Assembly (NCBI GenBank): GCA_032622095.1
Contig: CP136067.1
Coordinates: forward strand, 123,229,030-123,293,029
Reading direction: 5' to 3'
DNA length: 64,000 nucleotides
Source of the DNA: Siphonodentalium dalli
Lineage: Eukaryota; Mollusca; Scaphopoda; Gadilida; Siphonodentaliidae
Part shown: positions 1-64,000 of the stretch, piece after piece
Layout of the letters: each line of letters starts with the position of its first letter
Position numbering within the stretch: position 1 is the stretch's first letter
Notes under the pieces: generated by a model
What the model was told of the DNA's origin: nothing
Database searches by the model: none
What the model saw: the letters and a program-made list of their open reading frames with translations, nothing else
Position numbers and translations under genes: made by a program

Positions 1-142
1 TCCTCGTTTCACGGAGAAGACTGTGTATCAACTTTGCGGAAATCGGCGGTTTTATGCAACGTCATTTCCTGGGCGCATTCAGCTTGCATCGGAAGTGATC
101 AACGTAGAAATCTTCCTTCCGGGTTCGGCGTATTCTGTTTGC

Positions 143-741
143 TTAGAACAATTTTTGGAATGGGAAGATCGAATATTGATTCTTTCCACATTCATCCAAA
201 TGTTCACTCAGTGAAATTTTGCGATATTTTGGTTGATTTATCTCGAACACCAACTGTATATACATGCAAAAGAAACTTTCCCGACTAACATCAGTGACCA
301 TATTATCCACACCTGGGCACTCGGATGTACGCGGAATTCTGTTCTTTAATTGCCTGTTGGATTGTGGGACTTTTATGAATTTTGGGTAATCCAGTATATA
401 TAAGAGCTGCATTTCATCTCAAATTTTGTGAGATATTCGGCTTCTTTATCAGATAGGCATTTAGAGAACCTTGTGACAAACTTCTCCTCATTTGTAGGAA
501 GTTTCTTGTAAACACGATCGTCCAAGTGTGTATCTTCCGATTTGTTGGCATAGTCGGTCACTTCCATAATCACCAGTGCACCTCCTTTGTCTGCTCTTTT
601 ACAAACAATAGTGTTGTCAGAACAAAGGCGATTTTTTGAACAGCTGGATGGGCGTATGTGACCCAGTTTGTGATTTCTAGATGGACTGATGGCAGCACAA
701 GAACACACAAGGATAGCCCCGTAGCTGCTGTGATTATGCAT
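143..741 (-). pseudogene. Reverse-transcriptase fragment, Penelope-like or related retroelement
   Basis: Reading the minus strand from 741 down, the frame contains ADKGGALVIM, then a D-Y pair and a VYKKL motif. This is the region before the catalytic palm in Penelope-like and related reverse transcriptases, where ADKGGAVVVM..DY...YKKL is typical. The frame ends at 373 and the continuation lies in another frame as YPKFIKVP, resembling the family's LPKIHKP motif, so there is at least one frameshift near 400. No catalytic YxDD motif is visible before the window edge. It is a dead fragment, not a host gene. Family assignment comes from motif memory only. Confidence 0.55.
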
Positions 742-1130
742 AATATATTGGAATTTGGCAACGATAAATTGTTAATTTCCTCCACGCACGACTTACACCC
801 AATTTTTGAACAGATGGACAGGTTAATTGTGACCTAGTTTTTTATTTTTAGATGGACTAGTAGCGGCACAAAACGAATCCAGAACAGTAGCCTAGTGGTT
901 GCTATGGTTATGCCTACGCAGGCGATTTAACAACGAAAACTGACATTTTTTCATTATGTTGACCCCATGCACGACCTACGCCCAATTTTGAACAGCTGGA
1001 CGAGCGTATGTGACCTGGTTTGTGATTTCTAGATGGACTGGTCACGGCACAAGAAGAATCCAGAAAGGATGGCACCGTAGCTGCTGTGATTATGCATACA
1101 TGCATGTGGGCGATTCAGTAACGATTATTA
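633..1130. repeat. Three diverged tandem copies of a ~175-bp unit
   Basis: The phrase TTTTGAACAG(A/C)TGGA followed by TTTCTAGATGGACT and GCTGTGATTATGCAT recurs from about 633, 805 and 990, in the same order and orientation. Copies differ by many substitutions and small indels. The unit overlaps the upstream end of the reverse-transcriptase fragment, so it may be part of that retroelement. Confidence 0.7.
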
Positions 1131-3699
1131 TTATATTATGAGAACTGGGAACTAGAAACTGGGATTGGTCTGGGAACTAGTAACGGAATTCATGGAATTT
1201 ATGTAAGGGCAGATATGAAGCTACTCACAAACTCACAAACAACCTTCAACGGCATTACAGCACAATAAATTGGGTTGATACAGTGCAATGCTAATATGGG
1301 TGAATCTGTGGGTTTTTTTTTTAATAAGAATTAAAAGATTATTTAGCTGGTTTTGAATTAGATGATATATACCGTACCACACACCAATGCAAACTGTATG
1401 TACTCTGTATATGTAGACATCAGAGGCTACATAGGTGAAGCTGTACCTCCCTGATGTTACTTGTAACAATCTTAGTCGACGAATCTTAATGCGTCATAAC
1501 GTACGGAATTATACCTGCTAAGTTAATGGCACCTAATCGTATCGTTGTCTCCTAAAATTTTGTGGACCGAACAATGAAGAGCATTTTTTGGATAATTCAT
1601 GTTTCCGATGGGTGGGAAAGTAGAGTGGGAACCGTGGATATAATCTAGGAATCTGGTACCGATATATACGGCGCGGCCGATAGTTGTGTGGTTTAGAATA
1701 ATTCAAGTGTCCGATGGGTGGTCGAGTTGGATTGTCTTCATCTAGAAATGATACACTGATATGACAGTCGCAAATCATATTAAATAAAAGGTCGACCGAC
1801 CACAATGTCCCTGGAGACGGTAGCTAACTGAAGGATTGGATATGTCCGGAATAAATGTCATCATCCGGAAACCTCAAATGTTGAAAATCAAGAAAAATCG
1901 TCAAACTAGGGGCCATAACTGCGGTAGAAAAGATCGGATAAGTCTGGTTTTCGAACTCGTTCAAAATATTTTTTAAAAACAGCTCTTACGCAAAACATTG
2001 TTAAAATCGGTAATATTTGTTCAAGTTATTGCGCTAACGAGCTTAGAAAAGTCGGCAAAAATGGCAAGAACTCGACAAAAATTGTTCCAACCAAACTCAG
2101 AATTGCAGGTTCCAACGATGTTTAATATCTGTGCCAAATTTTAAAAAATGACTGGAAAATGACGGAATATGTACACAGGCTCGGGATAAAGTTGGGTCCT
2201 AGGATGTATCATGCTATTTCAAAAATGTTTTCTATTAAATATGTATGGCAGTGTGCGTTTTAGTCATGGTTCGGACGATGAACCAATTTCTTTATGATAG
2301 ATGCCAAGATTAATCAATTAATTTGCAATTGGGTTAAAGGGAGGTAAAAGCTATTCTGCATCATAAGTTTCAAGATCTATCCAAGTAGACCCACGGAGCG
2401 TCGATAAACCTAGCGGTATTTTCAATTAGGAGATTCATTTCAACAGAACATTGTGTGTCAGTATCTAAAGAGTGAGTTTTAATCACCTCTCCAATTCTGT
2501 TCGCAGGCGACCACAACATGCAACCAGTCTCATAAGATTAATATATGGATTTCCAGAATAACAGGTGCGCCTTAGGTGGTAGAAAGCCTTTTGTATTTAT
2601 CACATTGAGTGCTTCTTTCAACGGTTTACATTTAAACGTCAGAATCCACTTCCTGCTGAAACTTTGACGAGCGACACAGACATGCCAATCGATATAGGTA
2701 ACGCTGGGCATGTAGTGACAAGGCTGAAATCTAGCTACAGTCTTATAAATGATGCCACGTACACAGAATGACAATGCTTTCATGAAATTCCTATCCGATT
2801 GATTTAAAAATATTACAATACAAATTGGCATTGTCTTGGAGAATGACTATATACATAATTATATTGCATATTTTGGTTATAAATGTTGGAATCGTTGTCC
2901 GACTTAAGTTGGCTTAATATCAGGCACAAATCAATTGCTAGTTTTCCGGGTGACATCCTGTCTGAATGTAAACAAGAAGTCAAGACTTTTATAGTATTAG
3001 TGTATACTTAATGCAGATATAAACAATTAAAAATACCGTATACATGAAGATGTTGTCCGGGTGGGATGAGGTGTGTTGACAATTAATTTGGAAATGCCGC
3101 GCCGCCTCGTACATGTACTATAGGCTATAGTCCCTGGTTTGGCCAATGGGTCGATAGTCGGTGTGACTATACAGAGCGTTTAGGATCGCTGATCTCTTCA
3201 TGGTATACCTGCCAGTGTCTTGGGTTCTGGGACTTCTCTTCCCGATATCGTGACGCCGTATCGTTTATACCACTATATAGACATTGCCGAAAATCGCCAC
3301 CATCTGCTCCTCTGGTATCTAAACAATTAAATCGACAATATGGATAGAGAAACCCCAGATCCATCAGGACCTAAAACTCATACGTATTTTCAACAACAGA
3401 CTGGGAGATGTTACAAAAAACAAAGAAATGCTTTTGAAAACCGTTTCGCAGCCCATAAACATGATTACGTAGCTAGAAGCATGGCGGCCTCCCGGGAATC
3501 CTTGCATGTTCATGCACGCCCACTTGGTGGGCGTCTATAGGACAGGGACGCAACCATATAACCCTTTCCAAATTTTCGATAATTGGGCTGAAGTCGTGCA
3601 CGGAGCTCAACATTGCAATTTGTGTTGCTAAATCGGCTGCGTTGCCCGAACCATGGCAGTCACAAGGGAATCCTTCCACGTATATATGGTCGTTATATA
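1131..3699. other. Intergenic stretch with no recognised feature
   Basis: Only short reading frames occur, none with a recognisable motif. A short phrase (ATAATTCA, then TCCGATGGGTGG) appears twice at about 1592 and 1698, suggesting an old local duplication. Confidence 0.5.
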
Positions 3700-4255
3700 T
3701 ATTTGTGCATTAGATTAGACGCCTTCAATCATAAACAATCATTTTATAGAACTGGAAGTGGAATTACGAACACAAATCTGCGATAAGAAATTCTGTAAGA
3801 TGGTTGGGTGTGGGCTGGGGGTGGGGTATCGAATAACTTTATTCTCAATTCTTTGATGTCATATGAGTTTGTTATTTTGTGCATAAGATTAGATAATCCT
3901 TCAATCAAAAACAATCATTCTTAGAACTGGAATTGCGAACAAATATCTTCTGAATTGGGTGGGGTGGCGAATAACTTTATTCTTCAAACTTGGGGTGGCG
4001 AATAACATTAGTCTTTAAACTCGGACGTAGATAGTTTCTAATTTTTTTATTTGATTAGACGATCCTTCATTCATAAACAATCATTTTATAGAACTGGAAG
4101 TTGAATTGCGAATAAAAATCTGCGATCTGAAATTATGTATTGGTTGGTGGGTTGGCGGGGTGGTGAATAACTTTATTCTTAATACTTGGATGTCAGATGA
4201 GTTTATTATGCTGTACATTAGATTAGTCGATCCTTCAATCACACACAATAGACAA
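3700..4255. repeat. Tandem array of ~165-180-bp units (about 3.3 copies)
   Basis: Each unit begins with TTAGAC or TTAGAT plus CCTTCAATCATAAACAATCA, then a GAACTGGAA phrase, a G-rich GGTTGGGTG stretch and GAATAACTTTATTCT. Starts lie near 3711, 3890, 4054 and 4221. The second unit carries an extra partial duplication of the G-rich phrase. No coding signal. Confidence 0.75.
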
Positions 4256-5012
4256 GAAACAATAAACAAATGTGTTCGTTACAACTTGTTCTATCTAGTT
4301 ACTTAACCCACAACAGCGGTTCTGGGGTTAGGACAACAAATTGCGAATGGACGGACGGATAGTTATACAGATCTCATAATCTGTCTATATAAACATACAT
4401 GTAAACACACCAACTTTTGTCTTTTCGGATAAAGCATCTTGCGGAAAACCACAAACAAAGTGGTGAACAGCACGTGAAACTCGCGTCGAGAGACATGCCC
4501 TTTGTCAGATTTGTTAAAACGCAGAATACGAATGGATTAGTGGTCCTTGAGCGATACTTGTTTCTCAATGAATACATTCCAAGAGCCTGCACGCGTTCGC
4601 GATAATTTATGGCGTGTCAATAAGCGTTTTATCGGCCTACATATTGTTCCGATTGTTAACAAGGTAGTTTGACTGCATGTTCATACCACCGAATATAGTT
4701 ATCAATTAAATGACAACTGAACGACAAGATGCGCTCTTTGACCACCAATGTAGGTCTAAACCAGGTTTAAAGTCGGAGGTTTAAACTGGATATTATGACT
4801 CCGGCCTATATGTTCAAACATAAAACCCAACATCATAATTTTGCATATATACATAATAACTGCTAATATACAATGTATATGCATACGTAAAAAATGGAGC
4901 ACATAACAAATACTGCTCAGTTGTATGTATTTGATTGTATATATCGAGTATAACATGTCATACAAGTGGGTTTATTCATAGGCCATGTTAAGTGATACAT
5001 GTTTATCTGGCT

Positions 5013-5014
<2 letters not shown>
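4256..5014. other. Unassigned intergenic sequence
   Basis: No coding motif, inverted repeat or tandem repeat recognised. Short open frames on both strands overlap one another and look like chance. Confidence 0.5.

Positions 5015-5105
<91 letters not shown>
5015..5105. repeat. (TA)n microsatellite, ~45 copies
   Basis: An uninterrupted TA dinucleotide run of 91 bp. It opens artificial frames that would encode alternating Tyr-Ile on both strands; these are not genes. Confidence 0.99.
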
Positions 5106-5107
<2 letters not shown>

Positions 5108-5447
5108 CATGAACCACGGATACCGACCAAACATTTGGTAAAACATTTTGTCGCCATCAAATTGTTTCCATCAAATTGCCGTTCGATTCAGGGATGTGAG
5201 AAGGGAGGGGTACACACGCTAATACAAGTACTTATAATTTATTTGCACATGACAATGGTCCGGTTTTAGTCTGAACATGTCATACCGTTACTTGCAGACT
5301 TTAAGTTGTGAACGTATTGTCTGTATGTGTATGTAGCCTTAACGATATGAGTAGAGGCAACTTGAGCCTCACTGCCACGATCACCTATATTGACTGGCAA
5401 GTGTCACTTTTTACCAATCCAGCAGGAAGAGAACTTTTAATGTTTAA
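5106..5447. other. Unassigned intergenic sequence
   Basis: Nothing recognised between the TA tract and the direct duplication that follows. Confidence 0.5.
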
Positions 5448-6323
5448 TTGAAAAACTTTGAATGAGTAACTCGACACGACAAACACAAAGGGCGCTTACT
5501 ATCTCCAAGACACAATTGTTGTGTTGTGATGTTGTAGATCGCTCATATGAGGTTGGTGGCCTTTTGTTGTCGCTCGATTATCGTGATAGGTCAGATTTGG
5601 AGAGGGGTCCAAAATTAGCCTTTAGTTTATCAAACAACGTTGTATTGAAATTAAATTTCTATGGGAAATACCATAATGCCTATCGAAGCTCTCCAGGTCT
5701 ACCTTGATAATGACTTTGCTTAGAATAAACTAGAACAATAAACCGTTAAATTTGCGAAACACAATGACAATTCAATTTTCTAGAAGGATGTAGCCTTTAT
5801 GTCTTTTGCAAAGAAACTGGCTGATATTGACCACTTTTACACACTAATTGGTTCATTATTCTAACATCCGATCCAAGACTAACAACTCACAAACTCTAAA
5901 ATATTTTAAAAAAACGATGAATGAGTTACTAAACACGACAAGCACAAAGGGCGTTTACTGTCCAAGACAGACCTGCTGTTTTGTGATGTTGTATATGTCT
6001 CTTATGAGACTGGTGCCCTTTTTGTCGCTGGATTATCGTGAGAGATCAGAATTGGAGGGGTCCATAATTAGCGATTGGTTTATCAAACAACGTTCTATTG
6101 ACATTAACGTTCTATAGGAAAGGCCATAGTACTCATAGAAGCTCTCCAGATCTACTTGGAAAATTGCTTTGTCTGGAATAGACTAGAAGATAAAACGATG
6201 AAATTTGCGCACAATGGCATTCAAATTTCGGGAAGAATGTAGGCTTACGTCTTTTGCAAAGAAACTGGCCAATATTGACCACTTTTACAAACTAATTGGT
6301 TGATCGTTCTAACGTCCGAACCA
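5448..6323. repeat. Direct duplication of a ~430-bp unit
   Basis: Copy 1 is about 5448-5877 and copy 2 about 5908-6323. Landmarks in the same order in both are AACACAAAGGGCG or its close match, TTGTCGCT.GATTATCGTGA, TTTATCAAACAACGTT, GAAGCTCTCCAG and TCTTTTGCAAAGAAACTGGC followed by ATTGACCACTTTTACA. Many substitutions show the duplication is old. No coding motif. Confidence 0.85.
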
Positions 6324-6651
6324 GTTATTCATGAACTATAACACATTTGACGAATATGGCACTGCATGAGCATCCATGTATGCATTTCCAATGGCATAGC
6401 GTCCAATTAGAACAATAACATAAAACGGATTTAGTGGTAAGCTAATATATATGTCGGAAGTTACTTCAATGTTCATTAAATATTATGATTATGTATATAT
6501 ATCCACAGGTTTATAATTATGATGACTAGTACACTTGCTTGAATACATAATGCTATCATGAGAATGAGTATCGATGAGCATGCCATGCACAATCGATAGC
6601 AACATCCAGTAAATTCGCCTCTTATCGTATTATCAAGACCTCATTTGAACG
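6324..6651. other. Unassigned spacer
   Basis: AT-rich sequence between the duplication and the LINE remnant. No feature seen. Confidence 0.5.
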
Positions 6652-6967
6652 AGAAAGTTACCTATCAATAACAAACCACCGAGTCGTGCAAAGCATCCTT
6701 CTCTTCCGAACGAGGAACCACAGACTCCCAATAGAATATGGCACGTGGACCAATGCCCCATATTCGGATAGATTATATGCCCTCGGCAACTCAGAAATAG
6801 GCGACGAGTACCATGTCATCCTTAAATGTATTGAACCCCCAAGACATACGCGTACAATACCTGGGACCATACTATTACCGGAGACCAAACGCTAACAAGT
6901 TAGCAGCACTATTCAATAACCACAACAGAAGAATTACCAAGAATCTCTCAGTTTTTATAAAAAAAGG
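6652..6967 (+). pseudogene. LINE (non-LTR retrotransposon) 3'-terminal coding remnant
   Basis: Translation gives FRTRNHRLPIEYGTW, then DRLYALGNSEIGDEYHV and LKC. This is the C-terminal pattern of many LINE reverse-transcriptase proteins (FRTxNHRLPIExGxW...C..C...GDExHxLxxCP), with the first zinc-binding cysteine replaced. After one frameshift near 6858 the frame resumes as YYYRRPNANKLAALF, then LSVFIKK and a stop at about 6966, matching the usual YYxRPNxxKLxxLF...FI ending. Everything upstream of this last ~100 codons is missing, as expected for 5'-truncated LINEs. The clade cannot be fixed by eye. Confidence 0.75.
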
Positions 6968-7761
6968 TCATTGATATATTTCGGAACTCTTGAGACTACA
7001 TTTTCGGACAAACAAGTAACCCCCACCCCCCCTTCAAAATATACCGTTATAATATACTTGTTTCTTCCACATGTACCAACATTTTATGAAGAAGGACCCC
7101 AACACCAATATAATAGTTTATGGCTGCAGATGCGCTTATTTGATAAGCACAACAAGTAATACAATCTCATTCCTCTTGAGGATTAATCACTTAAACCATT
7201 CAAAATCGATATCCATTGACCGAACACGCAACCATTACGCCAAAATTAATAACAATAACCTTATATATCTATCAGACAAAATATATATATAAAAGAAGCA
7301 TATTTCCCTTCCCGCGTTCTCTCTCCATTCTCTATCTATATACCTTGTCTTCCACTCTATATTATCTCTCTTTCTACGTCTGTCTTACATATAATGTTTG
7401 TGTTCTATTGAAATAGTATTCAACTATCCTTTCCCAGTATTCAGTCAGTCGAATTTTTCAAAGCAATCAAACAGAAACAAAAGGCCCATTGTCTATTTAA
7501 AAAAACTTTATGTCGTTATCGCGATATATAACTTGAACAAACGTCGACCGATTTGATGCATAGTTGATAAACGGATTTTTCATAGCAACATCTCGGTCGT
7601 TTTCGCAAAGCGGATGTTTTACCTGAGATATGGATTTTAAATTGTGTACTTGAGTAATCCCAGGGCGAAAACTTTAAAGCACTTCAACTGAACTGATCCC
7701 TGTTCTACGACAATATCTTGAAATAAATAAAAACATCGATGCTCAACTGTTGTTAAATATA
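6968..7761. other. Unassigned AT-rich intergenic sequence
   Basis: Directly follows the LINE remnant and may include its 3' untranslated tail. A pyrimidine-rich stretch lies at about 7301-7385. No gene recognised. Confidence 0.45.

Positions 7762-7792
<31 letters not shown>
7762..7792. repeat. (ATT)n microsatellite
   Basis: About ten uninterrupted ATT units. Confidence 0.97.
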
Positions 7793-7954
7793 GGCGTACA
7801 TGCGTCCTATTACCATACTGTTGGGGATAGCATTTTGAATCTACCCATATATAAAATTTATATGTTCTTACAAGTATATGACCCAATTAAAATAGATGCA
7901 CAGCGAACAGTTTATATGAGGTTGCTGGTCATTAGCAATACATAATGGATAGAG

Positions 7955-8125
7955 TATGGCAAAAAACAGGTGATTACACCAAAATGGTTGCCATGCCAAC
8001 GGTGTACGTTATTCGGATCATATCCAAAGTGATATATAATTGTGTGATATACATGTGTGCTAACTGCGATGCTTTTAACATAACATTGACGATTGTGTCC
8101 TCTTTCCACCCAACTAATGGTGTGG
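7955..8125. repeat. Diverged dispersed repeat, copy 1
   Basis: Shares a series of phrases in order with 9960-10135: AC.AAAATGGTTGCCATG, ATATCCAAA.TG, TACATG.GTG, GCTTTTAACATAA and GATTTTGTC- or GATTGTGTC-like ends, then CC.CCC.ACTA. Similarity is weak but collinear, so this is probably an old repeat family of unknown type. Confidence 0.45.
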
Positions 8126-8743
8126 CCATGGTCTATCGGGAAGAGCGATTTCTAATTTTAAGGGTCGCCAATTGGCCCGGTCACATGTTTCGTAAAATCT
8201 CTCACACAAGTAATAATCAGCCTATGGTAATATCACATGAAGTGATAAACACACTTGACCTTTCATAGTCACCTGGACTCTTGAGATCAGTGCTGGCGGT
8301 TCGTGTTGGAGAATGTATGCATACAAGTATTATTATATAACTATATCCACCAACAAGTCCACCGTTCTCACTAAAATAGTTCATATAGGATCATTTTCCA
8401 GAATTCTCAGAAACCATATATTGTTGCTATGGTAACGCCATTTTTTGAGGCTACTAATCGATAAGAAGTTTATCAACAATGGTTTCCAATGTCTCCAGTA
8501 TATGGGATTTACGATTTACTACATTGCCCAAAATCCCCAATTTTGTTTACGAAACCCATTTTTTATACAAATGACAGGCTACTATGAAGGAAGTTGGAGT
8601 GTGACATGGACCGATCTTCCTGGAGCATCCAAAGGTTGCCAAGAACTATTGCGAAGTGGTTGCAAGAATGGGTGCAAAACCAAGTGTAAATTCTCGAGGG
8701 CATCATTACGCTGTACTGCTCTATGCAGTTGCAATTGCAAATA

Positions 8744-8899
8744 CAGTAATGCCCTAAGTAATCGACCCTTAACCACATCAGAATTATGGGTAATTTTCAG
8801 GATTTAGTCGGAAATAAATATTCATATTTTCCGACTAAATCCTGAAAATTACCCATAATTCTGCTGTGGTTAAGATGTCGATTACTTAGGGCATTACTG
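8744..8899. mobile_element. Palindromic MITE, CAGTAATGCCC family, copy 1
   Basis: The sequence starts with CAGTAATGCCCTAAGTAATC and ends with its reverse complement, and the arms stay complementary for about 75 bp, including AATTATGGGTAATTTTCAGG. It is flanked by TA on both sides (8742-8743 and 8900-8901), consistent with TA-targeting elements of the Tc1/mariner type. There is no coding capacity. Related copies lie at 39752-39964 and 40074-40417. Confidence 0.9.
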
Positions 8900-10465
8900 T
8901 AAGTGTTGCCAACAGTGACATGTATGCAAATTTTTCCAACTCTTTAGGGTGCGTTCACACAACTAGCAGAGTTGACTGGCGATTTGTCATGAATTCTTCA
9001 TACATGACTATCCATTGCACATTCTTGAATGTCACTTATCGCAGAATGAGTGTCTTCAAATGTTTTATCCCATATTGGAGCGGCGAAATGCCACGAGTTA
9101 TTGCACGATTGATTCTCATAATATATTATAATATTTTAGCACACTTCAGATGTATAACAACTATATAGGGAATTACACATATCTCACGATATTGCTATTG
9201 CAAATGTAAACAATTAATATACCTTGTCGCACATAATTTGCACCTACGCTCGTAATAAAAACATTTGCTTACCTCTATTTGGAAGAATTATGGTTAATAT
9301 CATAAATATGTAAACCTTGCGGTACTTGTATGTTGCGCATATAATACCACAATGATTAGCTGCTTGTCAAATTGTGAGTAAGTGTAATTATAGCTGCACA
9401 AAGGTAATCGCGTAGCTCCATAGCAACGGTTGCCCAGCAGTTTTGTACCAGACCAATATTGTCCACACACACTCGCTAAAATGATATGATATAAAGTTAA
9501 CGCGAAAGATTGTCATAATCAACTTTCAGATAGTTTTATATCATAGAAATGCTTCTCGTGTCATTGTAACCATCAATTATAGTAATCAAAACAAACAACC
9601 CATTGTTTTTTTTTGCATTATATTTACGCTATTCCATCATCTTCTAGCCTATACTTGTTGTTTTGCAATCTTTAGAATTGTTATATATATACAGAGTGAT
9701 TTATCAGTTTATATTTTCTTGTCAAAGTACATTTTATAATAAAAACTGTACACACATCTCAATAAAATGTTGATACACGCAGCCAATAATAGGGGCTTTC
9801 AAACAAATGGCGGCCATTTTATCCGCCAGTTTGATTCTACCCAACTATAACGGACACATGAGTCAATGGATATATAGCCTGATCCCTTTTCAGTACAAGT
9901 ACATAAAACATTGTTTTTCGTTCAGAAACTGAGTCATAACGATGCATATTTGTTGGGATTGAGAAAAAAACAAGATTTGTTGTCAAAACGGTTGCCATGG
10001 CAACCATGGGCATTCTCCAGCTTGGCATGATATCCAAAATGTCTTATTTTTATATGTAGTACATGCGTGTCCAGTTTGGTGCTTTTACCATAAAATGCAC
10101 GATTTTGTCATCTATCCGCCCCACTATATGGGTTTACTGGAAACACATACACATTCAAAGTACATGGGACTGCATGTAGTTTCAAATAATAGTTAATATG
10201 TTTTCAGCGAAGTTAGAAATTCAACCGAACACGTTTGTGTCACATATTATTAAAAATTTAGTGTGTATCAACGATTCGCAATATTTAGGAACATAAAGAC
10301 CCAAAATGTGTTTTCTCCGTTACCACGCCCACTGTAATGTATGTGTGTCGCATATCACAAACGCCACATCAATATTTTCCACATGTTTTGTTTTCGAAAA
10401 CGTACATATCCCCACATAAGAAATTGGCCCATTTCGTCTGTCTATACACCATATAGAGTGATATA
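8900..10465. other. Unassigned intergenic sequence before the foldback element
   Basis: Contains copy 2 of the weak dispersed repeat at about 9960-10135. No coding motif. Confidence 0.45.
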
Positions 10466-12345
10466 GTTAGGGAGCCCGCATATGTTCTATTTACACTTTT
10501 GCGTACAAAAGGTTTGACCCCCTAAAGTTGGTACCAATAATGGAACATTCTGAAAACCCGATTTCTTAAGTTGCGCATTCCTGGGGTTTAGGGGCCGCTG
10601 AACCCCAAAAAGTGCCAAAAATCACTTCTATTTACACTTCTGCGTACATCGATGAATTTTGGTTTGATGATACTCCTAAGTGTACTGATTAAGAAAACAC
10701 AACTTAAGAAAGGGTTTTTCCTGGGGATTTCAGATAAGAAAGGGGGTCCCATGCTGAACCCCAAAACGTGATTTTTCCCTTTTTTTTACACTTTCGCGTA
10801 CATCCATAAGTTTTGGTCTCAAAGTACTTTGATATATACTAATTATAAAAACACAACTTAAGAAGCAACTTTTCCTGGGGTTTTAAGTCAAGAAGGGGGT
10901 CATCGGGTCACCCCTCAAAACGTAAAAAATCACTTTTATTTACATGATTGCATTCGTCCAACGTGTGTGTATGTGCGCACACCCCTGGAACGTTGCACTA
11001 TTACAACCAATACATCCCTAAATCGATACGATCAACTTACGAAATATATATTCATGTCGTTTTCTGATAATAACGAGACTTGTACCCCCCCCCCCCTCCA
11101 CAACCCGATCCATTTTCTAGAACTATAAGTGAGCCAGTTTTATGAAAATTATAGCGGGAAAATCTTGTAAAATGTATATAAATGTATATATTTTCGTGAA
11201 GCTAAGACATAATGACACTTTTTTGGGCCAAAATTGAAAATCACCATCCAAGATGGCCGCCAAAATGGCCACCGGAAGTTGAAAATATGACATTTTTTCA
11301 CAAATATCTTCTAGATCAATTCATGCTGTTTGGAACTGGTTGAATAATGCAACTTTATTTTGTGTTTTATATATTAAATGATCATTGGAGCAATTAAATA
11401 TGCAATTATTGGGGTCCTAACCCCTTCCGATCCCTCAAAAATTCGATTTTACAGAACGCAGTACAAAATTTAAAAAAAAATCACAATTGGGATTCTAGTC
11501 ATATTTCAACAAGAAATGAAAAGGAACATTGTAATGTAAGTGAGGCATATCATTACCTATGAATATATATGGAACCATAAATCTTACCTTGGCTCAAAAT
11601 GGCTGCGAAAATGGCCGCCAAAATATGGAAAATGGTAAATATTGCCCCAGGGTGTCCTGCAATCGCGTACAAGTTGTGGTTGATGTACACAATTGGCTAA
11701 TCTGTTTTCTATACATCGCATACTAACATGTCTGATGCACCATGGATCATTTTTACTATTGTCACCACTGACATCACCAGAAATATTGGATTTTTCTCTC
11801 ACAAACTTGACATAAATATCGGCAAAATTCACTTTTCAGGGTTGGACCATTTGTTCAAGTAACATGTAACTATCTTTGGATTGAAAGGTGTTTATTGTTT
11901 TGGTCTATCTTAAATGTGTCACACTGCGGTGTTTATAGACTAAATTGCTCAAGATGGCTTCCAAAATGGCAACCAAATTTGTTAAAAGTTAAAAGTTAAC
12001 GTATCCCGAACATTATTCTCTGCGTTATCCGAAAAAGGTGGCAAATTGTGACTCACTTGGTTATTGTACGTGTTAGTTACAATGTAATTAACTGACAACT
12101 ACGTTCTATTATGTTTGTCCCAGTTCCGTATGGGGCATGACAAATTCATTTTAAAGTTGCAGTATGGAATTTTGCGGAGAACCTCTTTTGTGATTCTGGC
12201 CATATTATTGAAAGGAAATGGGCCGAACTTTGAGACGGAACTGAGATGAACCATGATATGTGGGTATTCTGACCCATTATGATAAAAAATTATCAACTGG
12301 ATGCACGGTGGAAGCCAAGATGGCAGCCAGGGAGTTACTCTATGA
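10466..12345 (+). repeat. Foldback element, left inverted arm
   Basis: Complementary to 14694-16570. Landmarks inside, from the outer end: GTACAAAAGGTTTGACCCCC, a C tract at about 11085, AAATGGCCGCCAAAATATGG near 11609, and CCGTATGGGGCATGACAAAT near 12126. Each has its complement at the mirror position of the right arm. Confidence 0.92.
10486..10945. repeat. Three ~150-bp subrepeats at the outer end of the left arm
   Basis: TTTACACTTTTGCGTAC-like starts occur at about 10489, 10630 and 10786. Each is followed by AACTTAAGAA, CCTGGGG and an ACCCC.AAAACGT..AATCACTT phrase. The mirror set is at about 16090-16550. Subterminal tandem repeats of this kind are typical of foldback-type ends. Confidence 0.8.
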
Positions 12346-14693
12346 TAATAGATGAGGATAATAGGTAGTAGATAATACAGGGAGTTATTGTATGGTCATG
12401 AATGATGTGTGGTTATATATGGAGTGCCCTGTTGGTAACGGTGGGACGTATATTTATATATGTTGTGGATGTGTTATCATTGGTGGTGTATGGGGAGTAG
12501 ATTTATTATCATGGATGGCGTGTATGAGTATGGCAAGTATGGAACTTATGAGTGGTCGTATGTGCGGATATTGGTATATCTGGAAGGGCACGCCATTGGT
12601 GGTGTGCATATATATACCTGGATTGACTCTATGGTCATGGGTATGGCGAATAGGTATACACGTAGTGGCTGTATGGTCCATGGTGAGGTGAATATGTATA
12701 CAATGAGTGACTGTATGATCGTGAATGTAGTGAATATGTATACATACAGTGACTATATGTGTCGGTGTAGGTGTATACCTGGTGTTCAAGCATGGTGAAT
12801 CGTGGCTGTATCGTCATTTGTGGTATGTACGGGTATAACCAAGTATGGCTGTATGATCAGGTGTACTAGTACATGTACGTGTATAAAGTGGGTGACTATG
12901 TTGTCATTTGTGTGGTGGTGTTTATGGAGTGACTGGAGTAATGGGTGGGTTGTACATGTGTACATTGGGTGGCTATCGCTTTCCACAATAACTCAATGAT
13001 ATGTTAATCAATAGAGAGGTCATGTCATATCGTGGAAAGCGATAGCCACCCATTATCACACAGTCATTACATATATACATAAACACCACAGCCATTACAA
13101 TATAGTGACCCACTGAATACATATACACCTGACCCATGACCACGGATGACCATACAGCCACGCGTCACAGTGCAGGCACACCGGGTATACTCCAAAACAT
13201 GACCCATAACCATATAGTCACTCATTGTATACCCATTCATCTCACCATTGGCCACAAGGTCATCCCCTGTATACCTATTCTCCAAACGCATGGTCAAATA
13301 GTCAATCAATATATACATCAACACCACAACAATGACCATAAAGTCACTCCGGTATACATATGCACATCACCAATGGCCATATAGCCACTCGCTTCATACA
13401 CATACCCTCACCCATGTTACCTGGTATATTCCTTCACCTGACCTGTGGCCATATAGTCACCCCGTGTGTACCTATTCAAAACATTCATACACGATCATGG
13501 TCAATCCTTGTATATATATTCACCTCAACATTGGCCATGTCAATCCCTGTATCCCTATTTGTCACACCATTGCCGAATAGCCACTCAAGATATACTAATA
13601 CACACAGCCATGTCAGTATAGTCACTCCATGTATGCATATGCACCTCATCCATGGCCATATAGCCACTCGCTATATACACATATCCCTCGCCCATGACAA
13701 TAAAGCAACATGTGTGTGTACTGGTATAACATACACATGACGATACCGAGACGAGTCACCAAACAAGAACACCATGTACATGTATACTCATACGCCTGTC
13801 ACCCCCTGTATAGCTGTTCATTACATTTATGATCAGACTGTCACTACTTGTATACCTACATGTACTCATATCACCATTAACCATACAGTCACTACCTGTA
13901 TACCTATTCGACACAAATAGTCATATAACCACTCGATATACATATGCAGCCCACCCTAGACCATAGATTCACTCCAGGTATACATGTAAACCTCAGTAAT
14001 GAGTAATGGCCATTCAGCCCTTCCAGATATACAAAAAATATACGACCACTCAAACAATCCATACTTGCATATACACCTCACACATGACAATTCAGCAATT
14101 CACTGTATAAGCATACACGCCATCCATGATAATACAACTAAGCCCTATACACCCACCAATGATAATACATCCACGAGATATATAAATATACATCCCACCG
14201 TTACCACAAGGACACTCCCTATGTACCCACACGCTCGATAATGTCCACCCAGCTTAATCCAGGTATTCATATTCAATCATGACCGTACAGTCATTCCATG
14301 TATACCTATACACATTACCCGTAACCATAAAATCACTACCTATTTATCCACACACCCCATCCATGATCATACATACAACACATGTACATCCCACCCATGA
14401 CCTTACAGTCACTCCATATATACATAATCAACACATAGATGACCATGTAGCTATATCCATACACCACACCAATGACCGGGTGCACCCGTACTGGATATAC
14501 ACAATCATACACCATACAGTCACTACATGCATACCGATTCACCCCACACCTGACCATGACCTCTCCCTGTATACATAGATGCATCTTACCATGGACAACT
14601 CACTCATAACCATATAGTCACTCCGTGTATACCTACTCACATCAGTCATGGCATACAATAACTCCCTGTATACATATTCACCTCACATATGAT
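12346..14693. repeat. Minisatellite core, ~42-bp unit, with an internal orientation switch
   Basis: To the right of 13053 the unit reads approximately ATGACCATATAGTCACTCC followed by CTGTATACCTATTCACCTC, repeated about 39 times with heavy divergence and spacing of 41-43 bp. To the left of 12967 the same unit is present in reverse complement, about 15 times. A perfect inverted pair of GGGTGGCTATCGCTTTCCA (12968-12986 and 13033-13051) marks the turn. Because 42 is divisible by three, several frames stay open for 60-126 codons; these carry no recognisable domain and are by-products. Confidence 0.88.
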
Positions 14694-16570
14694 CACAGAG
14701 TAACTCCCTGGCTACGGTCTTGGCATCCACACTGTATCCTGTTGACATTTTTTTTTAACATAATGGACCAGAATAGCCAAAGATTATGGTCCATCTCAGT
14801 TCTGTCTCAATGTTCTGCCTATTTTCTTTCAATAAATATGGCCAAAATCACAAAAGAGGTTCTCGGCAAAATTACATACTTTAAAATGAATTTGTCATGC
14901 CCCATACGGAACTGGGACAACTGGGAATAGAACATGTAGTTGTTAGTTAATTAACTAACACGTGTAATAACCAAGTGAGTTACAATTTGCTACCTTTTCG
15001 GATAATGCAGAGAATGTTCGGGATATATGTAAAAAAAAATTTGGTTGCCATTTTGGAAGCCATCTTGAGTAATTTGGTCTATAAACACCGTAGTGTGACA
15101 CATTTATGATAGACCAAAACAATAAACACCTTTCAATCCAAAGATAGTTATATTTTACGTGAAAAAATGGTCCAAACCTGAAAACTGAATTTTTGCCAAT
15201 ATTTATGTCAAGTTTGTGAGAGAAAAGTCCAATAATTTTGACGATGTCAGTGGTGAAAATAGTAACAATTAACCATGGTGCATCAGACATGTTAGTATTC
15301 AATGTATATAATGCAGAATAGCCAATTGTGTACATCAACACAACTTGTAAGCGATTGCAGGACACGCTGGTGTAATATTTACCATTTTCCATATTTTGGC
15401 GGCCATTTTGGCAGCCATTTTGAGCCAAAGTAAGAATTTTGGTTCCAGTAATTTGGAATATTCATAGGTAATGATATGCCTCACTTACATTACAAAGTTC
15501 TGTTCATTTCTTGTTGAAATATGACTAGAATCCCAATTGTGATTTTTTTGGGAAATTTTATACCGCATTCTGTACAATCGAATTTTTGAGGGATCGGAAG
15601 GGGTTAGGACCCCAATAATTGCATATTTAATTGCTCCAATGATCAGTTAATATACAAAACACAAAATAAAGTTGCATTACTCAAACAGTTCCAAACAGCA
15701 TGAATTGATCTAGAAGATTTTTGTGAAAAAATGTCATATTTTCAACTTCTGGCGGCCATTTTGGTGGCCATCTTGGATGGTGAGTTTCAATTATGGCCCA
15801 AAAAAGTGTCATTATATCTTATCTTCACGAAAATATATACATTTGTATACATTTTACAAGATTTTCCAGCTATAATTTTCATAAACTGGCTCACTTATAG
15901 TTCTAGAAAATGGATCGGGTTGTGGGGGGGGGGGGGGGGGGGGGGGTAACAAGTCTCGTTCTTATCAAAAGAAGACATGAATATATATTTCTTAAGTTGA
16001 TCGTATCGATTTAGGGATGTATTGGTTGTAATAGTGCAACGTTCCAGGGGTGTACGCACATACACACACGTTGGACAAATGCAATCATGTAAATAAAAGT
16101 GATTTTTTACGTTTTATGGGGTGACCCGATAACCCCCTTCTTAACTTAAAACCCCAGGAAAAGTTGCTTCTTAAGTTGTGTTTTTATAATTAGTATATAT
16201 CAAAGTACTTTGAGACCAAAAATTATGGATGTACGCGAAAGTGTAAAAAAAAGTGAACAATCACGTTTTGGGGTTCAGCATGGGACCCCCTTTCTTATCT
16301 GAAATCCCCAGGAAAAACCCTTTCTTAAGTTGTGTTTTCTTAATCAGTACACTTAGGAGTATCATCAAACCAAAATTCATCGATGTACGCGGAAGTGTAA
16401 ATAGAAGTGATTTTTGGCATTTTTTGGGGTTCAGCGGCCCCTAAACCCCAGGAATGCGCAACTTAAGAAATCGGTTTTTCAGAATGTTCCATTATTGGTA
16501 CCAACTTTAGGGGGTCAAACCTTTTGTACGCAAAAGTGTAAATTTATAGAACATATGCGGGCTCCCCAAC
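14694..16570 (-). repeat. Foldback element, right inverted arm
   Basis: Mirror image of the left arm. A G tract of about 22 bases (15926-15947) faces a shorter C tract in the left arm. A 157-codon minus-strand frame at 14955-15428 is broken by stops at the matching place in the left arm, which argues against a selected protein. Confidence 0.92.
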
Positions 16571-16572
16571 TA

Positions 16573-16719
16573 TCAGTTGAATATCGTCCCGTTTCTTTTA
16601 GGTTCGTTTCATTACATTGCTTTTCGCCTTCCGGAAAATAAAAGTAACCACTAGAAAGCACGTGAAGGAAAATATTTCATGTCCGAATTGTGCTGAGAAT
16701 CCGTTGTTGCTGTTGAAGG
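16573..16719 (+). promoter_or_regulatory. Proximal promoter / 5' leader of the Caprin gene
   Basis: This 147-bp strip is all that separates the foldback element from the start codon. It holds an ETS-like palindrome CTTCCGGAAA (16628-16637) and a perfect E-box CACGTG (16659-16664), both common in TATA-less promoters of broadly expressed genes. No TATA box is evident. A pyrimidine tract followed by AG (16597-16611) could instead be a splice acceptor if a 5' untranslated exon lies further upstream. The transcription start cannot be placed from sequence alone. Confidence 0.45.
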
Positions 16720-16836
16720 ATGCCCGCTGCTTCTACGAAAATTGAACCCAAGGGGACCATTCCTGAAGGGAATGATCCAATTAAACAGGCGCTCCAGGTT
16801 GTCGACAAGAAGATGCGCAACTTGGAGAAGAGAAAG
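16720..16836 (+). CDS. caprin: Caprin homologue, coding exon 1 (residues 1-39)
   Basis: Caprins are cytoplasmic RNA-binding proteins that join G3BP and FMRP-type proteins in stress granules and neuronal RNA granules and control translation of bound mRNAs. This exon starts with the ATG at 16720 and encodes a short Pro/Ala/Ser-rich start followed by IKQALQVVDKKMRNLEKRK. That matches the vertebrate Caprin-1 segment MKQILGVIDKKLRNLEKKK at the start of the conserved N-terminal region. The low-complexity N-terminus is much shorter than in vertebrates. The exon ends in phase 0 at a GTTAGT donor. The seven exons found join without frame error to 328 codons. The gene continues past the window, so it cannot be told whether the C-terminus is Caprin-1-like (RGG-rich) or carries a C1q domain as in Caprin-2. 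The start is chosen because the homology begins a few residues later. Confidence 0.9.
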
Positions 16837-18892
16837 GTTAGTCATTCGAATAAATCCCAATGATTTTTTTGTTCACGTCCTTCACGCGAAAATTCCATAT
16901 GATCTGGCTGTTATGACCAATTTTATCGGTGTTTGGGCTATACCGCGTATTCGCTGTTTTAGCCAGGAGGTTCAAATGTTTGTATTAGCATAGCTGTTTT
17001 GCGTCCCAATTTCTCTACAACCTATTCAATGACAAAATTGTTTCATGTACGACGAAATAAGGCAACGTATTTTTGATTGAATTCAAGATGGCGAAATTCA
17101 TGTGTTTATTCTTTCATGTTCACACGTGCGATCTATGAGCAGTAGGCAAGAGGCATTATTTCAAACAATTATATTCATTTGTGTTAGTGACAAGCAAATC
17201 ACCCATTGTCCTCGTTTAGATCACTTGGTATTTATTGTTGGCTGGTGTCACGGTGTGTCGTGTTATCTCTACTGCATTGATACAACTTACAAGAGTCAAG
17301 ATCTCTTGGTGTTGTAGAATCACTGGTGCTAATTCATCTTTGGTACTGTTGTGTGTGTGAGACTTCAAATGAATCACTGAACTATACACAAATTTGAAGT
17401 TGCCAACATTATTTCAGCTGTAAAAATTATAAACTCAACCCATCTCCTGGTGTCAGGCCGCATTGATGGTCATTACACATGCAGGTATGAAATCAAGTCC
17501 AGTGATTCTCCTTGGTGTGACTAAACACTGCCCCTGTGGTTTATAGATTATGATTTTAGTGGCAAGAAATGTGGGGGTGTCATGGAAACCCACCTACATG
17601 TACCAGCAGGGGTCTGACATGACCATAAAAAACTCCCTGTTATTAACCCTTACCGTCGAATATATTTGCCGTGATTGAAGCTAACTGCCTGGACCGCCCC
17701 TTTGGTGTCCAGGGGTGATTTTAATGGCCATAACAATGATAACATTGCAGGGTTGTTGAGGAAAGCCATCCACAAACAGACGGTGGTCACTACCAAACAG
17801 AAGTGCCGATATTAATCTCTAATGTGCCAGGATTACAATATTGTGTCTGCAATAACAAGACTCACAGCCGGGGCCCCATGTCACCTTGTACCGCTAATAA
17901 CTCCACACATATATGCAGGGTTTCCGCCAGGGGAAAAAAAATGAGTCTGTACTGTATTTTAGCAGTATTGGGGAAACATATACATTGTAATGCGAGGGCC
18001 CTGGGGGCGACCATGTTTGTCTTTTCAGGAGAAAATTTTGGTATTTGTCACTGAAAAGTAGTCATTTCCTTGCACATGAGATACTCGCAAAGCAACCTAA
18101 AGTTACGTATATTACTCAAATTGATCATTTCCGTGTGTGCATTAATTCTGTTGATGGTATCCAGAGCATTGATCATGAAATTACTGAGACCGCCGTCAGA
18201 TTGAAGACTAAATAAATGAACAAGCTACGAGTTACAGTGTTTACAAATTTATAAGATTCCGACAGGTACATGTATATATAAACACTAAAAAGCGTCTATG
18301 CATTAACCAATAATACCTAGCATGGAGAATTGAATTAAGTAATTCCAAAAAATTCCAACAGGTAGCTTCAGTGAAAATGAAACTGAAAGGATATACATGT
18401 ATTCTGTCAATCGTAGAACTATTAAGATATTTATAGCGGCGTAAGGCCACAAAAAAAAGATTGTATGTTTCCGATAACGGAGTGAAAAATTAGGGTAGGT
18501 AGGTAGGGAATTTTTTTTATTTTATTTTATTGATATTTTTTATCCAGCTGCTGAAATATTGAAATACTTCGACTGAAGAGACATAAAATGCCAACTTGTG
18601 TTGTGGGTAAAGTATTACTTGATAAACACAGTGGAAATAGACATTAAGATTGATGAAAGATCAAGCTTACTTCATGCTTAAGTATGTTATTTATTATTCA
18701 CATACCACATTTTCATACATTTGGCTATAAACTTGGTACGAAATTGATGTCACTAACGTTTATAAGAATTTTACGCATAATACCACCATTATACCGTACT
18801 TATATTGTGACACTACATCCCATTGTCTGGAGGTAGCCGTACACCCAACCTAGCATGCCTGGTTTTTGGAAACAGTAACTGTACCCCTAACA
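16837..18892 (+). other. Caprin intron 1, 5' part without recognised elements
   Basis: Intron 1 spans 16837-30449. This first 2 kb has no recognisable exon, repeat pair or transposon end. Short frames on both strands lack motifs. Confidence 0.5.
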
Positions 18893-19084
18893 TACCCCGC
18901 TGGACAAAACAAGTGTCCAATGCCACCGCGGTGTACTTGCCGTTCGGCCGCGGTGTCACTTTGTGGAACCGCGGCTGAGCACCGCGGGCCGAACGGCAAG
19001 TACACCGCGGGCCGAACGGCAAGTACACCGCGGCCGAACGGCAAGTACACCGGGGTTAGATTCCTGGTTTGTATCGTCTTTTTT
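18893..19084. mobile_element. GC-rich MITE, CCCCGCTGG family, 3'-truncated copy
   Basis: Starts with TA then CCCCGCTGGACAAAACAAG, the same end as the complete copy at 27914. It is followed by tandem GAACGGCAAGTACACCGCGG-type units and the phrase CTGGTTTGTATCGTC shared with the complete copy. The right terminal repeat is missing. Base composition is sharply higher in GC than the AT-rich surroundings. Confidence 0.85.
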
Positions 19085-19557
19085 TCTCGAGTTTTATTAG
19101 GCCAAAGTGAATAATAGGTGTGTTTCCACTCCCATCCATAAAAAAAACAGGGGCGGGGGGGTGGCTTTTCACTTTATTTTTTTTTTTCACTTTATTTTTT
19201 CGCGGGGAAATTCAAATATCATATTTGTGCTTTCTTTCTAATAATTATGTCATTTATGAACTTATTGTGAAGGCTAACAATGTATGTACTGAATTTCAGT
19301 GCCCTGTATTTAATCTACATGTGCAAATTGTACATATGTTCATTAATATTCAATAAAACAACTAGTTTCAATATTTACAACAATGTAGAATAACTTTCCA
19401 CATAATTTATTCAGTACACATGGGCGTTTTTGCTTAATATATTCATATGATATGATTTTAATAAATATATGTCATTTTACATATGTAGAATCCCCAGCAA
19501 TTGGAAGTTTTTAAATAAAACAAAATTGTTTGAAATTTGTTTCACGAAGAGATTCTT

Positions 19558-20015
19558 TTAATATTTTCTGGACGCAGGCCTCAGGCATATGGGATGCAGG
19601 CCTGATTTGGTGCACTCCCCACATATGGGGAGAATAGTTTGGTACTGTCCTTTAAGTGACAACTTTATTTCTCCGCCCACTCCACCACAATGGCAACAGG
19701 TGTCCACTGGTCCCAAGGCAGCTCCGTAAAACGCCAACTCGACGGGGGTGCTGCATCTCAGGTCCTCTCTTGTTGTCATGGAGGGTACCCCAATTGGGGA
19801 CCCACATGAATAAACTCATCATTGCTTTCGAAATTCGTTTTACAGCTGATTGTAGTGTTTTGGGCGTCAAGGCCTTTGGGGTGATTCTTTTCATAGACTT
19901 GAAAAAAGGTGTTGCAGTGGGGAACCTTTGTCATTTTGTTTCTGCCTTGCGCCATGTGTATGCATTTAAAAAACTTAAGTGCCAACACGCTGCTGGCACT
20001 TGTTTGGGACGACAT
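19558..20015 (-). pseudogene. Cysteine-rich protein remnant inside the 2.4-kb transposon
   Basis: Two minus-strand frames meet near 19778. The upstream one (20015-19776) starts with Met and contains KFFKCIHMAQGRNKMTKVP. The downstream one ends with TCCHCGG, then LPICGECTKSGLHPI and a stop at 19558. The CxxC...CxxC spacing of about 27 residues suggests a zinc ribbon. The frame change between the halves could be a frameshift or a lost intron. An open 132-codon frame lies antisense on the plus strand (19656-20054); I favour the minus strand because of the paired cysteines and because the second cysteine fragment of this element is also on the minus strand. I cannot name the family. Confidence 0.45.
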
Positions 20016-20878
20016 GTTGACACTATTACCCGGATGTTGGCAAAATTGTTTTAGATCTTCCGGTAAATATACACTCCGGTTTCCGTTCGGTAAATTACCG
20101 TAGGCCTATATCATCCGGTTGTTACAGTCCGTTCTTTTCAGACACCGTTGGAAGTTTTGGGACAGATGTATTCTTTGCGATTGCGTTCGCGTAAATATTG
20201 TGTAGCATTATTTTGCCGGTATATTTGGGCATGTCGTTAGTTGACGTACATTAATAATGCGGTCATAAACTCATCACCCTAATGCCGCCATGGAGCTTCA
20301 TTTTACAGTGTGTCTGAAAACCATGTGCGCGTTTTTGTTTACAATCTGTTGCTATATCGGTCACAACACGGAATTTTATTGTCAGTGGGTCGAATTAATA
20401 ACCAAATAAGGAGACAATTTTAGTATGCTTGTTTATGTGAGAGGTCTATATATAACAATATAAGGCCAAACAAAATTAATGAATTGATTCTCAGGCAATT
20501 TTTTTTTCAAATGAATGAGGGAGGGCGGTTTTTATTTTTATTTTTTATTTCCAGCGGCCAGTTCAGACATACAACTGGATCCCCGAAATCAAGACCAGAA
20601 GGCTCAATTAATTGTGGAATCATTATAATTGAAACTGCGAACCAATAAACAAAACAAAACAACAGACTAGTAGTGAAATAAAACTGGAAAAGTGTATAAA
20701 ATAAAATATATGCATTGAAGTATCCTACTTCTAAAATAACATCGAGGACATTGTTCCTCTTAAAGCTAAGCAAATGAAAGGACGGAAAATGGAATGATTA
20801 TATTAAATATAGTGAGGTATTAAACTGATGTTTGCCATTCACACTGTTTAAATGCGTCTTGGGAAATTGCAGACATGC

Positions 20879-21040
20879 TCATTTTGCCTTGTTTCGTTTA
20901 GCTTTCAACTTCTCCTGTTTCTCACTAGAGAAGTTGCGCTTACGAGATAGCACTGTCTGAAATTTTTCAAGACACGTCTTACACTGTGGATGGCAACCAT
21001 CAACCTTGTCCAAATTTTTTCGGCCATTTGCCCAATTGTT
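20879..21040 (-). pseudogene. Second cysteine-bearing fragment of the same transposon
   Basis: On the minus strand a frame reads DGCHPQCKTCLEKF followed by a very basic KQEKLKAKRNKAK tail and a stop at 20879. Upstream of about 21040 the frame is closed and plausible continuation is in another frame. It looks like a damaged exon of the same element-encoded protein. No family assigned. Confidence 0.35.
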
Positions 21041-21532
21041 TTATCGCATTCTATGGACAATACAGCCCATTTTCTGACAATTTTGTCACGAAATATAATT
21101 TGGTATTTCAACAACATCGTGTTTTTTTCAAATCACGGAATTTGCCGGTGAAGAAACGGCACGACTCGTTTGTTTGTGAACTTATAAATAACTGTAAATA
21201 ATGCAACCTGCTTTAATGAATGACATTAGTTCGCTTTATTTAATCATGTTTTTTGCGTAAAAACCGAGGCCTATCATCTCCCCAGCAGCGCACTGCCATA
21301 ACTCGCCGTAGTTCGTTTCAAAGTGGTATTCCTGTCGTAATTATTACATTACCACGTGCTAAAAACGTAAACCGGAAATAGCGAATTCCGGCACTTCCGA
21401 AAACGGAAATAGTAAATACATCGTATTTTATTTTTCGGGATTTGGAAAATAAATAAAGTGAGTTTCGTCGGGGGGGGTTTTGAGGTGGGGCGGGCGGGGG
21501 AGTGGAAACATGCCTATTTTTCGCTTTGGCCT

Positions 21533-23000
21533 TACTAGAAATATACGAAGGTTAGTATTTTTAATTACAGGAAATTTAAATCCGTACATAATATCGGCTT
21601 TAAGGTCATTATGCAAATCACATTTATATTTAACCCAACTGTTTCACCGATCTAACGTACCGGAACTTTGTTGTCAAATATAAAAAACTTCATGCGTCGA
21701 TCCTGTGCATGCTAGCACATCGACATACACCTGTCAATCATCCAGGATTAGTTTGTGAGATTTTATTCTCTGCTTTAATTGGTTGGCTGTGGGAGGAGCT
21801 TACCGATATTTTGTTCTAATGTGGTATGCTTTGACACCATAACCGAGATTTGGTAAATAAAATGATTCCCATGTTTTTATTAGAGTTGCTATTATTTTTG
21901 AAAAAAAATATGATCAAATGAGCATATTAAATAAAAGTCTTATATTATCAATCCATATATGTGGCAAATCCATTGCCAAGTAAAAATTAACTGCCAGAAA
22001 CTAAAAATACGCGACATTTTACATTTTACATCTATAAGTCCACGGTATTTGCCACCAGAGGATGGACTGAATAAAGGTTACACAAATAAAGTCTGTTGAA
22101 AAAAAAATTAAAATTGTGATGGGACACGTGTATAAGGTCAAAAGGAATAATGCACACGTTTCCCCGAACGGACACCCCGGTAAGCTTTTCAATTCATTTA
22201 ATGTTTTCCGTTTATTATGCATTAACAAGCTATTGAAAATACACCATTTATTGTATTCTCTACCAACATTCCTAAATATAAGAATTTAGTCATCATATTC
22301 AAATAAAAAATTTCATGTTGACAAGTTTTTAAAACCACTAGCCCTGATCAGAAAATGCAGATAATTCGGGGAAAACCTCGCGTGCACAAACAACCACGCG
22401 GTCAATACGTCATGCATGCGTTTATTACTGGTATAATTTATGTAGGAATCTGGATTTTAAAAACCAGACAGATATGACATATATTGACAAGTATAGTATC
22501 TCAACAAACATGCTTACTGTAATAGAGTTTCATAAATAAATAAACATTGGAATACACAGCGGCGCCGTATACGCCAATAAAAAAAACGGAGAAACACGAT
22601 TCTTTTGTTTTCGCAACGGCAGTACATTCTCAGATATTCCCGTTTTGTTGAAGCGATGCGCTCTGGTGCCGTGTTTCCCAGAAAGCCGATTAATTTAGCA
22701 CAATTCTAATGATCCCATGATCTCCCATATCCGATCTATTGCAAATTCACAAAAACGAACCACGTGGTCATTGACATTGTTTGCTACATCGTAACTGTTT
22801 GAGTTAACATGATTATGACATGTTACTTTCTCCTCGATATTCCATTTCAAGTTTTATCAAAGGTCAATTGGCATGCTGTCGCAGTTTTGTCTTTAAAGTA
22901 ACCACGGTATTGAAAGGATATATTTAGGTTCATAAAATCTTCGCGGGAGAAAAATTTCTGATCATGCACAAACGCTCTTTATTGTTCATTCTGGCACAGA
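21533..23000 (+). other. Intron 1 stretch without recognised elements
   Basis: AT-rich with no repeat pair found within the window and no exon-like motif. Confidence 0.45.
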
Positions 23001-23953
23001 TTTTTATACGCCCTTTTGAAAAAAAGGCCGTATTATAGTATTGGTCTGTCCGTCCGTCCGGGCGGGCGTCCGTCCGTTAACCTGTTGTCCGGATGATAAC
23101 TTTAGTTAGAGTGAACCAAATTTAATAAAATTTGGTATGTGGGTTTATTAGCCGAAAAGTAAGTTCAAGTTCGAATTTGGGTTCCGCCCGTAAATTTTCA
23201 CCGGAGTTATGCCCCTTATTTGACGTTTTTTGACTTAGAAAATCCTTGAAATTTGTTGTCCGGATGATAACTTTAGTATAGTTTATCGGAATGAATCCAA
23301 ATGTAGTATATTACTTTCTCCCACCAAAACACAGGTCAAGTTCGAACTTGGGTTCTGTCCGACCATTTTTGGCAGAGTTATGCCCCTTTTTCGACTCAGA
23401 AAATTCAGTTTTTCTTATGTTTTTTGGTTTCCGGATGATAACTCGATTTTGGAATGTTTATACGCAAAACCCGGTTTTTTGTGGATTACATATATCGAAA
23501 TACAGCTCAAGTCCGAATTTCGTTATAATCCGATAATTTTTGCGAGAGTTATGGCCCCTTTTTTGACTTAGAAAATCCCTGAAATTTGTTGTCCGGATGA
23601 TAACTTTAGTTAGAGTGAACCGATTTCAATCAAATTTGGTATGTGGGTTTACTAGGAGAAAATACAGCTCAAGTTCGAATTTGGGTACCGTCCGCCAATT
23701 TTCACCGGAGTTATGCCCCTTATTTGACGTAATTTGACTTAGAAAATCCCTGAAATTTGTTGTCCGGATGATAACTTTACTAGAGCTTATCGGATTCAAT
23801 GATAATTTGGTATATTACTTTCTCCCACCAAAACACAGGTCAAGTTCAAATTTTATTTCCGTCCGCCAATTTTTACCAGAGTTATGCCCCTTATTTACCA
23901 GTTTCCGCCGACCCAAGAGAGGGCGTATATTGCACGCCCAGCGTAGCTCTTGT
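23001..23953. repeat. TCCG-type element A with five ~170-bp internal repeats
   Basis: The head TACGCCCTTTTGAAAAAAAG is followed by (TCCG)n at about 23049-23080. Then come five units opening with TTTGTTGTCCGGATGATAAC or a close variant (about 23082, 23250, 23424, 23583 and 23757), each ending in GAGTTATGCCCCTT and GACTTAGAAAAT. The right end GAGGGCGTATATTGCACGCC is roughly complementary to the head. No coding signal. Confidence 0.8.
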
Positions 23954-24539
23954 TATACATTCAATGGACGGCAGTGAATTCCAAAAGGAGGTCCACATGG
24001 GTAGATGTTGTCAGTATATAATTCAAACCAAATAATAGTTTGAATTAATGTAAAAAAATATATATTTTAATAAGAGAAAACAACATCACAATAACAAATA
24101 TTTCAACATGGGCAAACAAACAGTTCAAAGTAGGATGCGACAAATTTGACAATCCTTATTTTATAATCAGTCTTAAATGACAGCATAGTGATTCAATTCT
24201 CTCATGATGAGGCTGCCACGTGTGCACGACATTCCAATGCTTATTTCTCAAAAAGACACGTGCTGCCAAATCTAGATGAAGTCTGTTGTCGGCAACATCA
24301 CACTTCCGTGTCGCCTAATAATTATCAGCGGGAGCCTTTTCTAATCAGGATGGATTATGACACCTTGATTTTATGACAGTTTACTGGTGGGACGTTGACT
24401 ACTTAAAAGATTATCACACCTTGTCACCAGACAGATTAACTCTCAAACATATAATAGATCGTCTGACGGACGGTATTTAGACGATGGCCTCAATCAAGCC
24501 TCATTTATGGTGCCCTCTTTGTGTTTTTCAACATCATTC
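23954..24539 (+). other. Intron 1 spacer
   Basis: No element or exon recognised. Confidence 0.45.
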
Positions 24540-24735
24540 CAAGAACGGCAAGTACACCGTGGTCGAACGGCAACTACACCGCGGCCGAACGGCAAGTACA
24601 CCGCGGCTGAACGGCAAGTACTCCGCGGCCGAACTGCAGTCAGCCGGTGGAGCCGCGGTGTTGTTGCAGTTCGGTCGCGGTGGCAACGCAAACCGCACCG
24701 CGGTTAAGTGGACACTTGTTTTGTCCAGCGGGGTA
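24540..24735. mobile_element. GC-rich MITE, CCCCGCTGG family, 5'-truncated copy
   Basis: Four GAACGGCAAGTACACCGCGG-like units (from 24544) are followed by CCGGTGGAGCCGCGGTG and the right terminal repeat CTTGTTTTGTCCAGCGGGG ending in TA at 24734-24735. The left terminal repeat is absent. Confidence 0.85.
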
Positions 24736-24808
24736 TGTGGTGATAACCTCTATACATGTATATATATATAGATACACACACCATGTCTGTTGATAGTGCT
24801 CCTACCGG

Positions 24809-25070
24809 TACTCTCGGGCTCCAAATAAAAGTGCAGGCCCAAATAATAGTGCAGGGGAAAAATTCCATTGAAAGGTACATTTAATAACAGTGCAGACCCA
24901 AATAATAGCACAGTGGAAACTCGGAGCAAAACATCAACTATAGTTAAAAAAATTTAAGTACATGTACTAGTAGATCAAGCATATGAATCAACATAGTATG
25001 CGTCATGTAGTGTTTTATGCAATATTTAAATGTTCACATGTACGCCATATATTTGAATATGAATTGTAGC
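24809..25070. mobile_element. Partial copy of the TACTCTC...GAGTA MITE
   Basis: Begins TACTCTCGGGCTCCAAATAA and stays collinear with the complete copy at 29579-30015 through GTGCAGGCCCAAATAATAGT, CTCGGAGCAAAACATCAAC and the TATTTAAATGTTCA region. The right terminal repeat is missing. Confidence 0.8.
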
Positions 25071-25654
25071 GAAATCTTACAAATTTGGAACGCGTAACTT
25101 GTTCAAAAGTCTGCATTAGTCCAACAACTATAGTTAGGACCACTGCTATGAACCGAGTTTTAGCCCCCGTGTTATGAAATATAATTGAGTTTTGGTGGGA
25201 AATGTGAACAGGTGCGTCGTTGTTTTTCATTTGTGCTTGGGTGGGGGGGGGGGGGGGGTGGGGGGCCACGCAGGATAACGAAACTATTATTGGCGCTACT
25301 TTGACTTTATCTCCATATTTGGGGATATGTTTTGCACGGGTTCTCCGAGTGTGTCAGAGTAGTTTCATCCACAGAAATCCCGTGCACAAATTATCCATAC
25401 TCAGCAGTCCGGCATTCTTTGATGTCATCCCAACATTTTCATATGTGTATTAAGCTGTATACAATTACAATTAACATCTCTATTTGACCGCACACCAAAC
25501 ATTGCGTTGTAGTTTGAGGCGCTTTTCAAAGGGTTACACTGTACCGGTAACAAACCGTGCTCAATTGACCTGCCTTTTCACCAGCATTCTGTTTAACCCT
25601 CGAACTCCCTTTGCAGTCGGAATTTTTTTTACAATAGATTGCTATTGACTATTG
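25071..25654 (+). other. Intron 1 spacer with a poly-G tract
   Basis: G-rich run with one interruption at about 25241-25264. Otherwise unremarkable. Confidence 0.5.
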
Positions 25655-25940
25655 ACTGGCAGTCTAAAAAATTCAGGAGGGCTATTAATAGCCCTCCTAG
25701 ATTTGCCTGGGAGGGCTATAGCCCTCCTCAACTTTTAAAGTTATGATTTAATTTATCTGAGTTACTACTACCGTTAGTTTGTCTATTTTTTATGCTGTTT
25801 AACTCCATCTAAATTAATTTTGTTATGTGGAAACAAAATGTCCAGAGTTGTGAATGTCAAATCCCCCACAGTAATTATGGTATGGTGAATATTTAACTGT
25901 TTTACCCCGGTATATGTTATGATAATTTATATGAACCACA
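25655..25940 (+). mobile_element. Element H-G copy 1, first part (G end)
   Basis: Carries the paired palindromes GAGGGCTATTAATAGCCCTC and GAGGGCTATAGCCCTC, then AACTTTTAAAGTTATGATTT and the CAAATCCCCCACAGTAATTA tract. All are shared with copies at 35372 and (reversed) 58056-58444. The copy is interrupted at 25940 by a hAT insertion and resumes at 28787. Confidence 0.85.
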
Positions 25941-26087
25941 TATGGCCCAGGGGTGCCACGATTAATCGTATAATCGATGAACCGTTGATAAAGCCGATAA
26001 TCGATTAATCTGCATTATTTATTTCGGACATTTGAAAATGCCGGGTATTATTGAATACCTTCTTTTACACAGTTTAATCTACAAACA

Positions 26088-27623
26088 ATGGCTACTTTTG
26101 TACCAGACAATATAATGGCCAGCGATTCGGAGACAGCACTATTAAACAGTGTATCAGACTAGGGTTGGGCGGTATTGACGTTTTTAAAAACCGCGATTTT
26201 TCCAAAATAATACCGCGATATACGGCTTTATTGAATATTATTTTACTATTGAAAATTACCACGTAAAATCAAATTTTAAATGAGTGATATAACACTCCGG
26301 GTTTTCGTTATAAGGGATGTAAAGTTGTACACACTATCGCCAGGCAGTAATTTATACCCTATTCTCACAATAGCATGTGCCCATTCTATAAAGTTCCTGC
26401 ATTCTGGAATACGAAACAACATTGAGTGAATTACAGGCGCAAGTTATCCTGATTACTCCATTGTTTACATATCAGCATGCGATGCACATTCCCGTTACGT
26501 CATAGCTAAGCACGTACTCATAGGTTGACAGAGGACCTAGTAGAATTGGGCCAAGATGGTTCATTCTGGGCTGTGTGCAGTTTATCATACACAATGAATT
26601 ACGGAACATTTTTAATTAACTTTTGAACACGGGAAAGATAATCATAATTAATCATTGAACAGAATTGCAGTTCGTGAGTTTATGTGTCCAAATTCTTGGC
26701 AAGGAACACCAACGCGTCGACTCTAGAAGGAATGAGACATGTTCGTTCCATGAGTCAAGTTTTAAGATATAATTGAACGACAAATACCGCCGAGTCGTGA
26801 GTCAGAAAGTTTGGACGAAGTATCGCTTGTGACGTTACACAGCTACCAGGTTGGATTCGGAAGAAGATACTCCATCGCTCTACTTCAGCCCAAAATACAA
26901 CCATTGCGTCATTGGTTACAATAAATACAATGGAGACTTAAATTGTGAGCGACCGATAAAGGCTGCTTTCAATCAGCGGTCCTCTAAAGTATTCAACTTA
27001 GTATTGGATTGTAATTTTAAACCGTCTTTTGAGGTGATAAAATTGCGGTTGCGATATATTGAATGTTATTTTACACACGGTTTCAATACGGTTTTTCTTT
27101 TCCAAACCGACTATAGTCAATATATTGAAATATCGCCCAGCCCTATATCAGACACAACTGTCTTGTCTTTCACAACGGACACCAACAGACCGAAAAAACG
27201 CTCGCGCACGGTAGAGAAACCGAGCAGATACCGGTACACCAAAGCCAGCATCACAGATGCGAATATCTCTACATACAGAACCATATGCAATCTCACAACA
27301 AAGAAAATCAGACTTGCTCTCCAACGGGAATTCCTCGAATCTTGCATTTCCCACGGAGTCAGTCCAAGAGGACTATCCGTCAATCTACCCAAACCTAAGG
27401 GGCTCATATGTATCTATCTACTCACATGCAACAAATGCAACTCCCAATACGTAGGGGAGACTATAAGCGTAAATTTAGAACACGCCTATCAGAACACCTG
27501 GCCGATATTACACATAACAGAGATACGCCGGTAGCATTCCACTTCAATCTACCAGACCCCGATACAAGTTACCTACGGCATCGGGTCATTGAGATAATGA
27601 ACTGTGACCCGGAGAAACTGTGA
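26088..27623 (+). pseudogene. GIY-YIG endonuclease reading frame of a Penelope-like element, split by a hAT
   Basis: The frame starts at the ATG at 26088, runs 24 codons to 26159, is interrupted by the hAT at 26160-27145, and resumes in the same frame at 27154. It then contains a basic KKRSR segment, a REFLESCISHGVSPRGLSV segment like that before the nuclease in related retroelements, and CIYLLTCNKCNSQYVGET, the IY...YVG core of GIY-YIG nucleases. One frameshift near 27470 follows. In the new frame FRTRLSEH, DTPVAFHFN and a stop at 27621-27623 complete the usual R, H and N positions. No reverse transcriptase is seen here. The 227-codon frame starting at 26851 is an accident of hAT sequence fused to this frame. 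Confidence 0.75.
26160..27145. mobile_element. hAT-type non-autonomous element, 986 bp, perfect target duplication
   Basis: Flanked by the perfect 8-bp duplication TATCAGAC (26152-26159 and 27146-27153). Ends are TAGGGTTGGGCGGTAT and the complement of TAGGGCTGGGCGATAT. No transposase is seen. Deleting it restores a continuous frame in the surrounding GIY-YIG sequence. Confidence 0.92.
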
Positions 27624-27913
27624 CATTTCTTTGAAATGTGCTGACTGTCACCGTGTTCAATGAACTGAATGCACTCGCCCTTGAATCTGATTGGACCAAT
27701 GGGAAGTTGATTGACATTCTCTCTAAAACCAGGGAACCATAATATATACGGCATTTTAATCAGCGACGTTCTCCGTAATGTAATTGCGATTGTACTTTGT
27801 TTGCATAAGTACAAATGTATACTTACATGTAGAAGTTACTAGTAAAGGCTATCACATATTGTGTGGTGAATGCTGAATGAAACTGACTATTATCAAATAC
27901 TTACATGTACATG

Positions 27914-28293
27914 TACCCCGCTGGACAAAACAAGTGTCCATTGGCATCGCGGTGTATTTGCCGTTCGGCCCGCGGTGTCAGAGTTTGTAACTGCAGTTGA
28001 GCACCGCGGCCGAACGGCAAGTACACCGTGGCCCAACAGCAACTACACTGCGGCCGGAAGGCAACTACACCGCAGCCGAACGGCATGTACACCGTGGTTA
28101 GATTTCTGGTTTGTATCGTCTTTTTTCAGTTTAATGAACGTACACCGTGGCAACTACACCATGGCCGAACGGCAAGTACACCGCGGCCCAACTGTAGTTA
28201 GCCGGTGGAGCCGCGGTGTAGTTGCATTTCAGCCGCGGTGGCAACGCTAACTGCACCGCGGTTAGGTGGACACTTGTTTTGTCAAGCAGGGTA
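27914..28293. mobile_element. GC-rich MITE, CCCCGCTGG family, complete copy
   Basis: Ends are CCCCGCTGGACAAAACAAG at left and its near-complement GTTTTGTCAAGCAGGG at right, flanked by TA. The interior is built from GAACGGCAAGTACACCGCGG-like units in direct and inverted orientation, including CCGCGGTG blocks. No coding capacity. Confidence 0.9.
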
Positions 28294-28786
28294 GCTTGTT
28301 CTGATTCCTGCAATTTGCAGGTGGGGGCACACGTTTGTGATTGTTAACCACGCTCTGAAAGTTTGATGAAACTTATAGTTTCTGTAACATTTGATCCTTT
28401 TTTTAGGAACCACCGGCGGTCCATCGTTCATTCCTACTTTTATATTGTTTGTATATTTGGCTATTCATAAAACTGAAATTAATCACTACGTTCGTTCTAA
28501 TGAACTCACTAATATTATAACCATAACATCGGCGAGAACTGTCCTGGTATTCAATACATGTGCTCATTAGTCATTAACAGTGGTTTATCATGCACTTTAT
28601 TAGCGTAAAAATTACATCAGCCGATGCATCAAACAACCAGCGACAGTGCAGTTATTGAGTTAACCAGCACCCAACCAAAAGGTCATATTACGGAATACTT
28701 CCACTGATTATTAATATTAGGTACGATTAATTGATTATTGACGATCGATTATCAATATCAATAATCGTGGCACCTCTAGAACCACA

Positions 28787-29237
28787 AAGAAAATGTAAGA
28801 GTGTTTGTACTCAACAATTTGTCAGTCGGTGTCCAACCCATGCAACGAAATTTGGTGAGTTTGTCCATGTTAAAAGCATTCTCCATGAAAGTGTAATTTT
28901 ACATAACATACACAATCCAGTACAATATTAAATCGAGTATATTTACACTTGAATACAGTTACAAATGACCTGCTTTATTTCTCAAAGTAATCCATATTCC
29001 ATCACCGATCGCAGACTGCTGCTTCCAGCGGTCAAGTCGCTCTCCATAGGATTACTGGGTGTTTGCAATTGGGGACATAGAGAATAGTTTCTGAACTTTA
29101 ATAATTGAATAACAGTGTAAACAAGAATACTTGGGAGACAATAGCTAATTATATTAAAAGATTGTCAATCGAAGCTAGAAAATGAACGACGCTACCAGCT
29201 AAATACAATTTTCACTGATAGGAAACGGAAACGGAGC
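28787..29237 (+). mobile_element. Element H-G copy 1, second part
   Basis: Continues collinearly with 36260-36610 and, reversed, with 50400-50907. Landmarks are TGTAAGAGTGTTTGTACTCA, CAGACTGCTGCTTCCAGCGG and GGGGACATAGAGAATAGTTT. It is cut at about 29237, so the H end is absent. Confidence 0.85.
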
Positions 29238-29410
29238 CACATTGTCGGTATACTTGTTGTTGGGCTGCGGTGTACTTGTCATTCGACTGTGTGCTTGTCA
29301 TTGGACCAAGGTGCTCAACTGCAGTTACCGGTACAAACCTTGACACTGCTGTAGAATGGCAAGTACATGTACACCAAGATGTCAGTGGGCATTTGTTGTG
29401 GCAATAGTGG
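29238..29410. mobile_element. Degenerate GC-rich MITE relative
   Basis: Retains recognisable but eroded blocks (CTGCGGTGTACTTGTC, GTGCTCAACTGCAGTTA, GAATGGCAAGTACA) of the CCCCGCTGG family. Terminal repeats are lost. Confidence 0.6.
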
Positions 29411-29578
29411 TATGCGATGCATATGTACTAGTACATGTAGATGTCACAGTTGTATCACATAATATGTTGCAGAAATGAAAATTAAATATTAATTACATGT
29501 ACATGTAAGACTCAATTAAATCATATTTTTGCTTTGAATTTGAATCATCTCATTGCCAAATAATGGATTACTCTCAGG

Positions 29579-30015
29579 CTCCAAATAAAAGTGCAGGCCC
29601 AAATAATAGTGCAGGGAGGAAATTCCATTTAAAGTTAATAAAAGTGCAGACCCAAATAATAGTGCAGGGGGAACTCTGAGCAAAACATCAACATAACTGT
29701 GGTAAACAATTATTTTTATAGTAGGTCAGTTATAGGAATCAACATTAATAGTACGGTATGTGGCATGTGGTGTTTTGTTCAATATTCAAATGTTCATATA
29801 TATGCCATATACATGTACTTGAATATGTACATGCATAAAGTTATAAGCTCATAATTTTGATATCAGAATCATGTAGAAATCTAGATTTTGTGATGATTTC
29901 TTTTTTCATAGCCTCAAAATTAATAAACGTGCAGACCCAAATAAGCACTGTGCAGAGGGAAATTTCCCAAGAAAATAATAAACGTGCATGCATGTTTATT
30001 TGGAGCCCAAGAGTA
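29579..30015. mobile_element. MITE with TACTCTC...GAGTA ends, complete copy
   Basis: The left end TACTCTCAGGCTCCAAATAA is mirrored by TTATTTGGAGCCCAAGAGTA-like sequence at the right end. The interior repeats GTGCAGACCCAAATAATAGT several times. No coding capacity. Confidence 0.85.
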
Positions 30016-30139
30016 TGGCTTTACAAATGTCATTGATATACCCGGTATATTTCTTTGTGATCGCCTATGTCTGGGCAGAATATTAGAAGAAAGAAAAAAC
30101 TATTGTTCGATGAACTTCGATCAGTTCAGAAACATGCCT

Positions 30140-30325
30140 ATATGAGCAAGGTCAAGGACCCATGTGACACATGTAAGCCCACATATTAAATTTGAGTCAG
30201 ATAGGTCAGGTCCAGAAGTAGGCCTACATACCAAATTTGAGTCGGATCAGTCGAGCAGTTTTCGAGTCTATAGCACACATACCGGTACATACAGTACAGA
30301 CAGACAGAAGTTCCAAAATATGTTA
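30140..30325. repeat. Dispersed repeat resembling a LINE 3' tail, copy 1
   Basis: Shares GGCCTACAT.CCAAATTTGA, GTCGGATC.GTC, CAGTTTTCGAGTCTATA and GAAGTTCCAAAATAT with 57900-58055. It ends about 125 bp before Caprin exon 2. The conserved phrase plus ACACACATAC-rich tail is reminiscent of LINE 3' ends; the family is uncertain. Confidence 0.6.
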
Positions 30326-30449
30326 ATACCCTGTAGATGGTCCTTGTGTGCAGCGATTAAGTCAAGATGATCTACCAAATAAGTCCCTACAGGTGCTCCC
30401 TCCAAAGAATACCGAACTGGCAGTTTAAAATATAAATTTTCTCTTTCAG

Positions 30450-30512
30450 CAAAAGCTTGATGCTTACATATCACAGCGGACTGAGGGGAAGCCTTTGGCA
30501 AAAGAACAGCAG
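30450..30512 (+). CDS. caprin: Caprin homologue, coding exon 2 (residues 40-60)
   Basis: A 21-codon exon bounded by a TTTCTCTTTCAG acceptor and a GTTTGT donor, phase 0 at both ends. It encodes QKLDAYISQRTEGKPLAKEQ and one more Gln. It aligns with the vertebrate Caprin-1 segment GKLDDYQERMNKGERLNQDQ that follows exon 1 and continues the helical N-terminal homology region. Position, phase and length fit the known exon order, which is why such a short exon can be called. The intron before it is 13.6 kb and the one after it 9.9 kb. Confidence 0.88.
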
Positions 30513-30598
30513 GTTTGTCAAAAATACTACTTCAGCTATAACTTGATGCTTACAGAGTACAATTCAATAAACTTATTATATTCTGATGATGAATCTAG

Positions 30599-31010
30599 TA
30601 GGGGTGCCATGATTAATCGCATAATCGATGAACCGTTGATAAAGCCGTTTATCGATTACCATTTCAGTTGTCGATTAATCTGTGTTACTTTGGATGTTGG
30701 AAAATGCTGGGTATAATTGAGTACCGTGTTTGTTTTACACAGTTTATCTACAACCGGGGGGTTAACAATATCAAAGAGATTCCGACAATATGAGTACTAC
30801 TAATACATGTATGTTGCAAACAGTCGGCAGTTCATTTGATGATGCAACATGGTTACTCTTCGGGGTGTATATTCTACAAATTGGTGGCGCTGCAGCTTTG
30901 TACTGTTATGAGTCCTGAAATTTGTGGGTGTGGGCCCACCTTAGTGATTGTTATCCACGCTCTGGATGTTTGATGAAACTTATAGTTTCCGTAACATTAG
31001 ATTCCTTTTT
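30599..31010. mobile_element. hAT-type element copy 2 (left part)
   Basis: Starts TAGGGGTGCCATGATTAATC and matches the 25941 element through ATCGATGAACCGTTGATAAA, GTTTTACACAGTTTA and CACGCTCTG..GTTTGATGAA. It is interrupted at about 31010 and resumes at 35153-35371, where it matches 28406-28620. The distal end was not found. It begins 86 bp after exon 2. Confidence 0.8.
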
Positions 31011-32070
31011 AGCTCACCTGAGACGAAGTATCCGGTGTAGCTATAGTCATCACTCTTCGTCCGTCGTCCGTCCGTCCGTCCGTCCGTGTTTACTAATGAC
31101 TACTTATGTGGCTAAGATTGTGTAAAATGGATATTTATGTGCATAACTTCCGTTGCGTGGCTAGCCACGTAACAGCTTTCAGATGGACGTTCTAAAATGA
31201 TCTATTTGGCCTAATCAGCTTATTTAATTTTGTAGTCACTCAAAATTTGGAGAAAAAAAGTCCATCGATTTAGACATCCATGACCCGTCAATAGGAGATG
31301 TCGGACACTGACAAGACATTTATGTGGCTAGCCACCCAATCACGGACCTGTCAGTTTCTCCTATTCCACTGTCCCAGTTGCTGTGAGCAAGTTTTTGAGT
31401 TTTAATCAGCTTCTTCTGCTATAATTCCAACATGTTATGAATCCATAATCTGGAGTTTTATCACTATCTACTACTTGATAGCCACTTAAAATTTTATGGC
31501 TACTTGAGAAGCCACATAAAAACTAAAGCCACATTACCATTTCTAGCCACATAGGTCGAAGCCACATATCTACCCATTTGTTGGTACGTCCGTCTGTCTG
31601 TCCATCCGTCAACAATTCTTTGAACATCTTCTTCTGAAGTTCCATTGGACCGAATTGGTTCATATTTGGTGTGGATGTTTCCTAGGTGACTCTTATTCAG
31701 ATTTGTTCAAATGAGGTCACTGGGTCAAATAGTTGCGAAAGCAGGGCCACAACTCTATTCCTTGATAGTAATTCTTAGAATGACTTCTTTTCCAGAACCA
31801 TAAGGCCTAATGGGTTCATATTTGGTGTGGATGTTCCCTAGGTGACTCGCATTCAGATTTGTTCAAATGAGGTCACCAGGTTGATTAGTTGAGAAACCAG
31901 GGCCATAACTCTTTCCCTCCATAGTAATTCTTTTAAACATCTTCTTCTCGAATACCATCAGGCCAAATGGGTTCATATTTGGTATGAAGGTTCATTGGTT
32001 GACTGGGGTTCAGATTTGTTCAAATGAGGTCACTGGGTCAAATGTGGGTGGGGCCAGGGACATAACTCAG
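31011..32070. repeat. TCCG-type element B (AGCTCACCTGAG head)
   Basis: The head TAGCTCACCTGAGACGAAGT leads to (TCCG)n at about 31064-31086. Units of ~155 bp follow from 31615, each with GGTTCATATTTGGT.TGGATG or similar, CAGATTTGTTCAAATGAGGT and CATAACTC. A further unit lies at 34441-34690, after nested insertions. Inserted into hAT copy 2. Confidence 0.75.
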
Positions 32071-32184
32071 AAAAAAAAAATTCAGATTAAACTCTTTAAC
32101 CAAAAAAGAAAAGAATAGAAAAGAAATGATATATTAAAAAATAAAAGAATATTTAAAAAAACTGTGGAATTGTTTTTTTTTATT

Positions 32185-33553
32185 AGGCGAGACCAATTTT
32201 ATTACTTGGATTACGAACGCGCCGACAACAAAATCCGAAAAAATCGAAGAAAATTTTTTTTTTTATTTTGAAAGCAAATAATGTTTTCCGGATGTATGTA
32301 TAATGTGCGGTCCGTTTCTGTTTGATACTTTGCCGTATTTTTTAATGTTTCCGGCTTTCGGTATTACGCGCGATCCGTTATTTATGCCGGTAAACGTTTG
32401 AGATTTTAAACTACTGAACTATATCCGGTTTACGATTTCCGCTTCCGCGAAAATGTCGACAATTCAATATTGCACAAATTGTCAAATATAAAATGAAATA
32501 TGACGAGTTTTTTCACGGTGGAAATCATAACATTGTGTGGCAAAAATGTTCTGAAGAAAATTGTGGAGTTGGACATCACTAAAACGGTGGTTACCCTGTT
32601 TTCAATTGTACCAGATGAATACACAATCGAACGAATTATACTAATTTATAGCTCAAACATCTTCCAACGACAGCGGTTCAGAAGTGACGAAGGACATTCC
32701 GCTGAGTGTAATTCACGATTTTGGAGGGAAATACATATTTAAAAATAAAATGAAATGACTTCTTTTATTTAATAATATACCCTCCATTGTGTTAGCATTT
32801 TGATATCACTTGTGACCTTACTTGTGTATACAGGAGCATCTTATTAATATTAAATATATAATTTTGGGCACATGTTTTCCAAATTGATGCTCATTCATGT
32901 ATTAATCCTGACCTATTCACATTTCCGGTCAGACACTATAAATCCAAATTTCAAATGTTCACAGGTGAATGAAAATGCTACCCCAATGTATTGGATATAT
33001 TTAATATCATCATCCCCTAGTATATGTGGAGGTTGTGAATGCCAAAGGATGCGTTTGAGAAATTATGAAATGTATTATTAAAACATACTAAACCTTTTAT
33101 TAAATATAAATATTGTTATAAAATACAGACCTGGTCTGTATCTTAGTATATATTTCCATTCATGACGGCATCTATGGACGCTTTATAATATTGCGTATCA
33201 TAATATAAATGCCATTCATTTCTTAATTCAATGTAACGAGGACATGATGACCACCATCATTTATTATAATACCGGGTCAAATGGAGGTGGTCAAAGATGC
33301 ATTAATACCCTATTTATAAATGCTCATCTAAACCAATGATATGGAATACATTCATTTGCTTACCATATTGTCTCTGGTACCAGTCAGATAGTCATGTTTG
33401 TCTGTATTTGCTGTCGATATTCCAATATTCCAGCTGATTTACTAATAATTAATTCCAAAAAGGTTTTTTTTTTTTTTTTTTTTTTCCCTGTCCTGCATCT
33501 ACAGATTTTCATCCTCAATGTTCGTAATCCAAGTAATAAAATTGGTCTCGCCT
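32185..33553. mobile_element. 1.37-kb element with perfect 34-bp terminal inverted repeats
   Basis: The left end (AGGCGAGACCAATTTTATTA, continuing to 32218) is exactly complementary to 33520-33553. Internal TTCCGG-rich sequence near 32340-32450 recalls the 19099-21532 transposon, whose ends also start AGGC. No transposase recognised; an 80-codon frame at 32500-32742 has no known motif. Confidence 0.85.
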
Positions 33554-33910
33554 TAGAATATTTAAAAAAAAAATTAAAAAAATTGTATTTAACTCCATGG
33601 TCAATTATATATATATATTTTTGAAAATTGAAAAACTAATGCCATTACATTTCTGTAGGTTGTGGCCCCTGGCCCTTCACTCAAGTGCACTGCTTCTGCC
33701 ACCCTGGCCTGGTCTCAAAAATAAAATTTACTCAAATTCTTGACAGAATCATTAATAAGAAGCATTTACTTGGCTGTAACTGTATATATGCTGGGTATGC
33801 CGACACAATCATGTCAATCTTGATATGTTTATAAACATTCCTGCAGATTTGCTAGATGTCATTAATTCCCAATCTCTCATGTATTGTTCATATCAGGACT
33901 AATGTCATTT

Positions 33911-34438
33911 GCAGAATGAGGTCCCCAGAGGGTGAATTTAGTGATGCTATGCCACACAGTGGCCTAGCATCACCAAATTCACCCTCTGGAGACCTCATTC
34001 TGCTTAGGTCTCATCTTCTGGGAAGTATCTATAGTATCAAATTAACATTGTTGTTAGTTACATTTCCCTTCAAGGAAGTTTCTATATCCCCTAATTTGCA
34101 GAAGATAAATTCATAATTGAGGTGCCCAATGGGTGAACATCACCAACTTCAACTGGGGAACTTCAATCTTATCCTAGGTCTGCCATAGCAGTTGGGGGTC
34201 CTAGCAGAATGAGGTCCCCAGAGGGTGAATTTAGTGATGCTAGCCCGCTGTGCAGGATAGCATCACTAAATTCACCCTCTTGGGACCTCATTCTGCAAAT
34301 GACAGACACTTTCACACTATTTCAAGGCTTGATTGTAGAGGCCAGGCATGCACAATGTAGGAACAGACACGCTTTTTGTGATGCTATCCCACACAGCGGG
34401 CTAGCATCACCAAATTCACCTTCTGGAGACCTCATTCT
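33911..34438. mobile_element. Cluster of hairpin MITEs, GCAGAATGAGG family (three copies)
   Basis: Each copy is a ~93-bp palindrome running GCAGAATGAGGTCCCCAGAG ... CTCTGG.GACCTCATTCTGC with a short loop. Copies are 33911-34003, 34204-34296 and a damaged one at about 34376-34438. The spacer 34010-34200 is repeated at 48507-48742, so two hairpins plus spacer form a larger repeat unit. Confidence 0.88.
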
Positions 34439-35152
34439 TTGGTGTCTGGGATTCTAATTTATTCAGATGGGGTCACCAGGTTAAATAGGGTGGGACCAGG
34501 GACATAACTATATGTCTCTATAGTAATTCTTAAAATGTCTTCTCAAGAGAGTTTGGACTATTTAGCTTACATATAGTATGGAGGAATCGGGAGGATCCTT
34601 TAGTGACTGAGATTCAGATTTGTTACAATGAGGTCAACCTGTCAAGAAATGGCAGGCTATGGGGAGTTAACACTTTTGTGTCTAATAAAATCATTGAAAT
34701 ACCAAATTCATAAAACATCTACCTTGGAACCACCTGACTGATTGGTCTGACATACATGTATTGTGTTTTGGGTCCATGGATAATTGGGCTTTAAAACATG
34801 TCTAAATGGTTTTAGAAAAAGGCGCTTGTGAGATTGGAAATTTCCAACAATTGAGAAAGTTTGAGGTGTCGGTTGTGAAATTCCAACCTAAGGCTTGGGA
34901 ATCTGGTGCCCGGTCAGCAGGGGACTTGTTGAGCTGGAGGGGGGGGGGGGGGTGATCAGTAGTGTACAGTTGGCAATTTCAAGGTGGATTTTCACCAATC
35001 TACATACTTAGTCTCTCTAGCCACATATCCTGTTTAAATCTACTTCTTTTAAAGTGATTATGAAAAGTGCTGACTGTTTTGGTCTCCAGAGTACCAGTCT
35101 TATCAGTCCTTGCAGTCTGGTGAGCGACCCCCACAGTCATTGACTGTCTTGT
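34439..35152 (+). other. Intron 2 spacer, end of TCCG element B and a G tract
   Basis: 34441-34690 carries a further unit of TCCG element B (CAGATTTGTTACAATGAGGT). A pure G run lies at 34939-34952. The rest is unassigned. Confidence 0.5.
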
Positions 35153-35371
35153 TTAGGAACAGCCGGTGGTCCCTCGTGCATTTGTACTTTCATTTTGTTT
35201 GAATGTTTGGCTATTCATAACACTGAAATTAATCTCTATTTTTGTTCTAATGAACTCACAAATATTATAACCATGACATCGCCGAGAACTGTGCTGGTAT
35301 TGAATACATTATGCTCATTAGTCACTACTGATGGTTTATGGTCCACTTTATTAACATAACAATGACATCAG
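35153..35371. mobile_element. hAT-type element copy 2 (continuation)
   Basis: Collinear with 28406-28620 (TTTGGCTATTCATAA.ACTG, TCTAATGAACTCAC.AATAT, GAGAACTGT.CTGGTATT). It is cut at 35371 by H-G copy 2. Confidence 0.8.
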
Positions 35372-35525
35372 CAGGGCTGGCGGTCTAGAAAATACAGGAG
35401 GGCTATTAATAGCCCTCCTAGATATGCCTTGGAGGGCTATAGCCCTCCTCAACTTTTAAAGTTATGATTTATTTTATTTGAGTTACTACTGCGTTAGTTT
35501 GTCTAATTTTGATGTTGTTTAATTA
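35372..35525 (+). mobile_element. Element H-G copy 2, first part (intact G end)
   Basis: Starts CAGGGCTGGCGGTCTAGAAA and then carries the two palindromic GAGGGCTAT..AGCCCTC blocks. A CAGGG start with short subterminal palindromes is hAT-like. Interrupted at 35525. Confidence 0.88.
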
Positions 35526-36130
35526 TACCCCCCGCAACGAAGTTAGGGGGGGTATACTGGAGTCAGCTTGTCCGTCCGTCCGTCCGTCCGTCGTGCGTCC
35601 GTGGACACATATTTGTCCGGAGTTTTTCTCAGTTGTTTTTTTAATCAATTTCCGTGAAACTTGGCACAGACATCAACCACCATGGGAACCTGTGCACCTG
35701 CGATTATGACGTCTGTCGGACTTTTTTAGCTGGAGTTATCCCCCCTTTTTCGACTTAGAAACTTTTTTTGCAACATGCATAATTTTGTCCGAGCTTTTAT
35801 TCCTACATTTTTCAGTCAATGTTTTTTAATCTTGGCACTGATATTTAGTACCATGGGAACCTGTGCACCTGCGATTATGACGTCTGTCGACATATTTTGT
35901 GTGGAGTTATTCCCCTTTTTCGACTTAAATTTTTTTCCGCAACATACATAATTTTGTCCAAGCTTTTATTCTTACATTTTTTGGTCAATAGGTTTAAGAT
36001 TAAGGTTATGGTTGTACACCTGCAATGGGAACTCTCATTTTATTATTTTAACTAAATGTTTACTGACATGTGAAACATCTTAGTATTTTAAAAACAGGGG
36101 GGTATCCGTAGTCCCATTGGGACCTCTAGT
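35526..36130. repeat. TCCG-type element C inserted in H-G copy 2
   Basis: The head TATACCCCCCGCAACGAAGT and the self-complementary GGGGGGTATA are followed by (TCCG)n at about 35568-35593. Two or more ~180-bp units with CCATGGGAACCTGTGCACCT and TTTTTCGACTTA follow. The tail is GGGGGGTATCCGTAGTCCCA. The flanks join collinearly with uninterrupted H-G copy 1 near 25806. Confidence 0.8.
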
Positions 36131-36611
36131 TTCAATCTAAATTAATTTTGTTATGTGGAAACAAAATGTCCAGAGCTGTGAATATCAAATCCCCCACAGT
36201 AATTATGGTATGGTGAATATTTAATTATGTTTTATATGTTATGATAATTTATATGAACCAGAAACAAAATGTAAGAGTGTTTGTACTCAACAATTTGTCA
36301 GTCGGTGTCCAACCCATGCAACGAAATTGGGTGAGTTTGTCCATGTTAAAAGCATTCTTCATGAAAGTGTAATTTTACATAAAATACACAATCAAGAACA
36401 ATATTAAATTATACAGTATATTTCCACTTGAATACAGTTACAAATGACTGCTTTATTTCTCAAAGTAATTCATATTCCATCACCGATCGCAGACTGCTGC
36501 TTCCAGCGGTAAAGTCGCTCTCTATAGATTTACTGGGTGTTTGCAATTGGGGACATAGAGAATAGTTTCTGAACTTTAATAATTGAATAAAAGTGTAAAC
36601 AAGAATACTTT
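36131..36611 (+). mobile_element. Element H-G copy 2, second part
   Basis: Collinear with 25808-25935 and 28787-29135 and provides the empty-site comparison for the hAT at 25941. Cut near 36611 by the next TCCG element. Confidence 0.85.
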
Positions 36612-36622
36612 TAGCTATTTAT

Positions 36623-37006
36623 TAGCTCAACTTTACTTTGTAAAGTTTGAGCTATTGCGATGGCTTTGTCGTCCGTCGTCTGTGTGTGCGTGTGTACGTA
36701 AGGCGTCAACAATGCAGGCTACAGGTCGTACCTTTGGTCGGATCATTATGAAATTTGTCATAGCTGTTGACTTCAACATTTAGACCAGAATGATTAATTT
36801 TGGGGTCATTCGGACAAAAAACATGGCTGCCAGCGGCCATTTTTTATTTCAAAATTCAATCCATTAGCACGGGCTACAGGCCATTCTGTTTGTCTGATCA
36901 TCATGAAATTTGTCATGGATGTTAATATTGACATGTAATTTTGGGGTCAAATTTAATCCATTTACTGTCAACCATTAAATTATTCCCCTACCTAAGTTGA
37001 GCTACA
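36623..37006. repeat. TCCG-type element D (TAGCTCAAC head)
   Basis: TAGCTCAACTTTACTTTGTA and the complementary AAGTTTGAGCTA form a head hairpin, followed by a GTCGTCCGTCGTC tract and two ~115-bp units with GATCATTATGAAATTTGTCAT. The right end AAGTTGAGCTA is complementary to the head. Confidence 0.75.
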
Positions 37007-37056
37007 GTGTCATTGACACTTTCATATTTATATACATTTAGCGAAAAAGCCATTTT

Positions 37057-38800
37057 TATGTGTACCCATACCATGTATGGTACACATAATGCCGACGTCC
37101 GGATCAACCATCCGTCCGTCCGTCCGTCCGTCCGTCCGTCCGTCTGTCCGTCCGTCCGTCTGTCCGTAGACACTTGCTATCCGATTCATTTACTTGAATA
37201 TTTTTTATCGGATCTTGTTAAAATTTTATGTGCATGTTTATGATGACACACTCCTCACCTGTATAGTTTTTGGTATCGATCGGTTTAGAAATTATTAACC
37301 CTTTGCATCCGCACATAGGCATGAGCTATCCGATGCTGTAACCAAAGTATTTTTTGTCCGATTGTTTTCATATTTGATATGTAGGTTTATAATGACACAC
37401 CCCTCACCTGTATAGTTTTTGGTATCGATTGGTTGATTGGTTTAGAAAATAATTAACCTTGCACACAAATGCTATCTGATGCATCTAAGTCAAACTGTTT
37501 TCTTCTGATATGCCTCATATTTCTTACCTAGGTGTTTCTTAGCACGTTTTTCATCTTTATGGTTTTTGGTATCGTTTAGTTAACCCTTTCTGCTCTTGTT
37601 TTTAAATAGAATTCATCCAAGCTGTGTTGACTTAAATATTTTTCATCTGATCAGCACCAAATTTGGTACATATGGTCCTCACCCCGAAATACAGATCAGG
37701 TTCAAATTTGAGTTTCATCTGGTATATTTTAACAGAGTTATGGCCATTTAAAATTCAAGTAGCTGATAATCTAATTAATGCCTGCAGGCTCTGTTAGCTT
37801 AGAAGAGGAGATCTTATTACACAGCCAGTGTCTTATTGGAAATGAGTTTTGTTTAGCTTGACATTAGGTAAATACCATGGCTCACAGAGTAAAATCTCTT
37901 TAGATACATATCACAGTGATAGTGCATGGTTCTCTCCTGTATGGACCAGAACACCTGATCAAACAAATCTCTCAGCACCAATAAAATTTCTCTCCTGACT
38001 CTCAGACTCTATCACACACAGTGTGCTAGCATCTCTAAAAAATTGAACTAGACCATGATTGATGAATCTCTGGTCCATTCTGTGTTCTGTACAAAATTAA
38101 TTTAACCCCTCTGTTGAAACAGGTTCATGACATTAGAGACTGACTTATTGTATGGGTTTCTAAATCCAATGACATGCTTTTTATAGACTTTTTGTGTTTA
38201 TCAGTTATTTATTTTGGGTAAGATTAACCCCATTCTATCCGATTTTATGACTCAAATATTTCCATTGATTATGTTTATAGTTCTTGGCATAGTTTATGAT
38301 AACACACACCTAACCTGCACAGTGAGGGTCATTTAGTTTATTTGCTCAAAAATATTAACATCCTCCACCAATCCTGTTGACACAATGTGATAACTAAATA
38401 TTTTTCACTTGATCACTATATAAATAATTGCATCCATGTTAATGATGAAACATGCATTCTTTACCTGTATAAATTTTGGTATCGATTGAATGATTTTGAT
38501 AATATATTAACAGTAACTTCAATTATATTTCCGCTGTTAGGTACATTATATCTTTCCAATGATCAGCTTAGAAGAAAATTAACCCACCCCATTCCATAGT
38601 CATACACTATGCTATTCAATGTAATGAATCTAATATTTTCAATCTGACCAATCTCATATCCTACCTCTAGCTATCTGAAAATTCTGCATAAAATCATTTT
38701 ATATCCAATCATTATCAATCATTTTATATCCAGGTCTATACATCCCTCACTTGTATAGTTGGTCAGGTATTGATTAGTTTTTGAATCGGGAACTATTAAC
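37057..38800. repeat. TCCG-type element E with six or more ~150-bp units
   Basis: The head hairpin GTGTACCCATACCATGTATG...GGTACACAT is followed by (TCCG)n at 37110-37166. Units with CACACTCCTCACCTGTATAG and TTTGGTATCGATCGG recur near 37244, 37395, 37540, 38300, 38460 and 38745. Strongly diverged; no coding signal. Confidence 0.7.
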
Positions 38801-39751
38801 TCTTTTGTCCCATCTAAATGATCCCAAGAATTTTTAATATGCAGTTAACACAAAACATAATAAAAAAAATAACAATATTAAAAAAATCATATGTTATGTC
38901 TCACATTCCAGTGTAATAAGCAAATAACTAACTAATTTGTCTTTAACTGCTATGGTGCTTCTCTCTGACTATGGATTGAGCTTAATTAGCTTTATCACTC
39001 TATAAGACATATCTGTGTTGAAGTGACTTGATATGTTAATGAAATGGAATGCCACATCCGTGTTCCTATTCTGTTTATGTGAGCAAGGTGCCCAATAAGT
39101 CTGATTCCACTTGTGACCTTAATAGTAAGGTGTCAATTATTGAAACTTTTGCACTCGTGAAAAGGTTGGTGTAAGGATTTATTAAAATAGCTAATCGGTA
39201 TCGCCAAGGTATGGGTTAAACATCTGCCGATCGTGATCGGCCTCTCGTTGTAAATGTATTTAAATCTAAAAGTGTATCGTGACAAAACCAGCCCAAAATA
39301 TACCATAGCACCCTTGGCAAATGTTAACAAGAACAATTTCTCTTTATATTGAAACCCGATGATTTATTAAGTCAATCCTGCGCGAGTCCAAATGCGCCCA
39401 AAACATTATGCGTTCGTCTTTCCCAAACCTATGACGCGTCGATGTAATTATGAGTCTAGTGTTATGAGCTGTTGCGCGTTCACCGAGAAATAACTGCAAC
39501 TAGCCACGTGGGCGCCGACCAATCAGAATGCTGGATTTAGTGATAATCACACAGGTCTAGTATGTAAATATATGTGTTTAATATTTACTACATGTATGTA
39601 CTAGTAGTCGTTAACTCTGCTTTTTTTGCAGTTTTTATATCTATAACTTGCTTTACTTACATGTAACTTACACAGACGAAACTAATACTATGAACCACTG
39701 TCATAACAATAGTGCCTATACTGACAATGATCAGACCTGTTCAAAAGATAT
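38801..39751 (+). other. Intron 2 spacer
   Basis: No element or exon recognised. Confidence 0.45.
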
Positions 39752-39964
39752 ATGTAATGCACTAAGTAATTGACTCCTTAACCACAGCAGAATTATGTTT
39801 AACTTTTCAGGATTTAGACAGAAATATGGCTTGTTGTGATTCATCGGAAAGCTCTCGCCGAGAGCTTTCCGATGAATGGCAACAAGCCATATTTCTGACT
39901 AAATCCTGAAAAGTTACCCATAATTCTGCTGTGGTTAAGGAGTCGATTACTTAGGGCATTACTG
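39752..39964. mobile_element. Palindromic MITE, CAGTAATGCCC family, copy 2
   Basis: A near-perfect hairpin of two ~105-bp arms with the centre CGGAAAGCTCTCGCCGAGAGCTTTCCG and end GGGCATTACTG. It contains the family phrases TTAACCACAGCAGAATTATG and AATATGGCTTGTTG. Confidence 0.92.
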
Positions 39965-40073
39965 TACCGTATATGTACCGGTAATTGTCAGGAGACTGGC
40001 CGGAAAATTAGGGATGTCTCGCAGAACTTTATGGATTCAAAGGACTGATTTTCTCACTTTTAACTTTTCCAGG

Positions 40074-40417
40074 GATGCCCTAAATAATCGACTCCTCAAT
40101 GAGAGCTTTCTGATGTTCAAATGGCAACAAGCCATACAGTAATGCCCTAAGTAATTGACTCTTTAACCACAGCAGAATTATGGGTAACTTTTCAGGATTT
40201 AGTTGGAAATATGGCTTGTTGCCATTCATCGGAAAGCTCTCAGTGAGAGATGAATGGCAACAAGCCATATTTCCGAATAATCCTGAAAAATTACCCATAA
40301 TTCTGCTGTGGTTAAAAAGTCGATTACTTAGGGCATTACTGTATTTCCGACTAAATCCTGAAAAGTTACCCATAATTCTGCTGCGGTTAAGGAGTCAATT
40401 ATTTAGGGCATTACTGT
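40074..40417. mobile_element. Palindromic MITE cluster, CAGTAATGCCC family, next to exon 3
   Basis: 40137-40341 is a complete hairpin flanked by TA. 40074-40134 is an internally deleted left arm and 40343-40417 an extra right arm. The last copy ends 37 bp before the exon 3 acceptor junction. Confidence 0.9.
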
Positions 40418-40454
40418 AATCAGGCTTGAGCGCTAAATTATTTGTTGTTTACAG

Positions 40455-40541
40455 GAAGCAGTTGGAAGGTATGGAGAGGTTATTCAGACACTGGAGTTTG
40501 CCAGGGAACTACAGAAACAGTTCGTAACAATCAGTACTGAG
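40455..40541 (+). CDS. caprin: Caprin homologue, coding exon 3 (residues 61-89)
   Basis: Bounded by TTTGTTGTTTACAG and GTATGA, phase 0 at both ends. The 29 codons include EAVGRYGEVIQTLEFARELQ and continue KQFVTISTE. They align with vertebrate Caprin-1 (SKYQEVTNNLEFAKELQRSF), one of the best conserved stretches of the N-terminal homology region. The exon is bracketed by MITEs: one ends 37 bp upstream and another starts 28 bp downstream. Despite this both splice signals are intact. Confidence 0.93.
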
Positions 40542-40569
40542 GTATGATTAAATGTAAAATAATGACGCA

Positions 40570-40826
40570 TTAACCCTTCCATGACTTCAGCTTCCTGAAA
40601 TGTTGCGAAAACCCTGTACCAATGCATTCTCTTATATATGCGAGTCTCCCATGTAGGGAGCCATCATATAGAAGACAATACATTGGCCTAAAAATATTTA
40701 CCTTGACCATGTAAGCTAGTGCATTCTCTTATATATCGGGAGACTCGCATACATGTATATAAGATAATACACTGGCTCAGGATATTTAATGCTGCACCAG
40801 CACAGCTTTCATCACGAAAGGGTTAA
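40570..40826. mobile_element. TTAA-flanked hairpin MITE (TATATATGCGAG family), copy a
   Basis: Starts TTAACCCTTCCATGAC and ends CGAAAGGGTTAA. The interior holds two hairpins made of GCATTCTCTTATATATGCGA and its complement. A TTAA flank with CCCTT ends is the piggyBac signature; no transposase is present. Confidence 0.85.
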
Positions 40827-41408
40827 GGCCTAAAAAAGATATTTGTTTCCCCTTACCCAACCGCCTCTCCAAAAATTGTCCGACTCACCAAATTTTATTG
40901 CCTCTGCATCAAAAAAGATTGTTTTATTCGCAATCAGTCTACGTCTGCTGTGCAGCACGCTTGGTTCTGCGCTTTCGTTTTTGCATACAACCGTTCAGTA
41001 AACCTAGTCAGTCTTCGTACAGCTATGCTCTGATTAATCGACCCCTTTAACGAGGTTATGGGCTGGTAATCACCTCTGTCATACCGCCACTAGACCACGG
41101 TCAAGCGGTAGAAACGCGACCATTTGTGGTGACCTGCAATATTTCGTTGAACAAAATGTTGATAAATAACACGTTTTGGACAATATTTGACTGTGGATAG
41201 CATTATTTTTGGCAAATAAATCGATTCTGATAACTGAAGGGCCATTTAAAAAAATGTTGTTGTTGGAATCTGATGATATGGGGACCATCAAATTGGACTG
41301 AGTACCTTTTAAGTCATGTTCATCTAATACTTTAATACAGGTATGTAGATTCCTGCCCCTTGATAAGACTTACCATAAGCATGCCTGAGAATAGGCCGCC
41401 TGTCATTT
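40827..41408 (+). other. Intron 3 stretch with a solitary end of the CCGCGGTA element
   Basis: At 41017-41110 CAGCTATGCTCTGATTAATC, CCTTTAACGAGGTTATGGGC and CCACGGTCAAGCGGTAG match the right terminal part of the 44712-47294 element in inverted orientation. It is a single end without a partner. The remainder is unassigned. Confidence 0.6.
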
Positions 41409-42380
41409 GCAGAATGAGGTCCCCAGAGGGTGAATTTGGTGATGCTATCCTGCACAGCAGGCTAGCATCACCAGGGACCAGCCGAGAGGGCGACGTGGGC
41501 GACTTCTTCGCCCTAGCGCCGTCCGCTTCGCCTTATTTTTGCAGTCGGGCGAAGTTCAAGTCGCCCTGAAAATTCCAAAGTTGACTGACGAAAATCGGCA
41601 AAATTCCCCAAATAATTTATGATAATTTACAACTGTCAACAGTGATTGCACACAATACTCCACTATCAGGGTGTTGTAAAACAATTAACACCTGTATTGC
41701 TCCAATCTGGAAGCATGTTGACAACGGAGTCTGATTACTGGCAGCTGTGAAAACATCGTCGGGCCTCAAGTGTTAATCTGGTTGTTGTGATTTTTAGATT
41801 ACCGTGATTACCACACCTTACAATGAAGATTACAACTCACACCTCTCACAATGTGTCGGTTCATCGCTCCCTCTATGGAGTTTGGTTAAGAAATTTTAAA
41901 ACAAATTCATTTGTGAAGCATATTAAATTTTCAAACGTGATTACTAATAGAGCGCAGTGAAAGTGTTCATGATTTCGTTTCGTTTCGGTTTGATAAATAT
42001 TGTTGGCATTTTTAAAAACCCGAAAAATATGAAATAAAATCTTGTCATTCTCCCACAATTACGATATAAAATGCTGCTATCCTCTCACAATTATGTTTGG
42101 GTATTATTAATAGTTATTAGGGTCATGAAGTGAACATAAAGACTCCATATTTCAACCATTGTTTCATAAGTTTAATTGACATATTACATCTCTCCTATTT
42201 TCGTTCTATAGCGACTCCTGTCGTAGTACTGTTCAATTTAAGTTTTGTAGACTCACTTCGCCCTATAGAACGGCCACTTCGCCTTATTTTGATAGTAGGG
42301 CGAAGTCATTTCGCCCTGAAAATATGGTCTAGGCTGGTCCCTGAGCATCACCAAATCCACCCTCTGGGGATGTCATTCTG
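41409..42380. mobile_element. Hairpin MITE, GCAGAATGAGG family, split by a hAT
   Basis: The left arm 41409-41471 and right arm 42352-42380 belong to one hairpin copy. The loop-side junction AGCATCAC is duplicated by the hAT between them. Confidence 0.9.
41472..42343. mobile_element. hAT-type non-autonomous element, 872 bp, perfect target duplication
   Basis: Flanked by the 8-bp duplication AGCATCAC (41464-41471 and 42344-42351). The ends CAGGGACCAGCC and GGCTGGTCCCTG are perfectly inverted. Each end also has GC-rich TTCGCCCT / AGGGCGAA blocks, including a directly repeated CTTCGCCTTATTTT. No coding capacity. Confidence 0.95.
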
Positions 42381-42487
42381 AATGGCACCATCTGCTATGG
42401 GAGACATAGACTCAGATTGAAGTTCCCAAATGGTGAATATTGTGATGTACACCCATTGGGAACCTCAATTGTACAATGTGTCGTCTG

Positions 42488-43269
42488 CCAAAAAAAATCG
42501 ATTTATTTGATTTAAATCAAGATTTGTTTTATTTAAATTGATATTTTTTTTTCTGTTATGAAAATAGGCATTGTGCAATTTCTCTGATAAATGAAGGTTC
42601 AGAATTCTATGATTATATTATTTAATATTTTGTGTACACCAATCAAACACAAATATCATAGCAGTACAGATTTAGCGACCATGTACTTTATGCATACACT
42701 TAGGTTCATGTGGGTTCCAATGTTGTGATATCTGGAAATGAAGACCTGGGCTTAAACTTTTATGAATAAATTTAGTCAATTTTCATTGAAAACTGAATAT
42801 TATCAATCACATTTGCTATCAGTGATGGTAATCACACCATATATCGAGTATAGACACTTGATAACTAGAGTAGTTAGATGGCAGAGTACAAGGTAGAGTT
42901 ACTCAGTTAGCATTTACATGTATGGCAATCAGAAAAGGAAAGAAAATTAAACAGTGTAGTGAGGTGTGCTGAATCTGAGTGTAGTTACAAACGATACTAA
43001 CAATGCTAAATGGAACAGGCCATTTCTGGAGAGGTAAAATATCTTAATTTCTATAGGGTTGATAATTACTGTACAATATCGTATCTATTATCCAATTTGT
43101 ATACTGTTTAATCGTGGTCATGTTATAGTTTACAGAAACATTGTTTTGATATTGCAGTTCTCGACTTTTTATCATGATTTAAAAAATTTAATTTTGATTT
43201 AAATCAATGATTTATTTGAAGAAAAAAATCATTGATTTAAATCACTTGATTTAAATAAGTCAACCCTGT
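42488..43269. mobile_element. AT-rich hAT-like element with GATTTAAATC palindromes
   Basis: The right end is TTTAAATAAGTCAACCCTG, that is CAGGGTTGAC inverted. Both ends carry clustered GATTTAAATC palindromes. The left CAGGG is eroded. No transposase. Confidence 0.7.
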
Positions 43270-43459
43270 TAGTGATATAGAGAAAATAAACTAAAAAAGA
43301 GATAGAATCTATGATGACACTAGTCCACTAGCAGGCAGGACATCACCAAAACCATTGTTCAACATGAAAATAATATGGCCTTACATGACACGTGGTGAAG
43401 CAACCACATAATTTGCAATATAACAATAATCATAGGATGATAATTATGTGTGGTACCAC

Positions 43460-44361
43460 CAGGGTTGGCGCTGGACGAAAATGTTCTCTTGCCAAAAAAA
43501 TTCCGAAATGAAATTATTTTTTGTCAAATTAAAAAAAATATTTGCCAAATTAAATTGCGCGCATAATTGGGGAAATTATCGTGTTTTTATCTTTGTTAAA
43601 AACTAACCACATACACAGGTAAAATGAGCTACTAGAAAAGCAAGTTAGTATTATTAATCAATATCAAAGTAGCAATAAATATCTAAGCGACACCTTTCTG
43701 GAAACTTTAATGTTTAATGTTGCTACACAGTCAACAAGCATACATATTATTTAGCCTTGTATCACTGCTGAAATCAACGAGCCATAAATTAATCCGTCGT
43801 CATTCACAATTGGCTTATTAACCTGTTGTCTTATACTCACTGGTAATATAATGCTGACATAAATATGTGCTATATAATGTCGCCATTAATATGCATTGTT
43901 GCAATGACTACATGCACCCATAATCCAAAAGGACAAAGGGAGGATTAAATGTCAAAACAAATTAATAATTACCTTTTGCAGTATCTACATTGAGATCATG
44001 TTGCAAAGTATACTTACAATAGCCTCAATGAAAAATTTACAGAACATTGCTTTTTTTCCGACTCACATTTTATCCACTGTCGATTGGCTGTTTGATGAAA
44101 TGAAAGTTTGATTATGACAAAGATGGGTTTCCCATTTTGTGAAAACGAAAGAAGATTAAACTGTCGACATAACGCTGCTGACACGCTACATGTAAATTGA
44201 TAGATTTCTTGTTTTGGTTTCCCATTGTGTTGTCTGTAACGAAACGAATAACCCACGTTCGATGATGTTTTATGACTAGATAGTTCACATCCCATAATTA
44301 AAAACTCACTTGCCAAATGAAAATATTTTTTTGCCATTGCCAAGCGGCAGCGCGAACCCTG
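43460..44361. mobile_element. hAT-like element with CAGGGTT(G/C)GCGCTG ends
   Basis: Left end CAGGGTTGGCGCTGG; right end complementary to CAGGGTTCGCGCTGCC. Repeated TTGCCAAA and TTTGGCAA phrases lie just inside both ends. The 8-bp flanks (GGTACCAC and ATTACTAA) match only partly, so the target duplication is not confirmed. No transposase recognised. Confidence 0.75.
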
Positions 44362-44711
44362 ATTACTAACCTGGAAACCAAGTGATTCCCTGCCGTGATT
44401 TTATACCATATGTAATCTTGCATCCCGGCATTGATAATGTGGAGCTGACATGAAAAGACTTAGTGCAATATCTTGTCTGGTCTCTGGCTTGCAAATCCAA
44501 AGGACATAAATGACACCATGAACCGTATCATGACGTCTTCGCTTGTTGTCATTAAGCTAACCAACGAAATTTTTCTAAATGAAACTAATATAACTTGGCG
44601 TAAATTGTATAGGAATTCTTTGGAAGTTTTGAACTAGCCAATTCTATATTCATCTCATTGGTCCACTGCCAATTCCTTAATTTAAAAATCTCCAGACAGT
44701 TCCTAACCGTA

Positions 44712-47294
44712 CAGCACTGCTCAAATTAAGCGACCTGTTTTAACGAGGTGTACATGCGTTAATACCGCGGTGCAATACCGCGACATACCGCCGATTTGCG
44801 GTTGCACTACCACGCGCGTACCGCGGTACCACCGCGACGTTCACGGTACCACCGCACTACCAGCGGTAACGAATGTTGGTAGCGCGGTGGCACGCGGTAA
44901 TGCACCGCACAAACGCGGTGACATTACCGCTAGGCGGTAGCATTTTTGTAACGAGGTTAATGACGGGATTCGATGGCTGACCGTCAATCTTCCAAATAGG
45001 ACCGGCCGTTCTCACGATCTCCGTCCATGTTTGTGTACCGTGAAGTGTATTATTAAAATATTGAAATAGATGAAAGCCGAGTATCGGGAAATATGCCCAT
45101 TATAACGGGCTTCCAGATTAAGTAAAGGTAAGTATAAGTTACTTTGAGAAAGTCATTTTTCAATTAATGTGAATATTAAAATATTACAATAACATTTCTA
45201 GTCTCGTTTTATTGCCTAAAATTCCCATAAATGACACTATTTGTAATCAGTGTTGGTTATCGGGAAGGGAACAAATGATTTCGGCCATTTTAGACAGCTC
45301 GATAAATCCCGTATCTATACAGTTTATATCAATGTTCAGATGTACGTGATCCCTAAATTGAATGATAACGACCACTATTTAAATAGTCCCCAGAATAAAT
45401 ATCGTTATTAACTTTATTGACATTCATTAACTGCAAATCACAAACACCATTTGTTCGTATAACGGGAATTATTGTCTCAGCAATAAAATACACAACGTGG
45501 AACTCCCGTATATCCATGGGAAAAAAACACATTCTGGCAAAAGAACGTGTCACTGATTACGTCATACTGCAGCTGGCAGACTTTGTTAATATAGGTCACG
45601 GGGCACTTAAATTAAGATGTCGTCATGTCTTTTTATAACTGGCCTCAATGGGTGATGGTGCTATTATATAGTAAAACTACACACGTGACGCACGCGCGAA
45701 TGGCTGTTTTGTGTTTTGGACACTTGTATTTCCATTACTTCAATGCGTCCGTTTGGCTTACATAATGCTCGCAGAAGGTAGTTCAGATATTTATCGATCT
45801 ATTTTGGTATTGCGAATAATATTATGTGCGAACCGCTACGTGGCTTTAAACAGACAAGTCTCATTCGATCTTTAAAATGTTGTGCACGTAATAGCTATTT
45901 ATAAATATTTGTCGCACAATAGTGAGTCAAACGCTCTTTATTGCTACCGTATCGGGAATAAACTAACAAGGACTAAAACACACCGAATTCGATCACTTGA
46001 AATAATTATGTTACAATGTTAACCTCTGTATATAACCAAACAAACATATTTTATCTTTCCAACACCATGCATGTTTTTTCCGAATAACGATTAGATAGGA
46101 ATACCGGTATGTGATATAATTTATACTGCGACCCACCAAGAACTACAAGTGCACGCCCTCGCCAAAAGTTGCAATTTCACATCAAACGATGCCGCCCGAC
46201 ACGCACTCGTGAGCACAATGAATGTTCACGAAACAAAATCAAAGACTGATTTGACAACGTTGTGTCTTTCAATGTTTGGTGTTTTGCGTGTGTCTTTTGT
46301 CGCGCACATTGGTGATGATAACAACTTTACTTTGCTGCATGACATGTGCCACGCTTTCTTAGTTATACATTTTATTCCCACCGACAAGAAATCTTCAGGC
46401 GCAAATGTTTGTAAATTGCTTTACTATTTCACGAATGGGTACAATCATACGTCTTGGCGATAATATACTATTTACACGCCGATTATGTTTGGCATATGAA
46501 CACAACTATAGATTTGAACGAATATTAATATTTCTGCAACGATCGCCGCCCTGGCCTCCAAGACTAAACTCGGACTCAGTGTTACTAATGCACCGTCCCC
46601 GCTGGTTTCGACCAAATTCAGATAAATGGAGGATTTACTTTTCCCATTTTTATAAGAAATTTAGATTTCGGAAACACAAAAAAAAATAAATAAAAAAAAT
46701 CCGCATGAGTGGAAACCGATATAGGAATCGGGTGCGTAAATCATTTGACGATATGTAAGATAGATGCTAACAACAAAACTATTACTCCACGGTGTTTTGC
46801 GTAATCCAGTCGCCATAAGCAATTATAGCTGAGTTCAAAAACCGCCGACGTGATTAAACGTGATGTACGTGTACATTTGTAATATGTTACATGTAAACCA
46901 GACATGTTCATATGTAATCCGATTGCATTATTATTCATTTATATTCATTACGTATGTACATAATTACGTGCAGGTATTCATTCAATACAAAAGTTATTCG
47001 AAATCATTTACCTACCGTGTGACGCCTTGTTTCAGTCGTGTTCTCTCCGCGGTGGAGGGCCGTTAGCGGTAATTTGAACGCGGTTACGAAAAAAATACCG
47101 CGGTGTACGGCGGTAACGAACACCAATAACGCGGTGACCTGCGGTAACCAACGGTAAAAATACCGTACCAGTACCGCGGGTCAACCGCCCTCCGTCGCGG
47201 TACAGAATGGTAACCGCGGTATTTTGGTGGTAACACCGCGGTAAGTACCGGCCCATAACCTCGTTAAACAGGTCGCTTACTGAGAGCATAGCTG
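44712..47294. mobile_element. 2.6-kb element with GC-rich CCGCGGTA ends
   Basis: Flanked by TA. The left end CAGCACTGCTC...TTAAGCGACCTGTTTTAACG is mirrored at the right end by the complement of CAGCTATGCTC...GTAAGCGACCTGTTTAACGA. The first and last ~250 bp consist of dozens of ACCGCGGT / GCGGTA blocks; the centre is AT-rich. Frames of 66-104 codons in the centre show no known domain, so it looks non-autonomous. Confidence 0.85.
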
Positions 47295-47530
47295 TATGTC
47301 ACGTGTCAATTTCGCAAAAAAAGTATACATGCCACCAGAATTTGGCTCATCGCTATAGAAATAATTATGTGATGTCATCGTTCCCTGTGCGTAATGTATA
47401 TAAGCACCAATGAGCGCATCACGTGCTTGTGGTTGCTATTATAGGTTATTGTCGTGGTTTAAATGTAATATGTGGTGTGCTATCCATGTTTCTATCCATC
47501 AGTGTGTGTCTTATCAGTAATACATTGCAG

Positions 47531-47612
47531 TTAACCCTTTTGATGAGCTACGCTGGTGCAGCATTAAAGATTCTGTGCCAGTGCATTCTCTTATACATGC
47601 GAGTCTGAACCA
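47531..47612. mobile_element. Fragment of the TTAA / TATATATGCGAG MITE
   Basis: TTAACCCTTTTGATGAGC..., CTGTGCCAGTGCATTCTCTT and CATGCGAGTC. The right half is missing. Confidence 0.75.
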
Positions 47613-47763
47613 TGCTATTAGTTGAACTTATTAGCAAACCATTCCTACGTTTGAATCCATGGAGTTTTTTTCTCTGTCTGATTACAATATCTGTTCAACA
47701 TTCCTGGCAAATGAAAAGTGGCGAATTTTAATGCATACTTTTAGAATTGAGAGAGATTTTTCA

Positions 47764-48133
47764 TTAACCCTTTACCCAACAGACGGGCCCTGTGCCAATG
47801 CATTCTCTTATATATGCGAGTCGACCATAGGTCGCCTCGCATATATAAGAGAATGCATTGGCTTAACACATTAAAAATTATAAAATTGTTAAAGAATGTA
47901 AGAAAAAATGGTAAAAAGTGTTAATTTTTTTATTTTTTTTAGGCCTATGGTCGACTCGCATATATAAGAGAATGCATTGCACAGGGCATAACTGTAACCA
48001 TCACAATGTGGTCAATGAGCCGGTTCCAATGATACCCATATTTGTATGGTTCTATTGAGACAGACCGAAGATATTTTAGGCTGTTGAAGCTTTATTTGGG
48101 CGTTTTTGGCCGGTTTGTTGGGTAAAGGGTTAA
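47764..48133. mobile_element. TTAA-flanked hairpin MITE, copy b
   Basis: Starts TTAACCCTTTACCCAACA and ends with the exact complement. It contains ATGCATTCTCTTATATATGC hairpins with CGAGTCGACC/GGTCG cores. It ends 66 bp before exon 4. Closely related to 57173-57570 in opposite orientation. Confidence 0.93.
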
Positions 48134-48199
48134 AGTAATCTAAGGGTTCATTTAGACAAAGCAATCTGTACACGCTTTCAAACCTTTTGCTATTTACAG

Positions 48200-48361
48200 T
48201 TCGATAAGTTCATGAAGAAACAGGCGAAACGTGATTGCAAAGAGCGGCAGTCATTTGAAATGAGGCGACATCGAGAGTTATTGACGATACAGTCTTTATT
48301 GGATAAGTTACAGTCAGAGGAAGTGCGGAATGACTTCATGACTGGCAAAGATGGAGCTGTG
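48200..48361 (+). CDS. caprin: Caprin homologue, coding exon 4 (residues 90-143)
   Basis: A 54-codon exon between a TGCTATTTACAG acceptor and a GTAAGT donor, phase 0 at both ends. It is rich in Lys, Arg, Glu and Gln and predicted helical: FDKFMKKQAKRDCKERQSFE, then TIQSLLDKLQSEEVRNDF and a Gly-Lys-Asp-Gly turn. It aligns with the vertebrate segment that ends LQYVLDKLGDDEVRTDLKQG. In vertebrate Caprin-1 the HR-1 region forms a helical homodimer; sequence alone does not show dimerisation here. Confidence 0.93.
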
Positions 48362-48411
48362 GTAAGTTGAAATAATTACATCCAAGCTTTGAAATAGCAT
48401 GTCTGTCATTT

Positions 48412-48792
48412 GCAGAATGAGGTCCCCAGAGGGTGAATTTAGTGATGCTACCCCACTGTGTGCGGGGACTAGCATCACCAACCCTCTGGGGACCTCATTC
48501 TGCTTAGACCTCATCTGGGAAGTATCTATAGCCTCAACACTGTTTTTTGGTACTTTTTCCCTTCTAGGAAGTTTATATACCCCATAATTTGCATTTAAAA
48601 TTGTTTTAGTTACTTCTGTTCAGATTCTATATCCCCTAATTTGCAGAAGATAAAATGCATAAGAGAGGTGAACATTACCAACTTCAACTGGGGAACTTAA
48701 TCTGATCCTACATGTAGGTCTCCCAGTAGTAGTTGAGGCCTGAGCAGAATGAGGTTCCCAGAGGGTGAATTTGGTGATGCTAGCTCTCCGTG
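48412..48792. mobile_element. Hairpin MITE pair, GCAGAATGAGG family, in intron 4
   Basis: A complete hairpin lies at 48412-48503 and an unpaired left arm at 48743-48792. The spacer matches 34010-34200. The first copy starts 50 bp after exon 4. Confidence 0.88.
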
Positions 48793-49655
48793 CTGGGTTC
48801 ACCATCATGACTGCTTTTAAAATATGGGCAAATGACATTTACATTTTCTATTCTAGAGTTATCCTTTATCTGGAATAATGGAATTGTCTGTTTTATGTCT
48901 CGCCCATAGGGTATCAAATCTGAATGAAATTGGTATGTATGCTCACCATCATGATTGATTTTAAAATAGGGGCAAATGATGTTAACATTTTCCATTCTAG
49001 TGTTATCCTTCTTTGTTGATCTGAAAATCATGTTTTTTTTCTTCTTTCCGGTTAGATAACTCAACCATGGGTTATCGGATCTGAATGAAATTGTTTTGGA
49101 GGTTCACCATCATGACTGATTTCAAAAGAATGGCAATTGACGTTCACGTTTTCCATTCCTGACTTATCCTTCTTCAGATCTGAATTAAATTTGGGATGGA
49201 GGTTCACCATCACGACTGCTTTCAGAAGAGTGCCCAATGACCTTTGTTGCATTTTTTTGCCTGAGTTATGGCCCTTCGTTCCTCAATTTTTTCCAATTTT
49301 GTTCCATCCGGCTTTATAACTGAAATAAATATGAACTGATTTCAAACATTTTTGGTATACATGTACAAGTTGTATGCCACACTGACTCAAATTAGTTAAT
49401 AAATCAGGTTTATCCCGATTTTTTTGGCCTGAGTTTGTCAATTTTTCAGAATTTTTGTCCGTCCATGCCTTCTGCTGGCGATTTTTAATCGTTACTTGTT
49501 CGAAAGTATTTGGGGTTCTACCTACCCATGTTTAAATTTTCACCGTGGTGCTATGCTAGCACTGCCTGTTCAAACTCTTTTTCACTTTATGCACCCCATC
49601 TAATTTGGTGCAAGTGAAGGTGTATATAGCAAACACCCTTTGATACAACCTCTTG
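48793..49655. repeat. TCCG-type element F: ~150-bp repeats filling intron 4
   Basis: GTTCACCATCATGACTG or a close match recurs near 48798, 48945, 49103 and 49202, each followed by AAAATA or AGAAT, CAAATGA, ACATTTTCCATTC and TTATCCTT. Toward the right are GTCCGTCCATGCC and GGTGTATATAGCAAACACC. No coding signal. Confidence 0.7.
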
Positions 49656-49687
49656 TTTCTGATAACATATTTCATTCTAATTCACAG

Positions 49688-49922
49688 GTCCTTACCGAGG
49701 AAAACTTGAATCAGCTCGATCAGTTGGAGAAAGCTTTGAAAACATCAAAAGATCCAGAAGTCAAATTTGAGTCCGTGCTGCAGACAACATCCGAACACAT
49801 TGTGTACATTCTTGATGGCCGAGAAAAGGATGTTTTCGGAACGTCGTACAAAGAACTCAAGGAACTTATCGATCTCATTAACAACTGTGGTTACTTCGAA
49901 AAAGTAGTCGAGATCAAGGAAG
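49688..49922 (+). CDS. caprin: Caprin homologue, coding exon 5 (residues 144-221)
   Basis: The longest exon in the window, 78 codons plus one base, from a TCTAATTCACAG acceptor to a GTAAAT donor (phase 1). It contains VLTEENLNQLDQLEKALK, HIVYILDGREKDVFGTSYKE and LINNCGYFEKVVEIKE. It aligns with vertebrate Caprin-1 LSEEELSLLDEF...LWDLLEGKEKPVCGTTYKVL...SNYFD, the end of the conserved N-terminal region. The LDGREK/GTSYK core makes the family assignment secure. The following intron is 8.7 kb because a 6.2-kb element was inserted. Confidence 0.95.
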
Positions 49923-50128
49923 GTAAATATACAAACTTTAGTGAGAACAATATTTTATTCTCAATTAGGCACATAAAGTGAATCACAATGTATAATAGAT
50001 AAAGAGTTCGTCTCAAATGATGAATTTGATACTCCGCAATCACCTGTGTTCCGATTCGTGGTCGATCGCCGAAGTACCGTTTGCTCCACTCCCCACTCTC
50101 TTAGCATGTAGCATGATAAATATGTGTA
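49923..50128 (+). other. Start of intron 5, unassigned
   Basis: No element recognised before H-G copy 3. Confidence 0.5.
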
Positions 50129-50907
50129 CAGGCCTGGAAATCTTAAGACAGGCTGGTGGGCTGCCCGCCTGCAGCCCGCCTAGAATTTTCCAATGTGGGC
50201 TTTTTATAGCCCGCCTCGTCTACAATCGGATATTCATTTAGATAGTTATTATATTGTGTTTTATGAGAAAAATACTGCCTCGAAATCGTAAAGAATTATA
50301 TTTTACAGTGTGTGCATGCGTGATGTCGGCAACTGATCGTTATGTCAAATGGTGGAGTCATTAAATTCCAGAAAGAACTGTTCCGTAAATCAGATCTTTT
50401 GATCGATTCTCACACATTTTAAGAACAATATAAATGATTTCTCTTCATAAGATTGAGCTTACAATATATTTCACTGGGTAAAATCAACTTATCTTTGTGG
50501 ATAATGAGAACTAAATGTCATCGTCTCGATTGAGTTCAACCTTTTGTTCTGTTTGCAGTTCCTATCAGTGAAAATTGTATATCACTAAAATTGGTGGCTG
50601 TCATTCATTTTCTCGCTTCGATTGACAATCTTTTAATATAATGAGCTAATGTCTCCAAGTTAACATTCACTGTGGTGAATATTCTTGTTTACTATGTTAT
50701 TCAATTATTAAAGTTGAGAAACTATTCTCTGTGTCCCCAGTAAATCTATACAGATCGACTTGACCGCTGGAAGCAGCAATCTGCGAAAGCGGTCATGCCA
50801 ACTTGTAATCGCTCATGCAATATGGATTACTTTGACAAATAAAGCAGTCATTTGTTACTGTATTCAAGTGTAAATATACTGGATTTAATATGCTACTTGA
50901 TTGTGTA
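50129..50907 (-). mobile_element. Element H-G copy 3, first part (H end)
   Basis: Starts CAGGCCTGGAAATCTTAAG, followed by GGCTGGTGGGCTGCCCGCCT and a GGGCTTTTTATAGCCCGCCT palindrome. The interior is the reverse of 28900-29237 and 36300-36611. It is interrupted at 50907 and finishes at 58056-58444, ending in CCGCCAGCCCTG. The two element ends therefore read CAGGCCTGG and CAGGGCTGG. Confidence 0.85.
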
Positions 50908-51454
50908 TTTTTCCGCCAAGGAGAAGCCCTCAACTGAACTATATGGATTACGTCTCCGGCCTTGTGTCAATCAGGAGGGTTAAAATTTTATTGCTGTGCC
51001 GACCCCACTCACACCCGTGTCCAGATTAGTCTCGCATGAATACACCCGCATTCTATCTATTGTCTAGTCAGTTTTTAATTCCTCCTCGCCAGGACAGGAT
51101 CGTTTCTATTTCTCAAGGTTGTATCTTTCTGTGTTGCGAGTTTATCGACTCAATATTTATTGTTGATATTACAAACTTGCAATTTATTGTACCCGATAGT
51201 TAATTAATATTTCTCACATCCGAAACGGGAACTTTTTTCGTTTCACTGTATCCGTAATTTGTTTCCGTGTTTTTTGTTTTCCTCAAGACGGCTTTATCTT
51301 TCAACAATTGGAATTAAGATTGCCGTCTTGACAATGACTAAAGAAGCACATAGCTTACTTGTGGCAAAACCACATAGTGCATTTTGTGCCACACATTCGG
51401 CGTGATGACTATCATGACTTACAATTGAGGACGCGATGTAGTACGGTATGCGAT

Positions 51455-52578
51455 TAGAGATGGGCGGTTAACCGTGGAATCAGTTCGGTTTCGGTTGTCG
51501 GGGGAAAAACCGGAAATGACAACCGTGGTAAGTTGGGAAAACCCGTTGTTTCGGTTGTCACAACTTCCTGTAATCATGGCAGAACACGACGAACAAACGA
51601 GTCCTGTGTGGAAATATTTTTCAAAGAAAGATAAGAAATCTAAGTGTGCCGCCTGTAATATATGCAGAAAGGAGTTCGCATGGTGAAATCGCGCGACGAA
51701 TTAATTACGTTGCTTCCGTGTACACCTATTTTCGCCGTAGTATTTACTAGTAAACACAACACAAGTCAGTTTATTTCTCATGTTATTTTAATCATTAAGG
51801 CCGTACAAATACTCTGAAAGGTGAATTTGATAACGAGGATACGATATCAAAAGGTATCAATGATTGTTACCCCCGCATTCCCTATTAGTTTTTATCACTG
51901 TTTGGATGTTAAATCGTCAAATATATTTGTGCGCCGTTGATTAAAAATGTTATGCCGGAATCGGAGCCGGAATGAATTATACCGTTTGTCGGTAAACTGT
52001 TGAGAAATAGCACTCATTCAGGTGACTTGTATTGGATGCATGTATACTGTATAGTGTGTACAATATTATGTTCCCTAAATATGGTAATAGGCATATAGCC
52101 AGATAATGTGATTGAGAGATTCTACTAATCTACTAGTCATGTTTTATTTTCATTTTGTTGTTTATTTCCAATTTTATTTTTCAAATCATAACTATACACA
52201 TATATCTAGTCACACACATTAGTTTTATGCCAATATAAATGATCATTATATTATTTCACACTTATGATCATATGATGCTGAATTGCAGTCATACACAATA
52301 CACAGACTCACTTGCATTCTAGCACTGCCACTCGACATGGACATTAACAATATACATGTAATAGTAACAATATGATACATAATTTAATATTATAAAAGGA
52401 CATGTACCTCACAAGTTATGGTGATACAATTGGTGTGTTTTCTTTGTAATATGATGAAGCATAATTAGATTTTGTTCACATTAGTAATTTTTATTAATAA
52501 AAACCGAAACCGAGACTCAACTCTTTTTCCACAACCGAAACCGAAACCGAGGCAAAATTTCACAACCGCCCATCTCTA
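51455..52578. mobile_element. BED-finger hAT element, internally deleted, perfect target duplication
   Basis: Flanked by the perfect 8-bp duplication TATGCGAT (51447-51454 and 52579-52586). Ends are TAGAGATGGGCGGTT and AACCGCCCATCTCTA. Repeated CGGTTGTC / GAAACCGA blocks lie inside the ends. Only the start of a transposase frame remains. Confidence 0.95.
51576..51686 (+). pseudogene. N-terminal stub of a hAT transposase (BED zinc finger)
   Basis: The 36-codon frame encodes SPVWKYFSKKDKKSKCAAC, then NICRKEFAW and a stop. SxVWxYF...KCxxC is the start of a BED-type zinc finger found at the N-terminus of hAT transposases and ZBED proteins. The frame stops before the histidine pair and the RNase-H-like catalytic domain, so it cannot work. 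An extra cysteine (KCAACNIC) makes the first pair ambiguous. Confidence 0.8.
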
Positions 52579-52586
52579 TATGCGAT

Positions 52587-54929
52587 ATCTCCTAATTTCG
52601 TGCTACACGTGTTTCACTTTACAAAAGTTTCCGTCGACTCGCTTCGGTTATTTCGTAAGTTCCGTTGCTTTGTATCATAATGTATACTGCCAAATCATAC
52701 ATGGAACTGCTCGGTTAATTCGCAGAAAGTTGCACAGGACAGCAATATCCTCCTTTGTAATAATTTACATGAATAAATACGAAAGATAGTACTTGTTATC
52801 AGATGACAATTCACATTTCTTTCGACTGAGCGATCTGTAACATTGTTTTAACGATCAATACCTGCGAATCTACGCTCGCCAGTATGTATGAACGTGTGGT
52901 CTTTTTATTAGACACATGGCAAATGTAATAAAACATTACAGCGACTTCAAGGTATTTAGAAAATTCTGCCTTAGTTGTCTATCACGATTTAATATCCTAT
53001 AACTCATTGTATCATCAGTACAATAGTTACTAACACTCCGTAACAGGGGGTTGGTATTCGTTATCACATATATCACCACACTTCAAATTGATGTGTTGTC
53101 TGACGATCTAAGTATTGTGTTGCATTCTTTACATCCATGTATGTACAGTTTGGGTTACTACGATATATTGATCACCAACTGCAATGAAGTGAAAACTTTG
53201 TAGCCTGACACTCCAGCTACACTTGGCTCACTTTACTTAAACAATGGTGATTCTACCCATGGTAAGAACATTTTGGAGCCATCTTGGATGTTCGCATTGA
53301 AGTGAGACCACTGGCCTACTTGTGGAGAGTAACCATCGCCAATGGGAACTTGGCAAATAAGGGAAAGCTTCGTCTTCAATATGGCACACCTTGTTCACAA
53401 GGGCATGGTCAGGGTGTTGCAACGATTTATAGGCTTGCCAGCATCTCACTGAATTTTAGTTAGATTGATGTTTCTCCTTCCTAACATCCGCCAGATGATT
53501 TAAGATTTATGCCACACATGGGTTGGCACTTAGAATTGACAATCTTTGTGATGTAACGACTGTGATCAGCAGATGTCACCAACTTGACACATCTGACCTC
53601 TTATCCTCAGACATTAGTGTTTGTCGATACATTCAATTTCTCGGTCCCATTGACATATTATGGTTTAAGTGCCTCAATGCCATCTTACCGTAGGATCTAA
53701 TATGCCTTGGCATTGGCGAGCTTGCAATATGTATTGCACACCGTAATAGTTCCATACATTGTACATGACAATCATATGGTATCAGGGCCTCATGTATGCT
53801 GTCAGAACTGACTACTAGTATGCTTAATACATATGGTGAACAGTTTTCATCCCAATACTGACATACTTTGCAGTTTCATCAGTGAATGATAACGGCAAAC
53901 AGCGAAATAGAAGAATAAATATTGTCACGTGCTCCAGATTCACTGCCAATAGTCTTTCCAGTAGAGACCATCACTTGGCTCACTAACTTCTATTTCCACA
54001 TATATCAAAACGATAATCTGCCAAATAGCTTTCACTCATGTATGATGCGCAGTTACATGCAACACATTTATATGGCGCAGAATATCAGAAAGGACTGCAT
54101 TTGTATTATTACATGTCTAAAGCGAGCTTACATGTGCAGCGTTTATATTGCGCACATCTACTGCCAATATATTTCCGAAGCGGCCAAGACATGGCTCTTC
54201 GTCTATTGTCACATATCCACTGATTATGTGACAAAACGATTCGATACAATCATGACGAAAATGAAGGCATTCGTATTGTCACGTCCGCTGTAAGTGCACT
54301 TTCCTAACGGAAACCGCCTAGTTCTTGCCTATGTGCATTCGGAACTCATCGTCCTCATATACGAGAAAAGACAGTATCTTACCTGTCATAGCAGGTAAGA
54401 TCACGTGGCCAGTGGTATAACGTAATTATATTAACCTTACTTTCTACTCAATAACCTACAGATTGTATTGTATTATGTCTATTAACTTTGCTTTGTTATA
54501 ACTAACAGCATGTCTTGCAGTCGAACGTGATTCGAATTTGCTGGCCACACAGTGCGGGTTGCTCATTCACGGGTGTATTACTTGTTATAGTTGGGTGAGG
54601 GCATATTAGTCTATGATTACCTACTTTGAGCAACCGTACCAGTCTTTACCTCGGGCAGGACCAGTTCTGGCCCCACCCGGTCCTGCTACGGCAGTGTGAA
54701 CCAATGGTAGGCGGGTGCTGCAAGTGGTTGATTCGGGAAACCAATCTTCTCGGGCGATTGCTCCAGCACCTTTCTCTCAGGTGCCTAATGGTAGTTGCAA
54801 TACGATTATTAAATTTCGAGAAAATTCACATCGATCAACTATTATTCCACATAGAGTGAAATTTCCATCAGTATTTTGATTTCGGCCTGGATTCATGCCA
54901 CGAAGATCTGTTTATAGGCCATCACAATT
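52587..54929. other. Interior of the 6.2-kb element without recognised genes
   Basis: A 123-codon frame (53922-54293, + strand) lacks any motif I know. No internal repeats stand out. Confidence 0.45.
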
Positions 54930-55160
54930 ATTGGGCACATGGGAGTAGCCTTTGGCGGCTGTTCTGGGTGGGGAAGACTCGTTGTCACGTGACGCTCTTG
55001 CTCTCATAGACATAGCGCACCAGCCAAATGGCCTTCTGAATCTTCCCCAATGTGCAGTGGCCCACATCATTACAAGATGGGGTCCAGTCGATCCCCTGGA
55101 ATCGTAATACCTTCGGGATACATCCGGGCCTGCTCCTCCGCCGTCATGTGATCATAGTGG
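54930..55160. repeat. Outlying diverged unit of the ~181-bp tandem repeat
   Basis: Contains GTTCTGGGTGGGGAAGACT, TGCAGTGGCCCACATC and AAGATGGGGTCCA.TC in the same order as the array at 55680-56250. Confidence 0.8.
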
Positions 55161-55679
55161 TATGTCATCGACATTTATTCCAGTTTGATCAGGACCAACT
55201 GCATTTGGGGGATTCCATGGAAGGGGCTTCCTCTGATCAAATGGCTCATCAGAACTTATTCCCTCTGGCCTTGGGGGCACGGCTTATTCTGCATTTGCCA
55301 TTGCTCATGCCCCAGACTTTGAGGGGGTGACCTTGGACAGGACATAGCTACTTATCCCAAATGCAAGAGCATTTGTCTTGCGTCAAACCATTTCAGAGTA
55401 GGCCTCTTCCACAGTCTGGTATCCCAACCTGATGCAGCCAATTCTGTTGGCTGGCGTCGATCTTGACATGCTTCTCTGCATCGCGTGGCGTCGGCAGGTT
55501 TGACGACGATGAGCAAGCATCGCGGGTCGACAGTGGGTCACCAGGCACACTGTCAGACGAGGATTCTGACGTTCGCTGGTAAGTGATTTTGTACAGGATG
55601 AGGATACAGGTTGATATCTTATATTGCTTCATTTAATTCAACAATTTGCGATAAGTACAAGTATTTACCTCAGTCAGGA
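55161..55679. other. Region between repeat units, possible retroelement debris
   Basis: Higher in GC than the surroundings. On the minus strand a frame with a Ser/Asp-rich, gag-like composition (SESSSDSVPGDPLSTRDA) is present, but no diagnostic motif. Confidence 0.3.
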
Positions 55680-56250
55680 AAGATCCAGCACTGTAGCCTT
55701 TGGAGGATGTTCTGGGTGGGGAAGTCAAGACTTGTTGTTGCGTGCCTTTAAGAGCTGCTCCAGCCAACCAGCCTTCTGCCTCTTCCCCACGGTGCAGTGG
55801 CCCACATCTCCACCTAGATGGGGTCCAGTCACTCCCCTGGAATTGTACACCTTCGGGATACCTCTAGGCCACTCCTCCACCGGTAGGAAAGAAAGGCTGA
55901 ATGTTCTGGGTGGGGAAGACTTGTTGTTGCGTGCATCCAAGAGCTGCACCAACCAGCCTTCTAACTCTTCCCCATGGTGCAGTGGCCCACATCTCCACAA
56001 GATGGGGTCCAATCCCCTGGAATCGTAATACCTTAGGGATACCTCCAGGCCACTCCTTCACCGGTAGGAAAGAAAGGCTGAATGTTCTGGGTGGGGAAGA
56101 CTTGTTGTTGCGTGCCTCCAAGAGCTGCACCAACCAGCCTTCTATCTCTTCCCCACGGTGCAGTGGCCCACATCTCCACAAGATGGGGTCCAATCTCCTG
56201 GAATCGTAATACCTTCGGGATACCTCCAGGCCACTCCTTCACCGGCTCTT
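55680..56250. repeat. Tandem array, ~181-193-bp unit, about three copies
   Basis: Units begin TTCTGGGTGGGGAAG at 55708, 55901 and 56082 and end in CACTCCTTCACCGGTAGGAA or CACTCCTCCACCGG. The last two are nearly identical. The period is not a multiple of three, so the same peptide (for example GGIPKVLRF and PHLVEMWA on the minus strand) appears in successive frames. Open frames of 83-134 codons result on both strands; there is no evidence of selection for protein. Confidence 0.9.
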
Positions 56251-57097
56251 TTGCAATTTTGATCATTCTGATAAATTTGATCATTTTGAAATGTACCCGA
56301 CATTGTTATGTGCGCCATCATAGATCACTGATGTTTCTATGCTTGTTCATCAAGTCCTCAGTGGTGTTCTCTAATCCCATATATACTGGTATGCAATGAT
56401 ACCTTGGATCATGATGGTGTTCCCTGCTCTCTACATTATACGAGGCTGGAGTACGGATGTGTGGCATGATATAATGAAACCTCATACCTCGATATGATAT
56501 CTGCAGCATATCATTTTTATATCTGGTTTGTGTATCACAGGGAGCAATTTACTTTCGATATTTGATTAGCAAATAATCTCACATTGACATGATTAGATAG
56601 CATTTTTATAACATCATACATGTATAAAAAATTCCTCGCTATTACCTGTATCTACATTTCAGTAGCAAATAGCGATGCGATTCCAGTTAATTTGCTCCCT
56701 GGTGTATCATAAGCATTCTGATATCTTATGGCATACACAATGGCTGCATGTGACATCAGTTCATAATGTGAACTGTCGAGAGAGCGAAGAAGATGACAAA
56801 GAGACGGAAGAAGTGAAGGAAAAGAAGTCTCTTCAAAGTTATACTTGCTCGGTTGTCTCGCTAGCATGAATTATATGGCACTACCTGGGATGTTTCTTCC
56901 AAAAACAAGGGGGGGGGGGGTGCGGTACACATTTGAGCAATGTCGTAATCTGAATTGGGAGCTCTTTCACGTAACATAATCATATCTGATTCATGACTAA
57001 ATCACATTTACATGAAACCTGTTTCGGAAGAGTACATTCCCAGCGAATTTGGATATTAATTAACTTTATTGCTCGTGCCTCCTCCTGGGCTTGCATT
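56251..57097. other. Right interior of the 6.2-kb element with a G tract
   Basis: A G run lies at 56909-56920. An acidic/basic-rich 64-codon frame (56675-56869) has no recognised domain. Confidence 0.45.
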
Positions 57098-57172
57098 CTA
57101 ATCCATATAGTTCATTTGAGGGCTTCTCCTTGGCGGAAAAATATAATTTTTATAATTAAAATTACTTTTTCC

Positions 57173-57570
57173 TTAACCCTTTACCCAACAAACCGGCCAA
57201 AACCGGCCAAATAAAGCTTCAACAGCCTAAAATATCTTCGGTCTGTCTCAATAGAACCATACAAATATGGATATCATTGGAACCGGCTCCTTGACCACAT
57301 TGTGATAGTTACAGTTATGCCCTGTGCCAATGCATTCTCTTATATATGCGAGTCGACCATAAGTCGCCTCGCATATATAAGAGAATGCATTGGCCTAAAA
57401 AAATCTTTTTTAACACTTTTTACCATTTTTTCTTACATTCTTTAACAATTTTATCATTTTTAATGTGTTAAGCCAATGCATTCTCTTATATATGCGAGGC
57501 GACCTATGGTCGACTCGCATATATAAGAGAATGCATTGGCACAGGGCCCTTCTATTGGGTAAAGGGTTAA
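57173..57570. mobile_element. TTAA-flanked hairpin MITE, copy c
   Basis: Starts TTAACCCTTTACCCAACA and ends GGGTAAAGGGTTAA. The interior has CCGGCCAAAACCGGCC and two GCATTCTCTTATATATGCGA hairpins. Reverse orientation relative to 47764-48133. PiggyBac-like signature without transposase. Confidence 0.93.
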
Positions 57571-57823
57571 GGGAAGCCCGAAACTGAACTATCATAGATC
57601 CCTCCCATGGTGGTGCCATTCCCAACCCCGCAACTCGCAAATCTCATGATTAAGTCGGAAATAAAAAACTGACTAGACAATAGATAGAATGCGGGTGTAT
57701 TCATGCGAGACTAATCTGGACACGGGTGTGAGTGGGGTCGGCACAGCAATAAAATTTTAACCCTCCTGATTGACACAAGGCCGGAGGCGTAATCCATATA
57801 GTTCAGTTTCGGGCTTCCCTTAA
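57567..57823. mobile_element. Short TTAA-flanked MITE abutting copy c
   Basis: Ends TTAAGGGAAGCCCGAAACTG and its complement, sharing the TTAA at 57567-57570 with copy c. The interior matches 50951-51075 (CACACCCGTGTCCAGATTAG or its complement). Confidence 0.9.
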
Positions 57824-57867
57824 GGAAAAAGTAATTTTAATTATAAAAATTATATTTTATGTAACAC

Positions 57868-58055
57868 TAGCTGATGTGCCCGAACACTAGCTATGTGCCC
57901 GACTTCGTGAAATTGGACCCACCCATATTGTTCCCGGGATCAATGTAGGCCTACATGCCAAATTTGAGTCGGATCGGTCAGGCAGTTTTCGAGTCTATAA
58001 CACACATACATCCACACACATACATCCACACAGAAGTTCCAAAATATTTAATAGA
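57868..58055. repeat. LINE-tail-like dispersed repeat, copy 2
   Basis: Matches 30190-30325 and ends in a CACACACATACATCCACACA-type tract. It is inserted in H-G copy 3. Confidence 0.6.
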
Positions 58056-58444
58056 TTACACAACATAGAAAATGCTTTAAACATTGACCATCTCACCCAA
58101 TTGCTTTGCATGGATTAGACACCGACTGACACATTGTTGAGTATAAACAGTCTTACAATTTGTTTGTGGTTCATATTAATTATCATAACATATAAAACAT
58201 AAATAATTATTCACCATACCATACTGGGGGGGATTTGACATTCACAACTCTGGACATTTTTTTTCCACATAACAAAATTAATTTAGATGAAGACAAACAA
58301 CATAAAAAATAGACGAACTAAGGGCAGTAGTAACTCGGGCTAAATAAATCATAATTGTAAAAGTTGAGGAGGGCTATAGCCCTCCTAGGAAAATCTAGGA
58401 GGGCTATTAATAGCCCTCCTGGATTTTTTAGACCGCCAGCCCTG
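58056..58444 (-). mobile_element. Element H-G copy 3, second part (G end)
   Basis: Reverse complement of 25655-25940 / 36131-36330 sequence, ending GACCGCCAGCCCTG at 58444, with both GAGGGCTAT palindromes. Confidence 0.88.
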
Positions 58445-58627
58445 TTGCACACTGTGCAAATACACACACACATCTTAGTGTTGTCAATGCATTTCTGTGG
58501 ATTACTGAATATTATTTTTCAGCTCATACATTTAAACATTGTACAAATTTCCTCAGAAATAGCAGAATAGATGTACAGTCAGATGTGTGCAGCACTGAAC
58601 ATCAAAGTGATTTATGACATTTTTCAG

Positions 58628-58791
58628 ATGAAGAGGAATTCAACAAAGAAATTGAAGAAACCAATGAAATCGAGGAACCAACAGAAATCCAGCCTGCTTT
58701 CCCTCACCATGACGAAACTACATTGATAGCCGATCAGATGCATGCTGAGGCTGATGCATTCTTTGCTTCTCAAGCTCAGCAGAGTTACCAG
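58628..58791 (+). CDS. caprin: Caprin homologue, coding exon 6 (residues 222-276)
   Basis: Starts after ATTTTTCAG. The single base left by exon 5 plus its first two bases form codon 222 (Asp), and the exon ends in phase 0 at GTGAGT. The 55 residues are acidic first (DEEEFNKEIEETNEIEEPTE) and then contain LIADQMHAEADAFFASQAQQ. This corresponds to the acidic, poorly conserved linker after the N-terminal region of Caprin-1, so the assignment rests mainly on phase, position and composition. A MITE begins 17 bp after the exon. Confidence 0.85.
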
Positions 58792-58808
58792 GTGAGTTCA
58801 AATAAACA

Positions 58809-59280
58809 TTAAAGGCATGGATGACCTTCGCGGTGGCTATGCTGTTAAAATAGCCACACCCGTTAAAACTGCCATAAACAGAAAAAATATTAAAATATAT
58901 AAATATTTTGTTCTATTATTACTGATAAATATCGCGTAAATAGTATGTCATTGTCAAGTTCGTACTTATGTGTTATGTAAACAAAGGCCAGGTTGTGTAA
59001 CATTTTTGGCTTTTGTTTAACTAACAAAGTTTACAAACTGGGCAATAACATACTATTTATGCAATATTTATCATTGGTACAAGAACAAGGTCTGTGTATA
59101 TTTTAATATTCTTTCCTTTCATGGTGGTTTTGGACAATAACATACTATTTACGCAATATTTAACATTGGTACAAGAACAAAGTCTGTGTATATTATTATA
59201 TTCTTTTCTTTTATGGTGGTTTTAAAGGGTGTGACTATTTTAACAGCAATATCCACTGCGAAGGCCATCCGTGCCTTTAA
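58809..59280. mobile_element. TTAA-flanked MITE directly downstream of exon 6
   Basis: The left end TTAAAGGCATGGATGACCTT is mirrored by AAGGCCATCCGTGCCTTTAA at the right end; CTGTTAAAATAGCCACACCC is also inverted. The interior repeats ACATACTATTTA(C/T)GCAAT and TGGTACAAGAACAA.GTCTG twice. Confidence 0.9.
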
Positions 59281-59384
59281 AGGGACCCACGACCTTTGAA
59301 GTGGGTTCATACGAAACAACATAAAAGTCGGTAAAACAGCTATCATCAACAAGTACATGAGAAATACAATTGACTTTGTTATTA

Positions 59385-59695
59385 TTTTCATTATTAATTA
59401 CTCTCCAATAACGAGATTTCTTATGTCAAAACCATTGTTATGTAAATATTTCTGTTACAGTGGAATTACCGATAAAAGTCTATTAAGAGCAATAAAATAT
59501 ATCAAATCATGGTGGTAAACATTGGAAAAGGTCGAAGCATTGAAATATATTCTGAAAATAATATTCAGACTAAAATATTTGAACTTACCACACAGTTAAT
59601 TGTTGACAAATCACTTTAATTGTTTTGTTTACATAACAATGGTTTCAACATGTGAAATTTTGTTATTGGAGAACAATTAATGAATATAAGAAAAA
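59385..59695. mobile_element. Hairpin MITE with ~55-bp arms
   Basis: ATTAATTACTCTCCAATAAC and CCATTGTTATGTAAA at the left are mirrored by TTTACATAACAATGG and GTTATTGGAGAACAATTAAT at the right. No coding capacity. Confidence 0.8.
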
Positions 59696-59867
59696 TATTT
59701 ATCTATTTCTCTATGTTCTTTTAGTGTTGATGTTTTTGCAGACTTAAACATGTTTTGCATCTTTACTTACTGTGAGTGCCTTGGATACCTTTATTTAATT
59801 CACTGGCCATATATTTGTTGAATGAATATGATTATAATTTTTTAAAAACTTTTTCATGATGGGAGAT

Positions 59868-60020
59868 GGGCTTGTGCAGCATTAAAGATCCTGTGCCAGT
59901 GTATTCTCCCATATATAAGAAAATGCACTGGCTTACAAGGTCAGGGTAAATATTGTTAGGCCAATCATTATCTTACTAGTATATATGCGAGGCGCCCTAT
60001 GGGAGACTCACATATATATC
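59868..60020. mobile_element. Fragment of the TATATATGCGAG MITE
   Basis: CTTGTGCAGCATTAAAGATC, CTGTGCCAGTGTATTCTC and ATATATGCGAGGCGCCCTAT. No terminal TTAA is identifiable. Confidence 0.7.
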
Positions 60021-60080
60021 TTATCGTTGTCATAGCTGAATAAAACATTTCTGGGTTACCGTAATTATGTCTAAAATAGT

Positions 60081-60345
60081 TTAACCCTTTCATGACGAGA
60101 GCTGCGCTGGTGCAGTATTGAAGACCCTGTGCCAGTGATCATCTTATATATTGCGAGTCTCCCATAGGGAGCCTTGCATATATAAGAGAATGCACTGACT
60201 TGCAAGGTCAATGTTTTTAAATATTGTTAGGCCAATGCATTCTCTTATATATGCTATGCGCCCTATGGGCAACTCATATATGAGAGAATGCATTGGCACA
60301 TGGGATTCGCAAAATTTCAGCAAACTCCAGTCATGGAAGGGTTAA
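60081..60345. mobile_element. TTAA-flanked hairpin MITE, copy d
   Basis: Starts TTAACCCTTTCATGAC and ends GTCATGGAAGGGTTAA. It contains two AATGCATTCTCTTATATATG hairpins. Confidence 0.9.
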
Positions 60346-60574
60346 ATATTATATGTTATACATTATCAGAGTGGATAATAATCTGGGTAACAACATTGAG
60401 ATCTTATGGGTTCTCATAGAAAATGAGAAGTGCTTAAATTTTGACCCATTTCTTAAAAAGTGCTTAAATGGATGCTAGTTCTTGAAAAGTAACAGTACTT
60501 CAAACTCAACGTCTATCCTTGAAAGTTCTCAAATCCCACAAAAATGGTTTGTATTGGTCGATTTATAGGTAATA

Positions 60575-60753
60575 TACAGCCTCGCATATATATAAGAGAA
60601 TGTACTGGCTTACAAGATCAATGCAGATATGCTTAGGCCAATGTATTTTCTTATATATGTGAGGCTCCCTATGGGAGACTCGCATATATAAGAGAATACA
60701 TTGGCTCAGGGTTTTCGCAAAATTTCAGGAAGCTCCAGTCATGGAAGGGTTAA
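60575..60753. mobile_element. 5'-truncated TTAA MITE upstream of exon 7
   Basis: Begins in the hairpin region and ends TCATGGAAGGGTTAA at 60753, 72 bp before exon 7. Confidence 0.85.
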
Positions 60754-60825
60754 ATCTGATTAGAATAGTGATATTTCTCGGGTTTTCGTTCTGGCATGAA
60801 TTCCTGAATTCTGATTTGCTTTCAG

Positions 60826-60982
60826 GAACAACAGAGTCAGCAGTTACAACAGCAGCAACAAGAACAACAGCAGTCATTGGAGGAGAAAGCGTCTCAACAG
60901 AAACAACGTCCATTCCAAGAAATCGTCTCGTCAGTTCAAGGAAACTTCAACTTTTTGCAAGACTCCGAGATTGATCTTGAAT
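60826..60982 (+). CDS. caprin: Caprin homologue, coding exon 7 (residues 277-328) with G3BP-binding-like motif
   Basis: Acceptor TTTGCTTTCAG, donor GTGAGT, ending in phase 1. The first half is Gln-rich (15 Gln in the first 17 residues apart from Glu, Ser and Leu interruptions). The second half reads EIVSSVQGNFNFLQDSEIDL. In vertebrate Caprin-1 the segment GPYNFIQDSMLDFE is the short motif that docks on the NTF2-like domain of G3BP1; here NF-hydrophobic-QDS and the following acidic/hydrophobic residues are kept at residues 318-326. This suggests stress-granule partnership is conserved. The next exon must begin in phase 1 and was not found before 64000. Confidence 0.92.
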
Positions 60983-61081
60983 GTGAGTTTTATGATCATG
61001 CCATTGATAGAGGATCTCTAATGAGTCGCAATTCTATCCAAAATTTATTAATACCGCTATTCTCAAAGTAATTGACCAGAA

Positions 61082-63315
61082 AAACGGGGTGATACCCCGG
61101 TCATGACCGCGGTGATACCGGTAATAAACGGTAGCGGTATCGAGACGGTCACGGCGGTGGAGTTACGGTATCGGGCGGCAAGGATACCGCGGTCTGATAG
61201 TGGGCACCGCATTAAATGTTTTGAATACCGCGGTGATTTTCATGGAACTCTTTGAAGGGATGCATTTAGTGAACGTTCAAACAACAACGATTCAATTGTA
61301 AGTGGAAAGATTTCCGTCGAGGCCGGAAGTAACTGATAGTTGGATTGCGCATGCTGACGACAATGTCGCAAGTCAAAAAATAATATCAAGCACTGTTTGA
61401 TTTTAGATGCGAAATCGTGGCTTATCCTTGATAACCTCCACTTGCGACGTAATCGCAGTCGTGTGTACGTAAAAATCGTAGCTGGAAATGTCGTAGGGTA
61501 GTCAATCACATGCTTTATTCACGGTTTATTTCTGAAAATCGGAGCGGGGGATACGGAATAAATCCAAAATGATTTGAACTATGTTGAATAGCAAGAGAAA
61601 TATGATGATATTGGAAAATCATCTACAAAAAAAGAAATATATCGTCCCATGTGTTTATAAATGCGAGTTTATATTTTCTCTGATACAAGTGCAATGTTCC
61701 GTGTTTTTGACGCTTGATTCACGGCATTGCTATAATATCTATTAATTAAATGACGTCTCCTGCTGGCTGGGTTGTCACACCGAAAGTTAAAACAATATGT
61801 CTATAAGCCTTAATTAAGGATCTCATTAAATTCCACAGATAAAAGGAGAATCACTGTGATTTCCTCGACTTCGTGTCAATGCCAATCGCTGCCTTAGAAT
61901 GTCCATCTTACTTTATCGAATAAAAATAACAAAAATAAAACGTTCCGTCATAAGACTCATAACACATTCATACTTTGTGCATGTTGAATTATTTCAAGGG
62001 CAGGTATGTGTTGGAAGACACCTCAGTGCCCGGACACCAGGCGATGGGTGGTGTTTATAATTTGACAGCCGATGTCGGCAACTTCAAAGTTCACGGCGTG
62101 ATACTTTGTGTTGCACTCAGAGCTGAAGATTACCATGACGATCTGTCGCATTCAGAACAAGCCCACGTGACATTTTTGTGACGTGTTTAGTGTTTGGGGA
62201 AGTTCCCTTGATGACGTCATCGTGGGTCATATTGTCAAATTGTGTTCAACCACGTGATTATGTTTTTGTTTGCTTCTTATAAATGTCAAATTGTAAGCGT
62301 CCACATTTGTCAAATTTCCATGTTGACTTTACGGCAATAAACAATCTATCTATATACATGTAGCAGATGCATACGGACTGTTCCCATCCCGCATGTCTTT
62401 ATAAGAGGACGCACATGTGTCGTCATAATCGTAAGGATTATCTCACTTATAAATAACCATACACGACACCCCCGCGTGCCTGTAAAAGCAAGCCGTGTTT
62501 CCATGACGTTCGCGCATGATATTGTCAGGGTTATCTCATTATTAGGTATCGCACAACCTGCTCACAAGAATAGTAATTCTTTTCTGCCGGGCTCGATATT
62601 GGCACCATATATTTCTGTTTTAATAATGTCAATAAAACCACACAAAATAAATCCAATTGCATTGGAGATTGATAAAAGTTAGGAATATCGGTAAGAATTG
62701 TTGTTTCCCCCACCCGCACTATTATTTGGGTCACTCAGATAATTCTTACCTACCTGTACCCTGCATCGCAACTAAAACTGATATGCATTCTCATGTAGGT
62801 TTATCATCGACCTTTGTCTATATGCATGTATACGTCGATGGGTCAACATGTATACATATTACATGCACAGTGTACATGCACAGTGTTTCAAATATAAAAT
62901 AAAAATAAATCGAGGGTAACAACTAAATTTGGTCGGATATATCGGATTTTCTAAGGAAGACGTTACCGTCTATCAATATCTATTGGTTATACGGAGACGA
63001 GAAAAAAAAATTGCACTCAAGATATAGTTTTTGATGACTCAGACACATAAAGAAATCACTACTAGTATTAGCAAAAGCATATTATACACATGGACAAATC
63101 ACTATTGGCAAAAAAACATCATTGTCAATAGTAAGTAAATAAAATAACCACAATAAATGAAGATTTCTTCAGTGTCCTTTGTTTTTTTCCGTGCAAATTG
63201 TCCGTTAAAATCACTGCGGTATCGCGAACCGTGACCGCATGCATCGTGGTGTCACCGCGGTATGCGCAGTGTTGAAGCGTTAATAAGCGGTATCAGTACC
63301 GCGGTATTGGGGATA
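61082..63315. mobile_element. Second element with GC-rich CCGCGGTA ends (2.2 kb, intron 7)
   Basis: 61085-61245 is dense in CCGCGGT / ACCGGTA blocks, and 63205-63310 holds the same type in inverted orientation, including ATACCGC.GTGATTTT at both inner edges and AATACCGCGGTA near the outer right edge. Exact termini are unclear. The centre is AT-rich with frames of 68-89 codons (61240-61509 minus, 61975-62181 plus) that I do not recognise. Confidence 0.55.
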
Positions 63316-64000
63316 CAGGCCTGGAAATCTCAAGGCGGGCTGGCGGGCTGCCCGCCTACAGCCAGCCTAGAATTTTCCAAGGCGGGCTTTTTATAGCCCG
63401 CCTCGTCTACGATAGGACATTTATTATTTAGTTATTTTATTGTGTTTAATGAGTAAAATACTGCATCGAAATCGTAATTATATTGTACAGTGTGTGGACT
63501 GTGCGCATGCGTGACCTGACGGTAATGTCAAATGGGAATTATAGCGGAATCAGTAAATTCCGGAACGAACTGTTTCGTAAATCTGATCTTTTGATCGATT
63601 CTCACACATTTTATGACCAAAATAAATTATTTCTCTTCATAAGATTGAGCTTACAATATATTTCACTGGATAAAATGAACACATGTTTGTGGATAGTGAG
63701 AACCAAATGTCACTGTCCCAATTAAGTTCAACCTTTCGTTCCGTTTCCGGTTCCTATCAGTGAAAATTGTATTTAGCTTGCAGCCGTCTTTTATCGCTTC
63801 GATTGACAATATTTTAATATAATTAGCTAAATGTATCCACGTATTCTAGTTTACTCTGTTATTCAATTATTAAAGTTCAGAAACTATTTCTATGTCCCCA
63901 ATTGCAAACACCCACGATCGGCAATGGAATATGGATTACATTGAGAGAAAAAGCAGTCAATATTCAAGTGCAAATATACTGGATTTAATATTGTTCTTGA
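63316..64000 (-). mobile_element. Element H-G copy 4, cut by the window edge
   Basis: Starts CAGGCCTGGAAATCTCAAGG and has GGCGGGCTGGCGGGCTGCCC and GCGGGCTTTTTATAGCCCGC. It is collinear with 50129-50900 to the end of the window. Confidence 0.88.

Follow-up and report, generated by a model that had tools for sequence, protein, structure and literature searches.

A palindromic element with a mirrored minisatellite core is one of several hundred mobile-element copies in the genome of the scaphopod Siphonodentalium dalli

The window analysed here, a stretch of 64,000 nucleotides from the scaphopod mollusc Siphonodentalium dalli, carries an element which is one of several hundred copies (~450) of a mobile element in this genome. 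Very probably, these copies form a family of non-autonomous DNA transposons of the cut-and-paste type, referred to here as family A, whose members are long imperfect palindromes. In each half, a TAGTYVGGGAGC tip and three subterminal repeats precede an inner arm (~1.2 kb) and then a minisatellite of 42-bp units, and a 20-bp inverted pair marks where the two halves meet head to head. A transposase made elsewhere and acting in trans would bind the outer arms, with the three repeats as likely sites, and insertion would occur via a 3-bp staggered cut, giving rise to a 3-bp duplication. In the A lineage, older ends would have been overwritten by copying of the outer ~1 kb from one arm to the other, while divergence between the inner arms continued.

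Structure of the element

The two arms (Table 1) pair from their tips inward. The outermost block, 10489–11106 against 15926–16543, is 618 nt long and 96% complementary, and pairing continues in blocks, the longer of them at 89–94%, to ~12330/14720. Over 1823 columns the arms of the window copy are 93.3% identical, and so long an inverted pair greatly exceeds anything expected by chance. An initial interpretation of the window from its letters alone (the sequence-only reading) had described a foldback element with two ~1.88-kb complementary arms at 10466–16570. The arms are indeed present and the place is correct, but the ends are not: the element is two bases longer at each end. The same reading had noted three subterminal repeats per arm. 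These are represented by TTTACACTTTYGCGTACA, which occurs three times in each arm with spacings of 141 and 154 bp, its offsets from the respective tips being 26, 167 and 321 bases (left) and 30, 171 and 325 bases (right). At up to three mismatches there are six matches to TTTACACTTTYGCGTACA, against a maximum of one in shuffled sequence.

The arms enclose a minisatellite whose 42-bp periodicity is weak (35–37% self-match): this period is the strongest in 13040–14700 and is second to its double, 84, in 12330–12975. The GC skew changes from ~+0.5 to ~−0.45 at the turn (12967–13051), in agreement with the proposal that the minisatellite flips its orientation. The perfect inverted pair marking the turn, originally given as 19 bp, is 20 bp long, and the original estimates of ~15 units to the left and ~39 to the right fit array lengths of ~640 and ~1660 bp.

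Within the element there is no open reading frame of more than 157 amino acids starting with ATG, GTG or TTG, and the two longest open reading frames have no Pfam match at E 0.1. The element therefore shows the features of foldback-type transposons: long terminal inverted repeats, internal subrepeats and little or no coding sequence.

Table 1. Features of the window copy and its immediate flanks (window coordinates)
Feature	Position	Strand	Basis or remark
Left outside trinucleotide ATA	10461..10463	.	no match to right side; no intact 3-bp duplication
Whole element, family A copy	10464..16572	.	6109 bp, TAGTTAGGGAGCC ... GGCTCCCCAACTA; terminal motif at 10464 and 16572
Left terminal motif TAGTTAGGGAGC	10464..10475	+	frame TAGTYVGGGAGC also in family B
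Left arm	10464..12330	+	complementarity to right arm
Subterminal repeat motif 1, left	10490..10507	+	TTTACACTTTYGCGTACA match, start 10490
Subterminal repeat motif 2, left	10631..10648	+	TTTACACTTTYGCGTACA match, start 10631
Subterminal repeat motif 3, left	10785..10802	+	TTTACACTTTYGCGTACA match, start 10785
Minisatellite core, left half, 42-bp, G-rich strand	12331..12966	+	periodicity, GC skew, alignment of halves
Turn, left member (20 bp) of perfect inverted pair GGGTGGCTATCGCTTTCCAC	12967..12986	+	exact pairing
Turn, right 20-bp copy	13032..13051	-	exact pairing; family B copy with 1 mismatch in each
Minisatellite core, right half, C-rich strand	13052..14719	-	~1 kb longer than left half
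Right arm	14720..16572	-	mirrors left arm, at 93% in window copy
Subterminal repeat motif 3, right	16230..16247	-	TTTACACTTTYGCGTACA match, mirror start 16247
Subterminal repeat motif 2, right	16384..16401	-	TTTACACTTTYGCGTACA match, mirror start 16401
Subterminal repeat motif 1, right	16525..16542	-	TTTACACTTTYGCGTACA match, mirror start 16542
Right terminal motif TAGTTGGGGAGC	16561..16572	-	motif match
Right outside trinucleotide TCA	16573..16575	.	flank comparison

Copies in the host genome

The host assembly (2.23 Gb in 9 contigs) contains 931 exact occurrences of the 24-bp A tip (452 + 479) and none of the reversed control. A search with one arm, which the sequence-only reading had proposed, yielded further full-length copies: with the left arm as query and 40 of 5906 candidates scored, there were at least 42 matches, at least 33 of which (window copy included) cover the query fully or minus one base, at 92–100%. 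An arm found only once in the genome had been named as the result that would rule out a mobile foldback; since the arm is multi-copy, this objection does not apply. Among the first 100 tip matches listed, all on contig C1, there are 35 convergent pairs and 30 singles, the pairs having a median length of 6049 bp (range 1166–10922). The shortest (L030, 1.17 kb) is an internal deletion derivative which retains the outer arms alone, and a pair of 1948 bp (L031) retains these together with an insert.

Twenty further copies were read whole in addition to the window copy and, as they match the arm of the window copy best, this sample of 21 leans to close kin. Both ends are present in all 20 and their core is colinear, one of them (L012) having an internal duplication; L013 and L014 carry big deletions in the right arm. 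The alignment includes the window copy and 19 others, L012 being omitted owing to its duplication. The mapping of arm columns is 2–3 bp off in some alignments, which does not materially affect the counts. Mean pairwise identity among the 20 aligned copies is 97.4% for the left arm, 96.4% for the right arm and 96.3% for the core, and each copy diverges from the majority sequence by 1.3–3.1%. In a tree of their 40 arms, the left arms form one branch and the right arms another with a support of 100, and the subfamilies are largely parallel in both, although the right arm of L011 departs from this pattern. Such a topology indicates common descent by copying. Tip branches are as short as 0.1% and this low divergence suggests recent activity of family A.

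The sequence-only reading had also envisaged a rearranging family, in which unequal exchange extends the centre of a rearranging satellite within each copy. Two observations are in its favour: L012 has a 3-kb internal duplication, and the cores of A and of the related family B, described below, differ in layout. However, core length is nearly constant among the copies read, the core is colinear with 95–99.6% pairwise identity across the 20 aligned copies, and deletions of 90 bp or more occur in only two of them (L010, 152 columns; L011, 94 columns). Moreover, the left and right satellite arrays of the window copy align to each other in order, and their unequal lengths are thus old and common to the copies read. 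One rearranged copy among 21 implies that rearrangement occurs but is uncommon in this sample, and growth of the centre by unequal exchange in each copy appears very improbable.

Ends and target site duplication

Every one of the 21 copies identified through its arm sequence has TA at both junctions; L047/48, L030, L031 and ten further pairs were chosen by a TA-containing pattern and are therefore not tests of TA. The presence of TA at both ends had been recognised from the window alone, but its interpretation as a target duplication does not hold, TA being the dinucleotide with which the element itself begins and ends. Comparison of the flanks at offsets 0–6 showed that 21 of 24 copies have 3-bp identity directly outside TA, against a mean of 2.6 and a maximum of 10 in a shuffled control. 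The same identity was found in 5/5 further A pairs, giving a total of 26/29 A copies, and in four of six family B copies (3/5 pairs, together with L029, TAT/TAT, by eye). The 29 duplications tallied (26 from A and 3 from B) have an A+T content of 88.5%. A flank match of 7 or 8 bp was found in none of the 24 copies at any offset from 0 to 6, and a match of 9–10 bp would contain one of 8.

Copy L022, the only one found with repetitive flanks on both sides, is inserted in a repeat, and its joined flanks match two unoccupied relatives spanning both sides: C1:29900862 (83%, query 2–220) and C1:29448973 (82%, query 31–220). These two sites (L071 and L072) read CAG-TAA-GCTCC whereas L022 reads CAG-TAA-[TAGTT...AACTA]-TAA-GCTCC. 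These unoccupied sites are related repeats (82–83%) rather than the same locus from another individual. In five more relatives, matching mainly the left side, a single trinucleotide is present at this position (GAA in three of them, CAA and GAT in one each). The places examined for A copies inserted into other A copies, which might have provided an additional empty site, were not nested. The 3-bp flank identity together with the single trinucleotide in unoccupied relatives defines the tip as TAGTYVGGGAGC and the duplication as 3 bp. Instead of the empty TA sites for which the sequence-only reading had proposed to look, there are related sites with a single TAA, the duplication lying outside TA. 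A TA that is invariant at the two junctions can thus pass for a target duplication, and it was the copies and the unoccupied relatives which exposed that of 3 bp.

Possible sources of the transposase

A foldback derivative of a TA-targeting, Tc1/mariner-type element would be expected to have TA on either side, as do all copies identified through their arms. This origin is scarcely credible, given the 3-bp duplication outside TA in most A and B copies and the single TAA in the two related unoccupied sites. In addition, none of the 20 3′ flanks of DDE_3 matches examined (~600 bp each; 90 matches listed) carries the tip motif at up to two mismatches.

More generally, a 3-bp duplication speaks against Mutator/FB, P/Galileo, hAT, piggyBac and Tc1/mariner. 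We rejected Mutator/FB-type foldbacks (8–10 bp) and P or Galileo elements (7–8 bp) on duplication length, and a Tc1/mariner TA target because TA lies inside the element and related unoccupied sites hold a single TAA. Superfamilies with 3-bp duplications include CACTA and Harbinger. Harbinger elements have a preference for TWA targets, and CACTA/EnSpm elements have CACTA/G termini. In the present case TAA or TTA accounts for only 7 of the 29 duplications, and the element ends are TAGTT...AACTA. The lengths given in the part of a published survey drawn on here are 3 bp for Zator, 3–4 bp for AcademX and 0–4 bp for the Harbinger group (PMC10045372), so that both Zator and AcademX agree with family A in duplication length. 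This length leaves a Zator, AcademX, CACTA or Harbinger-like source, or something undescribed.

When the A tip with a changed following base was searched together with the subterminal motif, six matches were obtained, which we read as mutated A ends and not as an autonomous partner. Inspection by eye of samples from four of the six intervals longer than 6.2 kb listed on C1 (7.0, 7.2, 7.4 and 10.9 kb) gave no recognisable transposase. Five of the six sampled pieces contain A sequence, four of these also having stretches which lack a long A match; the remaining piece, L043, has no long match to A. A transposase source was found neither here nor beside the DDE_3 matches examined.

A related family and the origin of the core

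L029, together with L032, is a diverged relative adjoining L028, and we refer to this second family as B. It is documented by one copy read through and by additional ends. Eight more B ends start with TAGTCCGGGAGCTAA (seven) or AAGTCCGGGAGCTAA (one); TA is present in 7/8, the exception being L034, which reads AAGTCC. The 25-bp B tip has 735 exact occurrences (368 + 367) and its control none, and the tips among the 100 matches listed, on C1 and C2, form 25 pairs with a median of 5127 bp.

A and B have their inner arms, satellite, turn and a 12-bp tip in common, but their outer ends are different. The B copy read through is 81–95% identical to the A inner arm by 150-column window, while its outer ~175 bp show no convincing alignment with the outer 660 bp of A. 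This copy has one mismatch in each 20-mer of the turn, around which it is itself palindromic. As it shares both turn and satellite with A, the palindrome is older than the two families. The ordered alignment of the satellite halves in the window copy and the palindromy of B at the same turn show that the flip is the axis of one inverted duplication, and both minisatellite halves belong to this single old event.

Divergence of the arms and probable copying of the outer ends

Of the differences between the left and right arms in the 20-copy consensus, 9 fall within the outer 964 positions and 81 within the 898 further in. A change point at 964 gives a log-likelihood gain of 37 against a permutation maximum of 8. 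At 70 diagnostic sites, defined as at least 80% consistent in each arm, switches are few and scattered, and no exchange extends over a long tract. At the 90 A consensus differences, the two B arms carry the left/right state at 43/39 and 39/37 positions respectively, the rest being other or gap, and they mostly agree with each other. This argues that most of the divergence between the A arms postdates the A/B split.

Between the consensus sequences of subfamilies g1 and g2, divergence amounts to 1.1% (left arm) and 1.7% (right arm) for the outer 660 bp, to 2.7% and 4.7% for positions 661–964 and to 1.7% and 2.1% for the inner part. Since the outer arms differ from each other ten times less than the inner arms and the subfamilies show no such drop, the outer ~1 kb was probably copied between arms in the ancestor of A, with some later copying. 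The change point lies beyond the A/B junction at ~660, as would be expected if the copied tract extended further than the new end, and the outer ends of the window element look younger than its middle.

An alternative is that the outer arms have been kept alike by purifying selection for transposase binding rather than by arm-to-arm copying. The three subterminal repeats do lie in the outer part, where copy-to-copy divergence is also lower (~2% compared to 2–6% elsewhere), and subfamily divergence is somewhat lower in the outer 660 bp than inside. However, selection would have to impose a tenfold drop in rate, and the g1/g2 profile does not track this contrast between the arms. Both arms also share some of the outer changes: identical changes were found at 2, 3 and 1 sites in three comparisons, small numbers but all in the outer 660 bp, with none beyond. 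Both arms changed, but not alike, at two g1/g2 sites within 661–964 and at one further inside. Finally, the A outer module does not align to that of B. We therefore think selection an unlikely explanation and retain copying between arms.

The window copy and the Caprin gene

Three A copies are without a 3-bp match, the window copy (ATA/TCA), L011 and L013, as are 2/6 B copies. This shared absence would be explained if the three were products of ectopic recombination between elements, and a rearrangement might then have its breakpoint at the window copy, upstream of Caprin. L011 is indeed chimeric along its length, being nearest to the window group over most of columns 0–3999 and near no group after 4400. 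The window copy, however, keeps to one subfamily nearly throughout and has no sign of chimerism, and mutation or a small deletion could account for its missing duplication, which makes recombination a rather doubtful origin for all three.

Caprin lies downstream of the element on the + strand, with Caprin-1_dimer (PF18293) at 48134–48367 and 49604–49978. The ATG at 16720, 148 bp past the element, may be the start of the first Caprin coding exon; the 39-aa piece which it opens has no Pfam match.

Comparison with known foldback elements

The Tc4/Tc6 fold-back elements of C. elegans are ~1.6 kb long, nearly entirely palindromic and non-autonomous, and use TNA or TA targets; to our knowledge they have no satellite core. 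By this description they resemble A in their near-complete palindromy and non-autonomy and differ in size, targets and satellite. A literature search covering minisatellite foldbacks, mollusc foldbacks and Tc4/Tc6 gave no match beyond Tetris, although the family may have been published earlier or entered in a repeat library.

Tetris, a foldback element of Drosophila virilis, has arms of up to 1,735 bp and an inner tandem repeat and, in the portions of its description used here, resembles A in being non-autonomous and long-armed, in linking foldbacks to satellites and in that its autonomous partner was not found (PMC4079207). It is described with an 8–10 bp duplication, three structurally complete copies and a variable repeat number (PMC4079207). 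In contrast, A has a 3-bp duplication, hundreds of ends, a near-constant core and a satellite that forms the centre of the palindrome.

Galileo, a Drosophila element of the P superfamily, is like A in its long, internally repetitive arms, exchange between copies and chimeric copies without matching duplications (PMC3573991). It differs in its 7-bp duplications and in the existence of nearly complete, transposase-bearing copies and, while growth of tandem repeats is reported in one subfamily, a mirrored satellite core such as that of A is not among the features described in the sections consulted (PMC3573991). Its authors proposed that one end can be repaired from the arm of another copy (PMC3573991). 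The copying of A ends would be a similar idea in a different transposon.

Implications

The outer segments of A and B cannot be aligned behind their shared 12-bp tip. One possibility, which we advance tentatively and to which we give somewhat less than even weight, is that the palindromic body and its satellite core act as an end-changing chassis: an A end would have been put on one arm and then copied to the other, within or between palindromes, the tips (TAGTYVGGGAGC with a 3-bp duplication) belonging perhaps to an undescribed superfamily.

Long-armed foldbacks have been tied to satellite formation in the case of Tetris and to inversions in that of Galileo. The hundreds of ends of family A, together with sister family B, constitute a countable record of arm drift and end replacement, which also covers copies without target duplication, one of them chimeric. 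If the end-swapping chassis is real, it would let a non-coding element track changing transposases.

Recurrent motifs and neighbouring repeats

Motifs resembling AAGATGGCNGCC recur at a spacing of ~350 bp on each arm of the window copy of family A, a non-autonomous foldback-type transposon. At no more than one mismatch the window holds 11 matches, against a shuffle maximum of 3. The arm motifs resemble the YY1 site. Family B, a relative with different outer ends, carries a similar motif close to its end.

GC-rich arrays, with units of 22–23 bp (CACCGCGGCCGAACGGCAAGTA and variants), are alike at three separate places in the window. A palindromic repeat family has members that also adjoin the A copies L016 and L022 elsewhere in the assembly, and a stretch downstream of a DDE_3 match (L061) resembles, by eye, this family. 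L022 itself entered a repeat of another family present in the window, other members of which provided the unoccupied sites.

Features of the window and of other loci
Feature	Position	Remark
AAGATGGCNGCC-like motifs	11250, 11608, 11951, 12317; mirrored set 15055-15774	<=1 mismatch
CACCGCGGCCGAACGGCAAGTA-type GC-rich arrays	18980-19052, 24543-24638, 28002-28094	
Palindromic repeat family	39754-39966, 40135-40418, 8739-8901	
Repeat family hosting L022	60073-60323, 40580-40825	
Open stretch	26833-27531	233 aa
PF00104 match	60663-60971	E 0.0026
Insert in A deletion derivative	L031:408-1189	~30-bp repeats
Insert in B copy	L029:2069-2805	
Rearranged A copy	L012:163-9199	9037 bp

The open stretch, which had no Pfam match at E 0.01, includes IYLLTCNKCNSQYVGET, reminiscent of the GIY-YIG part of Penelope elements. 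The weak, below-cut-off match to PF00104 (nuclear-receptor ligand-domain) is probably due to chance.

Inserts and rearranged copies

The insert within L031 contains, as judged by eye, TATGGTTATGAGCCTGGATGTCTCATTAGG repeats, and that within the diverged B copy L029 is made up of GGAGATATCTCC-like repeats. In L012, a 3-kb internal duplication spans the core and part of an arm. L011 is chimeric, its right arm is not close to any sampled subfamily and it lacks the 3-bp target duplication; this A copy is therefore likely to be an ectopic recombinant.
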